Source: Membranipora membranacea | Lineage: Eukaryota; Bryozoa; Gymnolaemata; Cheilostomatida; Membraniporidae | DNA: 64,000 nt | Reading direction: 5' to 3' | Assembly: GCA_914767715.1 (NCBI GenBank) | Contig: OU612075.1 | Span: forward strand, 11,158,001 to 11,222,000 | Shown here: piece by piece, positions 1-64,000 of the stretch | Layout: the number at the start of each line of letters is the position of its first letter | Numbering within the stretch: the first letter of the stretch is position 1 | Program-made: the position numbers and the translations under genes | The notes under the pieces: model-generated | The model's database searches: none | The model's input: the letters and a program-made list of their open reading frames with translations, nothing else | Told to the model about the DNA's origin: nothing

Positions 1-130
1 GTCTGTGCGTACAGACTATACCAGTGATGTAATATGGTCTGTGCGTACAGACTATACCAGAGATGTAATATGGTCTGTGCGTACAGACTATACCAGTGAT
101 GTAATATGTTCTGTGCGTACAGACTATACC
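1..130. repeat. 36-bp minisatellite, 3.6 copies
   Basis: Units start at 1, 37, 73 and (partial) 109. Each unit begins GTCTGTGCGTACAGAC, an imperfect palindrome (arms GTCTGT/ACAGAC), followed by a 20-bp spacer. The array may continue left of the window. It lies in intron 6 of sulfotransferase gene A, starting about 10 bp past the exon 6 donor. Gene B has only a single decayed unit at the matching place (about 24000-24040), so the array expanded after the A/B duplication. Confidence 0.9.
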
Positions 131-140
131 TAGACTCTAC

Positions 141-3100
141 CTGTCCGTAGGGTGACGAATCTGGATATGGAACTTTGTCTTTGCTGTGGCCATAAAGCCC
201 AGAAATTGTGTTGCTGGTGCGACTGTCATATGGGTACTGTTCTGTCCTACGAGGGCTCTAGTCAATAGTGTACCTGTAATTAAATGGAACACGTGCTTGC
301 TCTGTGGATGCTTGACCATCAACGACCATTGTAAATGAGGATGAGCTATAATTGGCAGGCAATTTGATTATATTCCTTAAACGTTCGTTCAAATTGTCTG
401 GGGACCATGGTGAACAGTGAGGGGCAGCCATTCCCGTGTCGCAGCTCACTAATTCTTCTTGGAAGTTCACGGAATGTCTAGCAGCTGTTCAGTATATTTT
501 TTGTTTGTTTTATAGTAAGCCTCTTATGCCAATCATTTTAGCAGAATGATTGAAAAAAGGTTGGTACTCTGACATGGAACAAGACCCGCAGACTCAGGGA
601 ATTGCAATTGAAGATTTGTACCCTCATTTCGAGGGGAGGGGGGATTTACCTAAGGGGTATTACAAACTGATGTATAAAACCTCTGATCTGTAAGGGGAGC
701 ACAATTATAAAATCATTGTTTAACTTTTTTTGTCATTGTTTTGAATTTCATTGTGTGAGTGTGTTCTGTTAAACAGTATTCCACAATGCACTAATGCACA
801 ATGCACTGTTAAACTACATCTACTAGTTTGAACTGAGCCGACTTAGAATCTCAGAGAAAAATTGCATTGTGGGAATGCCACATTAGATTCACAGTTATAC
901 TCTATATAAAGATTTTCTCACCTGGCCCATCGTGGTAGATAAGATCAGTTGTTTGTAACTGTGTAGAGTCTGGGAAGAGTTCAGCAAAATATTCCATAGG
1001 ACACTTTTTAGAATGAGGATAATAGTCCTGAAAGCAAAGGAAAGATCACTTATTGAAATATTTAAAAGATAGGAACTTGCTTATATCTAAGTCAGCTATT
1101 ATATAATTGGTGTGAAATTATATGTAATGAGTATGTATGTAGATGGCCAAACAAGATAGATGCCGTAACAAAGAGAGATTGCTGTGTCATATATTCCCTT
1201 CATCCAGCATTACTCAAACACTGCACAGGCAGATCCCTCCACTAATCAATCGTCTTTGTGCATACTGAAGACAGTTCGAAAAAGCACCACACCACAGGTA
1301 CATAACTAGATAGTTGAGGGGAACCACTATCAATGATATGGCCCTACCACTTTCTCAGCAGGTAAATTTTGAAAAAATATCCTTAAACTGCCAAAGTATT
1401 GTGGATACACGTTGACTCAATTTATGTTTATCAATAACAGGTGCTCAGAGTGTTCTTGTTTTGGGAATTCAAGTTAACTCCAGAGCTGTGCTCAAGTACT
1501 TTTTTTCAGTTCAAGTAGAGTAAGCGAGTACTCAAAACAAAATCGAGTACAAGTACAAGTATACACATGTTTCTGCCTTCTGAGTACAAGTAGAGTATCA
1601 CAACTTGATTCCGAGTACAAGTAGAGTATCACAACTTGATTCCGAGTTCAAGTAGAGTTATCTCTCAAATTTCAAGTTCAAGTAGAGTTTTCCTTCTGAA
1701 TTTCAAGTACAAGTATAGAGTACATTAATCAAATATCAAGTACTTTTTATTAAATTAAAGTAAAACGAACAAACAAGTAAAACAGCCAAATTAACCAGTA
1801 CAGGTAGGCCTATATATATAATATGATAATGATTAGGGTATGATAATAATATGATAAAATAATATGGTAATATAATAGTATAATGTCCAACTATCCCCGG
1901 GTTCTAGTTTTCTTTATTTACACTAGGCCCTGCAGCCTGTTGCATTTGCAGAAAATGAGGTTCTCCAGAACGGCATCGCTCATTGAGGTGCGATGTGGCC
2001 TCATCAAGTTGCCACCGTGAGAGAATATCCTCTCGACGGCAGCAGAACATGCAACACTTTTTGGCCAAGAGGGTACAGCTTGAAGAGTATTTCCCGCTTT
2101 TCGTGCCAGAACACCAACGAATCGCGTGCTGCCATGGGTGTTGATCTGGCGAGCTCCAGATACATAGTAAACTGGCCGCAGAAATATTATGTGTCAACAG
2201 GGAGTTGACAACTCCCTGGTGCAAGTAAGAGTAGAGTATATTTGATGTAGAGTAAAGTAGAGTAAGTATATTTGATGTTGAGTAAAGTAGAGTAGAGTAT
2301 TTAAGTTTGCAAGTAGATTCCGAGTACTTTCTTCCAAGGGAGTACAAGTAGAGTATATTTATGGCCCCTTCGAGTAGAGTAGAGAGTAGTTGAAATCGGT
2401 ACTCGAGTAGTACTTGTACTCGAGTAGTACTTGTACTCGAATTTGTACTCGAGTAGCACAGCTCTGGTTAACTCACAAAATGAAATTTTTGAGATTAAAT
2501 GTGAGTTTAAAAGAAAAAAAATTCATTTGTCACTAAATTGGAAACAATGTTTCATTTTGCCAGACCGGATCATCATTTTTGCCTGCAAATAGAGGCTTCT
2601 GTGTTCTGTAGTTTTATATTTAATAACAAGATAACTACTACTACAAGTTACCATACAAATGGTTATTTCCGCTGTTCCTTTTCTGTGAGTCAATCAAACA
2701 TAGAGCGCAAGACAATATGGTTGGAAACGCATGAAGACACACTGTAAGCAGTCATCTTTCTGAATTGATCACAATTTTACTACCCATTTATATGTTTTGG
2801 GCACTTGGAGAATCAATCATGATAATGATGATATTGCGGGTGGATATGATAATACTAATTGTATTGAATAGGCCTTCACAATGCTAGATTTTATAAAATG
2901 ATTATATATACATTATATAATTGGCGTGACATTGTATGCAGTGAGTTTGTATGTACATGGCCAAGCATTATAGATGTTGTAATATAGAGAGATTGGTACC
3001 TTCAACCAGCTCACTACCTTCAACGTCATGTCACGCCAATTATATAATAGATAATTTGTATCATTATGTAATATCTACCATTGTGAAGGCTTATGCTATA

Positions 3101-6100
3101 CAATACAATAGTGAATGTGATTTATTTAGTAGGCGGGTTAATTTTACAATGATGGGTTGCCAATGGATAATGATAAATGGATCAAAAGGGAACAATTTTA
3201 TTTATTTTCATTATTGTTTAACAATTTAGGGGCAAGAAACATTACTAAAGTGGGAGTTAGCAAGTTCATTTATAGATGGCATATTGAGAGCAATTAATGA
3301 TTCTTTGTAAATGAACCCTAGATGGATGATTGGAGATGGTTTCTGGATTGATTTGAGTCTTTGATTACATTTTTCTGATACCAGAGTACATGCGGCTGCT
3401 CTTGAGAGCTACTTACATTGCTGTTATCATTTACAAAGAATAACTGTAATATTCATACCTTAGAAGAACTGGGGGCATTTAGGACACCAGCCATTATTTT
3501 TCTCGCAACAAAACAGAGCAATCAAGCAACTTCTGATTTTTATGTTTATGCACTTTTCAATAGAAGTCTGTTCAAATATCCGATTGTATTGCACTGAATG
3601 AGGGTTTGCGTAAGTTGACACAACAAATAGGCTTTTGACAGCCTAACGTCACACCCAAAGGTTGCTGCAGCCTGTATTTGAGAAGTTGCAAAACTCAAGA
3701 GTAGAAGGTGGCTCAGTTGGTTAGAGCGCCATTCCTTTAACATGTAAATAATGAGGGTCGTGGGTCCGAATCCCACTGCAGTCCATTGACTACTGGGGTT
3801 TGGTTGGCCCCCTGGTGTGCTCCGACCTGCCTGCAAACAGAGAGAAACCTGGCGCAGATATAGCAGCCTAGCCACTAAGGCACTAATATTTTGCCGCTCA
3901 TGCTTCGGGATGTTGCATGTGATGTTTTTATTATCAAGAAACTACCTTAACACAAACTTACCCCTGCTTTTATCCAGCCATGGACTCCCTGTTTATTCAG
4001 AACAATATTTTTTCTTGTTTTGAACCACTGCGATATATCCTGAGTACCACATTTCCGCACTCCCAGTAGATAAAAATCCTCAAAGCATTTGAGCGCAGCT
4101 CTGTAAAGGAAATGAAAAAAAATTTAATTTATATATACTTTTATTGGCAATCAAAGTCATCTCATTCGAAATGTTTCGCACTCAGTGCCAGAAAAAAATA
4201 TTTCTAAAACAAAAATAGAGAAACAGAAAGGAAATAATATCATCAATGATGTTGGTCAAGTCGATAATATATGTCATATAACATGATCATATATGTCATA
4301 AACTTAGTCAAATTTATTCAATTTTAGTTATTTTTACCCAGTTTTAGTTTATTTTTGCCAACTTTAGTAGATTTGAGTTAATTTGAGTCAATTGATAATT
4401 GATAATCGACTGCCAAGATCCTTTTCCGCTAGCTAGTTAAGATGGATTTTAGTTATGTAATCAGTTGGAGAAAATGCAAGCTCATGAATTTCCCTGTTTG
4501 TGGCATGTGCAGGGAAGGCAAACTTTCTCTTCCACAAGTCCCGTATCCATCTTAGGTAACTGAATAGTAGCCGGTATGCTTCCGCTGACCACAATATAGA
4601 AATATCAGCATATGATGATTCAGCTCAGGGGTAGGTTCCTATTGCGTCTTATCAATTTGTGTAAATGTTTAGGTTCAAGCGATAGTGTAGTGTCAACCAT
4701 TACAAATGTGACTTACTTTCCGGCTGCGATATCTGCTGCTGTTGGCGGTTCGCTGCATGTTTCATCTTTTCTACACTGCCCCCAGCAGTGTGACGTGTAT
4801 TCCGGTAAGTATTTTGGCTTTGCACAGTGAGAAAGATCGCGGTATAATACTTTTATTGGCTGACGTGTCGACTTGTAGGAAACTGTGTTAATAGAGTTTG
4901 TCTGCTCTGACTGCTAAAATATAAAAAGGATACTGCTGATGAGAAACCCATTTTATTACGATATTTATTTATTCTCTGAAGTTTTCTCAAAGTCTATAAT
5001 TGAAATAAATTAAAAATTACTTCCTGGCCTCGCACACATTAACATATTAGTCCAATTAACATATTAGTCCAATCAACATATTTAGTCTAATAATCGAATC
5101 ATGTATATTATGTATTCCAATTACAAACTAATTATAACTTGAATCATGAAGAATACTTTTAAAACTGGTTTCAGTTGATCATCATCAGTATTAGTCTAAG
5201 TGCTCAGAAGGCTGCAATGCGACTACTTTGCATTGCAGCCGTTTGAGCACTTTGACAACACAAAGTAAAGAGTCAAACCGATATCACTGCATAATAGAGC
5301 AATACTATGCTGATCAACTGGAAGAACACACCTAGAAGTCAGAGCCCTAGTGAGTGAGACAGAATACTCGGTACTTACTTTCAGACTGAGCACTTCCTTC
5401 TCCAAACCTAACTTTGCTAAAGTCTCTTTGGCGAGCCGGCTTTGTAAATCTTCCTTAGCCTTAGATTCTTCTTGTAGTCTCATTTCTAACTTGAGCGTCT
5501 CCTCAACAGTATTGCCATTGTTGCTGTTGCTGCTTTGTTGCTGTAGAAGCCCCTTCGTCTCCTCGAATTGTATACGAACTGACTCAAACTGCTTTTCAAG
5601 ATATTGCGCTTCGATGCGTGAATCCTGGAAAAGTAATGTAGGCAAAATAACCATTATACAGGGAATTATAATTACCAAACACTTTTTTTACATTTTTTAA
5701 AACTTTGTTGGCATGTATTTCATTCGATAAGACTGCTTTTCAAAGTCAGCCAACAAGAAAAAAGGAAAAACACTCGATCAAGATGAGAAAAAGATCATCA
5801 GAAAAATAATGTTAGAAGGATTTATGCTTGATGCTTTATCTTAAATTGAACCCTAATATTGTAAAAAGGAGGTGCTATAATGTTATCACAAAAGATATTT
5901 GAAGTTGGATGTAGCTTTTTACATCTTAAATTTAAAATTCTGGAAAAAAGTTAGAGGCAAACTTTATCTGAAATGGATCAACTCTGGAGCAGTGAAAGTT
6001 TTACAATCTGCCTTGGGCTCTGACAAAAATCAGTGTTTGGTATTAGGGTTAGGAGTAGGAACTCAAACGTCTAGGAGTAAAACCCAAGTTTCTGAGTTGC

Positions 6101-6405
6101 ATTGCTATCTATCATCGATATTAAGCAAGGGAATTTATGAGCTTTGAAAATTTATACTTCCCCTCCTGTACAAAACCCAATTTAAAATTCAGAAACAATG
6201 ACAAACAATCAAATAAACAAGATCAATTTGATTGATAAAAATGACTCACCTGTTGTGGGGTGTAAGACCTAATCCTTTCTTCTTTATCCCCAACAAAATC
6301 AGATGTCCCACCTATGCCTTTACTTCTTTTAATTTCCATTACCAGTACCAAAGATATAAAAATAATCAATAGGACCGCCAGGCCCTTATTCCATTGAGCT
6401 CCCAT
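141..6405 (-). CDS. CHST15-like: Gene A: CHST15-like carbohydrate sulfotransferase, exons 1-6 (3' end outside window)
   Basis: Predicted Golgi type II membrane sulfotransferase using PAPS as donor, probably acting on glycosaminoglycan-type sugars (family inference). Minus-strand exons: 6405-6250 (ATG, signal anchor ALLIIF-like segment), 5624-5379 (82-aa coiled-coil stem), 4913-4717 (Cys-rich, HCWGQC), 4100-3962 (LGVRKCGTQD, 5'-phosphosulfate loop), 1027-922 (ends YHDGPG) and 273-141 (ends HPTDR, start of the 3'-phosphate motif). All junctions are GT/AG with phases 0,0,2,0,1,2, and exon lengths 156, 246, 197, 139, 106 and 133 match gene B exactly. An N-glycosylation sequon NST lies in exon 6. 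Exons 7-9 would lie left of position 1. No frame break is seen, so it is likely functional. It is an inverted paralogue of gene B, and intron similarities confirm the duplication included non-coding DNA. Confidence 0.9.
1481..2466. mobile_element. hAT element, decayed, with 8-bp target duplication
   Basis: The left end CAGAGCTGTGCT and right end AGCACAGCTCTG are inverted repeats, flanked on both sides by the exact 8-bp direct repeat GTTAACTC (1473-1480 and 2467-2474), diagnostic of hAT transposition. Both ends carry long arrays of degenerate GAGTACAAGTAGAGT units (about 1500-1740 and 2215-2455). The centre keeps a fragment of transposase. The element lies in intron 4 of gene A and is absent from intron 4 of gene B. 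Confidence 0.9.
1917..2210 (-). pseudogene. hAT transposase C-terminal (dimerisation) fragment
   Basis: The minus strand encodes AAVERIFSHGGNLMRPHR followed by SMSDAVLENLIFCKCNR and a stop at about 1917, matching the hATC dimerisation domain pattern (S-x-x-V-E-R-x-F-S-x-G-G...R-P-x-R...M-x-x-x-x-L-E). Upstream, the familiar W-H-E-K-R segment is in a different frame, so at least one frameshift is present. It is non-functional and sits in the middle of the hAT element at 1481-2466. Confidence 0.85.
2912..3049. mobile_element. Short MITE with TATATAATTGGCGTGAC ends
   Basis: The left end TATATAATTGGCGTGACA is repeated in inverted form at 3030-3048. The interior includes GTGAGTTTGTATGTACATGGCC. 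Related copies without both ends are at about 1097-1190 and 15430-15560. The superfamily is not determined. Confidence 0.75.
3300..3441. repeat. Foldback repeat
   Basis: The 15-base ATTCTTTGTAAATGA at 3300-3314 recurs as its exact reverse complement at 3427-3441, giving a 142-bp foldback unit. It is probably a small MITE; no target duplication was identified. Confidence 0.6.
3705..3928 (+). mobile_element. tRNA-derived SINE
   Basis: The head GGTGGCTCAGTTGGTTAGAG matches a Pol III A box and GGGTCCGAATCCCACTG a B box. The body (TTGGCCCCCTGGTGTGCTCC, CCTGGCGCAGATAT, GGGATGTTGCATGTGAT) is shared with fragments at about 7490, 22000, 25190, 41493, 44545 and 48884. It lies in intron 4 of gene A, antisense to the gene. 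The same intron of gene B keeps its tail, so the insertion predates the A/B duplication. Confidence 0.85.
4310..4400. repeat. Degenerate short tandem repeat in gene A intron 3
   Basis: Loose repetition of a 12-14 bp unit of the form TTTTAGTTNATTTTNNCCA. The matching intron of gene B carries the reverse-complement counterpart (about 21360-21500, AAATTGACTAAAATTGAGT), so the array predates the inverted duplication. Confidence 0.6.
5194..5256. repeat. Hairpin repeat (GTCTAAGTGC family), gene A intron 2
   Basis: Arms AGTGCTCA..GGCTGCAATGC and GCATTGCAGCC..TGAGCACT form a 63-nt stem-loop just downstream of the gene A exon 2 donor. The gene B counterpart is at about 18545-18594, and a longer version is at 59322-59440. 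Confidence 0.75.
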
Positions 6406-6469
6406 TTTGTGTCTAAAACTGTGGGACTATCTGAGCTCTTGACTCAGTAGTACTGCGTACAGTCGCGGT

Positions 6470-6490
6470 GTATTATATAACTATTGGCTG
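6470..6490 (-). promoter_or_regulatory. Putative gene A core promoter (CCAAT plus TATA-like)
   Basis: Read on the minus strand, CAGCCAATAG is followed by TTATATAATA, 65-85 nt upstream of the gene A ATG. Gene B has the same pair in the same order (CAGCCAATAG, TTATAATAC) at 16960-16978, about 75-90 nt before its ATG. Conservation between paralogues supports a promoter; no transcription start is demonstrated. Confidence 0.5.
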
Positions 6491-7141
6491 TCCTTAATAA
6501 TATATAAGTTGTTGATGGTTTATGTTATTAGCTTTGATATAAGTCTCTCAAGATATTGTGGCAGTCTACTGATGTCGGTGATACTAGTTTGATTTCAACA
6601 AAATATATATAAGTTATATTGGATCATTATGTAGTTGAATCATAATGCTATTTGTGATTTTATCACGAATAGCATAATGACTAAGAACACAAATTCAGCT
6701 TTTTCTGGCATTTCATGATTATAGTAAACAAATAATATTGTTACCTATAATTATGGATATATAATTCATGCATTATATATCAATGCCTCTCATCATGGTG
6801 AACATGATTACAGCATTTATAGCTATTATGATTACAGCGATTAAGGCGCCCCTAGTATGCATCTGCACGCTTTTCGGGCTCTCTAAGTTTTACCAATTTT
6901 ACCAAGTTCATGTATCATCTGATATAAAAAGAATTGAGCATTGCAGTTCACTCGCTACTATATAATTTGTCTTTACGGGCTCATAATGAATCTGTTGTCA
7001 AACACAGGACCAAGCGTGGTAATCGTGCGGGAATTGCTCTAAGTACACCAAATTACATCATTGATATGAATTTATGGATTAGTGCTAAAATACGTGGTAT
7101 GGTTATTTGAGGATAAATTACATCAGTAGGCCTATATAACT
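6491..7141. other. Intergenic, no gene seen
   Basis: AT-rich spacer upstream of gene A. It contains GATTACAGC-type short repeats (about 6800-6840) and no supportable coding or RNA gene. Confidence 0.6.
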
Positions 7142-7520
7142 TTGTGTAATGGTACCCGGCCATAATGCCATGATCAAAATGCCATTAGGACAAAATGCCA
7201 GCGACATAACGCCATTGCCATAATGTCATGGCCATAATACCATCGGTGATAACACCACTGCACATTATACCAATGTCAAAATACCAGTTGTACAAAACGC
7301 CAGTTGTGTCAAAATACCAGTGGATAAAAAACCGGATTGGACATAATACCATTTGGGACAACATACCATATCCCAAAATACCATTGCCATAATGCCAATA
7401 TATGTTACCAAAGGAGATCAAGCCACGCTGTATATTTTCTTGTTAGTTATATTACAGCTGCGAATTGCTCAGTCAGAGTAGGAGGTGCTTCAGTTGGCTA
7501 GAGCCATCTCATTGACCGTT
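7142..7520. repeat. Left arm of 0.37-kb inverted repeat
   Basis: Reverse complement of 10130-10510. The arm is built of imperfectly repeated CCATAATGCCA / TCAAAATACCA words and ends in a SINE head (GGAGGTGCTTCAGTTGGCTA). The two arms enclose about 2.6 kb with an hAT element and LINE debris, between the divergent genes A and B. Confidence 0.85.
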
Positions 7521-7650
7521 CAAGCCTCAAAGTTTCTACGTTTGAATTTTGATGATCTCTGGGGTTCGTTGGGCCCATGTGTACTGAAGGCTAGTGTGTG
7601 TTGCAGAAACTGCAGCCAAATATTGTGCCGCAAACTCTGTGGGATATGGC
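7490..7650 (+). mobile_element. Degenerate tRNA-headed SINE
   Basis: The head GGTGCTTCAGTTGGCTAGAG resembles the A-box part of the SINE at 3705-3928. The body GTTCGTTGGGCCCATGTGT..TGTGCCGCAAACTCTG matches the family loosely. The second copy of the head is in the inverted arm near 10140-10180. Confidence 0.65.
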
Positions 7651-7730
7651 AAATTAATTGACTCCCTAAAATTGACCAACTTTATGTCTTGGCTAGAAGG
7701 GTTTTGACCGGTCTTGACTGCAGGGGCGTA

Positions 7731-8121
7731 TATTCTAAAAAATTTCACTCACTGACTTTTTAGAGATGAGCATAATGATCGGGCACAGCCTGATCCACAC
7801 GCCGTAGGCGTGGCGGGGAGGGTGTGGGAGGGGCGCTTAAGCGCCCTCCCACCACGGAATTTTTTGCATATCGGTAGCAAAATAGTGCAAGCAGAGAGGT
7901 ATTTCAATAGCTCACTGAGCTGTTGGGTACTTTCAGAAAACAACTCAATAGCAGTAGAAGATTACGGTAAAAATGCTCCATTTGCACCCATTTGAAAAAA
8001 AACTGTCCGAGATGGGATTCGAACTCACAAAAATCTAATAACCGGGTTTATTAGGCGGACGCACTACACACTGAGCTATTCAGCCGCTCACGTAGGCGGT
8101 GAGTGCTAATATACGCCACTG
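7731..8121. mobile_element. Non-autonomous hAT element carrying a tRNA-like module, copy 1
   Basis: Ends CAGGGGCGTATATT and AATATACGCCACTG are inverted repeats, flanked by exact 8-bp CTTGACTG duplications (7723-7730, 8122-8129). On its minus strand, 8100-8005, it contains a tRNA-like stretch with TAGCTCAGTGTGTAG (A box) and AGTTCGAATCCCATC (B box). A GC-rich hairpin near 7797-7850 (GGCGTGGCGGGGAGGG..) is also present. Copy 2 is at 18778-19191. Confidence 0.9.
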
Positions 8122-8129
8122 CTTGACTG

Positions 8130-9369
8130 ATGCTATTAATGGCGTCATGAAGGCTAGCATGATCGAACATAGTCTAGGAAAATTCTGTTCATGAGTTCAT
8201 GAGTATAAAATTATAATCTTTTTCAGCACTAAGACACCATACTGACTCTCGTGATCTGACTGGGCATGTAGATCACTGATAAACTAGGTTATCATTACCA
8301 CAAAGCAGGTGTTGTAAGGCTAAGTATAAATCATGCGTGACTTTAAATTGCGCATGTGCAAGAACAATGAGTTTAGTCTAGGTTCTGAGAAAAAATTTGG
8401 TCAGGGAGAATGGGATAGCCCCTGCATGAACTGCCAATCAAAATCAGCTAATAGTGACAAGAGAGAATAACTATCAATATCAATTCCGCACGCATCGAAG
8501 AGCATACCACCAGAGCAGGTAGCCAATCAGATGGCTTCGGAATTCCGAGGCTCAATTTTGCAGAGATCAGCTCATGCCCAGAGCTGAGCATGCGCAGAAT
8601 GCTAAGACACTGAAAAAGTGACATCTGTCGCAAGGCCATTTCTAGAACAGTCATAATGATTATCATTGTATTGGATAAATTCTTGTTTATAGCTTTCAAC
8701 ATGATACCGACACATTTGGCAACATACAATGCCTAGTTTTTCTTTTTAATCGCAACAAGTATAAACTTTTCTGATATGTTTTCCACTTAGTGCCCACCGT
8801 ACCTGCTATACACCACTTGACCAAGGACGCCCCACCAGCCCGACTATGAGATTGCATCCTGGCCCTGCCTAAACTCTTAAAAGGTACTTGTTGAACAAAG
8901 CTATACATGCCATTGCTTAACAAGGACCCCTCTCCTCGCTTGTTATCGGTTTTAAGAAATTTAAATTTGTTTGATCAAGCGTTGTATTCATGGTTTAATA
9001 TCATGTTTAAAATAATTTGAATTGAGCATGACCTTAATTAAAGTTTAAAAATTCTGTATTCAAAACGCATTTGTAATGGCATGATTTTAAGTTTTTCAAA
9101 ATTATTAGAAATGTGACTCCTGGTCCATGTCCCTTGATGAGACGCAGCGCATTTTTTTATAGAGTCGTAGCTGGCTATCGCTTGCGTGGCCCCAGAACTC
9201 TAATTTGTAGATCAAATCCGTATGTAAAAGCTATAAATAATGTCAACCATTAGATCTTGCTCAACAGCTGGACCGAGTGCTTGTATCCTCATCAGGGTTG
9301 AATTTAATTTTTTTTTCATGGAAAGTTATATTGGAGTTTCAAACCACAAATTTTTTTGTTCCTTTTTCT
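8130..9369. other. Intergenic, no gene seen
   Basis: Only short chance reading frames. Nothing resembling a domain, an RNA gene or a clear repeat is visible. Confidence 0.5.
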
Positions 9370-10000
9370 TCTAAAATAGAGTTCCCGAATATGAGCTTTT
9401 AATCTTCTGTGTTAAAAATTTTGTTTGGTGCTTCAAAAAGATTTTCTCATAGTTTATCACAAGACGGTTGGTGATACACCATTCATTTATCAGAGGTAAA
9501 TTTCTCTTTGTAATTTCAGGCTTAGTGCTAAAAATATTAGTATCGTCAGCGAATGGTATTAAATTTAGATCGAGGATGCATTTAAAAGGTTAATATTTTT
9601 ATAATATTAAAAATAGTACTGGCCCGAGAACCGAACCCTGGGTAGCACCGATCTTGACAGACAGTAAACCTGACTTAATTCATTTACCAAGACAAACTGT
9701 TTTCTATTTTAAAGATATATTTCTAACAGTTGATATGAGGGGAATAAAATCTGAAATATTTCTGTTTACTTATAATAATGCCGTGATATATTGTATATTT
9801 ATTGTATTGAAAGATCTAAAAACCAACCCTGGGTGATTTTTCTATCATTAAAATGCTCGAAAAGTTGTTCCATTATAATATTGATTGTGTCAGTTGTACT
9901 GGGCTTCCATCTAATGCCAAATCTCTAATTTGTGAGTAATTCTTTGAACTCCGAATACTCTCTCATTTGCATAGAGAGGAGTTTTTTGAAACCTTCGATG
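9370..10000 (-). pseudogene. LINE reverse-transcriptase relic
   Basis: On the minus strand, in shifting frames, the RT signatures appear in order: KITQGWFLDLS (about 9840-9810), GATQGSVLGPV (about 9650-9610), FADDTNIFSTKPE (about 9555-9515) and INEWCITNRLVINYEK. The order and wording match the CR1/Jockey-like LINE at 54193-55687 (KITQGIFLDFS, GVPQGSVLGPL, FADDTNIFSTEP, IENWCLANKLKINYDK). Stops and frameshifts make it inactive. It lies between the arms of the inverted repeat. Confidence 0.8.
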
Positions 10001-10129
10001 TCGAGTTTAAAATTGAAATGGGTCTGTAATCAATTTCTATGGATATCTATTTAAGAAAAACAATTTTGCCTAGTAACACCACAGTTTGACAAAACGGCTC
10101 TGCAAATTGGCTTTCATACCTTTAAGTAG

Positions 10130-10510
10130 AAAAAAAAAGTTTTAACCAACTGAACCACCTCCTGCTCTGACTGAGCAAATCGCAGCTGTAGTATAACTAA
10201 CAATGAAAATCAGACGTGGCTTGATCTCCTTTGGTAACATATATTGGCATTATGGCGATGGTATTTTGCGATATGGTATGTTGTCCCAAATGGTATTATG
10301 CCCAAACCGGCATTATATCCACAGGTATTTTGACACAACTGGCGTTTTGTACAACTGGTATTTTGGCATTGGTATAATGTGCAGTGGTGTTATCACCTAT
10401 GGCATTATGGCCATGGCATCATGGCAATGGCATTATGTCACTGGCATTTTGTCCCAATGACATTTTGACCATGGCATTTTGACATGGAATCGTCAGTAAT
10501 AGGATCTAGC
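10130..10510. repeat. Right arm of 0.37-kb inverted repeat
   Basis: Reverse complement of 7142-7520, with the SINE head at its inner left (about 10140-10180) and GGCATTATGGC / GGTATTTTG words to about 10490. The arms are diverged by scattered substitutions. Confidence 0.85.
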
Positions 10511-10889
10511 TAAAAATCTGGCATGCATCGACTGACGTCCCAGTAAAAACCTTCACAAACTCATGGAAGCCACTTGACAAATGGTTACAAGGAGTTGGTT
10601 GTGTAGCATTACTGAACTTTCGGATCATTTAAAAAGAAAAATTGTTGCCAGCAGATAGCCTGATAGGAGGGGGCGAGGGCATTTGTGTGCTCTCATCGCT
10701 AGCCTCAATGCCCAAGTTGTATCATCATACACGAGCAGGACAGTTTTAGCAGTGTGAATCTTAGTCCAGTTCAAATCCAATCGCCCACTCATCATAGGTT
10801 CTACCATCCGCAAGCTGTAGATCAGACCACCACAAAACTAACTCCCAAGCATCCAATCGCTAACTTTGACCTAACGGGGCTATTCCAAT

Positions 10890-11460
10890 GGACTCATTGT
10901 CGACAACGTGTGCACTCGGTTCGGCTTGAGTGATCTAGCCAACTTCCCAACCAGAAATCAAACAAAACTAGACCTAATGCTACAACCAACAGCAGTAGCA
11001 GCAGTGTACCAGGCAGCAGAGTACCACTAGATCTCCTCCGTCTTGGCGAGGTGAAACAACTCCTACATAAACTAAACACATCTAAGTCAACAGGCTGTGA
11101 GGACTTTCCTACTTGGGTTTCCAAGGAAGCTAAGGAAGATATGTGTCTACCGCTGCAGGATATTATTAACTCTATGCCAGTAACAACACAATACCCAGAC
11201 TGGAAGAGAGCCCAGATCACACCTCTCCCTAAAAACTCGTGTCCCACCATGCACACAGACTTTAGTTTGTTTGCTGTATCATTTAGGTAGAGTCTGTGAA
11301 CAGTTGATACACTCGGTAGCAATCAGTATGCTTCTAGATCTAATGTTGGGATATTAGAAACTCTTTTACAGCTTATTGATGATATAACATCAGGTTTGAT
11401 TTTCCTCACAACAATCATGTTCTGTCGATTTTTCTAAAACATTTGATTGACTTCAGCCAA
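10890..11460 (+). pseudogene. LINE endonuclease/RT relic
   Basis: Frames read LANFPTRNQTKLDLML (end of an apurinic-type endonuclease domain, about 10935-10985), then from 11051 KLNTSKSTGCEDFP..DWKRAQITPLPK (start of the RT domain), then VDFSKTFD near 11425-11450 in another frame. The order fits a LINE ORF2 with internal deletions. No complete frame survives. Confidence 0.75.
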
Positions 11461-12085
11461 GTATCCGTCTAAGTTTAAAAGAAAAATTCTGGTGTGAATG
11501 AAAATCTTCTGGATATCTTAGCTGATGTTTAAGTAGGCTGTAAACAATGTGTAAATTTAAATGATACCTTTCTGATTATATTGATATTTCTGTTTGGTTA
11601 CCACAATATCAATCCATTTGGTACAGTCGTTGATCTTACCAATGGATAGCTGTTTTTTTCAAAGCCAAGAAATCTTACTACCTAAAAAATTCATCCTACA
11701 TGTCTACTGCATGAACCTGAGCCAGAAGGAGCAGCGTTGCTTGTCGTGCATAGTAATCAGGAACCAAGTAAATACTAAGTTAAGGACATGTTGGATTTGG
11801 GTATAATTTTAAATTTAGAATAAAACAAGTCTCTAGACATGTCAGCCCATTAACCATACATGAGGACGATAACGCTTGTCACATCTAATGACCCTTACAT
11901 CATCTGAATTGTATTTTAAATTCCTCTGATGATTGCAACAGAGTTTTGAACTACCTCAAAACACTTTATAAAGGAAACAGAGTCTTTTTATATTTATTTA
12001 TATGTTAGATTTGTCTCTTCCTTTTGAAGGAGAAGGCAACTTTTCTTATCTAATAGCAGCAGGGAGTCTGCGACAAAACTCTCTG
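11461..12085. other. Probable LINE remnant or unassigned
   Basis: No clear protein similarity is readable after the RT relic. Probably the decayed continuation of the same LINE. Confidence 0.4.
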
Positions 12086-12351
12086 CATGGTCGTAGTTGA
12101 GGAAAAATGGTGGAGGCGGCAAAATTCTTTGTCTTTGAGGGGGTGGAAGTAACACCAGGATGGTTATTGTTAGCTCCTCCTGAGGCCCCAGTTCCCAGCC
12201 CTCAAAGCGTTTTATTGATATAGATATCAAATGGAAGTCCCAAAAGAGCTGATTCTGACATGGTATATTCAGTTACAGTATTTTTAGGCCATTTTATTCG
12301 GTATTCAAGGGGAGGCAGAGCGCCCCTGCCTCCCCTAGAACTACGGGCCTG
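12086..12351. mobile_element. MITE, CAGGSCCGTAGTT family, copy 1
   Basis: Left end CATGGTCGTAGTTGAG, right end CTAGAACTACGGGCCTG, with the short direct repeat CTCTG on both sides (12081-12085, 12352-12356). The interior has the family marks GGGGAGGCAGAGC and GATATAAATNGCAAATGGAAGTCCC-like words. Other copies: 15953, 36563, 43570, 59766 and 60183. Confidence 0.8.
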
Positions 12352-13671
12352 CTCTGGTAACAGTGTCAGTACATTTTGCTAGAAGAATGTTTGTGTATAT
12401 ACATATATATATATCAATAGTATTTATAAATTCTTTCAGCAAAAATAAAATCATATATATTTTTTTGGTGTTTATGCCATTTATCACGTTTTGTATAGAT
12501 GTATATTTGTATTGAATACTGCTCAGAGTGTAGTTTAAATTTTAAAGACAGGATTAAAAATCTATCTCATGAACTCAACTTGCTTAGTGGCACCTGCTGC
12601 CGAGCATATGACCGACCAGCCGCATTGTAACAGCGGGTGTGTAAAAATGAAAGAGCAGGTGCGGCAGAGCGGGTGTGCCCGAATGTTGCCAATTCTAGCA
12701 TAGATTGGCCTGCGTTGTCACAGCTGAGGTGGAAAGTGTAAAATTGATCTCCTAGCTTTGAATGCACAGCAATTTTTTGATATGAAGTTAGATACAAACA
12801 GGGAGGTTGCCATGTTAAACGTATACATTTTCTGATCAGGTTGGGCATGATGAAGGAAACCGCCGCCTTTGGCATCTTGTTGTAGCACTCAACAAGGTTA
12901 TATGAGACCTGAGGTGCCGTATAACTTTTGACTGTGAGGTTTTCATTTTTAATGTCTTAAGATTGAGATTTTTGTTTGCTGTAAAACCCTTTTTCAGCAA
13001 TATCATCGGAGAAAACGAGTAATGTTTGTGATTTTTCTCCATGGTTTCTTTTATCGCAGTCACTCTCAATGGTAATACACCTGTAATTAAATATGGTCAA
13101 CTTGTTGCACCGATCCTCGAAACAAATTGATTAGTATGGCTGATGGTAAATCAGGCCCTAGCCGGTTTGATTGTACTGCAGTCAGTGTTATTGAGCTTTG
13201 AAAATTTTGCCTGTTGTATTTGCAATTGAAATTTTGGTGATTCGATGGTTCGATATTTTTGGCAACATCAATTTAGGGCGCTTCATGCACACGGATGGGT
13301 TGATGAAAATAAGACCGGATATGTGTGCAAAATGCAATGGTCCTATATATGGAAGCGCTGAAAAAATCTATGTTGTCTGTTTCAACCCATAGTCAAAAAT
13401 ATGGAAGAGCAGAAGCATACCATCATTTTGAGTGGTCTAGTTAGAGAATTGAAAGTTTCTGAAGCAGGCCAATTAGGGTCACAAGTCAACATAGTTTGCA
13501 GGTAAGGCAATGGGGAAATAAATGGAGGTGTTGGGCCAATGACTTCCCAAAAATTGTTATTGTTTCCGACTGGTGAGTCACAGGATACCCTTTTCCATTG
13601 CTAGTGTTCGTTCAGGCAATCGCTTTCTGCACGAGATTTTGTGATGCATGTAAGTATTAGTGCTCCTCCAA
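12352..13671. other. Intergenic, no gene seen
   Basis: Scattered short reading frames with no recognisable domains or splice-supported exon series. A short AT microsatellite lies near 12400. Confidence 0.5.
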
Positions 13672-13945
13672 AAATCAGCAGTTGTGATGTGCTGGAGTGA
13701 ATTCAACTAGGAAAAAAGAGTTAGCAGTAAAATACACAGTAGAAAAATATGAAATGATAAAATTGCTTACTAAATATTATGTTGAAAACTACAGTATTTA
13801 TAAAAAAAGTATTGCGTAGCTTCTCTATCCTACAGCGGGGCATCTGGGTGGCGTGCAGCACGCAAGTCTGTTGCCCACTCTTACTTATTACTAGCTTTTT
13901 GAGTGGGTGTCCCTTATCATTGGAAATATCAGTCATATCGTTACG
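13672..13945. repeat. 0.27-kb dispersed repeat, copy 1
   Basis: Runs from AATCAGCAGTTGTGATGTGC to TGGGTGTCCCTTATCATTGG. The same order of words (GGAGTGAATTC, GAGTTAGCA, AGTATTTATAAA, GTAGCTTCTCT, GGCATCTGGGTGGCG) recurs at 15606-15885 in direct orientation. The two copies flank the hAT element at 14112-15266. Confidence 0.75.
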
Positions 13946-14111
13946 TGATAGGTAAGCTATAAAATCTGTGATGTCTGATGAGTTGGTCACTGCACACCTA
14001 GCTTTATAAATCACAATCCCAGACACATATCTTTATCACGTTTCATCTCAGAACAACATTTTATACTCATTCACAGTGTGTGTAATGACCCAAAATTGTT
14101 GAACAATAATG

Positions 14112-15266
14112 CAGGGCTCTCAACCACTCAGGTTTAGCCAGAGTTACTCAGATTTTTGAGTTCAACTCAGGCTACTCAGGGGATTTTAGAATGTAAGCTA
14201 AAAACTCAGATTTTGCTCGTTGGCAGAGATGAATAATATATAAACAATGCTAAATGTTGCCTTACAATAATTTATGTCATATTATTAATGAATGATCAGG
14301 TATTAGATTCTAGTTGTGATCACAGCGTTCGGGATGGCGATCGCGGTCGTTAAGGACCGCCTACGGCTGCAGCTATGCTCTTATTGAACTGCCAATCCCA
14401 GTGATTTGCGAAATAGATTATTATGGCTAGATAGAAATTGGAATTTTAGGAATGTTAAAAAAGTGGTTTTGCAGGTGAACAGGATGAATCCAAGCAATGA
14501 TTTCAATAGCATCACATTACATAAATTATTCCTTTCTACCCTGGCGCCTCGATTCGTCAGCCTTGAAATAAATATTTTTACAAATATCATATTTTAACAT
14601 CATGGGGATTCATTTTCACCTGTGGCGACGGCCTTGGTTAGTCCATATGAATCGGTTCTTCTGGATCAAATCTAAAATTATTTACGATTTCATGTTTACA
14701 AGAAATGCTCTAGGTTTTTATTGATTTACTTGCTATCACAAACATGAAATGTTGCGAGAAAAGGATATGCATATACTTTGGCAATAAAGGAGCTTGCTAC
14801 TAGAGTATGGAACTTGCATTTGAGGGCATCGCTCTAGAAAATTGTGTTTGATGTGATGCTCAACAGCAAAACAGCACAATAATATCGAGGTCGCCTACGT
14901 CAAGCCTCAAATTCTTGGCAAAATTAAAAACTTTCCTTAGTGATTTCTTGTCTATGGTACATATGCTCGTGTGCAAAACAGGCATACAATAAATCAAGAG
15001 GGAAACTACAAAACTTGTGAACATAATGGAAGCTAATGGCTTTGAACTTAGATGCAACATTTTTTTAACAATATACATTCTTTGACTTGCTTTGCAAGCT
15101 ATTCTTTGCACATAATCTCAGGTGTTTCACCCGACAATATTTCGGTGACATCTCAGACTTACCCTCAGCTGTTTATGCTCAGGGCGTTTTACACCTTTAA
15201 AATACCACTATGTGACATGGTAATATCAAAACTCAGGTTTCGAATCCTCCCAGGTTGAGAGCGCTG
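14112..15266. mobile_element. hAT-like element with LINE RT tail as cargo, copy 1
   Basis: Left end CAGGGCTCTCAACCACTCAG and right end CAGGTTGAGAGCGCTG are inverted repeats; the flanks share ATAATG (14106-14111, 15267-15272). Inside, minus strand 15111-14860, lies an RT-type C-terminal segment (RIACKASQRMYIVKKML.., then MFTSFVVSLLIYCMPVLHTS) like the thumb region of the LINE at 28760. The copy at 33852 has the same organisation with an exact 8-bp duplication. Confidence 0.8.
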
Positions 15267-15429
15267 ATAATGAACCAAAATAAAATTGTTCACTCTTGAC
15301 CCATTCATCATTATCCTACCAGCAACCCATCATTGTTCAATTAATCATGTCTGCTAAATAAATCACATTCACTATTGTATTGTATAGTATGCGACTTCAC
15401 AGCGCTGGATATTATATCATTCTATATAT

Positions 15430-15560
15430 TATATATATTATATAATTGGCGTGACATTGTGTGTTGTGAGTTTGTATGTAGCAATCTCTCTTTATTACTG
15501 CATCTATCTTGTCTGTCTAGAAAAAATAATCATATATATTATATAATGGGCGTAACATTG
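15430..15560. mobile_element. Degenerate TATATAATTGGCGTGAC MITE
   Basis: TATATTATATAATTGGCGTGACA-type ends occur at about 15436 and, in the same orientation, at 15541 (ATATAATGGGCGTAACATTG). It appears to be two partial copies of the element at 2912-3049. Confidence 0.6.
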
Positions 15561-15605
15561 TATATAGTGAGTATGTAGGGTAGAATGCCAAACAAAATTG
15601 TATTT

Positions 15606-15885
15606 GTGTTCCTCCTAAAATCAGCAGTGTGATGTACTGGAGTGAATTCCATTAGAAAAAAAGAGTTAGCAATAAAAAACACAGGAGTAAAATATAACAT
15701 GATAAAGATCGTTACTAAATATTATGCTAAAAGCTAGAGTATTTATAAAGAAAGTATTGTGTAGCTTCTCTGTCCTACAGCGAGGCATCTGGGTGGCGAG
15801 CGACACGCAAGTCTGTCGCCCACTCTTCCTTATGACTAGCTTGTTGAATGCCTGCCCCTAATCATTGAAATGATCGGTCATTGTG
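15606..15885. repeat. 0.27-kb dispersed repeat, copy 2
   Basis: Direct repeat of 13672-13945 with scattered differences. See that entry. Confidence 0.75.
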
Positions 15886-15952
15886 TTGTATCTGGCTATT
15901 GGCTATTAGTTAATAACTGATGTCTAGATGTAGATTGCAAGGCAAGATAGAT

Positions 15953-16190
15953 CAGGGCCGTAGTTTAGAAAAAATGGTAGGGGAGGCAAAAGTCCAAGGC
16001 GGGTCCGAAGCATCACTAGTAGGGGTGCTGTAAGCTCCTCTCCGATTAATTTAAGGCATATAATTAGCAGATAGAAATCCCAGAGGATCTTATTCTGAAA
16101 TATTTTGTTCAGTTATAGTGTTTTTAGGCCACTGTATTTAGCTTTCTAGGGGAGGCAGTGCCTCCCTACCTCCCTAGAACTACGGGCCTG
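15953..16190. mobile_element. MITE, CAGGSCCGTAGTT family, copy 2
   Basis: Starts CAGGGCCGTAGTTTAG, ends CTAGAACTACGGGCCTG, and is flanked by TAGAT on both sides (15948-15952, 16191-16195). Confidence 0.85.
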
Positions 16191-16950
16191 TAGATGCTAT
16201 GATAAATAGAAACAGGCAAAAGACATACCACTGAACTAGAAGATCCCTCCCCTCCACTCATTAATCTTCTTTATGCACACTGAAGAAATTGCACCAGTGC
16301 ACAGATACATGACAAGATTGTTAACGGGAACTACCAACCCTGACCGTCCACAAAAAAAACTAGGCTAAAATGTGACAGTTTTCCTTTTATTTTCACTGGC
16401 GTTGCCAATAAAATTGGGAAACAGACTATTTTAGCTCACATGTATATCCACCGTAATATCATCATTATCATCAATTTGCGATTTTAATTTATTCTCCTAA
16501 ACCAAACCAAACCAGATAAACAGGTAAAATTGTTTACAGTGTGTTTTGTGATACACCAACCATGTAGTCATGCACTCTATGTTTGATTCACTCACTGAAA
16601 AGGAACAGGTGAAATGACCATTTGTATGGTAGCTTGAATTCCCAATACAAGAAGGAAACAGGGGTGTCTATTTAACATATCACCGTGTTGAATAATACGG
16701 GGGGGGGGGGGAGGGGCTTCGGGTGCCTGCTGCCCCCGAAAGCCTGCTAGTTTAATAAAGAGGCATGGAATGCAGACTTAACTTTGCAGAAGTTTAAACT
16801 GGATTTAGGTCCACAGGTTATTTCATTTCATATATATATATGATTATTCAGCCTGAGATCTTTAAAAGCATAGCAGGTCACTTTTTATACCTAAACCTAA
16901 AGTTGCACGCTACAACTAAAGAATAATTCAGTCAATGAACTATGTCACAT
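16191..16950. other. Intergenic upstream of gene B, no gene seen
   Basis: Contains a poly-G run (about 16700-16711) followed by a GC-rich hairpin (CTTCGGGTGCC..GGGGGCAG-type), and an ATATATATA tract near 16832. No coding evidence. Confidence 0.5.
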
Positions 16951-16959
16951 TATTAACAA

Positions 16960-16978
16960 CAGCCAATAGTTATAATAC
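16960..16978 (+). promoter_or_regulatory. Putative gene B core promoter (CCAAT plus TATA-like)
   Basis: CAGCCAATAG directly followed by TTATAATAC, about 75-90 nt before the gene B ATG. The same arrangement precedes gene A (6470-6490, minus strand), while the sequence around it is more diverged. Confidence 0.5.
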
Positions 16979-17052
16979 AAACAGCAACTGCGGGCAATAA
17001 TGCCAAGTCAAGATAGCTGGAGTTCAGAAATTTTCGCTGTTTCAGTCACAAA

Positions 17053-20000
17053 ATGGGAACACAATGGAATAAGGCCGTGGCGGCCCTCTTGATTATTTTT
17101 ATTTCTTTGGTATTGGTTATGGAGATAAAAAGAAGTAAAATCCCATATGGGACATCTGATTTTGCTGAGGATAAAGAAGAAAGGATAAGGTCTTACTCCC
17201 CACAACAGGTAGGTAACTTTTATCAATCATCATCAATCAAATTGATGTCGTTTAATTGATCGTTTGTCATTGTTTCTGATTATTGTGGGGTTTTGTACTG
17301 GTAATGGTCTCAGAAGGGGAAATATAAATTTACATGGCTCAAACAATCTTCAAAACATTGCTGCATAATCTGAAAGATTGATATGCAATTCAAATCAGAA
17401 CTTTGGGTATTACTCTTTGACGTTTGAGGTTGTTCTTATTTAACCTACGCTAGACCCTAACACCGAACACTGAACATGCCATGATAGTCCTAGCCAAAGG
17501 CCATAGCAGATTCGAAAAATTTCATTGCTGCATAGTTGATCTATCCCACATAGGGTTTGCCTCTAACTTTTTCTAGAATCTTATTTTAGGAAACATTTAA
17601 ATAGCTATATCTAACTTCAAATAACTTTTTCGATAATATATTATAGCATCTACTCTTAACAATATTACCATTTATTTTAAGACCAGACATCAAGCATAAA
17701 TCCTTCAAACATCATTTTTCTTTGTCCTTTTTTTTCATCTTGATTGAGTATTGCTGTTTGCTAAGAAACAGAAGATTGGGCTGCCCCTAAAGAGGGACGC
17801 AAGGTGCCCTTATCCTCATACTGAGAATGTGATACATCCTAGAAAACTGGAATGCATCCTAGAGGTGAGGCCATAGAGGACCTCCTAATTATAAGTGTGC
17901 AGCGAGCTGCCAAAACTGAACTGGCACTAATCGGCCATTGGCAGTGACACTTTGATTTTAGCCAATAGGCCGAGAAGCGATTGAGTATTTTCCCCTTTCT
18001 TTTTGATGGCTGATTTTAAAAAAACATTCTTAACGAAGGAAAGACATGCCAATTAAGTCCAAAAAAGTGTGAAATGGAACAATTATTCAGACGCCCTGTC
18101 TAAAACTCCTATCAGGTGGTGTGTTAAGCGGAGGTGAAATGGTTATTTTGCATATTTTAATTTTCCAGGAATCAGGCATCGACGCTCAATATCTTGAAAA
18201 GCAGTTTGCATCTGTTCGAATACAACTAGAGGAGACAAAAGCACTTTTACAAAAACAGAGCAGTGACATCAACAACGGCAATAATGTTGAGGAGACGCTC
18301 AAGTTAGAAATGAGACTACAAGAAGAATCTAAGGCTAAGGAAGATTTACAAAGTCGGCTCGCCAAAGAGACTTTGGCCAAGTTAGGTTTGGAGAAGCAAA
18401 TGCACAGCCTGAGAGTAAGTACCAAGTATTCTGTCTCTGGCTGATTCATGAGGGCTCTGACTTCTAGGTACGTTCTTCTGGTTGATCAGCATACTGCTCT
18501 ATTCTGCATTGAAGTCTATCGGTCTGATTATTTACTTGGTCGTAGGCTAAGTGCACAGACGGCTGCAATGTAAGTTAGTCGCATTGCAACCGTAAATATT
18601 TCAGTTTAAGGCTCTAGTTTAGAAGGTGTATAATAATTAAAACTTAACTCTTGGCAATCAAAGACCCTGTTTTTTTAAATTTTGGTTGATTGCTGTGATC
18701 TGAACCAAAATATGCTATCATCAACCCACACAATGCTCGTTCTGGCAACAAATTACGTCAGTGTCACTCAGTGTAGGCAGGGTGTCAATTCTAAAAAATT
18801 TCACTCACTGACTTTTTAGGGATGAGCATAATGATCAGGCACAGCCCGATCCACACGCCGTAGGCGTGGCGGGGAGGGTGTGGGAGGGGCGCATAAGCGC
18901 CCTCCCACCACAGAAATTTTTGTATATCGGTAGCAAAATAGAGCAAGCAGAGAGGTATTTCAATAGCTCACTGAGCTGTTGGGTACTTTCAGAAAACAAC
19001 TCAATAGCAGTAGAAGATTACGGTAAAAATGCTCCAGTTATAAAGCACCCATTTGAAAAAAAACTGCCCTCAATGGGATTCGAACCCACAACAATCTTGT
19101 TACCAGTGAGTAAAAGGCAGACGCTCTACACACTGAGCTATTCAGCCGTACACGGCAATCTGTGGGCCGTGAGTGGTAATATACGCCACTGAGTGTAGGT
19201 TGTAATGTTTGGTTTCAAATTTCAATTCAGTTTAAAAAGTGACCTAATTGTGTTAAGTCATTGGTCCTTTTTGTTAATATCAAAGCAATACTTAACAAAG
19301 AAGGAAAGGAATAACATTCCTTGCCAGGACATTTGTGAGTGCTACATCAATACCATAAGATAGAATCTAGAGTATGCTGTTTAGCTTGTGGTTAAAAACC
19401 AAAGGCATTATTTAGTCTACTTTCATTGAGTTATTGTTCCATACACAATTTTTTGTTACAATGATACAATGGATACACATTACATGTACATGTAAGCATG
19501 TAAGCATGTAAGCATAGTGCCAGCATCAATAAGATGCATACATAAGATAGAATAGATAAGATAGATACATAAGATAGCCAGCATACATAAGATAGAATCT
19601 AGAGTATGCTGTTTAGCTTTGGGTTAAAAACCAAAGGCACTATTTAGTCTACTTTCATTGAGTTATTGTTCCATACACAATATTTTGTTACAATGATACA
19701 ATGGATACACATAACATGTACATGTAAGCATGTAAGCATGTAAGCATAGTGCCAGCATCAAATGCTAATTGGTCTCTAGAACATTGTAAGGTTTTTTCAG
19801 TCATCACAATCAAAGGCAAATCAGATATTCTATTCATACCAAAAACAAATAATGAGCAAAATTGCTTCACATCCTGGGAACGGGCACTCTTTTGTTCTGG
19901 TAATTTGAGATTTACCCCTTCAATCACCATATACAAAGGAAGGGTGTTATTTGAGTAGATGTGAACGTTATGAGGTAGTGGAAATGAAGTATGGCTTATA

Positions 20001-23000
20001 TAATATCAAAGTCAAACTAAGCTCAAAGGATCCAGCTTGTAATTTACGTATATAAAACAACTTGACAGCATATCTGTTGTTGCCTACCTCAATGAACAAA
20101 GTAGGCAACAACTTGCAAATTCATTGCTGTAAAACTGGGTGATTCTTGTTGGTTTTGGAGTTGGTATGTCCACTGCATTATTCTCTTCTCATCCATCATA
20201 ATATACATGAGATATCACTTGTGCGGTCAGTCTCAGCATTTTTGTGCAACTGAGATTTGGCCTTGGCGCAACAAACTCACTTTTATGTCGATCAAAAAAA
20301 CTTTTATTGACGGTGCAAGATCCACACCATAATCCCCCCAGACCAAAAACGAACAGCCAACGCCCTTAAAGTGTTGTCAGGAGGGTATAGTCTCCATAGA
20401 TGTATCTCTCAACACGGAAATGCACCTCTTCTCTCCCGTTTGATCGTTTAGTGGCATTACATTGTCAAACACTGGAATTGAGTATTTGATAATGTAAAGC
20501 CACTACATTGTATCCTGTTGAAGATCGGCGCTGAAACCAGTTTCAAATTTTTTTCTTCATGATTCAAGTGGTGATTAGTTAATTAAAATAAGTTGTAAGT
20601 GGAATACATATTAAACATGTTGTGATTAATAGTTTTATCGGACATTATGTTAATTGTATATTAGCTATATATGTGTGAGATCATCAAGTTATTTGTATTT
20701 CACTTTAATTATAAACTTTTAGAAAATCTCAGTCAATAAATAAATAAATAAATAGTGTATTTTGTAATAATAAAGTTTCTCATCAGCAGCATCCTTTTTA
20801 TATTTTAGCAGTCAGAGCAGACAAAATCTATTAACACAGTTTCCCACCAGTCGACACCTCAGCCAATAAAAGTATTATACCGCGACCTTACTCACTGTGC
20901 AAAGCCAATATACTTACCAGAATATGCTTCACACTGCTGGGGACAGTGCAGAAAAGATGAATCATGTAGCGTGCCACCAACAGCTGCAGATATCGCTGCC
21001 GGAAAGTAAGTCGCATTTTTACCGATTGTCTTCAACGCTATCGCTTGAACCTTAGCATTTACACAAATTGATAAGAGGCAAAGGAACCCAACCCAGGGTT
21101 GACTCGCCCAAGCTGATATCTCTATATTGTGGTCAGCGGAAGCGTGCCAGAATACTATTTTAATTTCCCCAATGATCACCAAGAGGTTAGAGGATTTATA
21201 CCTAAGATCGAATCGGGATTGGTTGGTGGGAAAGTTAAAAGTGAAATTCATGCTTAGCTAACATTTCTCAAACACAATACATAAATCCAAACCTCAGCTA
21301 GCAAGTGAAAAAGGATCTGCCAAGTAAAGTAAATGACAAATGCTATGGGATGCACTAATATGATTTAACTCAAATTGATCGAAATTGACTAAAATTGAGT
21401 AAAAATGACTGAAATTGACCACAATTATTGGCTAAAATAAATTGAAATTCACCAAACTTGGTGAAAAACGAGTAGAAATCATTCAAATTTGACTCAAACT
21501 GACTAAATATATATAATTATATCAATTTCAGCACCAATTAAGACAAAATCTCTTTTAATTCGACACTTTTACAGAGCTGCGCTTAAGTGCCCTGAGGATT
21601 TTTATGGACTGGGAGTGCGCAAATGTGGTACTCTAGCTGGCAAAAGAAGGATCTTGGCAGTCATTATTATCAATGGACTCAATGCAACCAAAATTGGCAA
21701 ATATTAACTAAAGCTGGGTAAAAATATCTAAATTTGACCAAATTTGACTATAATACCGTTTTTTTATCATTTCCCTTTTTAGAGCTGCGCTAAAGTGCTT
21801 TGAGGATTTTTATCTACTGGGAGTGCGGAAATGTGGTACTCAGGATATATCGCAGTGGTTCAAAACAAGAAAAAATATTGTTCTGAATAAACAGGGGGCT
21901 CATGGCTGGATAAAAGCAGGGGTAAGTTTGTTTTAAGGTAGTTCAGGTTGATCAATATCAAGTGTCTCATCAAGGAGTTGTCTCTAACTCCTTGGTCTCA
22001 TCACATGCCACATTTCGAAGCATGGGCAGTGAAATATTTGTGGCTAGGCCGCAATATCTGTGCCAGGTTGCTCTCTGTCTATAGGCAGGCAAATTTAGCA
22101 ACTTTTTGGATATCTTCTGCAGCTTTGGGATGTAGCGTATTGTTGTCAGAAGCCTATTTTTATTTGGTTTGTCAACTTAGGCAAACCCAAATACAGTACA
22201 GTACAACCTGAGATTCGAGCAGACTTCTATTGAAAAGTACATGATAATATAAATCAGAAGTTGATATATTTCTCTGTTTCATTGCAAGAAAACTAGTGGC
22301 TGGTGTCTCAAATACCCCCGGTTCTCTCAAATGCATGAATATTACTGTTATTCTGTTCAAACGATAACAGCAATGTACGTAACTCTCCCAACAGCAATAT
22401 GTACTCTAGTATCTCAAAAGTGTAGCTCAACCCCTCTCCCTCCCCCTCTCCATCCCCCTCTCCCTCTCCCTCTCCCTCCCCCTCTCCCTCTCCCTCTCCC
22501 TCCCCCTCTCCCTCTCCCTCCTCCTCTCCCTCCCCCTCTCCCTCCCCCTCTCCCTCCCCTCTCCCTCCCCCTCTCCCTCCCCTCTCCCTCCCCCTCTCCC
22601 TCCCCCTCTCCCTCCCCCCCTCTCCCTCCCCCTCTCCCTCCCCCTCTCCCTCCCCCTCTCCCTCCCCCTCACCCTCCCCCTCTCCCTCCCCTCTCTCTCC
22701 CCCTCTCCCTCCCCTCTCCCTCCCCCTCTCCCTCCCCCTCTCCCTCCCCCTCTCCCTCCCTCCCTCTTCCCCGTCTCGTAACAGCAATTGCGAATTACAA
22801 GTGTAAAAGACTTTGTTTGCTAGACCATTTATGGTATCAAACCTATGATAACCAGAACGATGCTTCAGTATCTCAGAAGTGTAGCCCCACCCCTCTCCCC
22901 CCTCCCTTTCCCATGTAACATGCAACCACACTTGTAATTCACAAGTGTGGTTGTATGTTTTTGCAGACTTTCTGCTAGACTATTTTTGATAAAAATGATA

Positions 23001-25814
23001 TTACCTATCTACTTTGCTAAGCTGCTGTTTTATCTTCAACAGTTATCTTTCCTTTGCTTTCAGGACTATTATCCTCATGTTAAAAAGTGTCCTATGGAAT
23101 ATTTTGCTGAGCTCTTCCCTGACCCTACACAACTACAAACAACTGATCTGATCTACCATGATGGACCAGGTGAGCGAATCTTGATGTAGATTGTAGAGTA
23201 TTACCTGTGTATCTAATGTGGCATTCCCACAATGCAAATTCTCTCCGAAACTCTCAGTCAACTCAGTTCAAACTAGTCAATGACTTGATCTTACTAGAAC
23301 TCCAGAATATTGCATTGTGGGATACTGTCTGACAGACTGCACTCACACAACAGAATTGCAAAACCATGACAATGATTTACACATTTATGTTGTGTACAAT
23401 ATTTTTTGATGTCTTTCACCATTTTCTTTACCTTCATCTGTTACGTGAGGGCACCAGCATGGAACTGTGTATGATATTATAATTGTGCTTCCCTGACAGA
23501 TCAGAGGCATCGACGATTTTATCCATCAGTTTTTATTTAGACCCCCGCTGAGGGTCATGTTCCATATAGAAGTATCTAATCAGGGGAGGAGCTAGCAACA
23601 CAGGAGTGGCTGCCCCTCACTGTCCGCCGCGGGTCCCCAGAGTTTTTATGGTGTAGAACCAAATTCCTTCTCTGCTCCCATGAATCTGTTGACTATTTTA
23701 GTGCCACTGCACAACAAAGACCACTCATTCCAATTTTTGCTCGATCAAGTAGGTTTTACAATTATTTTAAATCTAGTCCGGATTTTTGGAATTCTATTTA
23801 CCTTGCTGTCTTGATCCATGCACCCAACAGAGAAAATATGTGTTCTTTACAGGTACACTATTGACTAGAGCCCTCGTAGCGCAGAACGGTACCCATATGA
23901 CAGTCGCACCGGCAACGCAGTTTCTTGGCTTTATGGCCACAGCAAAGACTAAGTTCCATATCCAGATTCGTCACCCTACAGACAGGTAGAGTCTAGGTGA
24001 AGTCTGTACGCTGTCTGTCTGTGACAAATCCTTTTTTTCCTTTTCCTCGACTTATATAGAAAATCTTTAGGCCAATTTCAACTCTGCTGAAAGCTGAAAC
24101 TACAGTAATACCCTAATGGCGTACAGGAAACCACGTCTTGTTTGCTTACTTGGCTGGACGTGCTTCTGTAATAATAAAAAATGAAAGGTTAGCGTATAAT
24201 CTGCAACTCTGTGCTAAATAAAGGAATTAAAGTTAGAGTCTCCAACTCCACGATTTAATCAATTTTGGTAGAATATAATGGGATTGGATTCAATATGTGT
24301 TGGGCTATATGGTAAGTAAGTCTACAATGGTAAACTGCCCCACCCTCGCGTATCTGATATAAAAAGAATAATAATATTTATTCCCTATTTCAGGGCAATA
24401 TCATATCTCTATGAGTGGAAAAAAGGAGGTACCATATTTCGAAACATAACACATGAACAGTTCAATCAAGAATTTACAGAGTTCCTGCTTCTCGGATGTT
24501 TAGAGGACATAAAGCATTGTCTAGCAACTTACGGAGAATTAGGTTGTGTTTACAGAACTCAGGGAAATGATGGAATCATGATAGTAAGATATGTCTGAAT
24601 GTTTTTCAACACTTGGTATTTCCATACTGTCTCTCATTAATGGGCCATAGCAGATTTTTCTATTTATCCCACAGTGCTCCCGTGTATGTCCACATACTTT
24701 ATAATCTGATAAAAATCTACCCAGTAACATTAAATGAATCAAAAATACTCATCTGAGCAGTGCAGCATGAGTCTGACTGGCGTGTATGCTATATTAAAAT
24801 GATTATTAATTCTGTGATATTTAGAACCTGTTGAAGCACAGCCTCTATGTAATTTACCTGGAGGAGGCATACAAGTTCATCCCAAGAGAACAAATTGTAA
24901 TATCAAGAACTGAAGATTACGCAACGTCAGAGGTAAGACCACCTGTAATGACTCTTCTCTATGCTAGAATATACTTGACTGGTTCATTTATTACACTTTT
25001 TTATCTGCTCTCTCCCTCACTGATCAAACTAGCAGCAGGTCAGGAGAAGGTTGAGAAGACACTCACAGCTAAATTTGATCCAGATTTAATTAAACTCAAA
25101 CTGCTTGATACAATTCGATTCACACTTGGGAGTAGGATTTAACGCCTGCCCTCAAAAATACAATAGAATCCAAACTGCAGTCAGACGATTACTGGGATAT
25201 ACTGAAGCCCTGGGTCTGCTCCGACCTCCCAACAAACTAAGGGCAACTCGGCGCCAAATATCATTAAATTTTTTTTGCGGGTTTTAGACTGATACAGGCC
25301 TTGCGATTGAATTCAAAAGATTTGACAAACAAGCGAATTTCAGTGTTGATCAGTGTCTTCTCCGTAGCTTGTGGCATACCATGAGGGGGCTGACTTTTTC
25401 AATGTCCTTTAACGAGTAGGTGCTATTGCTGCAACGCCTCTACAAGGTAATAAGTTTTTTTCCAAATCCACTATTATCTGAGGTATAAGGAGGATCCCTT
25501 CTCTTTGTAAAATTTGTTTTGTGCCTCCTGGATTTTAAAAATCATACTCTAATATTCCGTGTTTAAGGTTGAATGAAATGTTTTGTTTAATGTTTTAGGA
25601 AGAGGTTATGAAGAGAGTAATGAGAGTCTTTGACATAGAATTTGAAAAAGAGGCTGCAGTAAGCAACATAAATTCAAAAAATGTTGTAAATAAAGGAAAG
25701 AAGAATCCCGTAAGCGAAAGAGTGATAAAGGCTTTGGATAACTTTTATACGCCATACAATCAAAGATTAGCTAAACTATTGAACGATGATCGGTTCTTGT
25801 GGCTACGGACTTGA
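17053..25814 (+). CDS. CHST15-like: Gene B: complete CHST15-like carbohydrate sulfotransferase, 9 exons, 496 aa
   Basis: Exons: 17053-17208, 18169-18414, 20809-21005, 21783-21921, 23064-23169, 23853-23985, 24394-24583, 24825-24932 and 25599-25814 (TGA). All introns are GT/AG and phases close exactly (1491 nt). Residues 1-7 are cytosolic; about 8-25 are a signal anchor; exon 2 (53-134) is a Glu/Lys/Leu-rich coiled-coil stem; residues around 170-180 hold HCWGQC; 213-219 GVRKCGT is the PAPS 5'-phosphosulfate loop; 321-330 RHPTDRAISY is the 3'-phosphate motif, split by intron 6; exon 8 (SLYVIYLEEAYKFIPREQI) and the end (FYTPYNQRLAKLLNDD) match the CHST15 C-terminal pattern. Family role: Golgi transfer of sulfate from PAPS to N-acetylgalactosamine sulfate residues; the substrate here is inferred only. 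Inverted paralogue of gene A; similar length to vertebrate CHST15. Confidence 0.92.
17753..17978. mobile_element. 226-bp insertion with 11-bp target duplication
   Basis: Flanked by exact GATTGAGTATT at 17742-17752 and 17979-17989. The matching place in gene A intron 1 (about 5770-5790, minus strand) has a single GATCGAGTGTT, that is, the empty site. The insert begins GCTGTTTGCTAAGAAACAG and ends GCCGAGAAGC. The duplication length suggests retroposition, but no tRNA head or A tail is obvious. Confidence 0.75.
18545..18594. repeat. Hairpin repeat, gene B intron 2
   Basis: GGCTGCAATG..CATTGCAACC arms around a short loop. Counterpart of 5194-5256 in gene A. Confidence 0.65.
18778..19191. mobile_element. 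Non-autonomous hAT element carrying a tRNA-like module, copy 2
   Basis: Begins CAGGGTGTCAATTCTAAAA, ends AATATACGCCACTG, and is flanked by exact AGTGTAGG (18770-18777, 19192-19199). The minus strand 19150-19065 again holds TAGCTCAGTGTGTAGAG and GGTTCGAATCCCATTG Pol III-like boxes. Interior near-identical to copy 1 (7731-8121). It lies in gene B intron 2. Confidence 0.9.
19358..19760. repeat. 228-bp direct duplication in gene B intron 2
   Basis: The sequence from CATAAGATAGAATCTAGAG through GTAAGCATAGTGCCAGCATC occurs at about 19358-19530 and again at 19586-19760 with few differences. GTAAGCAT triplets end each copy, and ATAAGATAGAT words lie between them. Confidence 0.8.
20449..20505. repeat. 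Hairpin repeat (AAACACTGGAATTGAGT family)
   Basis: TAGTGGCATTACATTGTCAA..TTGATAATGTAAAGCCACTA pairs around GGAATTG. It equals the inner half of the longer hairpin at 59322-59440. Confidence 0.75.
21360..21500. repeat. Degenerate short tandem repeat in gene B intron 3
   Basis: AAATTGACTAAAATTGAGTA-like words repeat about ten times. It is the reverse-oriented counterpart of 4310-4400 in gene A. Confidence 0.6.
21575..21633 (+). pseudogene. Partial duplicate of gene B exon 4
   Basis: Preceded by CTTTTACAG, it reads AALKCPEDFYGLGVRKCGT, then diverges and stops. It copies the first about 59 nt of exon 4 (21783-21921), 208 bp upstream of the real exon. The acceptor looks usable, but there is no donor and no open continuation, so splicing into it would truncate the enzyme right after the PAPS loop. 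Confidence 0.75.
21971..21994. mobile_element. 24-bp micro-hairpin insertion, CAAGG family
   Basis: Arms CAAGGAGTT and AACTCCTTG around a 6-nt loop, flanked by exact 7-bp GTCTCAT (21964-21970, 21995-22001). The matching intron 4 of gene A (about 3925-3955, minus strand) reads through CATCACATGC without it. Confidence 0.75.
22002..22110 (-). mobile_element. SINE body remnant
   Basis: The reverse strand shows GCAGGCCTATAGACAGAG.., CCTGGCACAGATATTGCGG and CATGCTTCGAAATGTGGCAT, the tail of the SINE at 3705-3928 in the paralogous intron. The tRNA head is lost. Confidence 0.7.
22425..22775. repeat. 350-bp polypyrimidine (CCCTCT/CCCCCTCT) tract
   Basis: Almost pure C/T on the plus strand, about 350 bp of CTCCCT and CTCCCCCT words, in gene B intron 4. 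It is flanked by related short sequences GTATCTCAAAAGTGTAGC (about 22411) and GTATCTCAGAAGTGTAGC (about 22868). Gene A intron 4 lacks it. The mirror-like homopurine/homopyrimidine nature could allow triplex (H-DNA) structure. Confidence 0.95.
25190..25275 (+). mobile_element. SINE body fragment
   Basis: CCCTGGGTCTGCTCCGACCT..GGCAACTCGGCGCCAAATA matches part of the SINE body at 3790-3890. It lies in gene B intron 8. Confidence 0.55.
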
Positions 25815-26399
25815 CTCTTCTACACATGCTTGCTCCAGTTGTAGCCAAGTGATCCTGTGAGGATTTGTTGTTCCTCTTAATACTCATTTACAGTCATTCC
25901 CTCATTGCTAAAGATTTAAAAATACCTGAGGAAACTGGTTAATTAAAAAAATTATAGCGTGAATGGATATATGTTCGTTTGTTTCCATTTCAACTCCAGC
26001 TCAAACAAATTTTTTCCTTCTTGTTCACAGTTTGTATAACATTTTTGTGGACAGTCATTTGTTTCATTTACTTTACATCATCATATAGCTTCTTTATGCG
26101 ATATTATATATTTTATCTCGTATATAAAAGAAATTTCTTCTTGCAATATCAGTTTTGCCTACAACAAAATTAATTGATTTTTTGTCCCTTTGCATCTTGG
26201 AGGGAATGTCTTGAATTCATAACTGTGGTGCTTAGCAGTCATGCGCCTGCTCTTTGGTTTCGTCATCGACCACAAGCCATACATGGTATTTGGTCAAACC
26301 AGCAGCCAAGGCAGAGGATGAGCACTTAAAATAACACTGAGATGCATTACGGCGAGAATATAATATATGATATTTTACACAATAATCACAGCCATCTTT
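25815..26399. other. Gene B 3' UTR and downstream
   Basis: No AATAAA is found close to the stop; an ATTAAA lies near 25941. No other gene is seen. Confidence 0.4.
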
Positions 26400-28570
26400 T
26401 ATAGTTACTTGTGTTTCAGCTTTGAGATTTTTTTTCCGGATATTGTGACTGTCAGGCGATGCCAGTGATCGCATGCTGAAAGCTACGTGTACCCATGCAT
26501 GCTCACAATTACATGTATGCTCAGCCATGCCTACATTTCTCCAATGAATTGTTTGATAAACATTTTTACTTGCCAGATGTAACATGATTTGCTTTGTTAC
26601 GAAATCATAGCTCCATAGAATACCTGCACTCTGCCACCTCTATGAAAGGAAATTTATCTGTTTAGCCATCAATATTTCAACCTAATTGTTACTGCCCTGG
26701 TGTTTGTTTTGCTTGTTCACTTGCTTTCAAAATGTTTACATGACTTTGCTGACACCTTTATAATTGTATGATGCTTTGAGGCTGTGAAGCAATTGAATCA
26801 AATCATTTGGGCCATTGATCCATAGTATTTTTTCTATAAACCAGTGATCTCTTAATTTAGCACAGTTTTTTAAGACTCCCTAAAAACATTTCTTATTTTG
26901 TCACGGACTTACGGAGGAATCTGAAGTTCGGGTTTAAAATTGCCAAATTTGCAAAATTAAAAATGAAATATCCTTGTGTTGGTTTAAAGAAGCATCTTAT
27001 ATATAATCATCGAAGTCATAACTGCCTTACTCGTGCCTTGGGGAATATCTTGTTTCACCATCAATAAGGTGCGAAGTTCATAGAGTGCAATTAGATTCGA
27101 GGTAGTAAGGCATACGATCATTTATCATAATTACTTTGCCACAATAAAAAACTCTTTACCAGGAAGATAGTGCCTGCAAGCTTAAGCGGCTTATAATAAT
27201 TCCAATTAGTTTTATCCTATATTTGGAGTTGTTACCATTATGATTATTATTAATATTTTAATGAAGTACAATAGATCGCAACCCAATTAGATTTACTGGG
27301 TGCGTGACATTAGATATTGTTTGATGCATTCTGCCTTTATTCACCATGTTTACATGACAGCTGAGATGGAAAAATCAAAAAAAGATCTGCCCTCACCGGG
27401 ATGTGAACCCCAGCCACGCCGATGCTAACTGCTCAGCCTCGCCAGCTGATTGAACCGAGCACAGCTCAGTGCAAACTGAACCTTTGGGCTCAGTGCGAAC
27501 CGGGAGGCGATTCCATGACTCGACGATGAGTGATTGTCAGTTGCACCAGTCTTATTAGCAGGCTGTGCCCAGCCAGAGGGAGCGACTTCAATCCATGCAA
27601 ATAAGACCAAGCGTGGATATGACCAAATTGGGAGGTTGACGTGAAAGGAGTGTAAGTGCAGACACCTTGCTCATGTTACGGAAAATTGCCAGTGGGTCAA
27701 AAAGGAGTACCCTTACAAAACCATCTTCAATAGCCAAGCTTGATATTCTTCAGGAAATTCCTCAATCGCTAAGCTCAATGACCCCCATTTGCCAAACTTC
27801 ATATAGAGCATGACTTTCGCCCTAATTTCTCATACTTTAACACAAGTTATTTGGCATGTCATGGAAATAATCCTTCTATAACGGATATACAACCGTCAGG
27901 ATATTGTTACAGTCATGCGATGCTAGTGATTGCTTATTGTGATCATGTGAGTTATGTAAGTTCAGACAAGCATACATTGAACGTTTTGAAAAAACAATTG
28001 TTTGTGCCCATTGTCAGCTTATAAAAAGGAAACAAAAATTGACGCTGTAACCTGAATCATAGCTACGCAAAGTGTCTGCCTCTGCAAATATATGTTGAAA
28101 GGAATTTTTATTTGTTGTTTCACCAGGCATTTTCCCATAAAGCTTTTAACATTTTAACCTTATTATATTTGTTACAGCTGTGTCATTATTGTTTTGCTTG
28201 TTCACTTGATTTCGAAATATTTTCATGACATTTAGGACCCTTTCAATTACATGATGCTTTGAGGAGGGTTAAACAACGAAATCCGAACAACTGGGCCGTT
28301 TGCTGGGCTCTGAGCAGATTGGAAGGTGTACGTCAAAAAAGTTTGAGTACAAGGGCTTTGCTCATGTTGTGGAAAATTGTCAGCAAGTCATAATAGAGTA
28401 ACATTATAAAACTATCTTGAATAGTCTAGCTTGATCTTCTTCAGGGAACCGCTCCCCTGCTATGCTCAATGACACCATACTTGCCTACTTTTTTAGAGCC
28501 TTAACTTCTCCCTCTTTTCCCATTGTTTATCACGATATATTTGGCATGTTATGGTAAACGTATGTCTAGG
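26400..28570. repeat. Two diverged direct repeat units
   Basis: Unit 1 (about 26440-26830, continuing at 27640-27840) and unit 2 (about 27890-28500) share, in order, ATATTGTGAC/ATATTGTTAC, TTGCTTGTTCACTTG, ATGATGCTTTGAGG, TTGCTCATGTT, GGAAAATTG and AAGCTTGAT/TAGCTTGAT. Unit 1 is split by about 0.8 kb (26830-27640) containing a tRNA-like stretch. Neither unit shows a coding frame. Confidence 0.65.
27380..27455 (-). mobile_element. tRNA-like SINE head
   Basis: The minus strand reads CTGAGCAGTTAGC (A-box-like) and GGGGTTCACATCCCGG (B-box-like), 35 nt apart, as in tRNA-derived SINEs. Cloverleaf pairing is not convincing, so it is called a repeat, not a tRNA gene. Confidence 0.5.
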
Positions 28571-28759
28571 AGGTTAACACCTACCATAATATAAATTCTA
28601 ACATAAATTCATCAATCCTATGTTTAGGGTTGTATGTATGTATATTGTATTGTTATCAATACTTGATAAAATTCATTGTTGTTTTGCTCTGTGATGCCAA
28701 AAAAATATAAAATAAATTATAAATAAAAAATATTAAAAAGTATCTATAAAACGTCTAAC

Positions 28760-29935
28760 TTATAAGATGGAATTAAGCAGCCGAGCACACTCTGTTCGGA
28801 AACAGTTTTTACGAATGTTTACTCGCTGCTTGGGAATACAGAATCTACCAGAGTGTAGTCTCACTAGCTCGATTGGTGGATCGAGGCTAGTATAGGTACG
28901 CAGACATTTACTTTTAAAACGTTCCTGGTACAGCTCATCGAGGCTCTTACATTTGAGCTTTTTATTACTGAGTCTGTAGGCTGATTTTATGACATGGTTC
29001 AGCTCATTGCGGTTTTCGACTGACATATGGCCGTGGATAATACTGAGGTGAAAGGCAAGCACACTTTCTATAAATGACTCATAGGCTAGCCGAATAGTGC
29101 TGTCCTTGACTTTCATTGATGATAAACGCTTCATTATATAGAGACGCTTGCTTGCCTTCTCCACAGTTAGAGCAGTATTCTCTGTAAAGTCAAGTTTGGG
29201 TGTTAGGATTGTCCCGAGATATTTGTACTTGACTACTCGCTCGATTACGCTTTGGTGAATAGTGACTGGGTCTGGAGTTGGGTTGTGACGCTGATTTGTA
29301 AATAGGAGCTCTTTGGTCTTATTGGAGTTTATGGTAAGGTGGCTATCATCACACCATTTAGCTATTCTGTCAACTTCCAATTGTAGTTGGGAGTTGTCTC
29401 CTCGGTTCAAGCATTCAAGGATGATTGTATCATCTGCGTATTTTACGATATGTGTGTTTGGCAGTGTAGTAGACATACCCTCAACATAGAGAGAGAATAA
29501 TATAGGGCTCAGTACACAGCCCTGGGGACTGCCCACTGAGGTGCTGATGGATTGCGATTTTCGACCAGCGGCAACAACGGTCTGAGATCTGTTTGTAAGG
29601 AAGCTGTGAACCCAGCGGATAATATTACCATTTATTCCTTTAGCATGCAGTTTATCTACGAGTATAGATGGATCGATAGTGTTGAAGGCACTGCTAAAGT
29701 CGATAAACACCGCCCTGACGTAGTTCTTAGCGTCACTGTTCAGATGTTCTGAGATGATGTCTAGAAGCACAAGCAATGCGTCATCGGTCCCTCTGTTCGA
29801 TCTGTAAGCAAACTGATTTACATCTGAGATTTTTGTGGTAATGTACGGAGCTATGAGATTTTCTAGACATTTGGCTATGACTGATAGAGTTATATGTTGA
29901 TGGAAGAGGGTCAGGAGGAAAAGAGTTTGACTCAA
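28760..29935 (-). mobile_element. 5'-truncated LINE, reverse-transcriptase domain
   Basis: A 391-codon open frame covers the RT core: CLENLIAPYI, FAYRSNRGTDDAL, AVFIDFSSAFNTID, GSPQGCVLSPILFSLYV, KYADDTIILE (catalytic ADD) and the thumb KYLGTILTPKLDF..KASKRLYIMKRL. The N-terminal endonuclease is missing and no start of ORF2 is present. The 3' end runs into an A-rich tail at about 28690-28740 (plus strand). Non-LTR retrotransposon of the CR1/L2/Jockey side, distinct from the 54-kb LINE. The frame is still open, implying a fairly recent insertion between genes B and C. Confidence 0.9.
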
Positions 29936-30399
29936 ACTAAGTTGTGTAAGCCGTCAGTTGTGGAAGCAGACCAGCTGAGGGGAGCCAACTTCGACTTTTT
30001 TAAGAGCTGCGAATAGGACACGCCCATTTTAAAACAAGCGAACTCACACACCCATTTCGAATTAGCCAATACAGTACGCTATGTTATGTCAAAGAGCTTA
30101 CTATAAGGATGAAATTTAATTATATAGTAGAATGATGTTTTCTTTTATATTGTACCTGTGTTGCATGGCATAATTAGCAGCCTAAACTTGTGACAAAGAC
30201 TTTATTATAAGATTGCGTGCAGTCGAGGAGTAAAAGGGGACTTTCATTCCTTACTGAGCCCACTACATTATATAACTAGGAAGCTTGTGTGTTAGTGACC
30301 TTTCTACTACACATACAAGTTACTTGAGATCGAAATTGAGACCTTGTTTGGGCTTATATCTGAGAGAGGATTCCTGTACTTTAGCTCATCAACTGTAAG
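29936..30399. other. Upstream region of gene C
   Basis: A TATA-like ATTATATAACTAGG lies at about 30268-30281, 120 nt before the gene C ATG, resembling the promoter string of genes A and B (TTATATAATA). No other feature. Confidence 0.4.
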
Positions 30400-33300
30400 A
30401 TGATCACTCGTTGGAGTAATGGCAAAACCACATTTATGGGTGTGGTAATAGCAGCGACGCTGCTATTGGGTTTTATGATATCCACCAACCGAATTAACCC
30501 TCAGAAAATGCTTACTCTGGAGAAATCTAACTATGCTTCAAAGGTTAGTAAGTTTTACAATTATGTTTCAAGCATTCTGTCGTCTTGGTCTCCACTGGTC
30601 AACGTGCATTAAGATGTCTATATGGCAAAACTGCATGCAGTAACTGTATGCCGTTCTGACTTGGTACTTAGTACAAACTGTGGTAGGTAGTAGTGTGCTC
30701 TGGTAGTAGTTTGCACCAGAGCTCTGAACCTGGGAGGATCCAACATTTGAGTTCTGCTGAGACCTTGGCGTGTATTGGAAATTCGAAGGTGCAAAATGGT
30801 TGTGCATAAACTTAGGGCGGGGTTCGGGGGCTCTGTAAGCCTCCCAATAATGTCCGGCCAAAGAAGCCAAGAGAGCATTCAGAGCTCTGGAGATTAATTC
30901 CATTGGCTTTTAGGGTGACAATTTTAGTCTATATTTATAAACAGCTAGTTCACCAACAAAAACTCAACTGTAAATTGTGGTATTCCCCAATTCAGATGAA
31001 TATAGGTAAATTCGCGCCCTTGGTATCTATATTAAATAATCATTAATCATAATCATTTTCATGGGGAAATCCAACTGAATCCAACTTGAATTCAAGTTGT
31101 CTCCCTATTACCAATGAGGAGAAGTTTCATGTCAATATCATTGAAAAACCGTATACCTAATCATATAATCTATTCAGTTGGATTTCCCCATGAAAATGAT
31201 TATGATTAATGATTATTTAATATAGATACCAAGGGCGGCGAATTTACCTTATGAGGCAAAATCTGAGTTTTTAGCTCATATTCTGAAATCCCCTGAGTTG
31301 AACCTAGCCTGGGCAGGCTGTTGGGGCTAGGTGGGTTGGGGACCCCCCAACCTGCCACCACCCAGGCCCAGCCCCAATAGCCTCTCAGGCTAAATTAAAC
31401 CCATAAACCTGAGTAACTTGGGCTAAATCTGAGTGATTGAGAACCATGGTAGTGTGCACTGATAGTAGTGTGCACTGGTGCTAGGCTGCCGACATTCATT
31501 CTAAAGATTATTTTCAACATAACTGTTACCATCGCTGATATAGAGCCCATGGTCAGAGTCGATGGCCATCTCTGTTTGTAAGTTCGGGCCCATAACCTGC
31601 ATGCTTGTTTCCACATTTGAGTTATTGCCCATTTGTTCAGCTGCCAGTCTAGGTAGTCAATTTTAAAGCAAGCACCAATTGTTGGGATGTCAATTCAAGC
31701 TGTCGTTAGTGAATTTTAGAGACAGTGCTGTGTCATTCGGATTAAGTTAGGTTACTCAATTCAGGGATAATTCAATAACATCATAGCTGAGAGAATGCTT
31801 CATATGTGTGAGATAATCATTACAAAAAGTCATGTCAGACTGAAAAAAAATCTTAATATTTTCAATCCGTGCCCATGATTGAGAGCAAATACTGCGCTCT
31901 GATTGGTCAATTTTTATGAATGCAAGCTCCACCTCTCCCACCCTCGCTCTCCCACCCTCCCTGCTCAATTGTCAAATACCAATTACAATCTACATTTTAG
32001 AATAACTTTCTTCTGTACTAAACAGGAGTTCTTGAGATTATATGTGGTGGTAATTATTGTTACCTATAATCATGATGAAACTGATTACAGGCAACAATTA
32101 CCTATAATTAACTATCGAACAGAAATGAGGCCTATATTCTGTGCAGACAGGTTTCCGGACTAAATTGGTCAAAATCATTATTTAGTGCAACTCAGAAATC
32201 AGATTGCAGCTGGAGAGGAACACCAGAGTATCAACATTTTTTAATCTTTCTCCGATGTCCATTTCACTGTGACAAAAGCTGTTGGTTATAATGATAATAC
32301 CTGTTTGGTCTGTGGGTAGTCTTTTTAAAGTGTATTATTCCCGCATTTAAAATGGTCAGAATTGAGCAGTGAATCTCATCAGCCAGCTTAAAATGTGACG
32401 CACCTGACGAAACTACAACCATTAATAATTTATGATAACATTTAAGGCTCATAACCTAGAGCAAGTTTGATCCGATTGCCTGCATTCCAGTCACTCCCCT
32501 TCCGCGGTGTGACCAGTGGATCGGGAGCAGTTCCCAATGCAGGCAAACGGACTCATAACTACTCATAACCATACACAGCGACCGACAGCAGGTTTAATCC
32601 TATCACAAATCAGCTTGGTCCCCTTTTTTTGTAAAAAGTAGTTGTATGACAATGCTAAGTCGCACCATCAATATATAATGATTTGTAGAGCAGCAAATTG
32701 TGATAGATTCAGTGGTATGCTTTCATCATAAAGCTGTTTCGATGGTAGCTCATGTAGAATGAGGGCAAATTTTCCTTCAGACATTATTCAAGTGGAGAAG
32801 TGTCTTGCATGAATTGAATATCACCTTCAATCTGATCTAATCGTTCGTTAACTTTCTAGGCGGTGCAGTCAAAGTTTATGGCTAACATGAGGGCACCCGC
32901 ACGACCCATGACTATAACTTACAGAGATCTGTCTCATTGTGAGAGGCCTGTATACCTTCCCGAATATAATGCTCACTGTTGGGGCCAGTGTAAACCAGAA
33001 AAGACATGTAGTAGACCGCCCACAGCTGAAGACATATCTGCTAAAAGGTGAGGTAGAGCTTTGCATTATGGGAAGGAAAATTAAAAACATTCAAGTCTTC
33101 GCTATGCAATTAATTAAAATTCTCATTCAATAGCTTGTGTTCTTGTAATGAAAAGTAGTATCATATTTGGAATAGAGTTGAACATGATTGATCTTAGCTT
33201 TGTCACACAGCTAATTTTTTGGTTTTGGGGGTGACAAATCAAAACAAATAAAAATAAGCAGCTGAGTGGCAAGACTAATTTGCTAGCTTAGGTCGCTTCA

Positions 33301-36300
33301 GTTCTACTGATAGACATGCTGTTGGGTTAAAGGGGAGCAACTCTAAACGCAAGGAAACTTGTAATGGAGCTGAAAACTCGCTAGCTGTCTCTCTCTTATA
33401 TAACCCAATGTTTCATTATCGCCCAATCTTTCACCACTTCACTCAACTCGATTCTTTCCAGGGCGTTCCAAACTAAGGGAGCCAACAGCACACATACCTG
33501 AGTGCCTGTGCTACTTTCTGTAGAGGCAGTATACTTCACTATTGACCATCATATTTTCGGTCTTAACTCTTTGACAGTTAGATGAAAAGTTTTCAAAACT
33601 TCGCCCCAGCTTGGCCAATGACCTCTCTCAGTTCATGGGGTAGTGCACCACATATTATTTAGCTAGGCTATTTTGAACCACAGTTGATAATAATTTCGTT
33701 GCTGACAGGTTCACTGTGACAACTATTAGTTTTTGAATAGTGAATAGGATAAATTTTTAGGCAGTGAGATTGCTAGGCTTTGAAAGGACAGTTATTCATT
33801 GGTGAGGTCACCGACTAGTCCAAATGGGTCGACACTGAGAGACCCCTACGGCAGGGCTCTCAACCACTCAGGTTTAGCCCGAGTTACTATTTTTACAAAC
33901 ATCATATTTTAACATCATGGAGATTCATTTTCACCTGTGGCGATGAAGCCTTGTCACGTGGTCCTGTGGCCGCGGGACAAGGCTAGTGGCGACGGCCTTG
34001 GTTAGTCCATATGAATTGGTTCATCTGGATCAAATCTAAAATTATTTACGATTTTATGTTTACAAGAAATGCTCTAGGTTTTTATTGATTTACTTGCTAT
34101 CACAAACATGAAATGTTGCGAGAAAAGGATACATATATACTTTGTCAATAAAGGAGCTTGCTACTAGAGTATGGAACTTGCATTTGAGGGCATCGCTCTA
34201 GAAAATTGTGTATGATGTGATTCTCATCAGCAAAACAGCACAATAATATCGAGGTCGCCTACGTCAAACCTCAAATTCTTGGCAACATTAAAAACCTTTC
34301 TTAGTTTTTTCTTGTCTATGGTACATATGCTCGTGTGCAAAACAGGCAGACAATACATCAAGAGGGAAACTACAAAACTTTTGAACATCATGAAAGCTAA
34401 TGGCTTTGAACTTAGATGCAACATTTTTTTAACAACATACATTCTTTGACTTGCTTTGACAGCTATTCTTTGCACATAATCTTCAAATCTCAGGTGTTTC
34501 ACACGACAATATTTCGGTGCCATCTCAGACGTACCCTCAGCTGTTTATGCTCAGGGCGTTTTACACCTTTAAAATACCAATATGTGACATGCTAATATCA
34601 AAACTCAGGTTTCGAATCCTCTCAGGTTGAGAGCCCTGCCCTACGGGATATCTTCACAGAGTAAGGATATCCTGTAGGGGTCACAGTTTCAATCCATTTG
34701 AAACAGTTGGTGGCCGTGAACACTTTAACCTGGAACTGTAATTGTAAGAGATGCAATAAAAATATTTTGTTTTTCTGTTTAGAGCCTGGCTGAAATGTTT
34801 TGAAAATTTCTACATAATGGGTATAAGAAAATGTGGCACACAGGATATCACAAACTGGTTTAGAGGCAGAAGTGATATGGTAGCAAACAAGCAGGGAGAA
34901 AAAGGCAAAATTATGGGAAGCGTAAGTTATCATTGACGGAGGAGATAATGCTTTCTTAAATGTTATCATTCTATGTATTTCTTTTCTTTGTTAAAATTAC
35001 AAGTTCTATATAAGTTACTGTAATAACGCACACTGACATCAAGATTACACTATTAACATGTTTATCTCTGATCGTAAGAGTCAATTTAGCAGCAGTACCT
35101 AACATGTACCAACTACTCATAAATAAAATTGAACATGGGTTGTCACACCAAATGCCTTGTGATGGTACTCATGCTAAGTGAATTAATTCACTCTCTATCG
35201 ATCAGAGATATACATGCAACAGTATATCACGTGATCAGTGTGGTAATGACGATATGCATGATACAATTATCCATGCAAATCCTCCATGAAAAGTGTCCGA
35301 TGATATTTATTTTATATCATTTTTTATTATTTTTAGGACTACCGTTCTACTGCTGATATGTGTCCCAAGGACTATTTTGGCAGGGGCTTTCCTAACAACT
35401 CAAACTTGAGCAGGACTGACATGCTATATCATGATGGACCAGGTAGTGATATTCAAATTTTCATCTTAAATGTGTATATATATATATAAAAATAATGTTT
35501 AATTGTATATGTATTTAAACAACTAGAACCAGATCAGGTCTATAAGTTAGTAATAAGTTTACTTGAGGTCTTCCCACACTTATAGAACAGGTCGGAGTTG
35601 CATGACAGTAGACTCTTTATTCTTAATGCTGAGAAAGCCGTAGTGACAGTTGGTCCAAAGATGGGTTCAATCTGGTAACGAGGATGGTACAAAATGAGTA
35701 AACTTGTCAAAGACTTGACGGCTGGTGTCTATTGAGTACCAGCTTTGTTAGTTATTAGTCATTAAAAAACGGGGAGATACTGGGAGGTCATTTAAAAACT
35801 GCCAAAATCAGATCGGTCTATGCTGAGGGATAGAGACCTGCTATAAAACTCCTTCCTAACGCATTCTGTAGCTGACTGAACTCTGAACATTCTGTGTTAA
35901 CAATCTGGGACCTTTGTCCTACATGGGAGATTAAAGTAGTGATAGTTGTGAGCGACGTGCAAGCGATGATATGGTTAAAAATAATTGAAAGACCCTCCTT
36001 GACCTTGTCTGAGCCCTCCATACTCTTGCCCCTGTCCGACCTTGACCTGGAGCATGAACTGGTCACAGACAAAACTGTGTCAAGACAGTGTCGTCAAGGA
36101 GTTTCTTTAACTTCTTAATTACACTGTGTAATTGAGGGCCAGGTCCAAAGCATCGTCAGTCATTTATATTGTATAGCTAACCATTCTATTCTGGCCATCT
36201 GTAATACATTGTGGCCTGAATGCCATCATTGATTTACCTTTGATGGAACCTTAAAGTGTGTGGCAGATGTCTGGTAAAAGAATAAATTAAAATAAATTTG

Positions 36301-39300
36301 ATTGTTAAGGGTTGTACTCTCATGGTTAGATGATGGACAACTACCAACAGTCATCTGTTGTTTATTTTCACAGGTATACTTTTGATGCGAGCAGTAACTT
36401 CACAGAATTCAACACATATGGAAGTGACACCCGCCACACAGCTTCTTGGCTTCATGGCATCTCCAAAGACAAAATTCCATATACAGCTACGCCAACCCAC
36501 AGAGAGGTGACCATTCCATATCATGTCCATTCTCCTTAGAATAATATTTAAAATAATCTATTAGGGCCGTAGTTGTTAAGATATGGTAGGGGAGGAAAAA
36601 TCCTTCAAAGCCTGATGTTGCACCAGCCTCAAAGATTTTTAGGTATATAAATAGTAGATTGAAGTCCCAAATGAGCCGATACTGACACGGAATATTCAGC
36701 GATTGCATTTTTAGACCGCTCGATTTAGTATTCTAGGAAAGGCATTGCCACCCTGCCTCCCCTAGAATGACGGGCCTGTCTATTGACAACAATAACCCAA
36801 TGAACTCTCTGAGACTAAGAGGCAAATGAGTTCATTGAACTACCTGCTGTTTGATAAACCCTAGATATTACCTTAATCTTCAAGATGAGTTGCATGCTGC
36901 ATAGTATAAAATAATTATACTTTTGCAACAGTCAGAGTACTATGTGTTGGCTCTGAGCTGATTGGTAGCACACTGATTTCGAGATTACACTATTAGTATG
37001 TGTATCTCTGATCGATAGAGCTTCTGTCGCAAATATTGAGTACCTACATTTGGCTAAAAAAGAGGACAACTTTAATTTTATCAAACAGACATGATCGAAA
37101 CAGATTTTCCTAGCTCTGCATTATTAGTTCTCTCTTCTGAGCTTAGGCTAGCAATACACAGTTTCGATGTCACTTTTCTTGTCAATAACATGTATTAAAT
37201 GCTCTTCTAAAACTGTTAGAAGGTGATATCAGATTTTCTGAATATAAATTAGAATATTTTAACAAAGAATGAGAAAATGATAAGTGTATATCCAAAAGTT
37301 TGGGTAATCATCCATACGTCTCCTAAATACTGAATTTCAGCTGCACTCAAGCTAAGTGAATTAATTCACTCTCTATCGATCAGAGATATACATGCAATAG
37401 TATATCACGTGATCAGTGTGGATTGGTAGTTGGGTGGGAAAATGAGCCAATGCCCGGTCAGTGAAATTACCTATTGGGATATATTGAAAGTGAAACTGTA
37501 TTACTTTCACATTGACTATATATCAATAAATACCATCTGAGCTGGCATTGGCTCTCTCCCTCCCACCAACCAATCAGAGCCCAAACATTGGCTACACAGT
37601 CAAAGTACAGAAATATTAACTAGAAGCGATCGCACTCACCTAACAAATATTTCTAGCAATTAAATTAATATTGATACATCTACGACCAGACATCTGTACT
37701 GATGGTCATGTGACACCGATTTAATTGATGTCAACACATTTAGCATATGTCATAACCCCCTACCTTGCCTATAACCATGCAGCCTGATAAGAGCTATTCG
37801 ACCAGTCACTTCCTGGTGATAGGAGTTATACTGTATTTCAGGGTTGTGTGGCAACAAAACCATCGGTGTCATAAATGTCGGCATTATTGCTGTAACCCAC
37901 TTTATTCTGGTTTTTAACTATACCACATGAAAAGATTTTACGATAGAATGATTGTCTAAATCATTATCAACCAACAGCCATGCCATAGGTGTTGAAATAC
38001 ACCATAATCTTTGTATAACTTTCAGAGCGATATCTTATCTGTATGAATGGAAAAAGAGAGGAAGAATATATAGGAATGTCACACATGAGCAGTTCGACTC
38101 AGAGTTCACAGAATATTTACTTCTTGGTCTTCTAGAAGAGATGAAACACTGTATAGAGACTTACGGAGAGTTGGGCTGTCTGTATAGAACACAAGGCCTA
38201 GACGGTGTTATGCCAGTAAGTTATTATATTATGGCCAAATAATATTGTTATATTATTATTATATTTTTATTATGAGTATGATTATTACTATATTATTGTA
38301 GTATTATGTTGTTGTGTTGTTGAATTATTATATCATAGTTGTTTAATATTATAGCCAAAGAGTTGGTAATGGCTAGGTTGGGTAGGTGACTGAGCCAACG
38401 CTAGTTCAGATAGTACCACCATGTTATGATGAAAGAGAAACTGGTTCATTTTCAATTTCAAGCTGTCACTATATCTCAGTAGGTACTTTGACATGGCCTT
38501 ACCCCTCCCCCGACCAAGATAATCAAATAAAAACCAGCACATTGGCCAATTCCAATACTTTTAATGCATAATTTGTATGAAAACATTATTCATATTAAGC
38601 ATTTAAAGGTTTTATATTTTTTAACCATGACATATAATGTGTGCGGTTGGTAATTCTGCTCCTTATATAGGCTTTAAAGCGTACAAATATGCAGTATAGA
38701 ATACCATTATCTTGCCATCTTCAGCAGCTGAATGCCGAAATAGTAAATATAGATCTCAACTTTATCCGAAACCTCTCGGCAACTGGATAATTTTTAAATT
38801 TTCTCATAAAACACATAGCAAAGGAACAATTTCATTGAAAATTTAAAAGTTGAATATATATGTTTAATTTTATGAAGAAGTTACCCATCTTATTTTCATG
38901 TTACACCACAAAATGAAGTTGTAAGAGGGTTTGTATCATATTGCTTTATACTTAGTATGAGTTAACCCTAAGTCATCTCTTCCGAGTAAGAGTAATCTGG
39001 TCCTTGATTTTGAAAGCATAACTCCTATACATAACAGATTTCAGTCTGTTCGCAACAAGGAGTTTTTTGTCTCGAACTGCCTGATAGCAGTGTGGTGCAC
39101 TTCACTGTTACCCTGATAAGCTTAAACCACTGCTGACAAAGCTGGGCTTTGCCCAGCAAAGCCAGCAGTCAAAAATTTAAATAGATAGTTGTGGCATCAA
39201 AACATCTAGCCAGTAGCTTTGAATGGAGTTATATGAGCTCTCAAAATGTAGGGAGTATCTTCTTCCCCAGCCATCCACCATTAGTGATGACAAACGTTGT

Positions 39301-40283
39301 TGTTGACCAATCAGGTGCCTTTAAAATCTAGCTGAGATCCAACATTTGTATTAGTGTTCTGATTTGTTTTAGAACTTGTTGAAGCACAGCTTGTACGTAC
39401 TTTATATTGAGGAAGCATTTAAATTTATACCACGCGAGCAGATTGTTGTGACGAGAACCGAAGACTATGCAAAATCAGAGGTAAGTCAACCTTGCCACTG
39501 AGCTGGCTCTAATTGACTCTTGATGGAAGAGAGCCAAGCCAGGTTGGATAGTGCATATAGTTAAAGTGACAGAAGATTCACTTTCACAGTATCTCAATAT
39601 GTACTTTCGTTGACATGGCATTGGTTCTCTACCTCGCACCTTTCGGTCAATCAGAGTCAACATATTGGTTGAAACACACCCTGACTTCAAAATAATTCTA
39701 CTATTGACATATGTGAAATCTTGTACCAGCGCAATCTTCTCCCCATCCCAGTCTCCCTGCTCAGACTAATACTACCAATTCACTCTGCGCCCAACTTGTA
39801 CCCACCCTAAATCAGTGCAGTTAATCTTGGTCAGGTAAATCAATCAAGGATGCTCAGGCTTTCATGATTTTATTCCATGTAAGTTGATACATCAGTGATG
39901 TTAGTATATATAGCACAGTATTTGTTCACCTATCAGATGAGATTACATTCTGCCTGCTTTGGATTTGGAATTTTCTCCTCAATAACGACATGTTGCGTAT
40001 ACTGTAGCACTGACTACTCTGAAAAGTATTTGAAAAGCACCTCAACAAGAATGTTGTTTACTACTTTTTACAGGAAAAGGTCATGCGAGAAGTGATGGGT
40101 GTTTTTGGAGTGGAATATCCAACGGGTAATAAAAATACTGATATTAGTGTTAGAAACCAAGTCAACAAAGGAAAGAAGAATCCTGTTAGCGAAAAAGTAC
40201 ACAAAGCGTTGGATAGTTTCTTTCACCCTTATAACGAGAGGCTCGCAAATCTACTCAATGATGAAAAGTGGCTTTGGCAATAA
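30400..40283 (+). CDS. CHST15-like: Gene C: CHST15-like carbohydrate sulfotransferase, 8 exons, 405 aa, no stem exon
   Basis: Exons: 30400-30543, 32860-33047, 34783-34921, 35337-35442, 36374-36506, 38026-38215, 39373-39480 and 40074-40283 (TAA). Phases close (1218 nt). Exon 1 gives a short tail and signal anchor (TTFMGVVIAATLLLGFMI, residues about 10-27); exon 2 carries HCERPVYLPEYNAHCWGQC; residues 124-130 GIRKCGT are the PAPS loop; RQPTERAISY is the 3'-phosphate motif, split by an intron as in gene B. It ends FFHPYNERLANLLNDEKWLWQ. It lacks the 82-aa coiled-coil exon of A and B, and none is visible in the 2.3-kb first intron. Sequons NST and NVT are present. The stop codon overlaps an AATAAA hexamer (40280-40285). 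Predicted Golgi sulfotransferase; substrate unknown. Confidence 0.92.
31001..31252. mobile_element. Foldback MITE with about 75-bp inverted arms
   Basis: The left arm GGTAAATTCGCGCCCTTGGT..TTTTCATGGGGAAATCCAAC is mirrored by GTTGGATTTCCCCATGAAAA..ACCAAGGGCGGCGAATTTACC. The arms differ at only a few bases, so it is young. It lies in gene C intron 1. Confidence 0.85.
31260..31450 (-). mobile_element. hAT end fragment (CAGGGCTCTCAACC family)
   Basis: The reverse strand reads GGTTCTCAATCACTCAGATT..CTCAGGGGATTTCAGAATAT..CTAAAAACTCAGATTTTGC, matching the left end of the element at 14112. It is interrupted by a GC-rich palindrome (about 31303-31385, GGTTGGGG..CCCCAACC). Confidence 0.65.
33852..34638. 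mobile_element. hAT-like element with LINE RT tail as cargo, copy 2
   Basis: Starts CAGGGCTCTCAACCACTCAG and ends GGTTGAGAGCCCTG, with exact 8-bp CCCTACGG on both sides (33844-33851, 34639-34646). Inside, minus strand 34523-34227, is the same RT-thumb segment as copy 1 (VKASQRMYVVKKMLHLSSK..). It is shorter than copy 1 by an internal deletion of about 0.4 kb near the left end. It lies in gene C intron 2. Confidence 0.9.
33946..33985. mobile_element. 40-bp micro-hairpin insertion, AAGCCTT family
   Basis: Arms GCCTTGTC and GACAAGGC, flanked by GTGGCGATG (33937-33945) and GTGGCGACG (33986-33994). The sister hAT copy has one uninterrupted GTGGCGACG at 14622-14630, which is the empty site. The insertion therefore happened inside this hAT copy. 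Confidence 0.8.
35029..35242. mobile_element. MULE-like MITE, copy 1
   Basis: Long inverted ends: CACACTGACATCAAGATTAC.. through TCTCTGATCG, mirrored by CGATCAGAGATATACATG..GTGATCAGTGTG. Flanks are GTAATAACG and GTAATGACG (9 bp, one mismatch). Interior palindrome AAGTGAATTAATTCACTC. It lies in gene C intron 3. Confidence 0.8.
36563..36778. mobile_element. MITE, CAGGSCCGTAGTT family, copy 3
   Basis: AGGGCCGTAGTTG at the left, ATGACGGGCCTG at the right; TCTATT repeats on both sides. The same insertion is found in unit 2 (43570-43786), so it predates the tandem duplication. Confidence 0.8.
36943..37592. mobile_element. MITE of GTTGGCTCTGATTGG family, split by a MULE-like insertion
   Basis: Outer ends GTGTTGGCTCTGAGCTGATT and AATCAGAGCCCAAACATTGG are inverted. 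The body has the palindromic theme TATTGAGATATAGTGAAAGT..ACTTTCA. Unit 2 has the uninterrupted element (44301-44505). Confidence 0.75.
36969..37420. mobile_element. MULE-like MITE, copy 2, nested
   Basis: Same CACACTGAT..ATCAGTGTG ends as 35029-35242, flanked by exact 9-bp GATTGGTAG (36960-36968, 37421-37429). It is inserted into the MITE at 36943-37592 and absent from unit 2, so it arrived after the C/D tandem duplication. Confidence 0.9.
38352..38546. mobile_element. MITE, GTTGGCTCTGATTGG family
   Basis: Degenerate copy in gene C intron 7, ending CAGCACATTGGCC, with the body words CTATATCTCAGTAGGTACTT. Confidence 0.6.
39503..39672. mobile_element. MITE, GTTGGCTCTGATTGG family
   Basis: Starts GCTGGCTCTAATTGACTC, ends CAATCAGAGTCAACATATTGG, body CAGTATCTCAATATGTACTT. 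The duplicate is at 46113-46286 in unit 2. Confidence 0.7.
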
Positions 40284-40301
40284 AACAAGCCAATGTTTCT
40301 G

Positions 40302-40466
40302 CTCTTTTCTGATTGGCTCTTGTGTGGGAGGAGAGAAGAAAGCCTATACATCAGATTGTTCTTTTCTGCTGAAAGTATCTATTGAGACATAGTGAGTGTG
40401 AAACTTTCACTAAATCTAATAGGTTCTTTCAGTGTATTGCCTCACTCCACCTAGCCAATTAGATAA
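40302..40466. mobile_element. MITE, GTTGGCTCTGATTGG family
   Basis: TTTCTGATTGGCTCTTGTGT..GTATCTATTGAGACATAGTG..CTAGCCAATTAGA, just downstream of the gene C stop. The duplicate is at about 47062-47215. Confidence 0.65.
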
Positions 40467-41492
40467 TAGCTAGTAAATTTGATCCAATTTACCTGCATTC
40501 CAGTTGCTCCCCTTCCACTAGTCACCAGTAGAGGGGAAGCAACTCCGAATGTAAGCAAAAGGACCAAACTTTTTCTAGATAATAGCCAACACATCGGCTG
40601 TGTAAGATGTATAGTACATGATATTGTGACTGTCTGCGTAGCCAAATTTTTGACTCTGACCGGCTGACATTTGACAATCACTTTTTCTATTGTTGGTAAC
40701 ACTCATGCTGACACACAAAACTTATTTTCTACTTCCGATGATCAAAGGGTCATCAACTCATAGTTTTGAGCCGATTCCAATTTAAGTTTCTGGATGTTAG
40801 TTAAGTTTTATTGGGTATAAAACGTGTTCTTCTTCTGGTTTCATTCTGTATAATATATGATAATAAGCTTTTCCTATACAATACTCATTGACGCAATTAT
40901 TTTGTTTTTCTGTACGAAAAAAGCTATTTGTTCGAGCTAACTTGGAAAATAGCATATAAACGGTGAACAAAAATTAAATGGTAACTAGAAAAAGTGTTGC
41001 AAGAAAAACAATAATAATAATAATAACAATAATAAACTAAACTAAAACAAAAGAAATACAACTTTGTTGTATTCCTAATAATTATGTTATGATTGAGAAA
41101 AGTTTTGGTTAAATTAGAATAAAATAAAGACTGGACCTACCATGCCAGCTTGCACGCCTCATAGTGAGAGTCTATTTTATATTGTCACCAAGAACTCACA
41201 ACCTAATGCCGATAAAATGTTCACAAACGGAGCCAACAGAACCCCTGAGCATCCCTTACAAAGCATGAACAGCGTGATTGGACGCACAAAACAACAACAG
41301 TAAACAACAGAGGTCGAAGGATAACAAGTGCTAAGCTCCATGCGTCCACAACTGCTGTTAGTTGTTCCTATGTATAGATGACTTTCTGCACCAATTCCTA
41401 AAACAGTGAAAGACTTTTTGAGAAATACTAATAATGAAAACTAATTTCATTGTTAGTCACACTGCTATCCATCAACTATTTGAGTTTGTTTG

Positions 41493-41625
41493 GCCCCCAA
41501 GTGTTCTCTAGACCTGCCCACAAACAGAGATCAATCTGGCACAGATATTGTGGCCTAGCACCTAAGGCAACTGATACTTTGAGGCCCATGCTATTAGGGA
41601 TGTTGCGTGTGATATGACCACCTGA
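41493..41625 (+). mobile_element. SINE body, headless
   Basis: GTTTGGCCCCCAAGTGTTC..GGCACAGATATTGTGGCC..GGGATGTTGCGTGTGAT, as in the SINE at 3705-3928. Duplicated in unit 2 at 48884-49008. Confidence 0.75.
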
Positions 41626-42201
41626 TTTTTAAATCAACCAGATGCTTACGAATACCTTTTGCATATTGTGATCAGGTTTCTGTTATCAGGTGTTTGCTGA
41701 ACATCAGATAAAATTCTATCAGTTGTTGGCTTAGCAGCATAAGGGTACATTTGTTGATCACAAGACGTCAAACACAACCACATACACTCAACTGGATATG
41801 TGATCAGACTTTAAATGAGAGGACCTCTGTTACCCACCTAAAATGCTAGGTTCGAAAGCTCTGAAAATCCCATTCTGTTGATTTGTTATTGATAAGATCT
41901 TGGACTTCCGTTCTAGTGCTGATATGTGTCCTAAGAACTACTTTGGTAGGGGCTTTCCTAACAACTCAAACTTGAGCAGGACAGACATGCTATATCATGA
42001 TGGACCAGGTAGTAATATTCAAATTTCATGTTAAATGTATATATATATACAAAATATTGTTCAATTTTATATATATATATTTAAACAACCAGACCAGGTC
42101 TGATCTGTAAGTTTGTAATTAGTTTAACTTGGGGTCTGCCCACACTTATTGAACGGGTCAGAGTTGCATGACAGTAAGCTCTTCATTCTTAATGCTGAGA
42201 G

Positions 42202-42225
42202 CAAGGATTTCTCTTGAAATCCTTG
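42202..42225. mobile_element. 24-bp micro-hairpin insertion, CAAGG family
   Basis: Arms CAAGGATTTC and GAAATCCTTG around TCTT, flanked by exact 7-bp CTGAGAG (42195-42201, 42226-42232). Unit 1 has a single CTGAGAA at about 35629, the empty site. Confidence 0.85.
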
Positions 42226-43249
42226 CTGAGAGGGCAGTAGTGGCTGGGACTGGAAGAGCTGTAGTGAAAGGTGGTCCAAAGATGGGTTCAATTCGGTAAC
42301 GAGGATGGTACAAACTAAGTAAACTTGTCAAAGACTTGAGGGCATTGATTATATTCATGGATTAGGGGAATATATCTGATCCTGAACAAGCACATGGCAA
42401 TTTATGCATCATGGCTGGAAACAATTTCTTATCTTTGATTGGTCCAAAAGTTCAGTAACGCTACAGCTAACCCCTCGTAAACATTTTTCAAATAGCTTGT
42501 CTGTGTTTCTCAAGGCTGTCACTGAGATGTCAGTCAATGCATAACGCTAAAGCTGCCAGAATTGCAGCTAGATCAAAATTTTATATACTGATTAAATTTC
42601 TCCACAAATAGCGATACTGAGAATTTTACCACTGATCCATGAATTCATAATATTATTAATGCTTGACGGCTCTAATCTATTGAGTACCAGTTTCTTAGTT
42701 AGTAGTCATTAACAAACGAGGAGATACTGGGAGGTCTTTCATTTCAAAAATTGCCAAAATCAGAATTGTCATTACTGAGGGAGAGAGACCTACTATAAAA
42801 CTCTTTCTTCACGCTCTCTGTTGCTGACTGAACTCAGAACATTCTGTGTCAACAACCTTTTGCCTGCTTGAGGGATCAAAGTAGTGATAGTTGTGAGCGA
42901 AGTGCAAGCGATGATATGATTAAACATAATTGAAATACCCTCCTTGACCTTGTCTGAGCCCTCCATACTCTTGCCCACGTCCGACCTTGACCTGGAACCT
43001 GAACTGGTCACAGACAAAACTGTGTCAAGACAGTGTAATCAAGGAGTTTTTTTAACTTCTTAATTACACTGTGTAATTGAGGGCCAGGTCCACAACTTTG
43101 CCAGACATTGATATTGTATGGCTAACCATTAAATCTCTGTAATACATTGTGGTCTGAATGTCATCATCGATTGAGCATTGACTGAACTTTAAAGTGTGTG
43201 GTAACATTCCCGATAGAAATTATATAAAGAAAAGAGAATGTACTCTCAT

Positions 43250-43324
43250 CAATGAACTAAACCAATTAGCAAATCAGCAGCCAGCTAAAATATGAGTTGT
43301 TCTTCATGGGGGTTTAGTTCATTG
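43250..43324. mobile_element. 75-bp MITE, CAATGAACTAAACC family
   Basis: Inverted ends CAATGAACTAAACC and GGTTTAGTTCATTG, flanked by CTCTCAT (43243-43249, 43325-43331). Unit 1 has one uninterrupted ACTCTCATGG at about 36317. Confidence 0.88.
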
Positions 43325-43569
43325 CTCTCATGGTTAGAAGGTAGACAACTACCAACAATAATCTGTTGTTTTTTCTCACAGGTATACTTTTGATGCGAGC
43401 AGTAACTTCACAGGATTCAACACATATGGAGGTGACACCGACCACACAACTTCTTGGCTTCATGGCATCTCCAAAGACAAAATTCCATATGAAGCTACGT
43501 CATCCCACAGAGAGGTGATATTCCATGTCATTTCATGTTTTTGTTAGAATAATATTGAAAATACGCTGT

Positions 43570-43786
43570 CAGGGCAGTAGTGTTTAAGATATGGTAGGGG
43601 AGGCAAAAATCCTTCGAAGCGTGATGTTGCACCAGCCTCCAAAGATTTTGAGGTATATAAATAGTAGATTGAAGTCCCAAAGAGCTGATACTGACATTGA
43701 TTATTCAACAATTGCATTTTAGACCACTCTATTTAACATTCTAGAGGAGGCGTTCCCTTCCTGCCTCCCCTAGAACGACGGGCCTG
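43570..43786. mobile_element. MITE, CAGGSCCGTAGTT family, copy 4
   Basis: Duplicate of the element at 36563-36778 within unit 2: CAGGGCAGTAGTGT..GAACGACGGGCCTG. Confidence 0.8.
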
Positions 43787-44300
43787 TCTATTGAAAACAA
43801 TAACCCAATTAACTCTCTGAACTGAGAGGAAAGGGAGTTCATTGGACAACCTGCTGTTTGCCAAACCCTAGGTATTACCTTAAATGGCAACCAGGGTTTC
43901 AAACAAGTTCTCTTTGGTTGATAGCGGATTGCACCTCATGCATAGGGAACAAGATTATGATTATTCAGTGAGAATTATTGTGAAACATTTCCTTCATCAG
44001 GTACTAAAACTAAAATAGAACCTCACAGAGCAGTTTCCTGTTTCTGTTATATTTAGTCTGTGCTCTACCATTATTACAGGGATGTCTTGGAACCTCCCCT
44101 AACCTGAAGTATTACTCAGCTAAGAGTCAGCAACCGCTTTGAGTTTTGCGCTGATTCATGCACAAAGCTTATGCTGTGGGGCATTTTCTTTTCTACCCAT
44201 TTATGCATTGCTGTGAAACTTTGTAGTCGTTTTAATCTTCACGATAATTTGCATGCTACATTGCATAAAACAATTAAACTTCCATTGCAGTCATAGGAAA

Positions 44301-44505
44301 ATGTGTTGACTCTGATCTGATTGGTCGTTGGATGGGAAAAAGAACCAATGTCAGATCAGTGAAAGTATCTATTGAGATATAGTGAAAGTGAAACTGTATT
44401 ACTTTCATATTGACTTTATATCAGTAGGTACTTTCAGGAAGTACCATCTGTCCAGAAATCGGCTCTCTCCCTCCAACCAGCCAATCAAAGCTAGCACATT
44501 GGCTA
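44301..44505. mobile_element. MITE, GTTGGCTCTGATTGG family, uninterrupted
   Basis: Counterpart of 36943-37592 without the nested MULE-like element. Ends ATGTGTTGACTCTGATCTGA and CCAATCAAAGCTAGCACATT. Confidence 0.75.
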
Positions 44506-44544
44506 CACAGTCAGAGGATAGCAATATCAACGAGAAGCGATCAT

Positions 44545-44700
44545 AGGAGGTGGCTCAGGGGTTAGAGCGCCGGTCCTTCAGCATGCAAATGTTGAAGGTC
44601 GTAAGTTGCAATTGACTACTGGGAGTTGTTGTTGACTACTGGAGTGCCTCGCCCTTAAGGCACACACTATTTCACCGCCCCGATGTGGCGAGTGACTAAC
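44545..44700 (+). mobile_element. tRNA-headed SINE, degenerate
   Basis: Head GGTGGCTCAGGGGTTAGAGC (A box) and GGTCGTAAGTTGCAATTG, the decayed B box. Body contains TGACTACTGG and CCTTAAGGCACACACTATTT. It is absent from unit 1, hence inserted after the tandem duplication or lost there. Confidence 0.7.
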
Positions 44701-46112
44701 CCTTGCGATTTTTAACCATCATATTCACCGAAGAAATGTATCTAGCAATTAAATATTGATACATACACATCAGACACATCAGAACTTAATGTCATGTGAC
44801 GCCAAAATGATTGATATTATAAGATTCAGCATATGTCAACACCTCCAACCCTGCCTATAACCGTACTGCTTGATAAGAGCTAATCGACAGTCATTTTCTG
44901 GTGATGAGAGCTATGAAGTATTCCAAGGTCATGTGGCATCGAAATCATCAGTGTCATTTGTGTCGGCATTTGCTGTAATCAACTTTATCCTTGATTTGAA
45001 CTATACCCCGTGAAAAGAATTTACGATAGAATGATTGTCCAAATCATTATCAACCAACAGAAGTTTGGAGTTAGTTTACTGCCTAATTCTAATATCCATC
45101 CTGTAATAGGTTGATAGCATCGAATGTATGGCACATAGGTGGTAAATAAAATAAAAAGGAGTGTGAGCTGCATTAGTTGTAGAATCGCAAATAAAATTAA
45201 AAAAATGTTTTTTTGACTCTTTGTGGTTCTACACTTGGAGGGTCGGTATTCCTCTATCTTTGTTCTACAAACAGACATGCCATATATATTGTTATCTCAA
45301 TATAGAAAACTTGAAACACCTCACACATTTGACATAACTTTCAGAGCGATATCTTATCTGTATGAATGGAAAAGGAAAGGAAGAATATACTGGAATGTCA
45401 CACATGAGCAGTTCGACTCAGAGTTTACAGAATATTTACTTCTTGGTCTTCTAGAAGAGATGAAACACTGTATAGAGACTTATGGAGAGTTGGGCTGTCT
45501 GTATAGAACACAAGGCCTAGACCGACTTATGCCAGTAAGTTGTTATTTTTATATTATGAGTATTATTATTTGAGTAGGAGTTGTCTAGTCTTTGATGTTG
45601 AAAGCATAACTCCTATACACTAGATTTCAGGTTGATAGTAACAGGGAGTTTTTTGTCCCAAACTGCCTGATAGCAGTGTGGTGCATTTCATTGTAATCCT
45701 GATTAACTTAAGTGATATGAGAAATTTGATCTAAAAGAGTGCTTATGTATGTTTAACTAGTGTAAAATAAGCAAACAATTCAATTCGATTTTTGAGATTT
45801 GGATTGTTGATATTCAAAAAGAGATTTTTATTACGTATAGCCAATTTGTTGGCTCTGATTTGATGGTGGATGGGAGAAAGAGAGCCAATGCCAGGTCAGA
45901 TGTTACTCTCCTTGAGGTACATATTGATATTACATGTTACGTAAAATAATATATAAAACAATATATATAGCATTTGAATTATTTTAGAACCTGCTGAAGC
46001 ACAGCTTGTACGTACTTTATATTGAGGAAGCATTTGAATTTATACCACGTGAGCAGATTGCTGTGACGAGAACCGAAGACTATGCAAAATCAGAGGTAAG
46101 TCAACCTTGCCA

Positions 46113-46286
46113 CTGTGCTGGCTCTAATTGACTCTTGATGGAAGAGAGCCAAGCCAGGTTGGATAATGCTTATAGTTACCGTGACAGAAGTTTCACTTTC
46201 ACAGTATCTCAATATGTACTTTCGTTGACATGGCATTGGTTCTCTACCTCGCACCTTTCGATCAATCAGAGTCAACATATTGGTTG
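46113..46286. mobile_element. MITE, GTTGGCTCTGATTGG family
   Basis: Unit 2 duplicate of 39503-39672, followed by a further partial copy at about 46398-46500 (GAGAGCCAATGACAGGTCGG). Confidence 0.65.
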
Positions 46287-47235
46287 GAACACATTGACTT
46301 CGACATAATTCTACTAATTGACATATGTGAAATCTTGTACCAGAGCAAGCTTCTCCCCATCCCAGCCTCCCTGCTCTGACTAATACTACTAATACTACTC
46401 ATGGAAGAGAGCCAATGACAGGTCGGATAATACTTATAGGGAAAGTGAGAGAAGTTTCACTTTAACAACATCTCAATATGTACTTTCTACTATTGACATT
46501 GTGAAACTTTGTACCAGCGCAAGCTTCTCCCATCCCAGTCTCCCTGCTCTGACTAATACTACCAATTTACTTTGCGCCCAACTTGTACCCACCCTAAATC
46601 AGTGCAGTTAATCTCGGTCAGGTAAATCAAACAAGGATGCTCAGGCTTCATGATTTTATTCCATGTAAATTGATATACATCAGTGATGTTAGTATATATA
46701 GCAAAGTAGTTGTTCATCAACCAGATCAGATTGACTCCCCTGTGTTACCTTCCGCCTGCTTTGGATTTGGAATTTTCTTCTCAATTATAACTTTTTTTTA
46801 TTTTGATATTTTTGATACTTTATTGTGCAATACTTTATTGTGCAATACTTTATTGTTTAATACTTTATTTTTAATACTTTATGGTGCGTATATAGCAGCA
46901 CTAACTGCTCCGAAAATTATTTGGAAAGCACTATGTTGTTTACTACTTTTTGCAGGAAAAGGTCATTCGAGAAGTGATGGGTGTATTTGGCAACTCGCAA
47001 ATCTACTTAAGACAAGACAAGACAAGTGGCTTTGGCAATAAAACAAACCAATGTGTTTGCTCCTTTCTGATTGGCTCTTGTGTGGGAGGAGGGAAGAAAG
47101 CCTGTACATCAGATGGAAAGTACCTATTGAGACATAGTGAGAGTGAAACTTCCACTATGTCGGATAGGTTTTTTCAGTGTATTGCCTCTCTCATTACAAC
47201 TAGCCAATTAGACAGTAGCTAGAATAAGTTTGACC

Positions 47236-47265
47236 CATAGACCTACTAATAATAGTAGGTCTATG
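47236..47265. mobile_element. 30-bp micro-hairpin insertion, CATAGA family
   Basis: Perfect 13-bp arms CATAGACCTACTA and TAGTAGGTCTATG around ATAA, flanked by exact 8-bp GTTTGACC (47228-47235, 47266-47273). Unit 1 has a single ATTTGATCC at about 40472, the empty site. Confidence 0.9.
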
Positions 47266-47307
47266 GTTTGACCCAATTTACCTGCATTCAAATTTCTCCC
47301 CTTCCAC

Positions 47308-47365
47308 CAATGAACTAAACCTTCAGGTTTAGTTTAGTTTAGTTTAGTTTAGATTTAGTTCATTG
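47308..47365. mobile_element. 58-bp MITE, CAATGAACTAAACC family, with expanded TTTAG
   Basis: CAATGAACTAAACC..TTTAGTTCATTG with a (TTTAG)n run between, flanked by CTTCCAC (47301-47307, 47366-47372). Unit 1 has the uninterrupted CTTCCACTAGTCACC at about 40510. Confidence 0.88.
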
Positions 47366-47756
47366 CTTCCACTGGTCACCAGTGGAGGGGAAGCAACTCC
47401 GAATGCAAGCAAAAGGATCAAACTTTGTCTAGATAATAGCCAACACATCGGCTGTGTACATGATATTGTGACTGTCTGCGTAGCCAACATACTGACCCTG
47501 ATTGGCTGACATTTGACAATCACTTTTGCTACTGTTGGTAACGCTTATGCTGAGACTCAAAACTTATTTTCTACTTCCGATGATCAAAGGGTCATCAACT
47601 CATAGTTTTTGCCGATTCCAATTTAAGTTTCTGGATGTTAGTTAAGTTTTATTGGGTATAAAACGTGTTCTTCCTCTGGTTTAATTTCTGTATAATGTAT
47701 GTTAATAAGCTCTTCCTACACAATAACCGTTGATTTAATTTATTTTTCTATACACA

Positions 47757-48418
47757 GTAAATTGGAAAAAGATATCTGGTACATAGTACACACTTCGAAC
47801 ATAAATGTAAATCTTTGATTATTCTTGAGATCTATAAATATAATATGAAACTTCGAGCAGAGAACTTCGGTGGAGTGATTTCTGAGTTGAATGTGAACAT
47901 AAAAAATGACCAGTCAACTCTTACTCGCTAAGCTCATGGCAGCTTCCGCTGGTCTTAAAGTACTTGCGGGAAACCATGGCTTCAGTTAACAGCTTCAAAT
48001 TCAATCAAATCAATTACTGGCTATATGTGCTATACGGTGAATAACATGAATCACTACTCCTAATATAAGTCAGCACTGCTTAGCCATATGGCTATCGTCT
48101 GACTCTCCATTATTTTGTTTCGCTGCCGGGGATAATTTCCGAGGGAAGATTCTACCATGAAGACATGGTGGAAAAATAAAACATGCCAGATTGTGGTAAC
48201 TAAGCCTTATCTTCGCCAAGATAAGGCTAGGTTACACAGGGACGGAAATCTTGATCAAACTGGTATCAATAACCATATGGAGAGATGACAAGAGTCCAAG
48301 AGTCTTATTTAAACCCAGTTATACAATTGCCGAGCCTGCATGGAGGAACAGGCATCAAATAAGAACAAGTATGCCATCAGGTATCTACTTCGACCCTAAG
48401 AAGATAGTAATAAGTCTA
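47757..48418. other. 0.66-kb insertion specific to unit 2
   Basis: Unit 1 passes from TTTTTCTGTACG directly to CGAGCTAACTTGGAAAA (about 40910-40950). Unit 2 has about 660 bp of unrelated sequence between TTTTTCTATACACAG and CAAGCTAACTTGGAAAA. No terminal repeats or coding frame were recognised. Confidence 0.65.
48202..48229. mobile_element. 28-bp micro-hairpin, AAGCCTT family
   Basis: Arms GCCTTATCTT and AAGATAAGGC around CGCC, within the unit 2 insertion. Flanks GGTAAC and GGTTAC are only a weak duplication. Confidence 0.55.
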
Positions 48419-48883
48419 CTTTGTTCAAGCTAACTTGGAAAACGGTGTAAAACTGGTTAACAAAAATTAAATGGTAATAATTCTATTATGATTGCGAAAA
48501 ACTTGCGAAAAATAAGAATAACTAAAAGGCTGAGTTTTCCACGCAAGCTTGCATGCCTCATAGTGAGAGTCTATTATTTATTGTCACCAAGAATTGTCAA
48601 CCTATTGCTGATAAATGAGAGTTCACAAATGGAGCCAACAGAACCCCTGAGCGTCCCTTACAAAGCATGAACATTGTGATTGAAAGCACAAAGCAGCACA
48701 GTAAACGACAGAGGTTGAAGGATAACAAGTGCTAAGCTCCATGTGTCCACAACTGATGTTAGTTGTTCCTATGTATAGATGACTTTCTGCACCAATTCCT
48801 AAAACAGAAAGACTCTTTGAGAAATACTAATAATGAAAACTAATCCCATTGTTAGTCACACTGCTATCCATCAACTATTTGAG

Positions 48884-49008
48884 TTTGGTTGGCCCCCAGG
48901 CTCTAGACCTGCCAGCAAACAGAGAGCAACCTGGCACAGATATTGTGGCCTAGCACCTAAGGCAACTGATACTTTGCGGCCCATGCTATTAGGGATGTTG
49001 CGTGTGAT
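48884..49008 (+). mobile_element. SINE body, headless (unit 2 copy)
   Basis: Duplicate of 41493-41625. Confidence 0.75.
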
Positions 49009-49224
49009 ATAACAACTTGATTTTTAAATCAACCGGATGCTTACGAATAACTTTTGCATATTGGGATCAGGTTTTTGTTATCAGGTGTTTGCTGGACATC
49101 AGATAAAATTCTATCAGTTGTTGGCTTAGCAGCATAAGGGTACATTTGTTGATCACAAGACGTCAAACACAACCACATACACTCAACTGGATATGTGATC
49201 AGACTTTAAATGAGAGGACCTCTG

Positions 49225-50046
49225 TTACCCACCTAAAATGCTAGGTTCGAAAGCTCTGAAAATCCCATTCTGTTGATTTGTTATTGATAAGATCGCATTA
49301 AGCGTTGGAGTTGCCTGCTCAGTTGTTGTTGACTCAGCTGATGTTGTTGCTGTTGCTGTGGTGGATGGCTCTGCCGCTGTTGTCGTTGGGTCTACTGTTG
49401 TTGTTTTTTTGGGATTTTCTGTTGTTGTTAATTTTGTGGGCTCTGTTGATGTTGTTGTTTGTTTGGCTGTTGTTGTTGGTTCGGCTGTTGTTGTTGGTTC
49501 GGCAGTTGTTGTTGTAGCTATTTGGCACTCAGGTGGTTGCCATGTACAATCAAACTCGCTGACAAATTTATTAATAACACAGTTCCAGCATGTGCAGTCT
49601 ACACGGAATTCTGACGAGACAATACCAGCCTTACATCTTGTCAAGGCTGTGTTATATTCTACAAAAAGATAAAGGAATAAAACAAAAAGGGGCGAATGAG
49701 GGATCATTATAGTACCTCATGAAGTGAATGGTTGAGAAAATGGCAGGATGATGTCAGTCAGCATATCAAAAAGAAGATATATTGTCATGAGGCCACTGTA
49801 CTAGGGATGCAGTGTGTTTGAATACAAACATAAAACTGTTTAAAAATGATGCCATTATTATTTTAACACTTTTATTATAATGATAAAGGTATAATCATTT
49901 ATCGTTATGTGTCATTGTGTGGGTGTAGTCTTAGAACAACAAGGCACAGTATAATATTTGGTTAAGTTCTAAACCTTACCATTGGCTCCATACACAGTAG
50001 GTGTTACGGCAGTCACAATGACTGCCAGCACGAGGCAACGATCCAT
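49225..50046 (-). CDS. Secreted Cys-rich protein with mucin-like Thr tail, 166 aa, 2 exons
   Basis: Exon 1 50046-49980 encodes a signal peptide (MDRCLVLAVIVTAVTPTVYG, cleavage near residue 20). The donor GTAAGG is phase 1 and joins an acceptor TTTTTGTAG to exon 2 49658-49225, restoring the codon GAA; total 501 nt. Residues about 30-62 form a compact six-cysteine unit (RCKAG.., DCTCWNC, FDCTWQPPEC). Residues about 65-135 are runs of TTT with AEP/SAEP spacers, a likely O-glycosylated stalk. No membrane anchor is seen, so it is probably secreted or matrix-bound. The last about 22 codons lie inside the tandem duplication unit 2, and a detached copy of that tail sits at about 41833-41899. The six-Cys unit is not assignable to a named domain by eye. 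Confidence 0.8.
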
Positions 50047-50903
50047 GATTCAGAATATTAAAACCATATATAATTTTCCCGCTAATTTTCATTGAGATGA
50101 CTGCTGCTGTTACTTTTCAGACAATATGATGTTGTGTATAGATTTTAGAAAATATTTTGAAGTAGAATTTGAGGTGTGACACTAAACCAACAGAAGCCGT
50201 CTATAAGTGTGAAAGAGGTATACAAACATTTCTATGTGTTTGTCATTAAATATTGGTATTGATGCACCTATCAATTCTGCACTTGACTAAGTAATAATGT
50301 AATAAGTAAAAACAAGTTTTTGTGCATCCTCCGTTTTATCCATGCATAATTAATGTTGCGGTTTGTCTCATGTTTCAGCACGTTTTTGAGTATGATAAAC
50401 TGTCAATTCTATGATTTCAACACACTCGCTGCTTTTATATTCATGTTAAAGAGCTGGTAAAGGCATGCCTTCCACAAAAGAAGACAGTATTGAGTATAAA
50501 TCTTTCTATTATTGGTTCTTTATGCATAAAACAATCCCTACTGATATTCAATGACGATTGAGCCAAATAGCACGAAATCATGGTGTCACAACATCTGAAC
50601 CAGCAAACAACAGCTTGATGATGTTTGTCATGCACTCAGAATTTGATAAAAGAAAACTCTAAAGAAGAGTCCACTCAATGTCACCATAAGAAAGGCTTAC
50701 AAACTCATTGGCATCGACATTCAATTACTGGGTAGATAAACACAGTCCAAGAGAAGAGTTTTCTCTAGTTTTTTTATACTTTAATCATTAAGACATCTTT
50801 TGTCAATATTTTAGGTTATAGCTCGATTCTAGGCTTCTAGGCTTAACTGTTCCACCAGTTTATGATGGAAGGTATGATTGTAGAAGGTTTATGAACTCTA
50901 CTC
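50047..50903. other. Upstream of mucin-like gene, no further gene seen
   Basis: Contains a TATATAATTTTCC-like string at about 50068-50080, 25-35 nt from the gene start on the minus strand, a possible promoter. Otherwise nothing. Confidence 0.4.
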
Positions 50904-51246
50904 TTAAAGTGACACCGGTTGACAGTCCTACTAGGCCATGTTTGGTATGGTTTTAAAGATCTCAGGCTGAAAAGTCATTAGGGCATATGAAATAAAACAG
51001 CCTGTGAACCTAATTGCAGTAAAACTGCTGCAAAGTCTGAAAATAGGGATCATAGTGGATCATAGTGATTAATTGCCTCCCCTGACCACTATGATTCACT
51101 ATGATCCTTGATTAAATAATTGAAAAAAAACTGATTGCTATTTTCCGCAATTTTCATTATTTTATTTTTTTATTTGCCCTATGAACTCACAATATTTGAT
51201 TTACTGGGGTAACATATTAACTTTTTTAATAGGACTGTCACTTTAA
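50904..51246. mobile_element. TTAA-flanked MITE
   Basis: TTAA-AGTGACA at the left and TGTCACT-TTAA at the right. A subterminal GACAGTCCTA (50931) mirrors TAGGACTGTC (51230). An internal palindrome (ATCATAGTGGATCATAGTG..CACTATGATTCACTATGAT) lies at about 51048-51103. TTAA duplication suggests the piggyBac/Kolobok type. Confidence 0.85.
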
Positions 51247-52500
51247 TGAGCTGTAATCAAAAGCGTGTAGAAAAAGGTTCAAAGGTCTGCAATCAGTGTT
51301 GTCTACTAGAACTACTTTATTTCTGAAACTCATGAAGCAAAATAGACAAATCATTTGAGCTTTTTATCATCCCTCTTTAGTTTTGTTAGCAATTGTAAAA
51401 CAGTGTGAATTATCTGCTACCGAGGCAAACCAGCGTCACTCACATTCTGAATTTAATTTATCCAAAAACTTTAAACGTATTTTATGTGGATGGCCTGACT
51501 GAGTTTGATCTTGTGAATCACTTAGCTCGTAACAATCTGGTTGATAAACAAAAAGTACAAAGGGAAGACTGGTATACGCTGGTCTCGACCGACTTTGCTG
51601 TCCTAGGCAGCCGTAAATCGTCAGACTTCCATCAGCTCATTCTACACATTTTTTCTTAGATTTCTAAGCGACTAAAAAACAAACTCAACTAAATCTCGAT
51701 CGCATTGGTACCTAACCTTGGTCAATGAACGCTCAGACAGTTATTGGAAATAAGCATGATTAAAACTTTTCACACACTTTCCGCCATTTTCAGGAAAATT
51801 ATAGAGCTTTTACAGAACAGTATAGTTTTGAACTGCTTCTGGTAACATTTCAACCACTGTTATAGACCAATTTTCTGCTTGCTTAGAGTGAAGATACAGT
51901 TTTTAAAGTCTCTAAAATCTCCATCGCCTGCTACCTGTAGGTCAAAATGGCAAATTGGATTAAACTTGGTCTTCGCTAGAGCCTGGGTGTGTGTGTGTTT
52001 ATCAATATAACCAGTTCTTTCGAAACCTACTACACTTGCTGATTGTCTGTTTTATCATTGGTTTCACTAGGTTAGGGTACTTGTCATCTATGAGGTCCAA
52101 GTTCAATCTCGACGCCATCAGTCATTTTTGATTTGGTACTGGCACATCCTTCCTTCATTCCTTCCATTCGTCCTTGAGGCCAACTGTGTGTTTGCACATC
52201 TCACATGCAGTTAAAAGATCCCCCTCCTGTCTCTTGAATATGAAGAGTAGCTGGAATTCTGGCAAGGGCAAGGGTATAGGGCAAGTACCACTAGACCCAG
52301 CACCTGTACTCTAGAGGAGATAACTCTCTCCAAAATGAAGACTCAGAGTTAGACTTGGCACCATTTTTTATTAGGCTTTTGAGAATTGGCTTGGGGTGGT
52401 GAACTAGTTTTCATAAATATGTCATGGCTACCTTTCTTGTACCATTCCTAAAGAGAGAAACAGTTATTATTGCTATTGAGTTTTCTCTCTGATCCTACGT
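51247..52500. other. Intergenic, no gene seen
   Basis: One open frame at 51405-51659 has no recognisable domain, signal peptide or splice context and is not called. Confidence 0.45.
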
Positions 52501-52514
52501 AGAGTGAATGGAAC

Positions 52515-53265
52515 CTACCAAAATCAGCGCTTTCACGTAAGTACTGAAATTGTATAGAAATATGTTTACTATCCCTGAGGAGAAAATTTTAGCTAGAATT
52601 TTGATTAGGGTGACTTAATGTTAGCTAGCACTAAATAATGGCTTGCTAAGGTGGGCAAATAATTTACTCTACCAGGGTTTGGAGGTTTTAATTTCATACT
52701 ATACCACAACCCATTGCTATAGGATGACATATAGCCCTCAGATAACCTTCTCTTTAAACTGGTTGACTTGCTATTTTTGTAGAAGAGAAACACAATCTTA
52801 TGCGAAGTGTCGTGCAAATGGATAGCTCCACCATATCAAAGGGTTCAAGGAGTGCAAAAATGCAATTGGACCTAAGAAACCTGCAAACTAGTGGTGGGGA
52901 GACATCGGTGATAAAGTAAAAGTATGCGGAGTGAATTGTCCATTTTTTACATCAGCCTCTAACAAAGCGCACAAAAGTGATTCACCCCCCCCCCCCTCCC
53001 AACCCATATCAGATAATAAACTTATCGTTCATTTATCACAAACATGATGTGTAATAATTACCATGTACACCATATAGGCAATATATACTTTTATATGACT
53101 AATTAAACTGTCCAAATCAATCGTTGAAGTTTCAGCAATGACTAGCTAACTCAATTCTGTTTCATTTTGTACCAGATGATGACTTCGTTAAGGAGAGGAA
53201 GCCGCTGACTGCATTAATCTTTGTTACCATTTCTTGTAGTTTGTTGAGAATATAAATGGAATAAA
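52515..53265 (+). pseudogene. P1: dead copy of the secreted VWC-like peptide family
   Basis: The exon 1 remnant is only its last bases (AATCAGCGCTTTCAC before GTAAGT at about 52537). Exon 2 at 52783 reads ETQSYAKCRANG then TAG: the first Cys of the SCVKC motif is Tyr, and Lys AAG has become the stop TAG. The intron and the 3' UTR exon (GATGACTTCGTTAAGGAGAG, about 53175, ending AATAAAATAA) align with P2 throughout. No signal-peptide exon remains. Confidence 0.85.
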
Positions 53266-53902
53266 ATAATATGAGGAAATGACATTTTGTTGTTGGTCCG
53301 TCACCTTCTAGCCCGAGTTATCGATTGTCAACTTTAACGGAGCTAGTGTTTAGGATCTTTTTTTTGCCATTACAAGGAAATTTAATGACTATGCAATGAA
53401 AACGTAGATAAAAAAAATTCTGAGAGAAAAACTTGTACCCGGTTATTAAAATTTAGTTGCTATAATTCGTTGGGGAGGGGGGGTCTCAAGCTATCTTAAG
53501 ACTGATGCCGTGTAACCATAAAGTGACAAGGCTTAGCTAAGCTATGCAGTTTTCTCAGCTCAGTATAAATTATACCAGCCTTACGATCATTTATTTGGGA
53601 AAGATAAAATACCGTAGATAGACATAGATAAAATACCGTAAATAGATCAAGGTCAATGCCACCTAGCAATATTGGGTAACCGTTTTTTTCAGAGACAAGC
53701 CTACAGTATAGTTTGCCCAAGTTGCTGGTAAAAGCTCAATTATCAAACCATGCAGTAATGTTGTCAGGGATGTGGTTAATAATGAAAGGCAATACCAGCA
53801 GCTGCGGTAAGGTTTGAACTTGCAACTCACCTGCAATATCAAAAAATATACAAATATCAGTATCATTATAAGATTTCCAAGCAGATGAATAACATCACCA
53901 AC

Positions 53903-56151
53903 ATGAAGTTCCTCCTGATCACAGCAGCTGCTGCTTTGCTTTGCCTGTCCGTTAGCGCCGAGTCGCCACCTGAAGAGTTAATGCTGATGGATGGATGCTT
54001 ATATGAAGACAGACTGCTGTCTACAGGCGATGTCGCATTCACGTAAGTGCTGAAACTGTTTGATAATGTTGCTGTCTATCTATTCAGACAATGACTGCAC
54101 CAAGGTGCATACTAGGAAGAGGTTGTAAAGTGACGACTATGTTTCCAAGTCATTAGTGTCGCTCTTCAACCTCGATAGCTTTAACCACTAAACAACTTCA
54201 TAAAAAAGGTGATCCAACAAATTGCTCAAACTACAGTCCTATTTCAATACTCAATGTCATATCCAAGATTTTGGAGAAGATTTTAGCTGCACAGATTAAT
54301 GAATTTTTTGAAACAAATCACATTTTTACTGACAGCCAATTCGGTTTTAGGAAAGGAAGAAATACTACGGGTGCAATAAATAAGTTGGTGGAAGATTTAT
54401 ATATAAATTTTAAGTCTAGCAAAATTACTCAGGGTATATTTTTAGACTTTTCTAAAGCTTTTGACACCATTGACCATGATATTTTAATACAAAAACTTAC
54501 TCTTTACAATTTTACAGAAAATTCAAAAGACTTCATGAAGTGTTATTTATCAAACAGAAAACAATTTGTTCAAATCAATGATGCAAAATCCTCATTTTTA
54601 ACCCTAAAAAAAGGTGTACCCCAAGGATCGGTCTTAGGCCCTCTGCTATTTTTAATTTTTATCAATGATCTGTTGAAGGCATCACCAAGCATGGAATACA
54701 TTTTATTTGCTGATGATACAAACATATTCTCCACAGAGCCATCCAAAATGAAAATTGAACTTACTAACATAGAAAACTGGTGTCTTGCAAATAAGTTGAA
54801 AATAAATTATGATAAAACTATTCAGATAATTTTTAGTGCACCAAACAAAAAACTTAATTTTAATGATTTTTCCCTCAATTTAAACAACATTCCTCTTCAA
54901 ATAAAACCGGATACAAAATTTCTTGGAATAACTTTAGACAGCAATATCTCATTCTCCAAACACATAGCTGAACTTGTTAGAAAACTGAATTTATGTTTGT
55001 TCATGATGCATGCCATAGCTCCTTACCTAGACCAAAAAACTCTTATTGACATATATTATACATTCTTTTATCCTCATTTAATATATGGTCTAGAGTTTTG
55101 GGGGCATGGAAACAAAACAGATTTAAAACGTGTTTTAATCATTCAAAAAGCAAGCCTAAGGGTCATACTCAAAATTAAACCAAATTCTCATGTCACAATG
55201 TATTTTGAAAAATTAAAAATTATGCCGATCGATATGCTATTCAAATATTCTATACTAAAATTGCTTTTAAAAACTTATAGTCCTGAAAAACTAGATGAAT
55301 TTTCAAAATCTCACAATTATCATACGCGATCAACTAAACTCAAACCAATTAAAACCAACAACAATAGAGGTGGAAGGTCCTTGTTGTGTAGTGGTATAGT
55401 GCTATACAACATATACCTATTGGGATGGGAGGCCGCTTCTCTGCCTGTTGCCGTGGCAGGTCTTGCTGGACGGCTGTGGGCGGAGGCCTAGGCTGGCTTC
55501 GGTTTGGCATGCTTCTCTGCCTTTTCGGTGGGGTCGTGCGGTAGGGGAGGAAAACTTGAGCTGGGCAGCCTTCACACTAGCCTTTGACTGGCTATCTGGT
55601 TGTCCCTTTGCCTTTTATAACCATTTATATTTTTTAAATAACCATCTTAGTATATTAATTTAGTGCAATAAAAGGTAAAAAAAAAAACCCAACGTGAGGC
55701 TTATCGTTACGAGACCGGAGCTGCAGTGACTGGTGACAGCGTCCTCTTGCATGGAGCTATTCCATACAGGAGGGTTCTTTTTTAAATTGTATAGATCAAT
55801 TAGTTACATCCCCCCAGACTTTTGCCCCCCGCCCGACAGCCCCCCTATATTTGGGTGACTTAATTTTAGCCAGCTTGCTGAGGTGGACAATCTTTATTCC
55901 TTGCAAATAATTTACTCTCATAGGGAAGGCAGGTTTTAATTCCATACCAAACCATGATTTATTGTTCTATGGGCTAACAAGCTGACATTGAATACCCTCA
56001 GATATCCATTGCTTATATCTGGTTGACTTGCTATTTTTGTAGAAGAAAGACACAATCTTGTGTGAAGTGTCGTGAAAATGGAAAGCTCCAGCATATCAAA
56101 GGGTTCAAGGCGTGCAGAAATGCAATTGGATCCTGGAAAAAATGGTGGTGA
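53903..56151 (+). CDS. P2: secreted VWC-like cysteine peptide, 82 aa, LINE in its intron
   Basis: Exon 1 53903-54042 (signal peptide MKFLLITAAAALLCLSVSA, then ESPPEELMLMDGCLYEDRLLSTGDV), phase-2 GTAAGT; exon 2 from 56043 after TTTTTGTAG, stop TGA 56149-56151. Mature pattern: C-x-Y-x(7)-G-D-V..SCVKC-x(8)-H-I-K-G-F-K-A-C-R-N-A-I, four cysteines, resembling the first half of a von Willebrand C domain. An in-frame ATG at 53885 would add six residues; the second Met matches P3 and P4. Exon 2 continues 14 nt past the stop to a donor at 56166, and a non-coding third exon starts at 56636 (AATAAA 56730). The intron is enlarged by the LINE at 54193-55687. Function unknown. Confidence 0.82.
54193..55687 (+). 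mobile_element. 5'-truncated CR1/Jockey-like LINE with open RT frame
   Basis: The frame from about 54193 to 55491 covers the RT core: KKGDPTNCSNYSPISILNV, SQFGFRKGRNTTGAI, KITQGIFLDFSKAFDTIDHD, LKKGVPQGSVLGPLLFLIF, ILFADDTNIFS (catalytic ADD), thumb FLGITLDSNISFSKHI and the C-terminal Y-T-F-F-Y-P-H-L-I-Y-G region. It lacks the endonuclease and ends in an A-run at 55677-55687. The last about 25 codons before the stop are GC-rich and look like 3' UTR read through. It sits in the P2 intron in the sense direction; P1 has no such insertion. Confidence 0.9.
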
Positions 56152-56165
56152 TTGGTGATAATAAG

Positions 56166-57329
56166 GTGAGTACTCCTACCAGCTGCTAGTCTAAGTCTTC
56201 AATAATGAAAGAGAGAATGCTCATCATATCGGCACGATGGAAGGGGGGGGGGGGGATTGGCTGAGGGTGGATTTGTTCACAGCATGTGGGGTGTCAAATA
56301 CTGCAAGAACTTAAAGTATCAGAAATGACTGTATGCATCAGGAACTGAATTGACCATTTCAGCTCCCGCAATGCACACAGCAATGATCCGCCCCTTCCCC
56401 CACACCAACCTGCATCAGATAACAAACTTTTGTGTAACCTATGTTTATCATATTCCTTATCGCAAGCATACATATATTATGTAATATTTGATTTGTACAC
56501 CATGAAAAACAATATATTATGTTATATAATATATAATATATAATATGCAATGTATAATTGATTAAACTGTTAGAAATCATCATTGATGTTTGAGCAATAA
56601 CTAGCTAACCCCATTCTTTGTCATTTCTTTACCAGGTGATGACTTCTCTAAGAAGAGGAAGCCGCTGACTGCGTTAGTCATTATTACCCATTTCTTGTAG
56701 TTTTGTTGAGAATATAAATAGAATAGAATAATAAAATGAAATGAAGCACTTAATCATATTTTGTTGTTAACCCGCCAGTCATCTCTATCATTTTTTAACT
56801 TTAACGGAGCCGATGTGTAGGATCCCAGTTTGACATCATTAGGAGATTGAATATAGTTGCATTCTCTGCAACGAAGAGGTGTTTAAATAACCGATATTTA
56901 ACAAGAAACTACCTAGAGAGGAACACGTACCCGGTTATGCAACTTACTGAAGAAAACAAAAGATTCAATTGCTATAATAATCACATCATCAACTAGGTCA
57001 AAGCAGGCAGACCTCTAAATAATCCTACAGCACACCATAGAAGTTCCAGGTCAACTTTGGAACAAATCAAAAGTAAATGTGCCCTAACAAAATCATTTCG
57101 AGTTTAGTCATTAAAAAAGTCAGTCAAAAGTGTGAAAGTATCATCAGCTGTGCCTAATTTTGGGTCTTGATTGAACATTTCAGGGAATTAGACACGGTTT
57201 CTAGTCGAGATACCGATAACTGTATCTTGCGTGATTTTTGCGCTCGTATCCCAGAGTAACTTTGCGTGTTTTGCAAAAGTGAGAAATAGCGAAACTTGTT
57301 GCTAGCAAGCATAGCAACAAGGCATTGAA
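56166..57329. other. P2 intron 2, 3' UTR exon and downstream
   Basis: Poly-G run at about 56238-56251 and a palindromic AT block at about 56507-56546 (TATAATATATAATATATAAT) lie in intron 2. The UTR exon at 56636-56750 is homologous to P1. Nothing coding from 56800 to 57329. Confidence 0.55.
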
Positions 57330-57527
57330 GACATTCTGTACGGTCTGGTAGCAATGCAAATATATATTTAGGAGCCTCAGCACAGCAGGTAGATGTTTAT
57401 AAATGTAGTAACTTATCACAGCAATAGCATGTTGATAGTATATATACGAATCATATGATCTAGGTAACTGACGTCATTGTAGCTACCCTCAACATTGCAA
57501 ATACCTAAAGTGCAAGTATTTCTGCAG
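57330..57527 (-). promoter_or_regulatory. Inverted copy of the peptide-family promoter without an intact gene
   Basis: On the minus strand it matches the P3 upstream region in order: ATACTTGCACTTTAGGTATT, TGAGGGTAGCTACAATG, GTCAGTTACCTAGATCA, ACATTTATAAACATCTACC and CAGACCGTACAGAATG. After the ATG the sequence no longer resembles P3 and soon stops (ATG TCT TCA ATG..TAG). It lacks the MITE that splits the P3 promoter, so it preserves the empty site. Confidence 0.75.
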
Positions 57528-57795
57528 CCGCAAAATATTAATCGCCAAAGAGAGGAATGAAGTAAAATGTGTCTAGAAAGAGGAACATTGAAGTCTGTGA
57601 GAGACCATGGCCTGAGAAAGATTCGCCATGATAACTTGGAGATATTCATAACTTGGAGATAGTCATAACTAGGATATAGCGATTATTTAACAGGCCACAA
57701 TTTCCCATAGGCTGGTGATACAGACCTGAGACCTGACCCCGCAGATATGTATAGACATGGGGATTTGACTATCTAGCTCAATATTGTGTCATGTC

Positions 57796-57826
57796 CATAG
57801 ATATAAAAACAGTTTTTATATCTATG
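57796..57826. mobile_element. 31-bp micro-hairpin insertion, CATAGA family
   Basis: Perfect 15-bp arms CATAGATATAAAAAC and GTTTTTATATCTATG with a single-base loop, flanked by GTCATGTC (57788-57795) and GTCATTTC (57827-57834), 7 of 8 identical. Confidence 0.75.
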
Positions 57827-58281
57827 GTCATTTCCCAATTCCTAGACAGATTCAAGCATATTGCTATGACGGGTTAGTTATTTGGGAAATGGTGAGGAAT
57901 CATAATTTGTCTGTCTAGTGCCCCGTAATGTCAGTGCTTCATTGTTTGCCAGCATTCTTCTGACTGTGGTCACATCTGCTTTGTTATATCCTGTTAACAT
58001 TTACCATCGGAGAAAAAAGTTAGTTTTTACTGACAGTTAGAGGACTGAGGCTGAAAGTCATTATAAAAAGGATGACATCATATCCTGTCCTTGTGGACTT
58101 GAAATTATAATGCATTTCACCTTATCTAATGTTGAAGTCTTTCAATATTCTCCATTTTAAATCAAACAAAAACCCTAGCCTGGGCAGGCTGTCGGGTGAT
58201 TCGAGAATTTGAGGGGTTGATGTAGGAGCTACACTTGCTAATTTTGTGTACCGGGTACATGATTTTCAATTCCTGTCAGAT

Positions 58282-58305
58282 CAAGGAGCTGGAGACAACT
58301 CCTTG
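58282..58305. mobile_element. 24-bp micro-hairpin insertion, CAAGG family
   Basis: CAAGGAG and CTCCTTG arms, flanked by exact 7-bp GTCAGAT (58275-58281, 58306-58312). A third GTCAGAT lies at 58362 because another hairpin sits next to it. Confidence 0.85.
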
Positions 58306-58312
58306 GTCAGAT

Positions 58313-58361
58313 TGGCCTTATCTCAAAGGCTTATCTGAAAGGGTCTTTGAGATAAGGCTAT
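58313..58361. mobile_element. 49-bp micro-hairpin insertion, AAGCCTT family
   Basis: Arms CCTTATCTCAAAG and CTTTGAGATAAGG, between GTCAGAT (58306-58312) and GTCAGAT (58362-58368). Two different hairpins have thus used the same 7-bp target. Confidence 0.8.
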
Positions 58362-58369
58362 GTCAGATC

Positions 58370-59321
58370 TGTTTTTAATGTTGAATAAACATGGGATAAA
58401 AATCAGGGCATTTCTTGTGAAAAAAATGTAGGGCTTGTAATTGCAGTAAAATTATTACACAATAGAGGGAGGGAGAGGGAGAGGCAACATATGTAGTGTC
58501 ACTGCCAGCTCCATTGTAGTTTAAGTGGGTGGCGTTACATTATCATACACCCAATTGAAATAGTGTAACATGGCTTATGTAATGCCACTAACTTGCAAAG
58601 CAGCGTCTAAGTACTCAGACTAGCTCGCTTGTGGCTATAGTTGTAATGGAATATTATATGAATTCAAAAGATCCAGAAAGCTCTCTTTTTGAACAAAAAT
58701 AAATCATTTGAGGCATAATATCTAGGTGAAAGGTTTGCATACAACATTACAGAGTTTTAGTAATTTTGTCTCTTGCTAGCTAAAACATTGCTAAAAATAT
58801 GGATGTGCTAGGAGCCAAACTCTTCCTCTCACGATTACTTTATCCTCGTGGGTAAGCTCTCAACTTGTCTAGCCAATTTTGGTGCTACCAAACATTGATA
58901 CATCCCCAAACAAGCTTTACCTGTATGACAAACAAATTGACTGACAGACTATTAGGATTATTCATGACAGATCATTCAGCCAGCTCATCATTATCACCAC
59001 ATTCCAATATTTAGAGTAGCTGGTAGATTACTACTCCCAGCAACCATTTTGTGCATCAGTTTTTGTCATGTTCATAAAATTAGCAGATTCTGCTCAGAAA
59101 CATTGCCAGACACTCGATACATTCTTGAGCTTTTGAGGGGTTGAAGGCTATCTGCAATACTTTTTGACACAAAATTGAGAATATTCACACATTTGAAAAG
59201 TCTGATAATAGATAGGGTGGAGGGTATCATAATTTCTGAGAGGACAGGATGCGTTTTTGTAGTGTTGTAAAAATCGGTTAAAGACTAACATATTCTTTGC
59301 GTGCAGCCTACTCTTAGCATT
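58370..59321. other. Intergenic, no gene seen
   Basis: A diffuse relative of the GTGGCATTACATTATCA hairpin lies at about 58528-58615. Otherwise unassigned. Confidence 0.5.
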
Positions 59322-59440
59322 GTCTAAGTGCGCAGACGTCTGCAATGCGAGTTAGTGGCATCACATTATCAAACACTGGAATTGAGTGTTTGATAATGTG
59401 ATGTCACTAACTCACGTTGCAGCCGTCAGAACATTTAGAC
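59322..59440. repeat. 119-bp near-perfect hairpin
   Basis: The arm from GTCTAAGTGCGCAGACGTCT through CACATTATCAAACACT pairs with AGTGTTTGATAATGTG..GCAGCCGTCAGAACATTTAGAC; the loop is GGAATTG. About 56 bp per arm with few mismatches. Inner half shared with 20449-20505, outer half with 5194-5256 and 18545-18594. Confidence 0.85.
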
Positions 59441-59765
59441 TCTTCTAAGCGTTGTCTGATGGTTAGAACATTTGACAACAGGTTATAACAAGCATATATG
59501 ACCATGGTCAGAAGGATGCTGGCAAACAATTAAGCACACTGACATTGCAGAACATTGGGGAAAAAAGTTATGATTTTTCACTGTTTGCCGACCGTCTTAC
59601 CCATGTAGTGATATGCTTGAATGTATTGGACTAGATAGTCAGAATCCCCATGTCTATACACATCTGTGGGTTCCGGTTTCAGGTCTGTATGACCAGCCTA
59701 CAAGAAACTAGACCTGAAAAATAATTACCTATATCCTAGTTATTTTTCTCCGCGCTTTTATGACA

Positions 59766-59992
59766 CAGGCCCGTAGTTCTAGGGGAGGCAGGGACGCTCT
59801 GCCTCCCCTAGAATTAAAGTTGCCCAAAAGTACTATAATTTCAGCTCATTTGGGACTTCGATATGCTATATGTATATGCTTTGGAGGCTGAGGAATAACC
59901 CCTGACTCCACTGGACCTTACCCAACCTGGTGTTACTTCACACCCGCAAGGATTGTCTCCTCCCCTATCATTTTTCCTAAGCTACAGCCCTA
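59766..59992 (-). mobile_element. MITE, CAGGSCCGTAGTT family, copy 5 (reversed)
   Basis: Starts CAGGCCCGTAGTTCTAGG, ends AGCTACAGCCCTA, flanked by exact TTATGACA (59758... 59765 and 59993-60000). Confidence 0.85.
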
Positions 59993-60182
59993 TTATGACA
60001 ATTTTCTCTCGGCCGCCATGATGTCTCACAGACGTCAATCTTCAATCTCTTCCTCTCAGCAATGATTATATTTTTGATAAATACTTGCACTTGTGGTATT
60101 TAGGATTGTGAGGGTAGCTACAATGTCAGTTACTTAGATCACATGATTCATATACTAACAACATGCTGTTGCTGTGGTAAGA

Positions 60183-60449
60183 CAGGGTCGTAGTGTCGGA
60201 AAAATTTAAGGGGAGGTGCAAAAACTTTGAGAGTGTGAAGTGGCCCCAGGTTGGGTGTTGTAAGCCCCTCCTGTAGAGCCTGAGGTTAATCTCCAGCCTC
60301 CAAAGAGTTTTAATGATGTAAATAGCAAATGGAAGTCCTGTATGAGCTGATTCTGACATTGAATATACAATTAAAGCATTTTTAGGCAACTCTATTGAGA
60401 ATTTTAGTGGAGGCAGAGCGCATCTGGCTCCCCTAGAACTATGGGCCTG
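60183..60449 (+). mobile_element. MITE, CAGGSCCGTAGTT family, copy 6, in the P3 promoter
   Basis: CAGGGTCGTAGTG..CTAGAACTATGGGCCTG, flanked by TAAGA (60178-60182, 60450-60454). It separates distal promoter motifs (TGAGGGTAGCTACAATG, 60110) from the TATA box (60461). The inverted promoter copy at 57330-57527 lacks it. Confidence 0.85.
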
Positions 60450-60460
60450 TAAGATACTAC

Positions 60461-60470
60461 ATTTATAAAC
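60461..60470 (+). promoter_or_regulatory. P3 TATA box
   Basis: ATTTATAAAC about 55 nt before the P3 ATG. It is conserved in the inverted promoter copy (57395-57404, minus strand) and, weakly, before P4 (ATTTTAAAAA at about 62463). Confidence 0.6.
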
Positions 60471-60521
60471 ATCTACCTGAGGCGCAAAACATATCATTGT
60501 GTCATTACCAGACCGTACAGA

Positions 60522-61199
60522 ATGAAGTGTGTTCTGAGTCTTGCTGTTATCTTAGCCATGTGTCTCTCCGTCACAGCAGATCCATTTGATCCATTTGGAG
60601 GAGATGTTGATATTGGAGGTTTAGGAATTGAAGCAATCAATGTTGTTGGAGCACAGGAATGCAGATATCAGGGAAAATTGATGAGTCATGGAGATATGAT
60701 CTACAAGTGAGTTACCTCCCTTTTAAGTCACCATACTTATAAATGAATGTGACTTATACAGTGTGGTCATGGCTTCTATTGAAGTCATGATAACCTCTTT
60801 TGCCTTCCTTGAATTGTTCGATCTTAACTTCATAAAAAATAAGTAAATAAAATAAGTGAGGTGACTTAATAGTAAAACAGTGTTTGTTTGATTGATTGAC
60901 CTAAAAAGATTGTGACAAAATATTAATTTGAATAATCAGTAGTCAGTAGCTCCCCAGACTTTTGCCCTCCGCCCGACGGCCCCCCGCGGGGGGGGGGGGT
61001 ATCAAATTGTGCATCTCCTTTAGACAAGCGATCCCATTAAAATTGCGACATCTCTCGTTGACATACCAAAACTTTTTGTAGAAAGAAGAGCAACTCCTGC
61101 GTGAAATGTTGGATGGGAGTGGTGAGAAACTTCAATGGAGCTTTCAGATGCAGAAACTCTATTGATAACATGAAGAAGATTCTCGCCAATAAGAATTAA
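60522..61199 (+). CDS. P3: secreted VWC-like cysteine peptide, 100 aa
   Basis: Exon 1 60522-60706: signal peptide MKCVLSLAVILAMCLSVTA, an acidic Asp/Gly-rich linker (DPFDPFGGDVDIGGL), then CRYQGKLMSHGDMIYK. Phase-2 GTGAGT. Exon 2 from 61082: KKSNSCVKCWMGVVRNFNG, AFRCRNSIDNMKKILANKN, stop 61197-61199. Mature protein has four cysteines in the arrangement C-x-Y-x-G-x(5)-G-D..C-x2-C-x(n)-C, like the start of a VWC domain but without its second half. The stop is 21 nt before a donor at 61221; the third exon (61620 to about 61720, AATAAA 61704) is non-coding. Probably an extracellular peptide; receptor or substrate unknown. Confidence 0.88.
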
Positions 61200-61220
61200 C
61201 GAAGCACCTGCCATGGACAG

Positions 61221-62340
61221 GTAAGGCTCGTCAATCAAAGATATAAAGTAGTATAGGGGGTTTGAATACATGCTCAACGATTTGGTGAAAGCCACCATAC
61301 TCCGGACCATAATGAAAACAAAAATATGAGAGTTATATGATATAATATTTTTGTCATAACCATCATAATGCGTTTGGCCAACACAGGGCTGATTTTCTTA
61401 TAATACAATAGGTTGGTTTTTGGCAGTAACCCTTCTGGGTTAGTTTAGTACAATTGGACACTCTATTCTCTATATGTTATTTCTGTTACCACGTAAATTA
61501 TATTATTATATTATTATATATATTAGGCTATTAATTGATTAGGATTTAAAAGTAAATAGTGGTAACGGTTATGACTGGTTGAATGTACTGACAGCATATA
61601 AAATATTCTCATTTTTTAGATTCGTCGGGATGGAGAACCATGAGCATATTCAACATTATCTACTTTTGTGTATTTATATTTGTATATACATTTTATTGTG
61701 TTGAATAAATTTGCAACAACAGAGATGAAGTTTTCTTCTTAACATTCCCAAAGAGCAGACAACAAGCGACTAAAATACCTGACATTAATGATGTGTTAGT
61801 GCAAAGCATTCACTGCTTAGTTTAGTATAACATTGTCCAAGAAATCTTAATACTGTGATGGTAGTGTTTCAGTTAGGATAGCCATTGGCCAAAACGCAGT
61901 GATACTATGTGGTTCAATTCTTTTGTGAGTTTCTTCATTAAAGCTGTAGCAGGGATGTTAGAACGATATGTTAGAGCCAGCAGAATTGTTCAAAGTTCGT
62001 CTACTTTGATTAATACCATACAAAGGTTCCCATTAAAAATTGATTTATGTTCATGAAAGATGGACAGCTAGAGATGCTGCCTCACATAAATGAACAATCT
62101 CTGATTGCAACTGACAAAAATGTGTAATATCACCCAAAAAGTTACTGGGTGTAGCGCAACATCTCCCTGTGAACCTTTTTCTTTGGTTCTATAATTTTTT
62201 TTCTGATTTTGGAAGCTTTCATTGTTGATGAACAATCGACAGCTGTATGAATCGGTTGTTGGGTGGAGGAGGAAGAGTTTGGTCTCGTCTCACAGCCAAA
62301 GACAATGCGGTATCCTCATTAAAGAAGCCTTTCTCCGATG
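61221..62340. other. P3 intron 2, UTR exon and spacer to P4
   Basis: Holds the P3 UTR exon (61620-61720). The remaining spacer has no gene. GCCCTCCGCCCGACGGC near 60965 (in intron 1) is also found in the P2 intron at about 55828. Confidence 0.55.
61704..61709 (+). terminator. P3 polyadenylation signal
   Basis: AATAAA in TTGAATAAATTTG, about 85 nt into the third exon. P4 has the same context (GCTGAATAAACTTTG) at 63441-63446. Confidence 0.75.
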
Positions 62341-62523
62341 ATTGATATTTTTGCGGTTAAAGAAATACCTGCACTTGTGGATTTTTAACAAATATGAGGG
62401 TAGCTTTAATGATTTCAGTGACCAAAATCATACCACTCAGATAAGTATCAACCTCATACTCAATTTTAAAAATCCACCTGAGGCTCCGAAACGTATTATC
62501 ATATCACTTGCAAGTTTAACAGA

Positions 62524-63137
62524 ATGAAGTGTCTTCTGAGTCTTGCTGTTATCTCAGCCTTGTGTCTCTCTCTAAGGGCAGCATCACCATTTGATGATGA
62601 TTTGATTTTCGGAGATTGTGTGGATGTCGGAGATTTAGGAGACGGTGTAAACTCGGCACAGGAATGCATATACGAGGTAGTACCAATGAATCATTGTGAT
62701 ACGATATACAAGTGAGTTACCTGCCATAATACCTACCTCTTAAGCCACCATTTATCTCGAATGAAGGTGACTTATAAATTAAAGTGACTTATATAATGTG
62801 GCCGCAGCATCTACTTAATTATGAACAGTTTGTTAAGTCTTTTTTAAATCTCGGCGCCTGCTATGTGTGGTGTTACATCCTGATAAAAGAATATTTATAT
62901 CAAGCTCTAAACAGACACGATTTGATAAGAAGCATATTATAACAAATGCCAAAAAAAGTGTAGTCTTAGCTTTTAACTCCTTCATTGACATGCTGACAAA
63001 GTTTTTGGACATTTTGTAGAAAGCAGAGTGATTCCTGTGTGAAATTTTGGGAAGGTGAAGTTATACACTTCGAAGGACTTGCTTATTGTAGACGTGCTAT
63101 TTCTAATATGGAAAAGCTTCTAGGTGATAAGCCTTAA
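62524..63137 (+). CDS. P4: secreted VWC-like cysteine peptide, 101 aa
   Basis: Exon 1 62524-62711: signal peptide MKCLLSLAVISALCLSLRA, an acidic linker with an extra Cys (FGDCVDVGDLGD), then CIYEVVPMNHCDTIYK. Phase-2 GTGAGT. Exon 2 from 63020: KKQSDSCVKFWEGEVIHFEG, LAYCRRAISNMEKLLGDKP, stop 63135-63137. Compared with P3, the second Cys of SCVKC is Phe, and two new Cys have appeared (GDC, NHC); the mature protein has five, so pairing must differ or leave one free. Donor 63159 follows the stop by 21 nt; the non-coding third exon starts at 63360 with AATAAA 63441. Tandem paralogue of P3, 2 kb downstream. Confidence 0.87.
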
Positions 63138-63440
63138 TAAAACACCTGTCAAAGATAGGTAAGGCTCTTCAATGATATAACTTAGAGAAGGGGCCCAGAC
63201 TTGAGTGCCAAAGTGGTCTGGGACCTAGTAGTACCATAAAATTGCTTGCTCAACAAAATAAAAAAATAATACTGCTATTAGACCATGTGATCATTTAACT
63301 GCCACATGTAGGTAAGGTTAGATTGACTGACAACTTAGCAATTCTTTTCTCATTTTTAGATATGCTGGAATACTGATCAACCGCGAGCTTATTCACCATT
63401 TCCTACTTTTGCATTATAATTTATACGTTAGAATGTGCTG

Positions 63441-63446
63441 AATAAA
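63441..63446 (+). terminator. P4 polyadenylation signal
   Basis: AATAAA in the third, non-coding exon (63360 to about 63460), in the same context as in P3. Confidence 0.75.
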
Positions 63447-63459
63447 CTTTGAACAAAAA

Positions 63460-64000
63460 AAATTTATATAGCAATTTGTGTTAATCACCAAGAGTGTAAT
63501 ATTTTTCTTAACTCAAAATACAAGAGAGGATAATTCAGACAACAAACAGCGACAAATGGTTAACCGGCAGGGCTCCAATGATGTGCTGGGATTAAACCTT
63601 GTGCCAGTTAAGTTTAACCCCGTCATAAAAATGTGATGGCAGCGTCTTGGAATTTAATTTGCTATTGGCCCAAAATGTCTGCTATTTTGTTAATGTATGT
63701 ATGCTTTAACTAGCAGAAGTTGTTAGTTTAAATTGTTAAAATTAAAACCATCCCTGATGCCAAATTTATCTATGTAGCAGGTAATAAATGAGGCTTACAT
63801 TTTTAGAAAGTAAACTGTTACATATGCTAGATACAATGTGGCCTCAACTACATTGAACTCTCTGATCAGTGGCTAACAGAATATCGAACAAAATCATAAT
63901 AATAAGCAGGTGCAATGCTTTGGTTTGGTTTATTATTGGAAGTGAGTCGGTTTTTTTGGGTTGTGGGTGATATTTGGAGTTGGCTTACCATCAAAACTGT
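63460..64000. other. Downstream of P4, no gene seen
   Basis: AT-rich spacer; no exon, repeat or RNA gene recognised up to the window edge. Confidence 0.5.

Follow-up and report, generated by a model that had tools for sequence, protein, structure and literature searches.

The window, by which we mean the whole 64-kb stretch of DNA that was analysed, looks eukaryotic and contains short open reading frames (ORFs), repeated exon copies, and reverse transcriptase ORFs. The repeated exons, recognised from their translations with no tool assignment, presumably represent copies of a sulfotransferase-like gene. When 14 ORFs were scanned for protein families, two matched reverse transcriptase and a third ORF gave a match below the curated cut-off. 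A protein assembled from four of the exon stretches has six relatives on contigs of 0.6–2.7 kb, which cover 33% of the query.

The window holds two diverged segmental duplications, both with repeated exons. The first is direct (35300–49300; 35.3–42 kb versus 41.9–49.3 kb, 89% identical where aligned), and the second is inverted (100–24030; 0.1–6.5 kb versus 17–24 kb, 84% identical). They serve as internal controls for empty sites. Further inserts and repeats in the window are the following:

1473–2474: insert of 986 bp whose inverted ends are CAGAGCTGTGCT and whose direct repeats are GTTAACTC (8 bp); it contains CAGGGAGTTGACAACTCCCTG at 2198–2218
19065–19147, minus strand: tRNA-family match, scoring 29.8 and thus just above the gathering score of 29
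22378–22794: GA-rich tandem array with repeats of about 12 bp
31015–31237: perfectly complementary 66-bp arms with 91 nt between them
33844–34646: insert of 787 bp between 8-bp direct repeats CCCTACGG, its inverted ends being CAGGGCTCTCAACC; we take it by its build to be hAT-like
36960–37429: insert of 452 bp whose inverted ends start with CACACTGAT (one mismatch in ten) and whose direct repeat is GATTGGTAG (9 bp); it is missing from the paralogue at 44232–44490

Palindromes between short direct repeats

Three 24-bp palindromes (p1, p2, and p3) lie between exact 7-bp direct repeats, with the letters and coordinates that an earlier note on this DNA had given:

21971–21994, plus strand: p1, 24-bp palindrome with arm CAAGGAGTTG, loop TCTC, and arm TAACTCCTTG; direct repeats GTCTCAT at 21964–21970 and 21995–22001 (whole 21964–22001)
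42202–42225, plus strand: p2, 24-bp palindrome with arm CAAGGATTTC, loop TCTT, and arm GAAATCCTTG; direct repeats CTGAGAG at 42195–42201 and 42226–42232 (whole 42195–42232)
58282–58305, minus strand: p3, 24-bp palindrome in the orientation opposite to p1; direct repeats GTCAGAT at 58275–58281 and 58306–58312 (whole 58275–58312)

When read in one orientation, p1, p2, and p3 share a common layout, in which two 10-bp arms enclose TCTC, TCTT, and TCTC, respectively. The reverse complement of p3 is CAAGGAGTTG-TCTC-CAGCTCCTTG and is identical to p1 at 22 of 24 bases, and p2 is identical to p1 at 19 of 24 bases. The two arm changes of p2 (positions 7 and 10) each have a matching change on the other side of the loop. 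All three CAAGGA units have a length of 24 bp and a TCTY loop across two tip variants (n = 3). The earlier note described such a unit as practically two terminal repeats fused together, which is an apt description. Of the pattern CAAGGA-N12-TCCTTG, the 64-kb window holds three copies, and 100 dinucleotide shuffles hold none.

Two further palindromes (36095 and 43040), which the same note regarded as degenerate relatives, do not belong to the family. Both are 23 bp long and lack a direct repeat. They are flanked by inverted 10-mers (8/10 and 10/10 matched) and are therefore part of a longer hairpin, which is found in both paralogous copies. The CAGGGAGTTGACAACTCCCTG palindrome at 2198–2218, which looks related in that it differs from the tip by 1 base, was likewise not counted as a member, because it has no direct repeat and lies inside the 986-bp insert with its own 8-bp duplication.

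The window was also scanned for palindromes inside direct repeats in a manner blind to the sequence of the insert. The scan required an exact 7- or 8-bp direct repeat, an insert of 16–100 bp, and 9-bp inverted ends with at most one mismatch. It returned seven units, whereas 40 fourth-order Markov sequences gave 0.125 on average and never more than 1. Besides the three 24-mers, the scan found units of 58, 75, and 30 bp and a doubtful 25-bp unit at 6648; a 31-bp palindrome represents an eighth, near-exact case:

6648–6672, plus strand: 25-bp imperfect palindrome, CTATTTGTGAT...ATCACGAATAG, with direct repeats CATAATG
43250–43324, plus strand: 75-bp unit whose terminal inverted repeats, CAATGAACTAAACC, are 14 bp long; flanked by 7-bp direct repeats CTCTCAT at 43243–43249 and 43325–43331
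47236–47265, plus strand: 30-bp palindrome, CATAGACCTACTA-ATAA-TAGTAGGTCTATG, with tips CATAGACC; 8-bp direct repeats GTTTGACC at 47228–47235 and 47266–47273
47308–47365, plus strand: 58-bp unit in which a TTTAG-repeat interior lies between the tips CAATGAACTAAACC and CAATGAACTAAATC; flanked by 7-bp direct repeats CTTCCAC at 47301–47307 and 47366–47372
57796–57826, plus strand: 31-bp palindrome with CATAGA tips; 8-bp repeats GTCATGTC and GTCATTTC, with one mismatch

Six of the seven scan units start with CA and end with TG, a feature that was absent from the scan criteria and that is distributed over three tip families. The 58-bp and 75-bp units have tips CAATGAACTAAA(C/T)C. All five CAAKGA-tipped units are surrounded by exact 7-bp repeats, exactness being a requirement of the scan and so not independent. 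The 30-bp unit can be read with equal symmetry as a 32-bp palindrome inside a 6-bp repeat. The unit at 6648 has neither CA...TG tips nor the target pattern described below, and CATTATG is found just upstream of it; its membership in the group is doubtful.

Displacing the direct repeat by 3, 5, or 7 bases recovered seven inner parts of known units and three unrelated cases, and displacement by 10 or 15 bases gave no matches in the same scan. The unrelated cases, one for each of three offsets, indicate that chance matches do happen.

Target pattern and empty paralogous sites

The 7-bp repeats of the five CAAKGA units (GTCTCAT, CTGAGAG, GTCAGAT, CTCTCAT, and CTTCCAC) all have T in the second and A in the next-to-last position. 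This nTnnnAn pattern was not a selection criterion, and its base rate in the window is 6271 of 63994 positions (0.098). Five of five matches are expected by chance with a probability of about 9e-6, and at least five among the six 7-bp units with a probability of about 5e-5. The pattern is not found in the repeat of the sixth 7-bp unit (CATAATG, at 6648) or in the 8-bp repeat GTTTGACC.

Empty sites were sought by joining both flanks of each unit and searching the window for the joined sequence. This in-window search identified junction-spanning empty paralogous sites for three sister units. The 58-bp unit is the cleanest case, with an empty site inside 40478–40680 and, in an unguided alignment, a 65-bp gap (58 + 7) that includes the 7-bp repeat. 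The empty site of the 30-bp unit lies inside 40320–40518 and appears as a 40-bp gap in the unguided alignment. For the 75-bp unit, the empty site lies inside 36157–36473, where the right flank aligns well and the left flank only weakly past about 4 bases; because of this weakly conserved left flank, the unit does not appear as one gap in the unguided alignment.

The 24-mers themselves have no clean empty site. The inverted paralogue of p1 (3826–4069) lacks the palindrome, one repeat, and about 6 adjoining bp, and the direct paralogue of p2 (35484–35722) lacks the palindrome, one repeat, and 24 further bp. Both are short of extra flank bases and therefore do not qualify as clean empty sites. 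No paralogue of p3 was found in the window. The 31-bp palindrome has an inverted paralogue near 59623 that is without the palindrome and some of the flank. An argument from age, in which duplicated target bases without differences are set against paralogues diverged by 11–16%, is not relied on, because the demand of the scan for exact repeats biases it.

Palindromes and direct repeats that coincide by chance are a very improbable explanation of these units. Short perfect hairpins without direct repeats are indeed common here: 18 with loops no longer than 10 and arms no shorter than 9 occur in the window, compared with 1–8 in five Markov sequences, and only 3 of the 18 carry a direct repeat. 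However, the number of units in the blind scan, the empty paralogous sites of three of them, and the target pattern all speak against a chance origin, and the shuffle and Markov controls reject it.

The earlier note saw in the 24-bp palindrome a transposable unit. Insertion with a 7-bp target duplication is borne out by the excess over chance, the nTnnnAn pattern, and the empty paralogous sites of the three sister units. It does not follow that the 24-bp unit transposes in its own right, since excision of P elements, as described in PMC2895639, gives the same build.

Origin of the 24-bp palindromes

We read the 24-bp palindromes as excision scars of P-superfamily-like DNA transposons; this is the most likely origin, and we place slightly more trust in it than doubt. 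A longer element with terminal inverted repeats CAAGGA(G/T)TT(G/C) would have inserted and duplicated 7 bp of its target; the ends of this parent element would be CAAGGAGTTGTCTC and CAAGGAGTTG. The transposase would later have cut several bases (about 10–14) inside each end, in the fashion of P transposase. The chromosome ends would thereby have kept the intact duplication and the 10–14-base tip of each terminal repeat, and end joining would have fused the tips head to head into the order duplication, tip, reversed tip, duplication. From its letters, the 24-mer can be read as 14 bases of one end plus 10 of the other. The 58-bp unit would be a scar of the same type in which repeated copies of its own tip serve as filler; the 30-bp unit would be the scar of a cousin element with an 8-bp duplication, and the 75-bp unit a small internally deleted element. 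The sequence itself shows that the three sister units inserted, and it shows the target pattern and the tip-like filler. For the 24-mers, we infer the insertion of a parent element, the class of the enzyme, and the excision step; insertion of a P-like parent with a 7-bp duplication is supported indirectly.

The model for this reading is the P element of Drosophila. After cutting by P transposase, the chromosome ends carry 3′ tails of 17 nt from the terminal repeats. In experiments, the target duplications stay intact through excision and the tips are fused head to head, in some cases with filler that was copied from them (PMC2895639). The paper's Table 1 gives 66 isolates (68 junctions according to the figure legend). 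By our count from this table, tip sequence flanked by both duplications is retained in 44 of the 66; among these, 36 show inverted arms of 9 bp or longer, with inserts of 25–44 bp (mode 30 bp, 14/36). Among the remaining 22 isolates of the table, three lost a duplication and 19 retain only 4–7 bases between the duplications; P excision thus also yields products other than palindromes.

The units described here resemble these scars in their intact duplications, in the near-perfect palindrome of fused tips, and perhaps in filler copied from the tips; the runs of TTA in the long filler of Table 2 of PMC2895639 resemble the TTTAG run of the 58-bp unit. P elements also begin with CA and end with TG (PMC2895639), as do six of the seven units here. 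In contrast, the P element has an 8-bp duplication, up to 17 nt left per end, and CATGATG tips, whereas the corresponding features here are 7 bp, about 10–14 nt, and CAAGGA, and all three inserts are 24 bp long.

Filler that resembles a tip is found in the 58-bp unit, where 6-mers from its own tips cover 27 of 32 interior bases, compared with a shuffled mean of 1.8. The signal is weaker when the 60-bp flanks are added at k = 5 (29 versus 21.1, 0.069 of shuffles), and the TTTAG run could also have originated by later slippage. The interior of the 75-bp unit shows no templating from its own tips.

This filler bears on a second origin, in which the palindromes would be deletion remnants of longer palindromic MITEs. 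Replication would have skipped the hairpin and left the outermost 10–14 bp inside the intact duplications, both of which a hairpin-mediated deletion would probably preserve as well as excision does. As the 75-bp unit shows, one short element in the window has 14-bp ends and a 7-bp duplication, and the window holds further MITE-like inserts with intact duplications. However, tip-like filler such as that of the 58-bp unit is seen more typically after break repair than after skipping, and skipping does not explain why two tip variants should both end at 24 bp. We consider this origin unlikely.

The constant length of 24 bp is also the weakest point of the excision-scar reading and the main support for a 24-mer that moves by itself. 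As two tip variants share one length and one loop, the reading has to suppose that one cut or junction was preferred. If lengths are drawn from the 36 long-armed fly P scars, three are equal with a chance of about 0.06 and two with a chance of about 0.20; over all 44 fly isolates, the values are 0.04 and 0.15. A single junction can exceed a third of the long-armed products in the fly data (Table 1 of PMC2895639).

A 24-bp unit that is mobile itself would be a nano-MITE, composed of two 10-bp tips with a 4-nt loop and mobilised in trans by a transposase that produces 7-bp duplications. Such a unit would explain the constant length better than scars do. The conserved TCTY loop, the near-identity of p1 and p3, the arm changes of p2 paired on both sides, the exact 7-bp repeats, and the target pattern are all consistent with it. 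On the other hand, 24 bp would probably have to accommodate two transposase subunits, the 64 kb contain just three copies and none has a clean empty site, and sister units of the same build differ in length and tips. To our knowledge, no unit as short as 24 bp transposes, which also counts against such an element. On this evidence, it is an improbable source of the palindromes. Its strongest form is a rather poor prospect: the 24-bp unit would be a self-sufficient transposase substrate and the smallest cut-and-paste element known, for which two 10-bp tips and a tetraloop are enough and whose palindrome is kept by paired arm changes. If the 24-mers did move by themselves, the lower size limit of DNA transposons would drop several fold. 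MITEs are defined by terminal inverted repeats, a target duplication of fixed length, and the lack of coding capacity. The 24-bp units have such repeats and such a duplication, but they are all tip with no interior and are only candidates for self-movement.

If the palindromes are instead excision scars, then palindromes between exact 7-bp repeats would form a fossil record of P-like excision, the elements themselves perhaps being gone. Duplication length, cut depth, and repair pathway could be read from them, and short hairpins would have been added to genes and introns.

A longer element with ends of the palindrome type, for which the earlier note had suggested a search, was not seen in the 64-kb window. 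The scan for an element with CAAGGAGTT or CAATGAACTAAACC ends (CA...TG ends, up to one mismatch in the 7-bp repeat, up to two mismatches in the 12-base ends, length up to 3 kb) is a limited test, which returned only three known units and missed p1 and p3 because their arms are short. No P or THAP domain was found in the 14 ORFs scanned, out of 100 stop-to-stop ORFs of at least 75 aa in the window. Exact matches were found neither for the 24-mer pattern of p1 and p3 in viral_contigs and genome_contigs nor for the CAATGAACTAAACC pair in viral_contigs; these collections consist of viruses and prokaryotes, so the absence of matches says little. The four tip strings do not occur in the literature text searched. 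The titles and abstract openings searched contain no description of palindromic scars or very short mobile palindromes, which is not proof of absence.

The terminal repeats of 1360, a member of the P group, have another sequence than the tips found here. Both 1360 and Galileo share a 7-bp nTnnnAn target with the units described here, whose targets are less palindromic. The duplication of 1360 is 7 bp with the target GTTNAAC, given earlier as KTNBWAB, and that of the P element is 8 bp with the target GTCCGGAC; among the fly families with terminal inverted repeats covered in PMC3276498, only 1360 has a 7-bp duplication. Galileo, of the P superfamily, has a 7-bp duplication with the target GTANTAC and, in contrast to the units here, long terminal repeats (PMC4168063). 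The window further differs from both systems in that no transposase was seen in it.

The zebrafish element Pdre2, with the tip CATACCTGTCAAC, 13-bp terminal repeats beginning with CATA, and an 8-bp duplication (PMC10983969), is similar to the 30-bp unit in its short CATA-starting repeats and its duplication length, and the sequences part after CATA. Like six of the seven units here, Pdre2 begins with CA and ends with TG, but it is a long element with its own transposase, and the duplication listed for it, AGGTGAAT, does not have T in second position and is off the target pattern (PMC10983969).

Among hAT elements, hobo has an 8-bp duplication with the target NTNNNNAN (PMC3276498), whereas the CAAKGA units have 7 bp. 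Families of hAT elements with 7-bp duplications may exist, as an example query of Repbase Update implies (PMC4455052). Excision of Ds, another hAT element, is described as leaving altered, hairpin-processed flanks without long tips (PMC1978519). The introner elements of Amoebophrya also combine inverted repeats (8–20 nt) with short direct repeats, but the latter are shorter (3–5 nt) and the elements are spliced introns (PMC7789003).

The p3 target at 58275

The region around p3 contains a second hairpin unit:

58313–58360, plus strand: 48-bp imperfect hairpin, TGGCCTTATCTC...GAGATAAGGCTA, with TGTCAGAT at 58274–58281 and 58361–58368

The palindrome p3 sits between this hairpin and its left TGTCAGAT. 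GTCAGAT occurs three times (58275, 58306, and 58362), and TGTCAGAT occurs at 58274 and 58361. From these repetitions, the 48-bp hairpin and the 24-mer appear to have used one target successively. The tip of the 48-bp hairpin is also found in a hairpin at 48201–48229, TAAGCCTTATCTTCGCCAAGATAAGGCTA, whose flanks GGTAAC and GGTTAC are one base apart.
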